A stretch of 28,198 nucleotides of DNA from an uncultured Aquincola sp. (GTDB lineage: Bacteria; Pseudomonadota; Gammaproteobacteria; Burkholderiales; Burkholderiaceae): the NCBI GenBank assembly GCA_937883885.1, contig CAKZXL010000721.1, positions 1 to 28,198 on the forward strand, given 5' to 3'. The stretch's first letter is position 1; each line of letters opens with the position of its first letter. A program made the position numbers and the translations under genes. The notes below the pieces were generated by a model. It was not told the origin of the DNA and did no database searches. It saw nothing but the letters and a program-made list of their open reading frames with translations. This document shows positions 1 through 28,198 of the stretch, piece by piece.

Positions 1-453
1 CCTCCCAGCCCTTGCTCTTGCCACCCACAACGCCACCAGGATGCCCGTGAACGACGCCAGCGACAGCAGCGGAATCGGCACCACGCCGGCCATCTGAACG
101 TCGGCGTCGGCGCAGGACGATCCCTTGCCGCACGGCACCAGGTCTTCCGATACCACGCCCCAGAAGATCAGCAGGTGATAAGAGGCGATGCCCCATCCCA
201 CGCAGGCCAGCGGCAGTGCGTAGCGCACGCTGCGCGCGTCCAACGCAAACAGGCCCATGCCGAGGACCAGCACCAGCGGAAACATCGCGATGCGCTGGTA
301 CCAGCACAGCACGCAGGGTGTCTTGCCCATCACCTCGCCAAGAAACAAGGCGCCCGCAGTGGCCAGCAGCGCCAGCAGCCAGGCCAGGAACAGCGGCGTC
401 CAGAACGCGGCCTTCAGGCCCTCGCCGCTTTGCGTGGTGCGTTCCTTGCTCAT
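1..453 (-). CDS. dsbB: DsbB/BdbC-type disulfide bond formation protein (C-terminus beyond window)
   Basis: This is the N-terminal ~151 residues of an integral membrane quinone-linked thiol oxidase of the DsbB/BdbC family, which reoxidises periplasmic DsbA-like proteins. Reading leftward from 453, hydrophobic segments alternate with two cysteine pairs: CVLC at residues 47-50, just before WYQRI, and a C-x5-C pair (C108, C114) in the second periplasmic loop. The C-x5-C spacing is more BdbC-like than E. coli DsbB-like. The reading frame has no stop before the window edge, so the gene is cut by the window and not visibly broken. Its ATG overlaps the stop of the upstream copper-chaperone gene in an ATGA, indicating translational coupling. 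The context (copper chaperone, LspA) suggests it keeps a periplasmic metal or lipoprotein factor oxidised; that partner is inferred. Confidence 0.85.
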   Translation of the reverse strand, partial: MSKERTTQSGEGLKAAFWTPLFLAWLLALLATAGALFLGEVMGKTPCVLCWYQRIAMFPLVLVLGMGLFALDARSVRYALPLACVGWGIASYHLLIFWGVVSEDLVPCGKGSSCADADVQMAGVVPIPLLSLASFTGILVALWVARARAGR

Positions 454-920
454 CGTGGCGGTGGCGCGAAACCAGCCGTCGCGTTCGTCTCGACCGTCGA
501 CAGGGTACCGTCGGCCGCCTTGAACGAGAGCGTCAAAGGCACGAGATCTCCCGCCTTGATCTGCTGCTTCAGGTCCATCATCATGATGTGCAGGCCGCCC
601 GACTTGAGCTCGATCGTCTGCCCTGCCTTCAAGGTCACACGATCTGCAGCGCGCATCCGCATGATGCCCCGGTCCAGCCACATCTCGTGCACTTCGACGA
701 TGCCGGCGACCGGGGAACTGGCGCCCGTCAGCACGACGTCCTTCTGGGCGGTCAGCCGCATGAAGGCACCGGTGGCAGATTGGTTCGGCACGGTGGCACG
801 CGCCCAGGCGCCGTCGACGGTCACCTGCGCGTGGACCGCGGACGCCAGGCCAGCGGCCAACAGCGCAGCGAGGCAGCGGGACAAGACGCGGTTCGCAACA
901 GGGAAACTCATGCCCATCAT
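450..920 (-). CDS. Periplasmic copper chaperone, PCuAC family
   Basis: This is a PCuAC-type (DUF461) periplasmic Cu(I) chaperone of about 156 residues. It has a signal peptide ending near AVHAQ, then a mature cupredoxin-like domain with the diagnostic H-x-M ... M ... H-x-M ligands: VHEM, a following MRMR, and LHIMMMDL near the C-terminus. Three ATGs sit close together (920, 917, 911). I chose 920 because GGGGCGAG lies directly upstream; 911 is also plausible. The family delivers copper to cytochrome oxidase Cu-A or Cu-B sites or handles surplus periplasmic copper. It follows lspA by about 35 nt and overlaps dsbB by 4 nt, so the three are probably one transcript. Confidence 0.88.
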   Translation of the reverse strand: MMGMSFPVANRVLSRCLAALLAAGLASAVHAQVTVDGAWARATVPNQSATGAFMRLTAQKDVVLTGASSPVAGIVEVHEMWLDRGIMRMRAADRVTLKAGQTIELKSGGLHIMMMDLKQQIKAGDLVPLTLSFKAADGTLSTVETNATAGFAPPPR

Positions 921-955
921 TCTCGCCCCGGGAACCGTGCGTGGCGCTTGGGCAT

Positions 956-1507
956 TCACGTCGAGTGTCCTTGACCGGCCCGGCGCCCAGCCCGCCCGGG
1001 CAGGAACGATGCCACTATCAGCAGTACCGCACCGCCGACGACGAAGATGTCCGCGAGATTGAAGGCGGGCCAATGCATGTCGCGCCAATGCAGATCGAGG
1101 TAGTCGACCACGGCGCCGATGCGCATCCGATCGACAACGTTGCCCAGCGCACCGCCGATCATGCCGACGTAGGCGAGCGTCTCGAGTCGTGAGCAGATGC
1201 CGCGCCAGAGGAGGACTGCCAGCGTCCCGCTGACGGCGACGCCGACCGCACTGAGTGCATGGCGCTGCCAACCGCCTGCGTCGGCCAGAAAAGAGAACGC
1301 GGCACCCGGGTTGAGACCATGAACCAGATTGAACCAGGTGGTGACGGAAATGACTTCGCCACGGGGCAGGTTCGTGGCCACCAGCCATTTGACGACCTGG
1401 TCCAGCGAGAGCAGCAAAGCAGCCGCAGCCATGAGACGCCACCAGTGCCCGCGCCGGGCAGCCCTCGCTGCGCCTGGTGCGGCGAGACCCGCAGGTGCAT
1501 GTGTCAT
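956..1507 (-). CDS. lspA: Lipoprotein signal peptidase LspA (first copy)
   Basis: This 183-residue inner-membrane aspartyl protease removes signal peptides from prolipoproteins after diacylglyceryl modification. All LspA landmarks are present: LDQVVKW near residue 35, FNLVHGLNPGAAFSFL near 59-74, GNVVDR with catalytic D126, and FNLADI with catalytic D153. There are four hydrophobic segments. The N-terminus has about 20 extra residues before the first TM, so an internal ATG at residue 26 is a possible alternative start. It sits between a broken zinc-ribbon gene and a PCuAC chaperone, not next to ileS as the housekeeping copy usually does. It therefore looks like an accessory paralogue linked to metal genes. 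A second lspA lies in the pbr-like operon. Confidence 0.93.
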   Translation of the reverse strand: MTHAPAGLAAPGAARAARRGHWWRLMAAAALLLSLDQVVKWLVATNLPRGEVISVTTWFNLVHGLNPGAAFSFLADAGGWQRHALSAVGVAVSGTLAVLLWRGICSRLETLAYVGMIGGALGNVVDRMRIGAVVDYLDLHWRDMHWPAFNLADIFVVGGAVLLIVASFLPGRAGRRAGQGHST

Positions 1508-1552
1508 CGCTCGAAGGCCCTGGTCAATGGCGTGGGTTCGCAGACCCGGCGC

Positions 1553-1852
1553 TCAATCGAACAGATCCCGCAAGAACGACTTGCGCCTGTGCCCACTGGC
1601 GTAGCGGTCGTCATGCCCGGAATGGTGACCTCCGTGGCCGCGCTCAGGTGTCGCTGAAGAGAACTGCGGGGCGGCGGGCGCCGGGACGGGAGCCGCCGCA
1701 GTCGATTCGATGGTCGAACGTTCGACGATCTTGTCGAGTTCGCCGCGGTCGAGCCAGACGCCGCGGCATTTGGGGCAGTTGTCAATTTCGATGCCCTGGC
1801 GCTCTGTTTCAGGGCTGCGAACGGCCGCTCCAACGGCTGGAGCAACTGCCCG
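1553..1852 (-). pseudogene. zf-TFIIB zinc-ribbon protein, 5' end disrupted
   Basis: The minus-strand frame open from 1852 to 1553 encodes a recognisable zf-TFIIB domain: ERQGIEIDNCPKCRGVWLD followed by RGELDKIVERS, then a Pro/Ala linker, an HGGHHSGHDD His-rich stretch and a typical KSFLRDLFD C-terminus. Family members normally begin about 15-20 residues earlier with a first CPxC knuckle and an ATG. Here that first cysteine pair is missing, and no ATG, GTG or TTG occurs between the upstream in-frame stop (TGA at 1855-1853) and the domain. An ATG at 1856 opens a different frame that soon stops. The gene is therefore frameshifted or 5'-rearranged, or the sequence has an error. It precedes lspA by 45 nt on the same strand and was probably part of that operon. 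Its function (zinc ribbon, unknown partner) is not established. Confidence 0.7.
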
Positions 1853-2222
1853 TCATGACCACCGAGGGCACCGCAAGGGACGGCCCGTCGACGGGCTGAC
1901 ACCCTTCAGCAGCAGACGTGCAATGATCACTGGAAGCCGCGGTTCAATCGTAAGCCGAGGGTTCGGAAACCTGTGTGCTCCGTCCGGTACGCGACACGAA
2001 AGCGACAGGCGCCGCCGCGGCCTCCTGCCCCTCGGCGACTTGGCGACCTTCGACGGCCGATGCCGCCGCGACGATCCATGCCATGCAGCGCGTCTGCGAA
2101 CACTTCAGCGCGTAGTTCGCCTCACCACCGATGACTGCCCGCCAGGCCTGCGCCAGTTCGTGCCCTTCCCATTGAAGATCCAGCGGGGGAGTCGAGCGAA
2201 GGGCATCAATGCCAAAGGGTAG
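1853..2222. other. Gene-poor interval, nothing recognised
   Basis: About 370 bases separate the zinc-ribbon remnant from the next candidate coding segment. Reading both strands I see no convincing protein family, no MerR-type dyad, and no strong hairpin followed by T residues. Short open frames here are Arg/Pro-rich, as expected from chance frames in high-GC DNA. It could hold the promoter of the lspA operon, but I cannot point to hexamers. Confidence 0.4.
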
Positions 2223-2670
2223 CTAAGTGCCACTCAGCTCGGCGAGCGTCCGCGCCACATCGTGCCGCGACGCGGAATCAGCCTGAATGCGCCACACGCC
2301 ACGCTCACGCGAGATCCCCAGTGCATCCGCGGGTCGCGCCACCGACCCGGCGTTTGCGCCCAGCACAGGCGCCCGATCGGGCACGATCAATTGCGGTTCC
2401 AGGCGCATCGGCAACGGCTCCGGAACGACGTCGGAAGCCACGGAGGCGGGCGCCATTGGATGTGAGAAGCCACCAGACCAGGCCCGACAGCGCCATGGCG
2501 CCGAGGCTCGCTGGCCAAAGGAAGCCATCGTCCGGCTTGCCGGGTCTGGTCGGCCTTCGGCAGGACATTGGCTCCTCGCCGGCGCATCGCGCCGCGCCCC
2601 GCTCGGCCAGCGCGCGAAGCCGCGCAAGCGACTCCGAAGATGCAACGTCCACCATGCCGTCCAAATCCAT
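2223..2670 (-). pseudogene. Possible frameshifted single-TM membrane protein
   Basis: Two minus-strand frames look protein-like and abut. The first (start near 2670) gives a soluble N-terminal ~50 residues, then a hydrophobic span (GFLWPASLGAMALSGLVWWL). The second, continuing to the stop at 2223, gives a periplasmic-looking tail with PEPLPMRLEPQLIVPDRAPV and ends GVWRIQADSASRHDVARTL. The switch would occur near 2450-2470, around a stretch encoding LTSN in one frame and SHPM in the other. Joined, they resemble a bitopic anti-sigma-like or hypothetical membrane protein, but I do not recognise a family. It could be a real gene with one indel, a sequence error, or coincidence in high-GC DNA. Confidence 0.3.
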
Positions 2671-2927
2671 CCTTCTCGAACATCACCGTCGCCGACGCGA
2701 ATCGCTTGCCGAGACGCCCCTGTCGCGGCGATGGGCACCACGGACCATCGACGGCCATGGGTGTCGGACCCGGCCATGACGGAACCGTGAACGGCGCCCG
2801 CGTTGGCCAGCGCGGGCCCGTGTCATCCGGCTGAAACAACGCATGGGAAGACTCTCGAAAGTGGTCGCGGGCGCGTGGGAGGCGCTCCGTCCTCCACTAG
2901 AAGCATCCCAATTCACCGGAGTCGAGC

Positions 2928-4511
2928 ATGTCGAAGTTTCTACTCGCCACGGCAGTTGCCGCAGCGATATCGTCACTGGCCGGCGTCGACGCCGTCGCGC
3001 AGTCCGCACCGGTCGTGCAAGGCCCCGAGTCGGTGTCCGACTGGTACAAAGCCGGTGACAAGTTCGTCCGCGACAGCGAGCGCGTCGAGGAGAAGCATCG
3101 CCGCGCGAAGAACGTGATCCTGTTCGTCGGCGACGGGATGGGCGTGTCGACCGTCACCGCGGCGCGCATCCTCGAAGGCCAGCTGACGGGCAAGCCCGGC
3201 GAAGAGAACCGGCTGTCCTTCGAGAACTATCCGCACACGGCGTTCTCGAAGACCTACTCCTGGGACCAGCAGACCTCGGATTCCGCACCCACGATGACCG
3301 CGATGGTCACCGGCTACAAGGCCCGCGAAGGCATGCTGTCGGTCGATCACACGACGGCCCGCGGCGAGTGCAACGCGTCGGTGATCGACGCCAAGAGGCT
3401 CAAGACCATCCTCGAATACAGCGCCGAGCGCGGCAAGTCGACCGGCATCGTGTCCACCGCCCGCCTGACGCACGCCACGCCCGCGGCCCTGTACTCGCAC
3501 ACCTCCGTTCGCGACTGGGAGGCCGACGCCAACATGCCGGTGACCGACGTCAACACCGGCGCACCCTGCCGCGGCTCGGCCTCGGCGGTGAAGGACATCG
3601 CACGGCAGCTCATCGAGGCCTCGCCGGCGGTTCGATCCAGCCTCAAGGTGGCGATGGGTGGCGGCCGCACCTACTTCCTGCCCAACAGCGTGACCGACCC
3701 GGAGTACCCGGCAACCAAGGGCCGCCGCCTGGACGGGCGCAACCTGGCTGGCGAGTGGGTCAGCACCCGCAGCACCATGGGCGGCGCAGCCTATGTCTGG
3801 AACAAGTCGCAGTTCGACGCCTTCGACCCGGCCAGCAACGAGTATCTGCTCGGCCTGTTCGAGCCGTCGCACGTGCAGTACGAAGCAGACCGCGCCAGGG
3901 ACACGGGCGGCGAGCCGTCGCTGACCGAGATGACCGACAAGGCCCTTCGCATGCTGATGAAGGACCGCAAGGGGTTCTTCCTGCACGTCGAAGGCGGCCG
4001 CATCGATCATGCGCACCACGCCGGCAATGCCAAGCGCGCGCTGCTCGAGACGATCGAGTTCTCCAACGCGATCCGCCGCACGGTGGAGATGCTGCGCGCG
4101 AACGGTCAGCTCGACGAGACCCTGATCATCGTCAGCGCCGACCATAGCCACACCCTAACGATCGCCGGCTACCCGAGCCGCGGCAACAACATCCTCGGTC
4201 TGGTGCGTGAGGTACCGGACAAGGACGGCGCGCCGCTCGCCAACTCGTCCGACGCCAACGGCCTGCCCTATACGACGCTGGGCTACCAGAACGGCCCGGG
4301 CTACCGTGGCCCGACCAGCCGGCCGAACCTCACCAGCGTCGACACGACCGACCTGGGGTTCCTGCAGGAGGCCGCCGTGCCGCTCGGCTCCGAAACCCAC
4401 GCGGCCGAGGACGTCGGCATCTACGCGCGGGGCCCGAAGGCCTATCTGGTGCGCGGCACGATGGAGCAGAACTGGATCTTCCACGTGATGCGCGAGGCCT
4501 TCGGCTTCTAA
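2928..4511 (+). CDS. phoA: Exported alkaline phosphatase, PhoA family
   Basis: This periplasmic metal-dependent phosphomonoesterase of 527 residues carries an N-terminal signal peptide ending near AVAQS. Active-site landmarks are in order: FVGDGMG (metal-ligand D69), TSDSAPTMTA (nucleophile S119), THATPAALYSH, then EGGRIDHAHHAG and SADHSHT, which supply the Asp/His metal ligands. Length and spacing match bacterial PhoA with the larger eukaryote-like insertions. GGAG lies 7-8 nt before the ATG. No clear Pho box was seen upstream. A strong hairpin follows the stop codon. In a metal island a periplasmic phosphatase could release phosphate that precipitates Pb or U, but ordinary phosphate scavenging is equally likely. 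Confidence 0.93.
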   Translation: MSKFLLATAVAAAISSLAGVDAVAQSAPVVQGPESVSDWYKAGDKFVRDSERVEEKHRRAKNVILFVGDGMGVSTVTAARILEGQLTGKPGEENRLSFENYPHTAFSKTYSWDQQTSDSAPTMTAMVTGYKAREGMLSVDHTTARGECNASVIDAKRLKTILEYSAERGKSTGIVSTARLTHATPAALYSHTSVRDWEADANMPVTDVNTGAPCRGSASAVKDIARQLIEASPAVRSSLKVAMGGGRTYFLPNSVTDPEYPATKGRRLDGRNLAGEWVSTRSTMGGAAYVWNKSQFDAFDPASNEYLLGLFEPSHVQYEADRARDTGGEPSLTEMTDKALRMLMKDRKGFFLHVEGGRIDHAHHAGNAKRALLETIEFSNAIRRTVEMLRANGQLDETLIIVSADHSHTLTIAGYPSRGNNILGLVREVPDKDGAPLANSSDANGLPYTTLGYQNGPGYRGPTSRPNLTSVDTTDLGFLQEAAVPLGSETHAAEDVGIYARGPKAYLVRGTMEQNWIFHVMREAFGF

Positions 4512-4543
4512 GTCCCGTTGCAGGGCCTGTGCCCTTGCCGTGC

Positions 4544-4565
4544 AGACCGGGCCTTGGCCCGGTCT
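4544..4565 (+). terminator. Perfect GC-rich hairpin after phoA
   Basis: AGACCGGGCC is followed at once by its exact reverse complement GGCCCGGTCT, giving a stem of up to 9-10 bp with a minimal loop. It starts 32 nt after the phosphatase stop and is followed by the pyrimidine-rich TCTTCACTTCC and not a pure T-run. It probably works as a terminator or attenuator between phoA and the next exported protein. Confidence 0.65.
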
Positions 4566-4596
4566 CTTCACTTCCCGGCACCACTTCCAATCAACC

Positions 4597-5376
4597 ATGA
4601 ATCGACCCGTCGTCTTGATTCGGCGTTCGGCGCTGTCCTGCCTCCTCGCGCTGGCGCCGGCGTTGGTTAGTACCGTCGAGGCGCGCGAACCGCAGGCGCC
4701 CAACACCGGGGCCGTGGCAGCCACCGCGCTGACGCTCAGCGAGACGCCACCTCCTCTGTCCGCCCGCTACCGCGTCACAGTCACGACGCCGGCCCGATCC
4801 GCGCGGCCTCCAGTCAAACAGATCTGGCACTTCCACCGCAATGCGGAGCAGGTGGCACTGTTGAAGGGCACGATCGACGAAGTCTGGCATCGCGATCGGC
4901 AGGGCCTCGTGAGCTTCGAGCGGGTCTTCCACGACGACCAGCGTACCGTGGACTACACCGCCGGTGAACTGGCCACGATCGGCGTCGCAACCGATTGGGC
5001 GGCGCTGTCGAGTCTGGTGGATGCACAGGTGCTCCGGTCTTTGCGTGTGGTCTCCCGGCGCGGCACTGGTGCCGCCGAGCGCGTGGTGCTCGTCGGTCGC
5101 GCAGGCAGCGATGCATACCGGGTCGAATGGAGTCCGGCCTTGCAGATGCCTACCCGGATGCTGCGGACCGAACGCAACGGTCGCCAAACTGAACTGGTGC
5201 TCGAACAACAGGTTGCCGTCGCCCCGGCCACATGGCCCGTGGTGGGGCAGCGCTCGGCCGACTACCTGCGTCTGGACGCGGCGGACTTCGGTGACATGGA
5301 CTACGACCCCGTCGTGCGCAAGGCTGAGGCGCTGGACATCCGGCTGGGCTGGCGCACCGCGCACCACCACGATTGA
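4597..5376 (+). CDS. Exported protein of unknown function
   Basis: This is a 259-residue protein with a clear signal peptide (basic start, hydrophobic core, cleavage near STVEA). An in-frame start 57 nt upstream would overlap the hairpin and lacks a leader-like N-terminus, so I chose 4597. The mature part begins with a Pro/Ala linker, then alternating beta-type segments (RYRVTVTTPAR, QIWHFHRNAEQVALL, VSFERVFHDDQRTVDY) that suggest a beta-rich lipoprotein-carrier-like or outer-membrane-associated fold. It ends in a short His cluster (TAHHHD) that might bind metal. I recognise no named family. It lies 85 nt downstream of the phosphatase across a strong hairpin, so expression may be partly coupled to it. 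Confidence 0.75.
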   Translation: MNRPVVLIRRSALSCLLALAPALVSTVEAREPQAPNTGAVAATALTLSETPPPLSARYRVTVTTPARSARPPVKQIWHFHRNAEQVALLKGTIDEVWHRDRQGLVSFERVFHDDQRTVDYTAGELATIGVATDWAALSSLVDAQVLRSLRVVSRRGTGAAERVVLVGRAGSDAYRVEWSPALQMPTRMLRTERNGRQTELVLEQQVAVAPATWPVVGQRSADYLRLDAADFGDMDYDPVVRKAEALDIRLGWRTAHHHD

Positions 5377-5430
5377 GCACCGCAGGCTGCCGGCAACGGC
5401 CGCCGCGTACTTCCGCGATCCAGGTCGGTC

Positions 5431-5528
5431 GGGATCTGCTGGCGCTTCATCTTCTCCCACGGTGTCTTGCGGCTGATGCCGAGCCGTTCGGTGGCCTTCG
5501 AACTGCTGCGCCCCGACCGTTCCAGTTC
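5431..5528 (-). pseudogene. Remnant of a sigma-54 response-regulator DNA-binding domain
   Basis: On the minus strand a short frame reads ELERSGRSSSKATERLGISR then KTPWEKMKRQQI. This closely matches the Fis-type helix-turn-helix at the C-terminus of NtrC-family activators, whose usual form is AAERLGISRKTLWEKMKRLGI. The upstream AAA+ and receiver domains are absent, and the conserved Leu before WEKM is Pro, which would break the recognition helix. It is a 3' fragment of a lost gene, next to a recombinase fragment on the other strand. Confidence 0.6.
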
Positions 5529-5533
5529 ATGGT

Positions 5534-5836
5534 GTGCAGTACCTGCTGGACAAACATCGATCGACGGCATCGAGTGCCTGTCCGTCGCTGCGGCACAAAC
5601 GCGTCACCGTCCACGGCTTGAGGCACACCATGGCCATGGACCTTCTGCAGTCCGGCGCCAGGCGCTCCGTGATTGCCCTTTGGCTCGGGCATGGGAGCGC
5701 CGAGACCACGCAAATCCATCTCGATGCATCCCTCGCGATGAAGGAACAGGCGCTGGTCAAAGCCACACCCCTTCACGGGAGACCGGGTCGATATCGACCC
5801 AGCGACCAGCCCATGGACTTCCTGAACAGCCTCTAG
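5534..5836 (+). pseudogene. Tyrosine recombinase C-terminal fragment lacking the catalytic Tyr
   Basis: The frame carries the C-terminal box of a phage/transposon-type integrase: VTVHGLRHTMAMDLLQSG (the H-x-L-R-H motif), VIALWLGHGSAETTQIHLDA, and the KEQALVKATPLHGRPGRYRPSD tail typical of recombinases found in threes. The upstream catalytic Arg region and N-terminal SAM-like domain are missing. In the family a Tyr sits where this protein has His (QIYL in relatives, QIHL here), so the nucleophile is lost. It is a dead remnant marking past mobility at this junction. Confidence 0.72.
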
Positions 5837-5989
5837 GTCGCCAGACTATGCCGGGCAGGCGCGCGGCGGTTGCGCGGCGCAACCACCGAAGCCGCGTCAT
5901 ACTGGTCCGTGCGCGTCGTCACGAGACATAGTCGGGAAGGGAAGAGAGTGCCTCCTATTCGCCGCCGAGATAGGCTTCTCACGGACGCC

Positions 5990-7648
5990 ATGAGGCTACC
6001 CCGTCAGGTCCCCGCCGCCAGCTTGTCCTGGCTGGCAGGACTGTGGATGCTCGCCATCGACAACCCAGCGTTCTGGCGCACGCTTTGGGCCGGTCGCGAC
6101 GTCTCGTCCTCGCGCAGTCTGTTCGCCTTGGCAGGCGTGGCGCTGGTGCTATGGGCGCTGCTGAGCCTGATGGTACGGCTGCTGTGCTGGCCACGGCTCG
6201 CCAAGCCCGCCATCGTCGTGTTGCTGCTGGTGGCAGCGGCGGCAGCGCATTTCATCGGCAGCTACGGCATCCTGATCGACAAAGGCATGATTCGCAATGT
6301 GCTGCAGACCGACTGGCGCGAGGCCGGTGATCTGGTCTCCCTGCCGTTGCTGATCGACTTGGCGCTGCGCGGGCTCCTGCCCGCCGCGCTGGTCGTCGCG
6401 TTGCGCATTGAATTCGGCCCGTGGCGCGCGGCTACCATGGGCATCGCAAGACACGCCGCGCTGACGATCGGTCTGGCGCTGGCCTTCGCCGCGACGTTCT
6501 ACGGCGACTACGCCAGCGCCGCGCGCAACCAGCGCGAACTGCGGCACCTGCTGACGCCCACCAATGTGCTCAACGGCTTCTACGGCCTGTGGAAGGAGCG
6601 CAGCCGGGCAGACGTGAAGCTGACGCAGGTGGGCGAGGATGCCCGGCGCGCGCCGATGCTGCCGCAGGCCAGACCGCTGCTGGTGGTGCTGGTGGTCGGC
6701 GAGACGGCCCGGGCCGCGAACTTCTCTCTCGGCGGCTATGGGCGCCCGACGAACCAGGCCCTGGCCGACAAGGAGGTGGTGTACTTCCCCAACGTCACCG
6801 CCTGCGGCACCGACACTGCAACGTCGCTGCCCTGCATGTTCTCGGATCTCGGCGCCGAGCGCTTCTCGGCGGCTGCGGCCGGGGCGCGCGAGAACGTGCT
6901 CGACATCCTCGCCCGGGCAGGGGTGTCGGTGCGCTGGCTCGACAACAACTCCGGATGCAAGGGGGTGTGCCGCCGCGTCCCCAGCGCCGACCTGTCACGC
7001 AGCACCGATCCGGCGCTGTGCGACGGGCGGGAGTGCCTCGACGGCGTGCTCGTGAACGGCCTGCGCGAAGGGCTGGCGACCTCGGTCCGCGCTGGCGCCG
7101 ATGGCCTCATCGTGCTGCACATGAAAGGCAGCCACGGGCCGGCCTACCACCGACGCTATCCGCCCTCGTCTCGCCGATTCGAGCCCACCTGCGACACCAA
7201 CGAGATCCAGCGTTGCAGCCAGGACGCCTTGCGCAACACCTACGACAACGGCATCGTGTACACGAGCGAGGTCCTGGCCCAGACCATCGATCTGCTGGCC
7301 GCGCAGGCCGACCGGGTCGACAGCGTCCTGCTCTATGTGTCGGATCACGGTGAGTCCCTGGGCGAGAAGGGGGTCTACCTGCACGGCCTGCCACGCATCA
7401 TGGCCCCCGCCGAGCAGACCAGCATTCCGATGATCGCCTGGTTGTCGGCAGGCGCACAGCAGCGTCTGGGTGTCAGCCGAGCCGCCTTGCAGCAGACCGC
7501 GTCGAAGAGCTATTCGCACGACAACCTCGCGCCCACCCTGCTCGGGTCGTTCGGCGTGCAGACCCGCGCCTACCGGGCCGAGCTGGACCTGCTGGTCCAG
7601 GCGAGGGCCGTTCGCGAGCCCGGCCTGGGCGACCGTGCGTCGCGGTGA
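5990..7648 (+). CDS. eptA: Lipid A phosphoethanolamine transferase, EptA/MCR-like
   Basis: This inner-membrane sulfatase-fold enzyme moves phosphoethanolamine from phosphatidylethanolamine to lipid A, lowering surface charge and polymyxin binding. The first ~200 residues hold five hydrophobic spans. The periplasmic catalytic domain shows VVGETARAANFSLGGY (metal-binding Glu), ACGTDTATSLPCMF (second Thr of GTDT is the nucleophile), HMKGSHGPAYHRRYP, and YVSDHGESLGEKGVYLHG. Family disulfide cysteines are kept (CKGVC, CDGREC, CDTNEIQRC). The ATG at 5990 gives 552 residues, near the family norm. A GTG at 5948 preceded by GGGAAGGGAAGA is a serious alternative start. No PmrAB-type regulator is adjacent. 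Confidence 0.9.
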   Translation: MRLPRQVPAASLSWLAGLWMLAIDNPAFWRTLWAGRDVSSSRSLFALAGVALVLWALLSLMVRLLCWPRLAKPAIVVLLLVAAAAAHFIGSYGILIDKGMIRNVLQTDWREAGDLVSLPLLIDLALRGLLPAALVVALRIEFGPWRAATMGIARHAALTIGLALAFAATFYGDYASAARNQRELRHLLTPTNVLNGFYGLWKERSRADVKLTQVGEDARRAPMLPQARPLLVVLVVGETARAANFSLGGYGRPTNQALADKEVVYFPNVTACGTDTATSLPCMFSDLGAERFSAAAAGARENVLDILARAGVSVRWLDNNSGCKGVCRRVPSADLSRSTDPALCDGRECLDGVLVNGLREGLATSVRAGADGLIVLHMKGSHGPAYHRRYPPSSRRFEPTCDTNEIQRCSQDALRNTYDNGIVYTSEVLAQTIDLLAAQADRVDSVLLYVSDHGESLGEKGVYLHGLPRIMAPAEQTSIPMIAWLSAGAQQRLGVSRAALQQTASKSYSHDNLAPTLLGSFGVQTRAYRAELDLLVQARAVREPGLGDRASR

Positions 7649-7690
7649 AGGTGACGGGATAGAGGCACCATGGCACCATGGCTGCCCGTT

Positions 7691-7714
7691 GCCGGTGCTG
7701 CGTGCAGCACCGGC
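7691..7714 (+). terminator. Perfect 10-bp stem, 4-nt loop hairpin between eptA and the metal ATPase
   Basis: GCCGGTGCTG and CAGCACCGGC form a perfect inverted repeat around CGTG. It lies 43 nt after the eptA stop and 64 nt before the ATPase start. No T-run follows, so it may be a Rho-independent-like pause, an mRNA stabiliser, or an attenuator in the ATPase leader. An 8-bp tandem repeat (GCACCATG twice, 7665-7680) lies just upstream. Confidence 0.5.
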
Positions 7715-7777
7715 TGCGGCACATGCCCTGCGCCGGGATGCAGCTTGCTCCAGCGGTGAATGAACAAGGAGAACGAC

Positions 7778-10465
7778 ATGGCCGAACCGCTGAAACTCAG
7801 ACTCGACATCCGCCTGCTGCTGCCGTCGGTGACCGAGGTGCAGGACCCGTGCGTGCAGCGGCTGGTGCAGGCGCTGGCGGGCCGCGACGGCATTTCCACG
7901 GTGCATGTGGCCGACTCACAGGAAGCAGCCGCGCCCCAACTGTGCATTCACTACGACCCCAAGGTGTTGTCCCTCAGCCGCGTGCGGGAACTGGCACATG
8001 CGGCCGGTGCGCAGCTGAGCGACCGTTTCGGGCACCTGCTGCTGCGAACGTCCACGCTGCACGCCCGCGCCGCGCGCACGCTCACCTCCCGGGTGCAGGC
8101 CTTGGCGGGTGTGGTCGAAGCCGAGGTCACGGCAGGCGGCGCCGTGCGCATCGAATTCGACCGGCAACAGACGACTGCGGGCAAGCTGGACGAGGCCTTG
8201 CGCGAGATGGGCCTCGATCCGCAACCGAGTGCGCGGGCGCAGGAGCCGGCGGGCACGGCCCCCGACAGCCATGACCACCGCGACGGTCACACTCATGGCC
8301 ACGACAAGGATCACCAGCACGATCACGATCATCAGGAAGAACACGGCCGCCGCCCGGCCGGCACGGTGGCCCAAAGCAGCGCCGCCAAAGCGCATGACCA
8401 TGGCGCAGACGACCACGGCGCGGAGCACGGCGACGAAGCCGGGCATGGCGGGCACAGCCATGAACATGGCGGCGGCCTCTTCGGCGAAAGAACCGAACTC
8501 GTGTTCGCGCTGCTGGCCGGCGCCGCCGTCCTCGTCGGCTGGCTGCTCGAATGGCGCGGCCTGGCGCCACAGGTCGTCAGCACGGGCCTGTACGTGGCGG
8601 CCTACGTCTTCGGCGGCTACTACACGCTGAAGGAAGCGATCGAGAACATCCGCGCCAAGCGCTTCGAGATCGACACGCTGATGCTGGTGGCCGCTGCAGG
8701 CGCGGCGGCCCTGGGGGAGTGGGCCGAAGGCGGTCTGCTGCTGTTCCTCTTCAGCCTCGGGCACTCGCTGGAGCACTACGCGATGGGCCGCGCCCGCAAG
8801 GCGATCGAGGCGCTGGCCAAGCTGGCCCCCGAAACGGCGCAGGTGCGGCGCGACGACGCGCGGGTGGAAGAAGTCCGCGTCGAGGCGCTGCAGGTGGGCG
8901 ATGTGGTGATCGTGCGTCCCAACGAGCGGCTACCCGCCGACGGGTTTGTCGTGCAAGGGCAATCCAGCGTGAACCAGGCACCGGTCACCGGCGAAAGCGT
9001 TCCGGTGGACAAGCAGCCGGTGGACGACCGCGAGCAGGCGCTCCAGGGATTCGACAAGCTGGCGGCCGCGCATCGGGTGTTTGCCGGCACCATCAATGGC
9101 AGCGGTGTCCTCGAGGTGATGGTCGCCCGGCGGTCGTCCGAGTCGACCATGGCACGGGTGGTGAAGCTGGTGACCGAAGCCGAGACCCAGCGCTCGCCGA
9201 CCCAGAACTTCACCGAGAAGTTCGAGCGCATCTTCGTTCCGGCGGTGCTGGTGCTCGTCGTGCTGCTGATGTTCGCCGGGCTGGTGATCGACGAGCCCTT
9301 CAGTGCCAGCTTCTACCGCGCGATGGCCGTGCTGGTGGCCGCCAGTCCGTGCGCGCTGGCCATCTCGGTGCCCAGCGCGGTGCTCAGCGGCGTGGCCCGG
9401 GCGGGCCGCAGCGGCGTGCTGGTCAAGGGCGGCGGGCCACTGGAGAACCTGGGCACGCTGACGGCGATCGCCTTCGACAAGACCGGCACGCTCACCGAAG
9501 GCAAGCCGCGCCTGGTGGACGTGGTGCCTGCGCAGCCAGGCGGCGAGGAGGAACTGCTGGCGGTGGCGCTGGCGGTGGAGGAGCACAGCGACCACCCGCT
9601 GGCCAGCGCCATCGTGCAGGGCGCGCGCGAGCGGTTGCAAGGCAAGCCGCAGCAGGTGCGCATCGAGGGGCTGCAGAGCATCACCGGTCGCGGCCTGAAG
9701 GCGCGACTGGGCGCCGAGGAGGTGCACCTGGGCAAGGCGGCGCTGTTCGATGAAGTGCCCGGACGGCCGATGCCGGTCGAATTGACGTCTGCCAACGAGC
9801 GGCTGATGGCCGACGGCCGGACCACCATGGTGCTGCGCGTCGGCGAGCGCTATCTCGGTGTCCTCGGGGTCATGGACACCCCGCGCCCGGCGGCCGCCAC
9901 CGTGATGCGCCAGCTCCAGGAACTGGGCATTCAGCGCCTGATCATGATTTCGGGCGACAACCAGCGCGTGGCGGAGTCGGTCGCCAGGAGCGTCGGTCTC
10001 ACCGAAGCGCGGGGCGATCTGATGCCCGAGCAGAAGGTGGACGCCATCAAGGCGCTGCGCGTCGACGCAGGCAAGGTGGCCATGGTGGGCGACGGCGTCA
10101 ACGACGCGCCGGCGATGGCCAACGCCACGGTCGGCATTGCGATGGGTGCGGCCGGCTCGGATGTCGCGCTGGAGACCGCCGACGTGGCCTTGATGGCCGA
10201 CGACCTGGCGCAGCTGCCATTCGCCGTCGGGCTGTCGCGGCGCACCAGCCGGGTCATCCGGCAGAACCTGTGGGTGAGCCTGGGCGTCGTGGCCGTGCTC
10301 ATTCCATCGACGATCCTCGGACTGAACATCGGCACGGCCGTGCTGTTCCACGAAGGGTCGACGCTGCTGGTCGTCATGAACGCCCTTCGGCTGCTGACCT
10401 ATGAATTCAAGGCGGCGCTGCCGCCCCCGCAGACGGCCCCGGAAACCGCCGCGCAGAATGTCTGA
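7778..10465 (+). CDS. P1B-4-type heavy-metal efflux ATPase with His-rich N-terminus
   Basis: This is a cation-exporting P-type ATPase of about 895 residues. The start at 7778 is chosen because AAGGAG lies 6 nt upstream; an ATG at 7760 is in frame. The first ~150 residues form two degenerate HMA-like modules without CxxC. Residues ~160-235 are very rich in His and Asp (HTHGHDKDHQHDHDH). The core has VTGESVP, the TM6 motif SPCALAI, DKTGTLTEG (phosphorylated Asp near residue 567), HPLASA, GDGVNDAPAM, and the TM8 motif HEGSTLLVVMNALRLL. SPC plus HEGS/T places it in the P1B-4 group (CzcP/CoaT-like), which export Zn, Cd or Co and sometimes Fe. The His-rich segment probably buffers or senses Zn. It is followed 13 nt later by a CusF-like gene. 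Confidence 0.93.
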   Translation: MAEPLKLRLDIRLLLPSVTEVQDPCVQRLVQALAGRDGISTVHVADSQEAAAPQLCIHYDPKVLSLSRVRELAHAAGAQLSDRFGHLLLRTSTLHARAARTLTSRVQALAGVVEAEVTAGGAVRIEFDRQQTTAGKLDEALREMGLDPQPSARAQEPAGTAPDSHDHRDGHTHGHDKDHQHDHDHQEEHGRRPAGTVAQSSAAKAHDHGADDHGAEHGDEAGHGGHSHEHGGGLFGERTELVFALLAGAAVLVGWLLEWRGLAPQVVSTGLYVAAYVFGGYYTLKEAIENIRAKRFEIDTLMLVAAAGAAALGEWAEGGLLLFLFSLGHSLEHYAMGRARKAIEALAKLAPETAQVRRDDARVEEVRVEALQVGDVVIVRPNERLPADGFVVQGQSSVNQAPVTGESVPVDKQPVDDREQALQGFDKLAAAHRVFAGTINGSGVLEVMVARRSSESTMARVVKLVTEAETQRSPTQNFTEKFERIFVPAVLVLVVLLMFAGLVIDEPFSASFYRAMAVLVAASPCALAISVPSAVLSGVARAGRSGVLVKGGGPLENLGTLTAIAFDKTGTLTEGKPRLVDVVPAQPGGEEELLAVALAVEEHSDHPLASAIVQGARERLQGKPQQVRIEGLQSITGRGLKARLGAEEVHLGKAALFDEVPGRPMPVELTSANERLMADGRTTMVLRVGERYLGVLGVMDTPRPAAATVMRQLQELGIQRLIMISGDNQRVAESVARSVGLTEARGDLMPEQKVDAIKALRVDAGKVAMVGDGVNDAPAMANATVGIAMGAAGSDVALETADVALMADDLAQLPFAVGLSRRTSRVIRQNLWVSLGVVAVLIPSTILGLNIGTAVLFHEGSTLLVVMNALRLLTYEFKAALPPPQTAPETAAQNV

Positions 10466-10478
10466 TGGGGGTCACTTG

Positions 10479-10793
10479 ATGAAGCGCCGTCTCTTGTTGC
10501 AAAGCCTGGGCACTGCCGTCGCGGCGACAGCCATGTCGGCTGGAATGGCCGAGCCATTGCCCTCCGATCCCCTGCGCGGCGAAATCGTCAAGATCGATCC
10601 GGAGCGCGGGACGGTCGAGCTGCAGCACGAACCGATTCCGTACCTGCGTCTGCCTGGCAAGCGCACCGTCTTCCGCTACCACCACCCCACCGTCGTGCTG
10701 CGCGTGAAAGCAGGAGATCGCGTCATCTTCAGGGCGGACCGGTTCGATGGCGCGCTCGTGGTCACCGGTCCGATGATCCCGTTGCCAAGGTGA
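10479..10793 (+). CDS. CusF-like periplasmic metal-binding protein, Met ligands absent
   Basis: This is a 104-residue protein with an N-terminal signal sequence beginning MKRRLLLQSLG, which resembles a Tat twin-arginine motif. The mature part, GEIVKIDPERGTVELQHEPI ... LPGKRTVFRYHHPT ... VKAGDRVIFRADR, follows the small beta-barrel pattern of CusF. The CusF His (in LQHEPI) is kept, but the Trp and the two Met ligands of the P-E-M-T-M-x-F segment are replaced by GKRTVFRY, and an extra HH follows. It may therefore prefer Zn/Co or be a structural relative and not a Cu(I) chaperone. It starts 13 nt after the ATPase stop, so it is probably co-transcribed and could accept or buffer the exported metal. 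Confidence 0.75.
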   Translation: MKRRLLLQSLGTAVAATAMSAGMAEPLPSDPLRGEIVKIDPERGTVELQHEPIPYLRLPGKRTVFRYHHPTVVLRVKAGDRVIFRADRFDGALVVTGPMIPLPR

Positions 10794-10829
10794 CGGCAGC
10801 AGATCTCGCTGTTGTTGCGCCCGTCAGTG

Positions 10830-10982
10830 TCAACGCCGAGGATCGGACGACGCGAGCTTGAACTCTTTGAACTCGTCATCGAGCGCGTTGACGGCCACTT
10901 GATAGAGGATCGCGTTCTGCGCGAACTCAGCGCGCTCCTTCGCCGGCGGAGCAAGCGCCTCGCGCGATACCGGCGGTGCTTC
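10830..10982 (-). other. In-frame coding-like extension beyond the lipoprotein stop codon
   Basis: Directly after the TGA of the minus-strand lipoprotein gene (10985-10983) the same frame stays open for 50 codons to a TGA at 10832-10830. It reads like protein (ALAPPAKERAEFAQNAILYQ then VAVNALDDEFKEFKLA), unlike the Arg/Pro-rich chance frames nearby. It has no start codon of its own near its beginning. It could be the tail of a longer ancestral gene interrupted by a nonsense change, or the 3' remnant of another gene. I do not recognise the family. Confidence 0.4.
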
Positions 10983-11456
10983 TCAATGGCGGCCCCCGTG
11001 GTGACCGCCGTGGTGGTAGAAGCCGCCGTGACCACCATGGTGGCCGCCGATGACATACGCACCGCCCCAGTCGTAGTAGTGCAGTCCATCGTAGTAGCCG
11101 AGGTACGGGTAGCCGAGATAGCTGGGGCCGGCATAGCTGGGGACATGGTAGCGGCCACGCTGGATGCGCGCCGCAAGCACCTGTTCCGCGTCCGCCTTGC
11201 CCTGCAGGTAGCGAAGCAGCCCGTCACTGACGCCTGCCTCGCGCTGCGCCGGGATGTCCTGCGGTGACAGCACGAAGGCTGCGCCGCGCCGGGTCAGCTG
11301 GGCGATCACGTCGTCGTCGCTCGCGCCTGACTTCGACAAGGCGACCAGTTCATCCAAACGCATCGGCACAGGAGCGGGGTCGACCGGCGTCGAGGCAGCG
11401 CATCCGCCCATCGACAAGAACAGGCCGGACAACAGGCACAGGGTGATGAACTTCAT
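10983..11456 (-). CDS. Lipoprotein with Gly/Tyr/His-rich C-terminus
   Basis: This 157-residue protein has a lipoprotein signal peptide; the lipobox is LSMGGC with Cys19 as the lipidated residue, so an LspA is needed to mature it. The middle contains MRLDELVALSKSGASDDDVI and a segment with QREAGVSDGLLRYL, a helical repeat-like arrangement found in hypothetical lipoproteins that test regulated degradation or assembly. The last ~60 residues are a low-complexity run of Tyr/Gly then His/Gly (GGHHGGHGGFYHHGGHHGG), a likely Zn/Cu/Ni-binding tail. The ATG at 11456 directly precedes the Lys-led signal. No exact function is assigned. Confidence 0.8.
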   Translation of the reverse strand: MKFITLCLLSGLFLSMGGCAASTPVDPAPVPMRLDELVALSKSGASDDDVIAQLTRRGAAFVLSPQDIPAQREAGVSDGLLRYLQGKADAEQVLAARIQRGRYHVPSYAGPSYLGYPYLGYYDGLHYYDWGGAYVIGGHHGGHGGFYHHGGHHGGRH

Positions 11457-11603
11457 GGCAGCACTCCCGTCCAGCTTGCATTCGCAGGGCTCGGGCGGAG
11501 TCTGCGCCTGCCGGTTCTCGCAGGCAAGTCAGGGTCTCGTCCGGTGCGGTGGCTCGGACTTGCATCAAGGCCGACAGCCGATCGGAGGCGATGCGACTGC
11601 TCT

Positions 11604-12394
11604 TCAGAACCTGGTGCTGATGCCTGCCGACACGAAACCCCTTGGCGATGTGCTGCCCCGCAAGCCCTTGCCCGCGCTGAGGTCCAGTTGTACGTCCCGA
11701 GTGAGCAGGTAGGCGATGCCAGCGTCCACGATGACGGCAGATCGTCCACCCCTTGTCTCGGGTGATTGCAGCCCCGCATCCACGAACAGGTTCAGCGACG
11801 CCGTCGGGTTGTAGCCGACAGTTGCCGCGAAGGTCCGGGCGAAGAATGTCCGCCCCTCCTCGTACTCGACGCGGGCGACGCCGACGTTCGGGTTGAGCGA
11901 CCAGTTCGGCGCGAAATCCCAGTCAGCGGCCAGCCGCAGGTCGCCGCTCGTGCGTCGGCTGCGGAAGCTGCCCGATCCCGAAGGAGGGATGAGCCGCGCA
12001 ATGACGCCGAAGGACGGCGTCGCGCTGTCTGACGGGTCCGTGATCTGGTACTTTGCCCCCAGCGCGACAGGGGCGCCGCCTTCCTGGCGCAGGCCGTCGC
12101 CCGAGCGCTGGAAGACATAGGAATTCGTCTCCAACCTGAACTCCCGATCCTGCCCGATGCCGGCACGCAACAGCAGCGGCGCCATCACGCGCTGATCGGA
12201 AACCCCCTCAGCGCGCCGGAAGCCTTCTGAGCACCCGCCTCGATCTGCAAGCGACCGTGGCCGACCACCTTGCTGCCGTCGGCAATGCCCGGACGGTCGG
12301 CATTGATGGGCTCGTCAGCCTGTGCCGGTGCGACGCTCGTGCCGGTCAATGCGACCGCCGCAACGACCGCCTGTCTTCTCATGCTTCCGTTCAT
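11604..12394 (-). pseudogene. Outer-membrane transporter-like protein, split by a frameshift
   Basis: Two minus-strand frames together make one protein of about 260 residues. The first (12394-12185) has a signal peptide and a mature start EPINADRPGIADGSKVVGHG then RLQIEAGAQK, the hallmark N-terminus of MetA/phenol-degradation-type outer-membrane transporters. The second (read from about 12205 to 11604) continues VSDQRVMAPLLLRAGIGQDR and runs through amphipathic beta-strands to the final GFVSAGISTRF, with the terminal Phe typical of outer-membrane barrels. The join falls at a run of five C (plus strand 12203-12207); one more base there would restore a continuous frame. The gene is thus a recent pseudogene, a phase-variable gene or a sequencing artefact. 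Confidence 0.75.
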
Positions 12395-12645
12395 GAATCG
12401 CGCTCGTCGTCAGCCCGTCGGGCAGGAGTTTGGATTGTCGCCCCGGTTGCATAAACGGCCCGAAGCGATCAAGTACCATGGTTGAGGAGCCTGGATCCGC
12501 AGGCTCGTGCAGCCTTGCGAGCGAGAAAGACCAACAACGAGCCCACCTCTGTCGGCGTCCCACAGGAGACCTTGAGACCCCATGAGTCAATCAAGGGCGA
12601 GGTCGGGCGCTTGATTGGGATCGCCAGCGACTCCAACGACGCGCT

Positions 12646-13284
12646 TCAGGCACCCTTCTTTTCGAGACCGATGAGGTGCTCGGCCACCGCCAACGACTTC
12701 TCGTTGGAACCGGCCATTGACCCGGAAGTGAGCCATCGGCCGTTGACCCCGATCGACGGCGTTCCTTGGAACTTGTACCCCGTAGCCAGCAAGGTGGCCT
12801 GCTTCACCTTCGTTGCGACCGAGAACGAGTTCAGAGCGCCCACAAAGCGGGCTCGGTCGACCCCATTCTTGGCCGCGAAATCGGCAAGGTCCTCGGGCCT
12901 GTCGAGACGCCTGCGCTCGACGTGCAAGGCGGTGAACACCTTGCCGTGCAGCTGCTCCACCAGACCGAGCGCTTCGATCGCGAAGAACAACTGCTGGTGG
13001 ACCACCATCGGGCCCGCACGGAACGCAACCGGGATGCGCCGGAACCGAACGTCGGCAGGCAACTTCTTCTGCCACGCGTCGATCGTGGGCTCGAAAGCAT
13101 GGCAGTGTTCACAGCCATAGGCGAAGAACTCGAGCACTTCGACCTGCTTCGGGTCCAGAGTAGGTTGGCGCGGTGACACGGCAACGTAGTGCTTGCCTTC
13201 GACCAGCCGCTCCTGTGCGGCAACGAGCGCAGGTGGGGCGGCAAGCGAGACGGCGGTGATCTTGGAGAACTGGCGGCGGTCCAT
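12646..13284 (-). CDS. dsbA: DsbA-type thiol:disulfide oxidoreductase with CEHC active site
   Basis: This 212-residue periplasmic thioredoxin-fold oxidase introduces disulfides into exported proteins. It has an N-terminal signal (MDRRQFSKITAVSLA, with a weak Tat-like RR), then EVLEFFAYGCEHCHAFEP with active cysteines C58 and C61, the helical insert, and the cis-proline loop GTPSIGVNG. The usual CPHC is CEHC here, which would change the redox potential. It is close to the DsbA/DsbL group of betaproteobacteria. A MerR-type promoter (13344-13314) stands 30 nt upstream of the ATG, which suggests metal-induced expression and sets it apart from a housekeeping dsbA. It can pair functionally with the DsbB-like gene at the window start. 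Confidence 0.92.
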   Translation of the reverse strand: MDRRQFSKITAVSLAAPPALVAAQERLVEGKHYVAVSPRQPTLDPKQVEVLEFFAYGCEHCHAFEPTIDAWQKKLPADVRFRRIPVAFRAGPMVVHQQLFFAIEALGLVEQLHGKVFTALHVERRRLDRPEDLADFAAKNGVDRARFVGALNSFSVATKVKQATLLATGYKFQGTPSIGVNGRWLTSGSMAGSNEKSLAVAEHLIGLEKKGA

Positions 13285-13313
13285 GGTGAACGCTGGAAGT
13301 GACGGTCCCCAAA

Positions 13314-13344
13314 ATTCTTGAACATGAAGTCGCTACAGAGTCAA
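13314..13344 (-). promoter_or_regulatory. MerR-type promoter of dsbA
   Basis: Reading leftward, the -35 is TTGACT (13344-13339), then exactly 19 bp, then -10 AAGAAT (13319-13314). The left half-site ACTCTGTAG matches the PbrR/CadR operator arm; the right arm (CTTCATGTT) is degenerate. The over-long 19-bp spacer is the hallmark of promoters that MerR-family activators untwist. The -10 ends 29 nt before the dsbA ATG, like the other MerR-type sites in this window. Confidence 0.6.
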
Positions 13345-13419
13345 GCGCAACCTGGCTGCTTCGAGAAGGAGCTGCACGACAACGCAACGGCCGCTATACA
13401 AACCGTCGCTGCGCTGCCC

Positions 13420-13811
13420 TCAGCCGGTGAACTGAAAACCTAGTCCGTCCGTGTCCGTGAGATCAGGGCAAGGACAGTGCAACGTGGGTGGCGATGTCAA
13501 GGACTGGCTGCGGCCGAGCGCCTCATCAGCCGCTGCGTCGGCTGCGCCGCCGAGGGCGCGACGCCGTTCGTGCCCGTACCCGCCGGCAGCCGAGTCCGCT
13601 TGTAGGTCGTGTCCGCCACCAGATCCAAACGGCCCTCGCGGCGCCACTGCCCGGCAGCGTCGCGCGTCATCCTGTAGCCGTCGCAGCCCCCTGTTGCCGA
13701 GCGTCCGAAAGATCGTCTCGATGAACGGGACCGTACGGTCTGCGCCAAGCAGTCCGCCCGCCCGGCCCGTTCGCCGATCAGCATCGTGGATGGACGCTTC
13801 GGAAACAAGAC
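13420..13811 (-). other. Possible decayed coding region, unassigned
   Basis: Between dsbA and the TRAP genes the minus strand holds two frames with protein-like stretches: one ending around TVPFIETIFRTLGNRG (about 13690-13740), and a second continuing GCDGYRMTRDAAGQWRREGR then LDLVADTTYKRTRLPAG (about 13590-13690). They abut in a way that suggests one gene with an indel. I do not recognise a family and no start codon with a ribosome site is clear. The rest of the interval shows nothing supportable. Confidence 0.25.
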
Positions 13812-13842
13812 TTGACTCAGTAGCAACTGGAGATTGTCCAAT
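13812..13842 (+). promoter_or_regulatory. Orphan MerR-type promoter facing a remnant region
   Basis: TTGACT (13812-13817), a 19-bp spacer, and TCCAAT (13837-13842). The spacer holds CAGTAG-CAA-CTGGAG, a partial version of the PbrR/CadR dyad. The next ATG (13874) is 31 nt past the -10, the same distance as in the other sites, but the reading frame there is short and looks decayed. It may be a leftover promoter of a lost metal gene that now could drive the truncated TRAP genes. Confidence 0.45.
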
Positions 13843-13873
13843 GGAAGCTCCCTGCGCGATTCGGAACCAAGCC

Positions 13874-14128
13874 ATGAACCAAACCACGCCCAATCGCAGC
13901 GAATGCGGCTCAGCTGCCACATCCCGCTCGCATCCATCGCGCGCTGCCGGATCGGTGGTCCTGGCTGCCGGGGATCCTGGGGTGGATCGGCAATTGCGGG
14001 GGGCGCCTGCCGTGCTGGGCGTCCTCCTGCCCTGGAGGATCACGCGCGGAACCGGCATATCCAAGATCATTGACGTGTCGCCGTGCCGAGGCGGACCGAG
14101 GCTTGGCCAGCTTGAGGTCAGCCCGTGA
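13874..14128 (+). pseudogene. Short Cys-containing ORF behind the orphan MerR-type promoter
   Basis: This 84-codon frame starts MNQTTPNRSECGSAATSRSH. The cysteine/serine-rich beginning loosely recalls the N-terminus of the window's PbrA (ASCGSAACES), but the remainder does not resemble any metal transporter I know. A second frame alongside contains GILGWIGNCGGRLP, so a frameshift is possible. It overlaps the start of the truncated dctQ frame. Support comes only from the well-placed promoter; it is most likely a 5' remnant of a deleted gene. Confidence 0.25.
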
Positions 14129-14441
14129 AGCGAGCGCTCCTCGCCGCTCTGCAGGTCGCCATCTCGCGGGTCTCCTGCTGGTGCTGTTGCCGCTTTGTGC
14201 CGCCGCCGTGTGGGTGACCTGGCCGCAGGCGGTCGCTTCGTTCATGACGGGGGAGACGCGTGCCAGCCGCGAGAGCCTCAGCGAGTTTCCCGCCTGGATC
14301 ATGAAGGGCATGCTGCCGCTCGGCTTCTTCAGCCTCGCCACGCAGGGCGCCGCTGAGGCCGTGCGCTGCGTGGCCTTTCTGGCCGGCGTCGCGCCCAGGC
14401 CGCTGGGCATCGAGCACCCGGATCGCAGGGGGTTGGCATGA
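14070..14441 (+). pseudogene. dctQ: TRAP transporter small subunit DctQ, N-terminally truncated
   Basis: Only the C-terminal half of a DctQ-type subunit is recognisable: from about residue 24, SAPRRSAGRHLAGLLLVLLP, a TM, then ASRESLSEFPAWIMKGMLPLG and a second TM. Full proteins have four TM helices and about 160-200 residues; the first two helices are missing and the upstream DNA does not encode them in another frame. The only in-frame start before the homology is a TTG (14070). It ends in an ATGA overlap with dctM, so the original operon order dctQ-dctM is preserved. The cut near 14120 marks a deletion or insertion endpoint. Confidence 0.7.
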
Positions 14442-15853
14442 ATCCGGAGTTGCTTGCGCCCTTGATGTTCACGACATTGGTCGTGGTGCTTCTGGCCGGC
14501 TTTCCCGTGGCGTTTTCGCTCGCGGCTGTGGCTGCCGCTTTCGCGGTGCTGGGCGTGGCACTGGGGCAGTTCAACCCACCGTTCCTGCTGGCCATGTCGC
14601 TGCGGGTGCAAGGCATCTTCAACAGCGACAACTTCCTGGCCGTGCCGCTGTTCGTGCTGATGGGGCTGATCCTCGAGCGCACAGGCGTTGCCGAAGACAC
14701 GCTGCTCGCGCTGAGCCGGCTGTTCGGCCGCGCGCCGGGCGGCTTGCTCTACGCCACGATCACCGTCGGCGCCGGCCTCTCCGCGATCACCGGCTTCGTC
14801 TCGGCCTCGGTCATCGCCATGGGCTTGATCGCACTGCCCGCGATGCTCAAGGCCGGCTACGACGCGCGCCTGGCCACCGGCTCCATCGCGGCCGCGGGCA
14901 CCCTGGCGCAGATGCTGCCGCCCAGCCTGGTGCTGATCGTCCTTGCCGAGCAGGTGGAAGTCCCGCTGATCGACATCTTCCACGCGGTGCTGCTGCCCAG
15001 CGCAATGCTGGTGGGCCTGTACCTTGTCTTCGTGCTGGTCGCAACGGCCTGGCTGCCACGGCTCGCCCCGCCCATCTCAGCCCAAGGTGAATCGTCGCGT
15101 ATGCGGATGTGGCTGCAGGCGGCAAGCGCGGCCGGCGTTCCCTTGGGGCTGATCCTCCTGATCCTTGCGTCCATCTACTTCGGCGTCGCGACGCCGACGG
15201 AAGGCGGTGCCATCGGCGTGTGCGGCGCGGTGGCGATCGCAGCGGCCAGGAAGCGGCTGGCGCAGGGTCGGCTCAGCCAGGCACTGACGAACACCGGGGT
15301 GTTGTGCTCCAGCGTGATCTTTCTGCTGCTCGGCGCGTCGTTCTTCACGCTCGTGTTTCGCGGCTTCGACGGACCGGTCTGGATCGAAGGGCTCTTCAGC
15401 CACTTGCCGCAGGGGCAGCTGCCGTTCCTCGTGGCTGTCACGGCAGGCATCTTCCTGCTCGGCTTCTTCCTGGACTTCTTCGAGATCGCGTTCATCGTGG
15501 TGCCGCTCATCGCTCCCGTCGCACGCAAGCTGGGTGTCGACATGGTGTGGCTCACGGTGATGATCGCCGTGGTGTTGCAGACCTCGTTCATGCATCCGCC
15601 GTTCGGCATCGCCCTTTACAACCTGCGCAGCGTGGCGCCCGCCACAGTCCGGACCACGCAGATCTATGTGGGCGCCATTCCCTTCCTGGCCATCCAGTTG
15701 CTGATGGTGGTCCTGTTGGTGGTCTTCCCGGGCTTGGCGGCCACGGATCAGGTCCAGCACCGCGCCACTCAGCAGGAGATCGACGACGCGCTCCGCCCGC
15801 CGCCCGCCGACCCTGTTCCGGACCCCGGCCTTTCAGACTTTGAGAAGAAGTGA
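14438..15853 (+). CDS. dctM: TRAP transporter large permease DctM
   Basis: This 471-residue inner-membrane subunit of a Na+-coupled tripartite (TRAP) uptake system for organic acids consists mostly of hydrophobic helices. It has the DctM signatures NSDNFLAVPLFVLMGLILER, GFVSASVIAMGLIALPAML and GSIAAAGTLAQMLPPSLVLI, and in the second half ATPTEGGAIGVCGAV. These resemble the subgroup annotated for mannitol/chloroaromatic compounds. It is complete and overlaps the dctQ stop by 4 nt. The partner DctQ is truncated and no DctP binding protein is in the window, so the transporter is probably non-functional here unless partners lie elsewhere. The C-terminal ~35 residues are a charged Pro/Asp-rich tail. 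Confidence 0.92.
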   Translation: MNPELLAPLMFTTLVVVLLAGFPVAFSLAAVAAAFAVLGVALGQFNPPFLLAMSLRVQGIFNSDNFLAVPLFVLMGLILERTGVAEDTLLALSRLFGRAPGGLLYATITVGAGLSAITGFVSASVIAMGLIALPAMLKAGYDARLATGSIAAAGTLAQMLPPSLVLIVLAEQVEVPLIDIFHAVLLPSAMLVGLYLVFVLVATAWLPRLAPPISAQGESSRMRMWLQAASAAGVPLGLILLILASIYFGVATPTEGGAIGVCGAVAIAAARKRLAQGRLSQALTNTGVLCSSVIFLLLGASFFTLVFRGFDGPVWIEGLFSHLPQGQLPFLVAVTAGIFLLGFFLDFFEIAFIVVPLIAPVARKLGVDMVWLTVMIAVVLQTSFMHPPFGIALYNLRSVAPATVRTTQIYVGAIPFLAIQLLMVVLLVVFPGLAATDQVQHRATQQEIDDALRPPPADPVPDPGLSDFEKK

Positions 15854-15950
15854 TGTCCCATCCCCAGGGCATTCGAATCCGAAGCGCCTGTCGCGTTCAA
15901 CACCCACCGCTCCGAGGTTCCGGACGGTGAGCAAGCGCAGAACCAGCTGC

Positions 15951-16424
15951 CTACCTGGACACGAACCGCAACCTCGGCTGGCGGTGGCCAACCAGGGCAG
16001 CGGCGCCAGTTCCATGTACAGCGCCCTGCCCGCGAGACTTGACGCTCTTCAAGCCATCCAAGACTCCACACTCGGCGGCCACACCATCGCAATGTCTGCG
16101 TAGCGCCTTGAGTTCCTGCCGCAGTTGCTTCAACTCGCGGATGCGTCGGGCGACGTGCTCGATGTGCTCGTCCAGCACGTCATTGACGGCCTGACAGTTG
16201 TCGCGCGGCGCATCCTGGGAGCGCAGCAGCGCACGAATCTCATCAAGCGTCATGTCCAGCGAACGGCAATGCCGTATGAAGGCCAGGCGCTCCAGGTGCT
16301 CGGGTTTGTAGAGCCGATAGTTACCCTCGCTTCGCGGCGGTTCTCCAAGCAGGCCCTCGCGCTCGTAGAAGCGGATGGTCTCGACCTGGGTCTGGGTGAT
16401 CTTTGCGAGTTCGCCGATCCTCAT
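15951..16424 (-). CDS. pbrR: MerR-family metal regulator, PbrR/CadR type (end of pbr operon)
   Basis: This DNA-binding activator has 157 residues. The ATG at 16424 (MRIGELAK) is preferred because GGAG sits 6 nt upstream; 16436 is in frame. The winged helix is QVETIRFYEREGLL ... NYRLY. After the long dimer helix come the metal ligands that define Pb/Cd/Zn sensors: C77 (RDNCQAV), C112 (RRHC) and C119 (AECGVL). The C-terminus continues about 35 residues beyond the usual end and lacks a His-rich tail. It lies last on the same strand as pbrA-PAP2-ORF-lspA, not divergent from pbrA as in the classical Cupriavidus arrangement. It probably acts on the pbrA promoter at 21.0 kb and perhaps on the related sites elsewhere. 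Confidence 0.9.
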   Translation of the reverse strand: MRIGELAKITQTQVETIRFYEREGLLGEPPRSEGNYRLYKPEHLERLAFIRHCRSLDMTLDEIRALLRSQDAPRDNCQAVNDVLDEHIEHVARRIRELKQLRQELKALRRHCDGVAAECGVLDGLKSVKSRGQGAVHGTGAAALVGHRQPRLRFVSR

Positions 16425-16533
16425 GGACAACTCCATTCATGAACGCACATGGTGCCTCGCCAGCCCGATAGCCACCTCTCGCTTCAATCGTCCCATCGAG
16501 AGCAGCCGCTCCGAGGTTTGCGCCGGCTGAGAT

Positions 16534-17034
16534 TCAGGAGCCAGCAGGTGAGGCCGGCTTCGCATCGCCGTACCCCAGAAGCGATGCCAGTGCGACAGCG
16601 CCCCCGGTGATCGCCATGTCTGCGATGTTGAACGCTGGCCAGTGCACGCCGCGGAGGTGAAAGTCGAGGTAGTCGATCACCTGCCCACGCGCGACGCGGT
16701 CGAAGGCGTTGCCCAGCGCTCCGCCAAGGATCAAGCTGTAGGCAAGGGCTTCGAGGTGGCGCATCGGTCTGGCCAGCATCCATGCCAACCAAATCGATGC
16801 TCCCAGCGCAATCGCGAAGAGGAACCAGCGCTGCCAACCTCCGGCACCTGCCAAGAAGCCAAATGCCGCGCCTGGGTTCAGGACATGGACCAAATTGAAG
16901 AACGACGTCACCTCAAGTGACCAGCCCAACGGAGTGGTCAGGTCGATGAAGGTCTTGGCGGCTTGGTCGAGGACAAGCACGAGGAACGCCATGCCGTACC
17001 AACGGGCTTTGCGATCTGGATCTGTCATTTGCAT
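16534..17034 (-). CDS. pbrC: Lipoprotein signal peptidase, PbrC-like (second lspA)
   Basis: This 166-residue LspA homologue has LVLDQAAKTFI, FFNLVHVLNPGAAFGFLAG, LGNAFDR with catalytic D112, and FNIADM with catalytic D139; four TM spans. In known lead operons an LspA-like protein (PbrC) accompanies the phosphatase PbrB, sometimes fused, and is thought to be needed for the exporter-phosphatase system. Here it is a separate gene downstream of a PAP2 phosphatase. Its ATG directly abuts the stop codon of a small Cys-rich frame (TAG then ATG). It clearly diverges from the lspA at 956-1507, so the two are not a recent duplication. The symbol follows from context. Confidence 0.9.
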   Translation of the reverse strand: MQMTDPDRKARWYGMAFLVLVLDQAAKTFIDLTTPLGWSLEVTSFFNLVHVLNPGAAFGFLAGAGGWQRWFLFAIALGASIWLAWMLARPMRHLEALAYSLILGGALGNAFDRVARGQVIDYLDFHLRGVHWPAFNIADMAITGGAVALASLLGYGDAKPASPAGS

Positions 17035-17232
17035 CTACAAGGTCGCGGGAATCGGTGCATGGCGTCGCAGAGGACCGTGGCTTTCACTGTCGGAGTGCAT
17101 GAAGGTTTGAGCGAACGGCCTGCATCTGGAACCGCACCAACCAGCGACCTCAGCGCATCGACATGGCCATCGCCGAATGCTCTGGTCAATTTTGACGTCG
17201 GCGACCAGTTCCAGCGCGAAGCAAGCGCTCAT
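17035..17232 (-). CDS. Candidate small Cys-rich protein between the phosphatase and lspA
   Basis: A 65-codon frame exactly fills the gap between the PAP2 gene and lspA: its ATG overlaps the phosphatase stop (ATGA) and its TAG touches the lspA ATG. The product has five cysteines (C4, C24, C26, C33, C37; local pattern CRC-x6-C-x3-C) and two His downstream, with no signal peptide. The known lead operon contains a small Cys-rich cytoplasmic Pb-binding protein, PbrD, but I see no clear similarity in sequence or spacing. Third codon positions look less uniformly G/C than in neighbours, which weakens the case. It could be a real translationally coupled metallothionein-like gene or decayed linker DNA from a former PbrB-PbrC fusion. 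Confidence 0.4.
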   Translation of the reverse strand: MSACFALELVADVKIDQSIRRWPCRCAEVAGWCGSRCRPFAQTFMHSDSESHGPLRRHAPIPATL

Positions 17233-17852
17233 CGCCTTCGCCCGCAGACAGGGAGTCCGACGTCAACCCAGCGCGCCAGTTGGTTGACGACCACCACGCA
17301 AGCCCAACCCAGAGTGAAGCCTGCCAGCACGTCCGCAGGGAAATGCGCTCCAAGCGCAACACGCGACCAGCCGACCCCCACCATGAACGTCAGCAGGGCG
17401 ACCCTTGCTGGCCAGCCGAAGAGAGGCCAGAGCGTCGTCGCAAGCACGGCTGCATACGTCGCGTGCCCGCTGGGCAGCGCGTAGAGGCTGTCAGGCGTGC
17501 CCAGGACACGGAAGGCCGTTTCGCCCAGCACCGTCGAAGGCCGAGGGAAGGCCAAGGCCGCTTTGGCGGCAGCACCGACCGACAAGGCGAACAGGAGGCC
17601 GACCACAAACCTGGTCAAAACGATCTTGACCCGCATGGCGTGGCCGCTGGACTGGCTGCGACTCCACAGCAGAAGCACCGCAACGACAGCAGGTGCACCC
17701 CAATAACTGCCCAGCCAGGTCAGCGACTCGGGCAGCCAGAGCCAAGCGTCGGGAACGGCGCGGTTCATGGACAGGAAGAGGTCCAAGTTCGCGCCGCCCC
17801 AGTCGTACAGCCAGTGCCTGAACCAGTCGCCTGCGGATGCCAGCGCCTGCAT
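17229..17852 (-). CDS. pbrB: PAP2-family undecaprenyl-pyrophosphate phosphatase, PbrB-like
   Basis: This is a 207-residue membrane phosphatase with the three acid-phosphatase motifs in order: KAALAFPRPS (K-x5-RP), PSGHAT and SRVALGAHFPADV (SR-x5-H-x3-D), set among about six hydrophobic segments. A longer frame reaches back into pbrA, but the ATG at 17852 is 5 nt after the pbrA stop and gives a normal N-terminus. In the Cupriavidus lead system PbrB hydrolyses C55-PP and releases phosphate outside the membrane, where it traps exported Pb(II). The tight spacing to pbrA supports that role here. Ordinary cell-wall lipid recycling is the alternative. Confidence 0.88.
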   Translation of the reverse strand: MQALASAGDWFRHWLYDWGGANLDLFLSMNRAVPDAWLWLPESLTWLGSYWGAPAVVAVLLLWSRSQSSGHAMRVKIVLTRFVVGLLFALSVGAAAKAALAFPRPSTVLGETAFRVLGTPDSLYALPSGHATYAAVLATTLWPLFGWPARVALLTFMVGVGWSRVALGAHFPADVLAGFTLGWACVVVVNQLARWVDVGLPVCGRRR

Positions 17853-17857
17853 GCCGC

Positions 17858-20800
17858 TCAGGCCACCTTGGCCTTGAGCAGCCTGAGGCCGTTGAAGACC
17901 ACCAACAGGCTCGCCCCCATGTCGGCGAAGACAGCCATCCACAGCGTGGCCATCCCCATCAGGGCAAGCGCCATGAACACGGCCTTGATCCCCAGCGCAA
18001 ACACGATGTTCTGCTTCAAGATGGCGCCGGTCTTGCGGCTGAGGCGAATGAACTCCGGGATCTTGCGCAGGTCGTCGTCCATCAGGGCGACATCGGCCGT
18101 TTCGATTGCGGTGTCGGTGCCGGCCGCGCCCATGGCGAAGCCGATGCTGGACTTGGCCAGTGCGGGCGCATCGTTGATGCCGTCGCCGACCATGCCCACC
18201 GTGCCGTGCGTGGCCAGTTCAGCCTCCACGGCCGCGAGTTTCTCTTCCGGCAACAGGCTGCCACGGGCATCGTCGATGCCCACGTTCCTGGCAATCACGT
18301 TCGCGGTCTGCTGGTTGTCGCCCGTGAGCATCACCGTGCGCACACCCATGCCATGCAATTCGGCGATGGCCTGCAGGCTGGTCTCGCGCACCGTGTCCGC
18401 CACGCCAATCACGGCCAGCACAGCCGACTCAGTTGCGATGGTGATCGCGGTCTTGCCTTCGGACTCGAGCTTCTTCAGCGCGGCCTCGGCCGCCTCGTTG
18501 CGGATCCCCAGTTCCTGCAGCAGCCGCGGGTTGCCCAGGTAGTACCACTGACCCGAGATGCGGCCCTTGACGCCCCGACCCGTGATCGCCTCGAAGCCGT
18601 CGACCTCGGCCAGGTCTTGGCCATGCTCTCCCTTCCAATGTGCGGTGACCGCACCGGAAACCGGATGGTCGGACCGTGTGGCCAGGCTCGCGGCCAGCCG
18701 CAGGGCATCGCGCTCCTGCGTGCCGAGGGCCACGACATCGGTCACAACGGGCTTGCCCTGCGTGATCGTTCCGGTTTTGTCGAAGGCGAGCGCCTTGAGT
18801 TGGCGGCCCTGCTCGAGGTAGGCGCCGCCCTTGATCAGGATGCCGCGGCGCGCCGCGGCGGCCAGGCCACTGACCACCGTCACGGGCGTGGCGATGACCA
18901 GGGCGCAGGGACAGGCGATCACCAGCAGCACCAGCGCCTTGTAGATCCAGTCCATCCACGCTCCGCCAAGGAACAGCGGAGGCACGAGCATCACCGTCAG
19001 CGCCACGGCAAAGACTGCCGGCGTATAGACGCGCGCGAACTGGTCGACGAAGCGCTGCGTCGGCGCGCGGCTGCCCTGGGCTTCCTCCACGGCCTTGATG
19101 ATGCGGGCCAGGGTCGAATGCGTGGCCTCGGCCGTGACCTTGTAGATAAATGAGCCGGTCTCGTTGATGGTCCCCGCGAACACCGTGTCGCCCACGGCTT
19201 TCGCCACGGGAATGCTCTCGCCGGTGATCGGCGCCTGGTTGACAGCGGACTGGCCGCTCTCCAGCACGCCGTCCAGCGGGATGCGCTCCCCGGGCCGAAT
19301 CCGCACGAGTTCCCCGAGCGCCACCGTCTTGGCCGGCACTTCCTGCCAGCTGCCATCCGGTTGCTGCACCGTCGCCTTCTCCGGTGCCATCGCGAGCAAT
19401 CCGCGGATCGCGTTGCGCGCGCGGTCGAGGGACAGCACTTCGATGACTTCGGCCAGCGCAAACAGGAACATCACCATCGCGGCCTCGGGCCATTGCCCGA
19501 TCAGGATCGCTCCCGTCACGGCGATGGACATGAGCGCATTCATGTTCAGGATGCCGCTCTTCAGGGCGATCCAGCCCTTCTTGTAGGTGGGCCAGCCGCC
19601 CGTGGCGATCGACACCAGCGCCAGCGCGATGACGGGCCAGGCGTTGTCCTTGCCAGTGCTGAAAGCAATGACTTCGGCCACCGCCGCGCTGACTCCCGCC
19701 ACCGCCATCAGGGCCCACTGGCGGCGGCTCACCGAGGGCTTGGGGGCCGTCTCGCTCTCGGCAGCCCGATCCACGTCGGGCACGGCCTTCATGCCGATCG
19801 CATGCAACGCCGCCGCCACTTCCGCCGGAGGAAGGGAATGGGTCACCGTCAGTTTGCGCTGCATGAGATTGAACTCGAGGCCCTGCACCCCTGCCATGTG
19901 CTGCAGCTTCTCGCGGATCAACCCTTCCTCGGTCGGGCAGTCCATGTTCTCGATGCGATAAACGCTTTGCTGGCCGCTACCGGCTGCCGGCGCCGCCGGC
20001 TCGGCGGGTGGCAGGCCGATATCCTTGAGCGCCCGCACGATGGTCTCGGTGGACGGCAGCGTGTGGTTCACCGACAGCTTGCGCTGCATCAGGTTGAAGT
20101 CCAGCCCTGCGACGCCGGGCATGTTGCCCAGCCGCTTGCGAATCAGGCCTTCTTCCGTGGGGCAGTCCATCTTCTCGATGAGGAAGGTGTCCGTGCGGGC
20201 CGCTGCGGCAGCGCCTGCCGTCTTTGGAGTGGCTGGTTCGGGGCGCACCGCAGCGGTGTCGCTGCTCGGCGGCATGCCCAGTTCGGTGAGGGCCTGCACG
20301 ATCGGACCCGTGTCCGCCAGCCGGTGCAAGACCGTGAGCCCTCGCTTGGGCAACTCGAACTCCAGGCTCTCCACGCCTGCGATGGTTCCCAGTCGCTCGC
20401 GTACCTGTCGCTCCTCATTCACGCAGTCCATGTTCGGCACATGAAACTGCGAGCGGGTCACCGGCTGTTCGGAGGAAAGCGCCGTCGCCGGCATGCCGAT
20501 GGACGCGAGCGCGTCGGTGAGGGCGGCGACGTCAGGCAAGCCGTGCTGGACCGTCAGGACGTGTTGCTCGAGGTCGAATTCCAACCCGTCGACACCCTGC
20601 AACTGAGCGAAGCGTTCTCGAATCTGCGCCACCTCGTTGCGGCAATCCATCTTGGGCACATGGAAGCGATCGGTGCGCGGTTCACGCCCCTGTGGTTCCG
20701 GAGGCAGTCCGATTTCGGCCAGCGCGGTCGTCACCGGCCCCAGGTCCTGCAGTCGGTGGAAGACGGTGAGGCTGTGCTGTGTCAGGTCGAACGCCAGGGA

Positions 20801-20974
20801 CTCCACACCGGCGATCTGCCCCAGGCGTTGACGAATCTGCCGCTCCTCGCTCGGGCAGTCCATCTTCTGGATATGGAACACCGTCGTCGTAGCCGACTGG
20901 GCACTACCGACCAGTGGTTCCTTGGACAGGGACTCGCACGCGGCGCTGCCGCATGAGGCGTTGCTCGAGGTCAT
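17858..20974 (-). CDS. pbrA: Pb/Cd/Zn-exporting P1B-2 ATPase PbrA with five N-terminal HMA domains
   Basis: This metal efflux ATPase of about 1038 residues is clearly longer than the usual ~700-800. The ATG at 20974 is chosen for its GGAGAAAG ribosome site; an open frame reaches 21115 but crosses the promoter. After a Cys-containing lead (C8, C13) come five tandem ferredoxin-like HMA modules, with metal motifs MDCPSEE (C40), MDCRNEV (C111), MDCVNEE (C184), MDCPTEE (C271) and MDCPTEE (C346). These are the single-Cys-plus-Glu form typical of PbrA relatives, not CxxC. The core has ITGESIP, TM6 ACPCALVIATP (near 687), DKTGTITQG (near 730), HPVSGA, GDGINDAPAL (near 931) and the TM8 ADMGASLLVVFNGLRLL Asp motif of Pb/Zn/Cd pumps. 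A MerR-type promoter lies upstream and the PAP2 phosphatase follows by 5 nt. Confidence 0.95.
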   Translation of the reverse strand: MTSSNASCGSAACESLSKEPLVGSAQSATTTVFHIQKMDCPSEERQIRQRLGQIAGVESLAFDLTQHSLTVFHRLQDLGPVTTALAEIGLPPEPQGREPRTDRFHVPKMDCRNEVAQIRERFAQLQGVDGLEFDLEQHVLTVQHGLPDVAALTDALASIGMPATALSSEQPVTRSQFHVPNMDCVNEERQVRERLGTIAGVESLEFELPKRGLTVLHRLADTGPIVQALTELGMPPSSDTAAVRPEPATPKTAGAAAAARTDTFLIEKMDCPTEEGLIRKRLGNMPGVAGLDFNLMQRKLSVNHTLPSTETIVRALKDIGLPPAEPAAPAAGSGQQSVYRIENMDCPTEEGLIREKLQHMAGVQGLEFNLMQRKLTVTHSLPPAEVAAALHAIGMKAVPDVDRAAESETAPKPSVSRRQWALMAVAGVSAAVAEVIAFSTGKDNAWPVIALALVSIATGGWPTYKKGWIALKSGILNMNALMSIAVTGAILIGQWPEAAMVMFLFALAEVIEVLSLDRARNAIRGLLAMAPEKATVQQPDGSWQEVPAKTVALGELVRIRPGERIPLDGVLESGQSAVNQAPITGESIPVAKAVGDTVFAGTINETGSFIYKVTAEATHSTLARIIKAVEEAQGSRAPTQRFVDQFARVYTPAVFAVALTVMLVPPLFLGGAWMDWIYKALVLLVIACPCALVIATPVTVVSGLAAAARRGILIKGGAYLEQGRQLKALAFDKTGTITQGKPVVTDVVALGTQERDALRLAASLATRSDHPVSGAVTAHWKGEHGQDLAEVDGFEAITGRGVKGRISGQWYYLGNPRLLQELGIRNEAAEAALKKLESEGKTAITIATESAVLAVIGVADTVRETSLQAIAELHGMGVRTVMLTGDNQQTANVIARNVGIDDARGSLLPEEKLAAVEAELATHGTVGMVGDGINDAPALAKSSIGFAMGAAGTDTAIETADVALMDDDLRKIPEFIRLSRKTGAILKQNIVFALGIKAVFMALALMGMATLWMAVFADMGASLLVVFNGLRLLKAKVA

Positions 20975-21005
20975 CGCGTCTTTCTCCGAACTTCTGACTG
21001 CATCA

Positions 21006-21036
21006 AAGTTACACCCTCTAGCCGCTACAGGGTCAA
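21006..21036 (-). promoter_or_regulatory. MerR-type promoter/operator of pbrA
   Basis: Reading leftward: -35 TTGACC (21036-21031), 19-bp spacer, -10 TAACTT (21011-21006), 31 nt before the pbrA ATG. The spacer holds a near-perfect dyad, ACCCTGTAG and CTAGAGGGT separated by CGG (21033-21013), with one mismatch in nine between arms. This is the classical PbrR/CadR/MerR architecture, in which the activator corrects the over-long spacer when metal binds. Confidence 0.85.
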
Positions 21037-21155
21037 GCGGTTTCTTCGGGTACTGGCGACCTGGCCCCAGGAGGGCTTCAATGGCCGAGGTCCAGCAGTT
21101 GGAGGGCCGCGCCATCCACCTTCGGTGCAGCAGTGCTGAACACCCGCATTGTTGT

Positions 21156-21174
21156 TAGAATGATTCTCATTTGC
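21156..21174 (+). promoter_or_regulatory. Fur-box-like palindrome before the permease
   Basis: The core AATGATTCTCATT (21159-21171) matches 11 of 13 central bases of the classical Fur box; over the full 19 bp I count 13 matches. It is AT-rich in an otherwise very GC-rich region and lies 15 nt upstream of the preferred ATG of the permease. This suggests iron repression by Fur. Confidence 0.6.
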
Positions 21175-21185
21175 ATTTCAAGCTC

Positions 21186-23123
21186 ATGGCACTCCCATCC
21201 TGGTTCCGGGTCTGCGCTTCGTTGCTTTGGGCGCTGGCCCTGTTCTTCTCGACGGCTGCTCATGCGGCTGAAGCGGATGTCCGCCGCATCTGGCAAATGC
21301 TGGACTACCTGGCCGTGGACTACGGCGGCGCCGTCAAGAACGGGGCCGTGGCCAGTGCCTCAGAGTTCGAGGAGATGCGCGAGTTCGCCAAGACGAGCCA
21401 GACCAAGATCGCGGCGCTTGAACCGCATCCCGAGCGAGCCGCCCTGGTCGCCGAGGCGCAGATGCTGTCCGCTGCCATCGAAGCGAAGAAGAGTTCCGAG
21501 GAGGTCGCGGCCTCGGCCAAGTCGCTGGCCAATCATCTTCTTGCCGTCTACCCGGTGCCGTCCGCACCCGCCGCCCCGCCGCTGGTGGGGACGGCTGCGG
21601 CGACGTACCAAGCCCAGTGTGCGTCTTGCCACGGAGCGACCGGCAACGGTGATGGGCCTGCAGGCCTCAAGCTGGATCCGCGACCGGTGGCCTTCACCGA
21701 CAAGGACCGAGCGCGAGAACGCAGTGCGTTCGCGCTCTACCAGGCCATCAGCCAAGGCATCGAGGGCACTGCCATGCCTGGCTTCGCCACCATCCTCGAG
21801 CCCGACCGATGGGCGTTGGCGTTCTTCATCGGCCAGTTTGCCCACGCCAATGGCGAGGCAGTTGCAGGGCAGAAAGTCTGGGCCGAGAACGCCGCCGTGC
21901 GGGCTCAACTGACCAGCCTGAGCGCGCTATCGCGCATGACCCAGGCCGACCTCGCGAAGCAGGTGGGTGACGAACCCGCGTCGCTGGCCATGGCCTATCT
22001 GCACGCGCACCCGGAAGCCGTCGTTCAGAAGCGTGTCCTGAGTTTCGATGTGGCGCGCCAGAAGTTGGCGCAGAGTCTTGCCGCGGTCGAGAAAGGCCAG
22101 CCCGGCCAGGCCACGGAGCTGGCGCTCTCCGCCTATCTGGACGGTGTCGAACCCATCGAGCCCACGCTGGCCACGCGAGACTCGGCGCTGATGGGGCGCA
22201 TCGAAACCGGGATGGGCAGGTACCGCGCATTGCTCACCAGCAACGCAGCCATGCCGGAGTTGCTGGCCCAGGTGGACGTCATCCATGGCCTGTTCAAGGA
22301 AGCCGACGAACTGCTCGGCTCCAGCGCGGACGCGACCGCCGCCTACCTGGGCAGCCTGACCATCCTGGTGCGCGAAGGGCTGGAAGCGCTGCTGGTGGTG
22401 GTGGCCATGATTGCCTTCCTCCGCAAGGCCGAGCGCAACGACCTGCTGCGCTACGTGCATGCAGGCTGGGTCGGTGCGATGGTGCTGGGCGTCGTGACCT
22501 GGGGCGTCGCAACCTACTTCGTTGGCATCAGCGGCGCCAGCCGCGAGGTCACCGAGGGCTTGTCCTCGCTCTTTGCTGCCGTCGTGCTGCTGAGCGTCGG
22601 AATGTGGATGCACCAGAAGAGCATGGCCGGTGCCTGGCAGAAGTACATCCACGACAAGTTGTCCGCGGCGCTGAGCCGCAAGTCCGCATGGTTCATGTTC
22701 GGCTTGTCGTTCATCGCGGTCTATCGCGAGGTGTTCGAGACGATCCTGTTCTACGCCGCGCTGTGGGAGCAGGGAAATCACCAGTCCGTGCTGGGCGGAC
22801 TGGCCAGTGGTGTTGCCATCCTGGGCATCGTCGCGTTGGCCCTGCTGCGTTTCAGTGCACGCCTGCCGATCGGCAAGTTCTTCTCCTGGAGTTCCGCGCT
22901 GGTCGCCGTGCTGGCAGTGGTCCTCACCGGGAAGGGCATCGCCGGCCTGCAAGAAGCGGGATGGCTCGGCGCGTCCTCATTCGACGGGCCGCGCATCGAC
23001 CTGCTGGGCCTCCATCCGTCCCTGCAAGGTGTCATCGCCCAATTGCTGATGGCCGCGCTGGTGGTCGCCGGCTTCCTGTGGAACGCTCGCGCAGCTCGGG
23101 AGGCCGGCGCCAAGCCGGTGTAG
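21186..23123 (+). CDS. pbrT: Cytochrome c-FTR1 permease fusion, PbrT/EfeU-like metal uptake
   Basis: This membrane protein of about 645 residues has a signal peptide, a helical periplasmic part, a c-type haem motif CASCH (residues 145-149, followed by GATGNGDGPAG), then a seven-TM FTR1-type permease. The two metal-handling REGLE-type motifs are LVREGLEALLVVV (near 395) and YREVFETILFY (near 514). FTR1/EfeU proteins import iron with oxidation; PbrT of Cupriavidus is this type and raises Pb uptake. The ATG at 21186 is chosen; a TTG at 21171 is in frame but lies in the Fur-like box. It is divergent from pbrA, as pbrT is in known pbr loci, but no pbrR sits between. The haem domain may receive electrons from Fe(II) oxidation. 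Confidence 0.9.
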   Translation: MALPSWFRVCASLLWALALFFSTAAHAAEADVRRIWQMLDYLAVDYGGAVKNGAVASASEFEEMREFAKTSQTKIAALEPHPERAALVAEAQMLSAAIEAKKSSEEVAASAKSLANHLLAVYPVPSAPAAPPLVGTAAATYQAQCASCHGATGNGDGPAGLKLDPRPVAFTDKDRARERSAFALYQAISQGIEGTAMPGFATILEPDRWALAFFIGQFAHANGEAVAGQKVWAENAAVRAQLTSLSALSRMTQADLAKQVGDEPASLAMAYLHAHPEAVVQKRVLSFDVARQKLAQSLAAVEKGQPGQATELALSAYLDGVEPIEPTLATRDSALMGRIETGMGRYRALLTSNAAMPELLAQVDVIHGLFKEADELLGSSADATAAYLGSLTILVREGLEALLVVVAMIAFLRKAERNDLLRYVHAGWVGAMVLGVVTWGVATYFVGISGASREVTEGLSSLFAAVVLLSVGMWMHQKSMAGAWQKYIHDKLSAALSRKSAWFMFGLSFIAVYREVFETILFYAALWEQGNHQSVLGGLASGVAILGIVALALLRFSARLPIGKFFSWSSALVAVLAVVLTGKGIAGLQEAGWLGASSFDGPRIDLLGLHPSLQGVIAQLLMAALVVAGFLWNARAAREAGAKPV

Positions 23124-23236
23124 GGAGCGAAGGAAACCAGTCACCCACACTGCTTGCAGGCAGGTTGTGCCGCTTCAGTCACAGGTTTGCTCGCCAACAT
23201 CGCTACCCAGGGTTGATGAGAGACCCGACATCGCCA

Positions 23237-23299
23237 ATTCCGGGCATCGCCGGAATCGAACTCCCACCCAAGATCTTCTGCCACTGGACGCGACAGTGG
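23237..23299. terminator. Paired hairpins between convergent pbrT and DUF302 genes
   Basis: Two stem-loops lie in the 200-nt convergent gap: ATTCCGG/CCGGAAT with a 6-nt loop (23237-23256) and CCACTG/CAGTGG with a 7-nt loop (23281-23299). Neither has a clear T-run. Their place between convergent stop codons makes a bidirectional terminator role plausible. Confidence 0.35.
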
Positions 23300-23321
23300 G
23301 CGCTACTCCAGGCCCCAGGCG

Positions 23322-23846
23322 TCACACCCCGCGCAGCACTCTCTCGAGGCGGCTGCGCACCTCGGCCGCGATCAGGGTGATCTCCGGGCGCCCGACCAGA
23401 CCCAACACCGCGCCCGGGTCCATGACCTCGACCACCGTTGCGCCGGTGTCATTGGTGCGCACCACGACGTTGCAGGGCAGCAGGGCTCCGATCTGCGGCT
23501 CGGCCTCGAGGGCGCGTTGGGCGAACTGCGGGTTGCAGGCGCCGAGAATGCGGTACGGCGGCATTTCGAGCCCGAGTTTCTTCTTCATCGTCGCCGCGAC
23601 ATCAATCTCGGTCAGAACCCCAAACCCTTCCTTGGCGAGATCCGCTGTGACGCGCGCGATGGCCTCGTCATGCGTCAGCGACGTTGTCTTGCCGAATGCG
23701 AGATCCTGGAGTGTGAACTTGCGGGTGTTGCCGCAGTGGTACTCAAGCCGATGACATCGAACAACGCCACGGCCACTCGCACGCGGCTTCCTTCGCCTGC
23801 CCCCGAGGGTGAATGGGACGGGCGTCGTGGACGTGGACGTGACCAT
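23322..23846 (-). CDS. DUF302-domain protein, start uncertain
   Basis: The C-terminal ~130 residues are a full DUF302 domain: AFGKTTSLTHDEAIARVTAD, EGFGVLTEIDV, MPPYRILGACNPQFAQRAL and LLPCNVVVRTND, with the conserved ACNP and LPCN cysteines. DUF302 proteins are small alpha/beta proteins often found beside metal or redox genes; their biochemical role is not settled. The only ATG in frame (23846) yields an N-terminus that is the out-of-frame reading of a His-rich ORF, and no ATG, GTG or TTG lies close to the domain. The true 5' end is unclear: it may be coupled to, or once fused with, the His-rich ORF under the MerR-type promoter at 23.95 kb. Confidence 0.75.
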   Translation of the reverse strand: MVTSTSTTPVPFTLGGRRRKPRASGRGVVRCHRLEYHCGNTRKFTLQDLAFGKTTSLTHDEAIARVTADLAKEGFGVLTEIDVAATMKKKLGLEMPPYRILGACNPQFAQRALEAEPQIGALLPCNVVVRTNDTGATVVEVMDPGAVLGLVGRPEITLIAAEVRSRLERVLRGV

Positions 23847-23898
23847 CGCCGTGATCGTGCCGGTTTGTGTTGCCGCCTTCGGTATGGGAATGGCTCAT
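23743..23898 (-). CDS. His-rich mini-ORF under a MerR-type promoter
   Basis: A 51-codon frame begins MSHSHTEGGNTNRHDHGDGH and continues VHVHDARPIHPRG, with nine His among the first 30 residues, resembling the metal-binding N-termini of cation-diffusion facilitators. AGAGGA lies about 8 nt before the ATG. The ATG is 29 nt past the -10 of the MerR-type promoter, exactly the geometry of the other sites. The last 15 residues (with two Cys) overlap the DUF302 frame. It is either a small metal-binding peptide, the N-terminus of a His-rich DUF302 protein with a frameshift, or a remnant of czcD. Confidence 0.5.
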   Translation of the reverse strand: MSHSHTEGGNTNRHDHGDGHVHVHDARPIHPRGQAKEAACEWPWRCSMSSA

Positions 23899-23912
23899 CG
23901 CAAGAATCCTCT

Positions 23913-23941
23913 TTGACCTTGCTTCCATTGAAAACCTTGTA
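23913..23941 (+). promoter_or_regulatory. Candidate promoter of the second merR gene
   Basis: TTGACC (23913-23918), 17-bp spacer, CTTGTA (23936-23941) read rightward toward the regulator at 23996. It overlaps the leftward MerR-type promoter, so the regulator bound to its operator would repress its own gene, as in mer operons. Confidence 0.4.
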
Positions 23942-23957
23942 GCCGGTGTAGAGTCAA
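23927..23957 (-). promoter_or_regulatory. MerR-type promoter of the His-rich/DUF302 unit
   Basis: Reading leftward: TTGACT (23957-23952), 19-bp spacer containing CTACACCGGCTACAAGG, -10 TTCAAT (23932-23927), then 28 nt to the His-rich ORF ATG. The right arm (CTACAAGGT) matches the PbrR/CadR operator; the left arm is less regular. Location between divergent merR and target genes is the textbook arrangement. Confidence 0.7.
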
Positions 23958-23995
23958 GTCCCTCTCCCCATCAGGAAACCTGAAAGCTTGGAGCC

Positions 23996-24439
23996 ATGAA
24001 GATCGGAGCGCTGGCCGAGGCCACCGGAACACCCGTCGAGACGATCCGCTTCTACGAGCGCGAGGGACTGCTGCCGCCGCCGGCCCGGGCGGACAACAAC
24101 TACCGCGTCTACCTGGCGACGCACGCCGAGCGGCTCGCCTTCATCCGGCAGTGCCGCAACCTGGACATGGCGCTCGACGAGATCCGGGCCCTCATCGCAC
24201 TGCGGGAATCGCCCGCGCAGGATTGCGGCGAGGTCAACGCCCTGCTGGACGCGCATATCGGCCATGTGGCGCACCGCATTCGCGAGCTGCGAGCGCTGGA
24301 GAAGGATCTGAAGTCACTGCGCGCGCGGTGCGCGTCGCCCCTCGCCTTGGCGGATTGCGGCATCCTCAACGGCCTCGACCGCGCCGCCGCCTCGCCTGCG
24401 GCCCCGGCCAAGCGGCGCCACGTTCATGGCGCTCACTGA
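23996..24439 (+). CDS. cadR: MerR-family metal regulator, CadR/PbrR type with His tail
   Basis: This is a 147-residue activator. Winged-helix DNA-binding part: PVETIRFYEREGLLPPP ... NNYRVYL. The long dimerisation helix is followed by the metal-loop cysteines C77 (QDCGEV), C112 (RARC) and C121 (ADCGIL), the Pb/Cd/Zn set. Unlike the other copy it ends in a short His-rich tail (RRHVHGAH), as in CadR, where it forms a second metal site. It is divergent from the His-rich/DUF302 unit with overlapping promoters between, so it probably autoregulates. The DNA-recognition residues are very like those of the first copy, so both may share operators. Confidence 0.92.
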   Translation: MKIGALAEATGTPVETIRFYEREGLLPPPARADNNYRVYLATHAERLAFIRQCRNLDMALDEIRALIALRESPAQDCGEVNALLDAHIGHVAHRIRELRALEKDLKSLRARCASPLALADCGILNGLDRAAASPAAPAKRRHVHGAH

Positions 24440-24743
24440 ACCGGCGCAGGCCTCGGACCAGATGACCGAACTGCAATCTGCCGGTTCCGAAACTGTTCCC
24501 GGAAGACCTTCGGAGTTCCTCGTCGTGCCATTGGGGCATTCGGCTGGGCGCCTGCCGGCCGCACCATCATGACGAACTCATGAGATCACCCAGGCCGAAC
24601 CGCCGCGCCGTCGAGGCAGCCAAGAACGCACCGCCGGACTTCGGCACGAAGGTTGCGATTGCCTACGGGCGCGATCCTTCCGACCGCCGGCGATCGCGGT
24701 TCGAACCCAACTCCCGCATCGACTGGCATCGCCCAGTGCGGAC
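24440..24743. other. Spacer without recognised gene
   Basis: Roughly 300 bases between cadR and the promoter of the transglutaminase-like gene. Frames on both strands are short and compositionally chance-like. A GGTTCGAACCC stretch at 24698-24708 looks like a tRNA T-loop but has no supporting cloverleaf. Confidence 0.4.
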
Positions 24744-24774
24744 TTGACCCGGCAGCGGCTTCAGGGATTGCAAT
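24744..24774 (+). promoter_or_regulatory. MerR-type promoter of the transglutaminase-like gene
   Basis: TTGACC (24744-24749), 19-bp spacer, TGCAAT (24769-24774), then 36 nt to the ATG. The spacer dyad is ACCCGGCAG and CTTCAGGGA around CGG, six of nine arm positions matching and the same CGG centre as the pbrA operator. It sits just downstream of cadR on the same strand. Confidence 0.6.
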
Positions 24775-24810
24775 TCGGCTGACGCCGCCTGGAGCCACCC
24801 TGATCGAGTC

Positions 24811-25521
24811 ATGTCCGACACACCTTCTTCACTGCTGCGCAACACGCCGCTGCTCGACACCGAACATCCCGACATCGAGCGGCTGGTCGCCGACCGAGGG
24901 TGGCGCGCGCTGCCCGAGCGCGAACGGATCGGCGCGGTCTACGACTTCGTCCGCAATGAGATCGCATTCGGCTACAACGAGGCGGACGATCTGCCGGCAT
25001 CGCGCGTGCTGGCCGACGGCCATGGACAGTGCAACACCAAGGGCACACTGCTGATGGCCTTGCTGCGCAGCGTCGGCGTGCCGTGCCGTTTCCACGGCTT
25101 CACCATCGACAAGGCGCTCCAGAAGGGCGCGATCACTGGGGCTGCGTATGTCCTCGCGCCGCGGCGCATCCTCCACAGCTGGGTGGAGGTCTGGTTCGAG
25201 GGACGATGGGTCTGTCTCGAGGGATTCATCCTGGACGCGCAGTACCTTCGCAGCCTGCAACGCCGGTTCCCCGGTGCGCGACGCTTCTGCGGCTTCGGCG
25301 CCGCCACCCGGGACCTGTCGGCGCCGGACGTCGAGTGGCGTGGCCAGGACACCTTCATCCAGAAGGAGGGCATCGTCGACGACTTCGGGACCTTCGACGA
25401 TCCCGACGCGTTCTATGCCCGGCACGGCGCCAACCTGCGCGGTCCGAAGCGATGGCTGTTCGTGCACGCGGTCCGCCGCTGGATGAACGACAACGTGGCG
25501 CGCGTCCGCGCCGGGCAGTAG
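24811..25521 (+). CDS. Transglutaminase-like cysteine protein
   Basis: This 236-residue cytoplasmic protein has no signal peptide. It contains a transglutaminase-like core: GHGQCNTKGTLLMALLRSVG (nucleophile C74), then the His segment ILHSWVEVWFEGRWVCLEG (H122) with an acidic residue following (E137 or D142), the usual Cys-His-Asp order of papain-like transglutaminase/protease folds. The N-terminal helix region and a C-terminal ~80 residues are specific to a subfamily found beside metal genes; their substrate is unknown. Its promoter carries a MerR-type operator, so it is probably induced by the same metals as pbrA. It may be a protease, peptide hydrolase or amidase. Confidence 0.85.
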   Translation: MSDTPSSLLRNTPLLDTEHPDIERLVADRGWRALPERERIGAVYDFVRNEIAFGYNEADDLPASRVLADGHGQCNTKGTLLMALLRSVGVPCRFHGFTIDKALQKGAITGAAYVLAPRRILHSWVEVWFEGRWVCLEGFILDAQYLRSLQRRFPGARRFCGFGAATRDLSAPDVEWRGQDTFIQKEGIVDDFGTFDDPDAFYARHGANLRGPKRWLFVHAVRRWMNDNVARVRAGQ

Positions 25522-25565
25522 TGATGTCCTGCACGCTGCCACTTAGCCTCGCCTGCTCAGGGTCA

Positions 25566-25586
25566 ACCCTGTAGCCGCTACACTCT
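25566..25586 (+). promoter_or_regulatory. MerR-like dyad abutting the czcI start codon
   Basis: ACCCTGTAG and CTACACTCT separated by CCG, ending 6 nt before the czcI ATG. The left arm is identical to that of the pbrA operator. A 14-bp palindrome CAGGGTCAACCCTG (25558-25571) overlaps it. A 19-bp-spacer promoter here would place the -10 on the start codon, so the activator model does not fit unless transcription is leaderless (TACACT at 25579-25584 could be a -10) or the site is repressive. Confidence 0.5.
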
Positions 25587-25592
25587 GAATCC

Positions 25593-25964
25593 ATGCGCCG
25601 CTGGCTCGCCATCCTGCTGCTGGTTCTGCTGCCCACCCAGATGTCCTGGGCGGCAGTGGCGGACTACTGCGCCCATGAATCGGGTGCGGCAGCGGACCAT
25701 GTCGGGCACCACGATCACGCCGATCACGGCCATGCGCCTGCAACGGCGGATGTGGCCGATCAGTCGGGTGCTGACGAGGGCGCCCTCTCGACGCCTGACG
25801 CGGACTGTGGCCACTGCCATGGGCAGTGCACAGGCATGCTGGTGTCGCTCGCCACCACGACGCACGACCGCGGCACTGCGGCGCCGGCCCCAGCCGGCGA
25901 TGCTCCGTGCGCTGCCCATACGGCAGCCCAACCTGAACGCCCTCAGTGGGCGCGCCTCGCCTGA
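25593..25964 (+). CDS. czcI: CzcI-like periplasmic protein, first gene of the czc operon
   Basis: This 123-residue protein has a signal peptide (MRRWLAILLLVLLPTQMSWA) followed by a mature part starting AVADYCAHESG, matching the CzcI N-terminal pattern. The mature chain is rich in His and Cys (GHHDHADHGH, DCGHCHGQC), consistent with Zn/Cd/Co binding. In Cupriavidus CzcI is a small periplasmic protein that modulates expression or activity of the CzcCBA pump. No ribosome site precedes the ATG and a MerR-like dyad ends 6 nt upstream, so translation may be leaderless. Confidence 0.85.
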   Translation: MRRWLAILLLVLLPTQMSWAAVADYCAHESGAAADHVGHHDHADHGHAPATADVADQSGADEGALSTPDADCGHCHGQCTGMLVSLATTTHDRGTAAPAPAGDAPCAAHTAAQPERPQWARLA

Positions 25965-26117
25965 TCGGCGGGGCGGGTTCGTTCTCCTTCTGAACCTCGT
26001 CCGCGCCTGAGCGCGTTGCCGTAGCTCGCTCTCGGCAACCCGTTCGGGTCGGCGCGACCGCATGGGTCGCGGCTCGCCGGTCTCCCGTGTTCCCCTTCTT
26101 TCACACTGGAGCATCGG

Positions 26118-27392
26118 ATGCATCCGAGAACACGAACAACGATCGGCGTGCGGCAGGCCTTGCTTGCCGCCGCCCTGGCGGGGGCCGTTGCAGGCGCAGT
26201 GGCGCAGTCGCAGGCAGCCCCCGCGCCCGGCGGACCTGGAACGCCCGGCCTCAAGGAGCTCTTCGAGGCCGCCTGGGCACGCCAACCCGAGGCGCTGGCG
26301 CTGCAGACCCGCCGAGAAGCCGCGCAGGCGCAGCGCCGTGCGGCCGAAGCCTGGACTCCGGAGCCGCCTGCGTTCGAGGCAAGTCACAAGACCGACCGCC
26401 TCACCCGCAACGACGGTGCCCGGGAACTCGACGTCGGTCTCGCCGTGCCGCTGTGGCTTCCGGGCGAACGCCGCAGCAGCGGCGCGCTCGCGGAGGCCGA
26501 GGCGGCCGCCGTCGAAAGCCGCGCCCAGGCCGCCCGCGTGCGCCTGGCCGCGGCGGTCCGCGAAGCGTGGTGGACCTGGCAGCGTGCCGGCGTCGATGTC
26601 GAGATCGCGCGCGGCCAGCTCGACAACGCACGCAAGCTCGCCGCTGACGTCTCGCGCCGCGCCAAGTCCGGTGAGCTCGCCCGCGCCGACCAGCACCAAG
26701 CCGATGGCGCCGTGGCCGCGGCGGAAGCGGGATTGGCGCAGGCCGTGGCTGCGGCCACGGCGGCGCTGCAGCACGTCAAGGCCTTGTCGGGGAGCGCGAT
26801 CGGGACGACCCCCGCGGCGACGGCCACGGCCGAACCGGAGCCCGCCGCGACCGAGGCGGGCACCCATCCGGCGATCGCGGAGCTGCAGGACCGCGCCAGC
26901 GCTGCCGAGCGCGCCGCCGCGCTGGCTGCCACACAGTCGCGTGCGAACCCGGAACTGACCCTGGCCACGACGCGCGATCGCGGCGCATCGGGCGAGCGAT
27001 ATGGCCAGACGGTGACGCTGGCCGTGCGCATTCCGTTCGGTGGCGGCCCGAGGCATGACAGCCGAGTGGCCAGCGCGCGTGCCGATGCCGCCGAAGCCCA
27101 GGCCCAGCTTGCACTTGACCGAGCGCGCTTGCAGTCCGAGCGCGACGCCGCCGTTGCAAGGGTCGATGCGGCGCGGGCCCAGCTCGCGGCGGCCGAGCGC
27201 CGGGCAACGCTGGCTCGCGAATCGCGCGGCTTCTTCGACAAGTCCTTCCGTCTCGGCGAGACCGACCTGCCCACGCGCCTGCGCATCGAGGCCGAAGCCG
27301 CTGAGGCCGAGCGCCAGGCCGCACGTGCGCGCATCGAACTCGCCGCGGCGATCTCCGCCTGGCGCCAGGCCCTGGGCCTGCTGCCGCAATGA
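26118..27392 (+). CDS. czcC: CzcC outer-membrane factor of a heavy-metal RND pump
   Basis: This 424-residue TolC-fold protein forms the outer-membrane channel of the CzcCBA tripartite exporter of Co, Zn and Cd. A signal peptide is followed by LKELFEAAWARQPEALALQT, the standard first helix of OMF proteins, then two repeats of long Ala/Glu/Arg-rich coiled coil, each with a beta segment (ELDVGLAVPLWLPGERR and GQTVTLAVRIPFGGGPRHDS). The C-terminus EISAWRQALGLLPQ-like end matches CzcC length. TGGAG lies 7-8 nt before the ATG. It lies 153 nt after czcI. The high Ala content produces long open frames on the other strand, which are not genes. Confidence 0.9.
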   Translation: MHPRTRTTIGVRQALLAAALAGAVAGAVAQSQAAPAPGGPGTPGLKELFEAAWARQPEALALQTRREAAQAQRRAAEAWTPEPPAFEASHKTDRLTRNDGARELDVGLAVPLWLPGERRSSGALAEAEAAAVESRAQAARVRLAAAVREAWWTWQRAGVDVEIARGQLDNARKLAADVSRRAKSGELARADQHQADGAVAAAEAGLAQAVAAATAALQHVKALSGSAIGTTPAATATAEPEPAATEAGTHPAIAELQDRASAAERAAALAATQSRANPELTLATTRDRGASGERYGQTVTLAVRIPFGGGPRHDSRVASARADAAEAQAQLALDRARLQSERDAAVARVDAARAQLAAAERRATLARESRGFFDKSFRLGETDLPTRLRIEAEAAEAERQAARARIELAAAISAWRQALGLLPQ

Positions 27393-27452
27393 GCCCTGGC
27401 GTCGCGCACGAAACGAACACGCTCTAGCGAACCTAATCAGGAATCCCACCCC

Positions 27453-28013
27453 ATGAAGTCCACCCACCCCTTGGCCGCGCTCAGTCTCGCGGCCTTCCTG
27501 CTCGGTGCCGGAATGCCGGCCGCTGCCGGCGACGGCCACGACCACGGTGACGCGGCACCCGCCGCCACCGGCACGGCGCTGCCCCGCTTCGCAGCCGTCT
27601 CCGAGACCTTCGAGCTGGTCGGCGTGCTCGACGGCAAGCAGGTCACCCTGTACCTGGACCGCTTTGCCGACAACGCACCCGTGCGCGGCGCGAAGATCGA
27701 GCTCGAGATCGGGGGCGCGAAGTTCAGCGCCCAGGCCCACGGCGACGACGCCTACGAAGTGGTGCTGAAGGAAGCGCCGAAGCCCGGCGTGCTGCCGATC
27801 ACCGCGACGGTGACGGCCGGCGCCGAGGTCGACCTGCTGGCCGGCGAGCTCGACCTGCACGAGGCCCCGCACGCCGACGAAGCGGTCCACGAGCACTCGT
27901 GGAAGGAGTACGCCGGCTGGGCTGTCGGCGGCCTGGCCGCACTGGCCGTCCTGGTGCTCGGAAGCAGGCGCCTGATGGCGGCCCGCCAGCCGCAGACCGG
28001 AGGTGCAGCATGA
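27453..28013 (+). CDS. Czc-operon accessory periplasmic protein with C-terminal TM anchor
   Basis: This 186-residue protein has a signal peptide (cut near PAAAGDG), a short His motif (GDGHDHGD), a soluble beta-rich domain (TFELVGVLDGKQVTLYLDRF ... KIELEIGGAKFSAQAH ... GVLPITATVTAG), a His cluster near HADEAVHEHSW and one C-terminal TM (AGWAVGGLAALAVLVLGSRR). It looks like the extra N-terminal domain found in some CzcB adaptors, here as a separate protein. It overlaps the following czcB by ATGA, so they are co-translated. It probably scavenges periplasmic metal for CzcB. The domain has no accepted name that I can assign. Confidence 0.8.
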   Translation: MKSTHPLAALSLAAFLLGAGMPAAAGDGHDHGDAAPAATGTALPRFAAVSETFELVGVLDGKQVTLYLDRFADNAPVRGAKIELEIGGAKFSAQAHGDDAYEVVLKEAPKPGVLPITATVTAGAEVDLLAGELDLHEAPHADEAVHEHSWKEYAGWAVGGLAALAVLVLGSRRLMAARQPQTGGAA

Positions 28014-28198
28014 AGCGCGCCGTGACGAACCGCCTGGCGGGGCTGGGCATCGTGCTGGCCCTGGCCGCCGCGTGGCCGGCGCAGGCAGGCGAAGGGCATG
28101 ACCATGGCGATGCACAGGCTGCGCCGAGCGCCAACGGCCCGCAGCGCCAGCCCGACGGCAGCGTCTTCCTGCCCAAGCCCGCCCAGCGCCAGCTCGGC
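28010..28198 (+). CDS. czcB: CzcB periplasmic adaptor, N-terminal 63 residues (cut by window)
   Basis: The frame opens with a signal peptide (MKRAVTNRLAGLGIVLALAA, cut near PAQAG) and the short His motif GEGHDHGDAQ, then RQPDGSVFLPKPAQRQLG, which is the beginning of the membrane-fusion adaptor of the Czc RND pump. It overlaps the previous gene by 4 nt and has no stop before the window ends. The rest of czcB and presumably czcA lie beyond the edge. Confidence 0.85.
   Translation, partial: MKRAVTNRLAGLGIVLALAAAWPAQAGEGHDHGDAQAAPSANGPQRQPDGSVFLPKPAQRQLG

What the first reader, a model, noticed from the sequence alone, without database searches (positions are those of the whole stretch)
13314..24774. 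A shared 19-bp-spacer operator family defines a candidate regulon
Sites at 13314-13344, 13812-13842, 21006-21036, 23927-23957 and 24744-24774 share TTGAC(C/T), a 19-bp spacer and a GTAG/CTAC-like dyad, and each lies 28-37 nt from a start codon. Together they would tie PbrA export, the phosphatase/LspA pair, DsbA, the DUF302/His-rich unit and a transglutaminase-like protein into one response with two MerR regulators. The combination looks like an extended, undescribed lead/cadmium defence system.
Basis: partly seen in the sequence, partly recalled or inferred. Interest (0 to 1): 0.75.

Follow-up and report, generated by a model that had tools for sequence, protein, structure and literature searches.

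The report
Cadmium-switch promoters driving a transglutaminase-like gene
The five DNA sites look like genuine on-switches for cadmium and lead defence genes, and one of them leads to a little-noticed enzyme-like gene that many related bacteria place behind the same kind of metal switch.

Summary
The five sites exist as described and score far above chance (30-38 bits; no random hit of 10). They fit the known CadR/PbrR-type (MerR-family) promoter: TTGAC[C/T], 19-bp spacer with an imperfect dyad. Both local MerR proteins pass the curated CadR-PbrR model. The operator is not new; the window is a pbr operon carried by a ~22-kb insert that replaced the cadA body of a cad-czc locus.

The proposed membership is partly right. 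PbrA/PAP2/LspA/PbrR: canonical. DUF302/His-rich: not a unit; the site belonged to cadA, of which about 50 codons remain. DsbA: strong site, none seen at (distant) relatives, though Dsb genes recur beside such promoters elsewhere. Site 13812: target uncertain.

The transglutaminase-like gene is the real find. In 80 fetched relatives it lies behind such a promoter in 61 (directly 35, after a CDF pump 9, after a P-type ATPase 17); czcI- or czcC-like genes follow in 44. On an Acinetobacter plasmid it is divergent from CadR; on five alphaproteobacterial plasmids it has a related MerR-type promoter. My searches found no paper that links it to CadR or PbrR. It has a transglutaminase fold with invariant Cys and His; its reaction is unknown.

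The parts
13314..13344 (-). CadR/PbrR-type promoter-operator facing dsbA
   Evidence: 30.9 bits; start codon 29 nt on
12646..13284 (-). DsbA-like thioredoxin-fold protein (CEHC, read by eye)
   Evidence: PF01323 60.7 bits
13812..13842 (+). CadR/PbrR-type promoter-operator, target uncertain
   Evidence: 30.2 bits; ATG 31 nt on opens an 84-codon ORF; the ORF around it has no Pfam match
13874..14128 (+). 84-codon ORF after site 13812, followed by dctQ (256 bp missing against G001) and dctM
14438..15853 (+). TRAP transporter large subunit DctM
   Evidence: PF06808 254.1 bits
15951..16436 (-). MerR 1, CadR/PbrR type, same strand and downstream of pbrA-PAP2-lspA
   Evidence: TIGR02047 174.8 bits, cut-off 151.45
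16534..17034 (-). LspA, signal peptidase II (PbrC-like)
   Evidence: PF01252 134 bits
17229..17942 (-). PAP2-family phosphatase (PbrB-like; likeness recalled)
   Evidence: PF01569 68.8 bits
17858..20974 (-). PbrA/ZntA-type P-type ATPase with five HMA stretches, 1038 aa from the ATG 31 nt after the site
21006..21036 (-). CadR/PbrR-type promoter-operator of pbrA
   Evidence: 36.8 bits
21171..23123 (+). PbrT-like cytochrome c/FTR1 permease, divergent from pbrA
   Evidence: PF03239, PF13442
23322..23846 (-). DUF302 ORF at the edge of the insert; not supported as a regulon member
   Evidence: PF03625
23743..23898 (-). 51-codon His-rich ORF = remnant of the CadA N-terminus
   Evidence: compared by eye with CadA starts in L079-L082
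23927..23957 (-). CadR/PbrR-type promoter-operator of the former cadA
   Evidence: 37.8 bits; same place as the cadA promoter in L080-L082
23996..24439 (+). MerR 2, CadR
   Evidence: TIGR02047 177.7 bits
24744..24774 (+). CadR/PbrR-type promoter-operator of the transglutaminase-like gene
   Evidence: 31.4 bits, 43.6 in G001; sites at the same place in relatives
24811..25521 (+). Transglutaminase-like protein, 236 aa
25559..25589 (.). Sixth dyad just before czcI, without a usable promoter
   Evidence: 9.0 bits
25593..25964 (+). CzcI
   Evidence: NF045614 100.8 bits, cut-off 100
26118..27392 (+). CzcC-like outer membrane factor
   Evidence: PF02321 93.6 bits
956..1507 (-). LspA of the former cadA side, parted from the cadA promoter by the insert
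   Evidence: PF01252

Best explanation
The five sites are CadR/PbrR-type promoters. A CadR/PbrR dimer sits on the dyad in the over-long 19-bp spacer; when it binds its metal (Cd, Pb or Zn) it distorts the DNA so that RNA polymerase can use the -35 and -10 boxes (mechanism established for the family, inferred here). The window is a cad-czc locus (cadA-lspA-PCuAC / cadR-czcE-transglutaminase-czcI-czcC) whose cadA body was replaced by a ~22-kb insert with a pbr operon, so PbrA probably now serves in place of CadA (inferred). The transglutaminase-like protein is a conserved effector of this and related MerR-type metal responses, made together with pumps. Most likely it is a cysteine-dependent enzyme that acts on a thiol or glutamyl substrate during thiophilic-metal stress (inferred from fold and invariant residues only).
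For: Site scores and controls; regulators over the TIGR02047 cut-off; synteny with L080-L082 and the CadA N-terminal remnant; 61 of 80 fetched transglutaminase loci (56 of 74 distinct proteins) behind a site, the pump gene between being confirmed in 9 of 9 CDF and 17 of 17 ATPase cases; 73 sites in 846 kb, 65 on the gene's strand within 2.5 kb upstream, the other 8 at cadA/cadR divergons; on plasmids a site before the gene or its operon in 9 of 11 fetched regions, 4 by the CadR matrix (37.8-43.9 bits: L163, L195, L196, L202) and 5 by a looser pattern; fold and invariant C74, H122, E137, D142 in 49 aligned sequences.
Against: No binding or expression data. 19 of 80 loci show no site; 13 of them have at least 1.8 kb upstream: five from other phyla or classes by title (L130, L141, L149, L157, L158), three Undibacterium or Oxalobacteraceae (L132, L145, L146), the rest L128, L129, L140, L147, L152. 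Eight of the 35 direct sites (L096, L106, L114, L123, L124, L126, L127, L131, sorted by eye) have an ACCTTgAAG-type dyad nearer to CueR/HmrR than to CadR, so the regulator may differ. The 80 loci are the best of 140. On the five alphaproteobacterial plasmids the site just before the gene stays under 10 bits with the CadR matrix, the looser pattern was drawn after seeing them, and their regulators fall below every equivalog cut-off; the Acinetobacter regulator is annotated Cd(II)/Pb(II)-responsive but is below the TIGR02047 cut-off (143.1 against 151.45). No signal-peptide or activity test was run.
Confidence: 0.85

Rival explanations
1. The transglutaminase-like gene is a passenger that travels with cad-czc genes and happens to be read from their promoter; it has no role in metal defence.
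For: In 26 of 80 loci it follows a pump gene behind the same site, in 44 of 80 a czcI- or czcC-like gene follows it, and 189 plasmid records carry it.
Against: In 35 of 80 loci the site is directly before the gene; in 11 of these (L096, L105, L106, L114, L115, L118, L120, L122, L123, L126, L133) the fetched stretch has no BLASTP match to my cad, czc, CDF or MerR queries, although 5 of the 11 have the CueR/HmrR-like dyad. In 5 of 5 fetched alphaproteobacterial plasmids with a MerR gene nearby it has its own MerR-type promoter.
Confidence: 0.2
2. The window holds a purpose-built extended lead/cadmium system in which DsbA, DUF302 and the TRAP genes are functional members (first reader, carried further).
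For: Sites at 13314, 13812 and 23927 are strong. Dsb genes stand beside MerR-type promoters on other plasmids: Sphaerotilus site-lspA-dsbD-sco-dsbA, the site lying 166 nt before lspA inside an annotated hypothetical gene; alphaproteobacterial DsbB-DsbA-PCuAC genes divergent from the MerR gene.
Against: No site at 29 DsbA, 12 DUF302 and 24 DctM relatives outside G001, although the DsbA and DctM relatives are distant; DUF302 is at a recombination edge; dctQ lacks 256 bp against G001.
Confidence: 0.25
3. The sites are ordinary sigma-70 promoters that share -35 boxes by chance.
For: TTGACY itself occurs 21 times in the window, and six places fit the loose TTGACY-N19-NNN[AC][AT]T form.
Against: Matrix scores at least 20 bits above the best random hit; reversed-pattern control 0 against 8 in G001 and 3 against 71 in 200 genomes.
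Confidence: 0.01

Closest known systems
pbr lead-resistance operon of Cupriavidus metallidurans pMOL30 and PbrR promoter PpbrA
   Same: PbrT, PbrA, PbrC-like LspA, PbrR and (likeness recalled) PbrB-like PAP2; TTGACT, 19-bp spacer, imperfect dyad (PMC1526738 parts 1-2; PMC3431237 passages)
   Different: Here pbrR follows pbrA-PAP2-lspA on the same strand and pbrT is divergent from pbrA; PbrD not looked for; the operon lies in an insert inside a cad-czc locus
CadR regulon (cadA-cadR divergon; CadR of Pseudomonas aeruginosa)
   Same: Divergent cadR, operator between -35 and -10
   Different: Extra member: transglutaminase-like gene with czcI-czcC; PMC12301328 (passages read) added a zinc-ribbon gene to the PAO1 regulon, no transglutaminase in those passages
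Transglutaminase-like putative cysteine proteases (PF01841; PDB 3isr)
   Same: Core fold, invariant Cys at a helix start and His on a following strand
   Different: 15% identity to 3isr over 154 aligned residues; ~236-aa family with invariant Glu137 and Asp142; no credible sequence match in the PDB
Phytochelatin synthase (recalled)
   Same: Also a cysteine enzyme of metal stress, acting on gamma-glutamyl peptides (recalled)
   Different: Recalled as a papain-like fold; no comparison was made

Membership tests
CadR/PbrR regulators | Match above the curated TIGR02047 cut-off | tested here: met
   174.8 and 177.7 bits against 151.45
CadR/PbrR regulators | At least two of three metal-binding cysteines | tested here: met
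   Read by eye translations (DNCQ, RHCD, AECG in MerR 1; QDCG, RCAS, ADCG in MerR 2); criterion from PMC1526738; equivalence of positions not aligned
CadR/PbrR operators | Dyad inside a 19-bp spacer between TTGAC[CT] and a -10 box | tested here: met
   dyad imperfect in all five
CadR/PbrR operators | Binding and metal-dependent activation | not testable with these tools
   needs footprinting and reporter assays
pbr operon | pbrT, pbrA, PAP2, lspA, pbrR together | tested here: met
pbr operon | pbrD lead-binding protein | not tested
   no search made
Transglutaminase-like superfamily | PF01841 above cut-off and core fold | tested here: met
Transglutaminase-like superfamily | Cys-His-Asp triad | tested here: inconclusive
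   C74 and H122 invariant; third residue may be E137 or D142, both invariant in 49 sequences; geometry not measured
Phytochelatin synthase | Sequence or fold match and dipeptidyl transfer on glutathione | not tested
   no comparison or assay

The most novel reading that the evidence does not exclude
A transglutaminase-fold enzyme, found on plasmids and in genomes of alpha-, beta- and gammaproteobacteria, is an unrecognised enzymatic arm of CadR-type metal resistance: it would make or process glutamyl-thiol metal ligands (an analogue of phytochelatin synthase) or repair metal-damaged thiol proteins while the pumps export the ion.
Probability: 0.15. Interest if true: 0.85.

Novelty: new variant of a known kind. 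Interest (0 to 1): 0.58.

Why it matters
To my knowledge (recalled) bacterial cadmium, zinc and lead resistance is described mostly as sensing plus export. A conserved cysteine enzyme behind the same switch would add a chemical step that can be tested at once by deletion and assay. The case also shows how operator conservation can separate likely regulon members from passengers in a metal island.

Tried and rejected
DUF302 as regulon member: no site over 5 bits at 12 loci outside G001 nor at G001's second copy. DsbA: no site over 8 bits in the 29 fetched best relatives outside G001. DctM: none in 24 fetched loci outside G001. Site C6:179337 of G001 has no clear gene directly behind it. PDB sequence search of the transglutaminase-like protein: only chance matches. 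Phage collection, E 1e-10: no match. Literature: (open-access library only; listings seen) showed no paper that joins CadR or PbrR regulation with this gene; only the best 15 of 34 and of 238 papers were listed, 10 of 58, 20 of 95, 10 of 28. PMC11236759 (passages) names a transglutaminase-like gene mutated in a cobalt-evolved Rhodobacter; relation not tested. The notebook's count of 72 sites for one search is a slip (71 rows listed), and so is its 13 non-G001 DUF302 loci (12). A first form of this report said that czc genes 'usually' follow; one search counts 44 of 80.

Full report
Observation. Start codons follow after 29, 31, 31, 28 and 36 nt. They are far from chance: a matrix from 61 distinct sites of other genomes scores them 30.2-37.8 bits, while 4 Mb of Markov-3 sequence has no hit of 10 bits. 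The matrix rests on sites found with a pattern drawn from the five, so it is not fully independent. In the nearest held genome G001 the pattern (up to 3 mismatches) occurs 8 times and its reversal 0 times; five of the eight are counterparts of these sites, one lies about 28 kb away on the same contig without a clear gene directly behind it, two are divergons of a P-type ATPase and a CadR-like gene. In 200 genomes of the order 71 hits are listed against 3 reversed. In 51 site rows examined at such loci (some sites appear twice) 18 gave no ORF by my start rule and five or more gave only short out-of-frame His-rich ORFs; the clear genes, named by eye, were mostly P-type ATPases and CDF pumps, with exceptions: a double-zinc-ribbon protein in L058 (Pfam), a 115-117-aa protein in L065 and L066, a membrane protein in L063.

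Identity. This is the CadR/PbrR-type promoter. Permina et al. 2006 (PMC1526738, parts 1-2 of 5 read) describe MerR-family promoters with 19-20-bp spacers and put CadR and PbrR on one branch with similar signals; PbrR was footprinted on TTGACT-19 bp-TTAAAT (PMC3431237, passages). Both MerR proteins of the window exceed the TIGR02047 cut-off. So the operator family is known.

Anatomy. Site 21006 faces pbrA-PAP2-lspA-pbrR, with the PbrT-like gene divergent. Site 24744 faces the transglutaminase-like gene, czcI and a czcC-like gene. Site 23927 faces a 51-codon His-rich ORF whose start matches the N-terminus of CadA in L079-L082. Window 1-1804 and 23778-28198 match L081 at 88% and 87-91% on either side of the body of its cadA; the 22 kb between them are an insert. 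DUF302 therefore sits at the edge of a replacement, and LspA/PCuAC at 450-1507 were parted from the cadA promoter. Compared with G001, the window lacks 256 bp in dctQ, about 230 bp inside a CzcE-like gene (name recalled) and one transposase-bearing stretch. Site 13314 faces dsbA. Site 13812 faces an 84-codon ORF followed by dctQM.

Which members are conserved? For the transglutaminase-like gene, the search for related loci found 140 loci and kept 80. A site precedes the gene in 61 of 80: directly in 35, before a CDF gene in 9 of 9 confirmed cases, before a P-type ATPase gene in 17 of 17 (CDF is PF01545 in L087). That is 56 of 74 distinct proteins (counted). Of 73 sites in 846 kb, 65 face the gene from upstream within 2.5 kb and 8 belong to the neighbouring cadA/cadR divergon; none lies elsewhere. 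Of the 19 without a site, six have at most 1.1 kb upstream (L092, L101, L104, L138, L139, L142) and L140 and L147 have 1.8 kb; in L092, L101, L142 and L147 a CDF or ATPase ORF runs to the contig end or near it; eleven have 4.4 kb or more and no site, among them L128 and L129 behind an ORF 26% identical to PbrA. Eight direct sites have a CueR/HmrR-like dyad (by eye). A czcI- or czcC-like gene follows in 44 of 80; eleven of the 35 direct loci have no match to my metal-gene and MerR queries at all. In 200 genomes of the order only 2 carry the gene at E 1e-20, G001 and G210, the latter right behind what reads by eye as the end of an ATPase gene at a contig end. On plasmids 189 records carry it. 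Of 11 regions fetched, 4 have a CadR-matrix site before the gene or its operon: Acinetobacter L195 (CadR divergent from transglutaminase-CDF, 38.6 bits), Diaphorobacter L163, Shinella L196 and Acidovorax L202 (cadR divergent from ATPase-transglutaminase). Five alphaproteobacterial ones (L161, L197, L198, L199, L201) have a related site (TT[GA]NNNCT..[AT]G-N3-CT..AG, 19-bp spacing) 29-35 nt before the gene; that pattern, drawn after seeing them, hits 14 times in these five loci (two hits overlap) and 0 times reversed. Their CadR-matrix score just before the gene is under 10 bits, and the two regulators scanned are MerR-family but below all equivalog cut-offs. Mycolicibacterium L162 shows no site, and in Acinetobacter L200 IS66 genes lie between a MerR gene and the transglutaminase-like gene.

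DsbA, DUF302 and DctM served as comparison: no sites at 29, 12 and 24 fetched relatives outside G001, but the DsbA and DctM relatives are at most 53% and 55% identical. Dsb genes do recur near such promoters (Sphaerotilus plasmid L160; alphaproteobacterial plasmids), so DsbA may still be a true member.

Verdict. Observation confirmed; interpretation partly supported; the operator is known, and the conserved transglutaminase-like member was not found in print by the searches listed under Tried and rejected.

Noticed in passing
1805-23777: A ~22-kb insert replaced the cadA body of a cad-czc locus; it carries alkaline phosphatase, an EptA-like protein, a second P-type ATPase, a CusF-like protein, DsbA, TRAP genes and the pbr operon.
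   Followed up: partly
14125-14441: dctQ lacks 256 bp compared with G001.
   Followed up: partly
24590-24619: A CzcE-like gene (name recalled) that is whole in G001 and matched in L079-L084 lacks about 230 bp here.
   Followed up: partly
25559-25589: A sixth CadR-like dyad directly before the czcI start codon, without a matching -35/-10 pair.
   Followed up: no
L058:4458-4488: A CadR-type site before a double-zinc-ribbon protein, like the zrd gene reported for P. aeruginosa CadR (PMC12301328, passages).
   Followed up: partly
L138, L139, L141, L149, L158 upstream of the transglutaminase-like gene: Deltaproteobacterial/myxobacterial copies share a GAGGAATRCCTCATAT-like dyad instead of the MerR-type site; Undibacterium/Oxalobacteraceae copies share another upstream block.
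   Followed up: no
L161, L197-L199, L201: Alphaproteobacterial plasmids carry a module of MerR and transglutaminase-like genes with DsbB, DsbA, PCuAC and SCO genes and, in some, YnfA, CDF, CcdA, M23 peptidase, L,D-transpeptidase and LspA, with several MerR-type promoters.
   Followed up: partly
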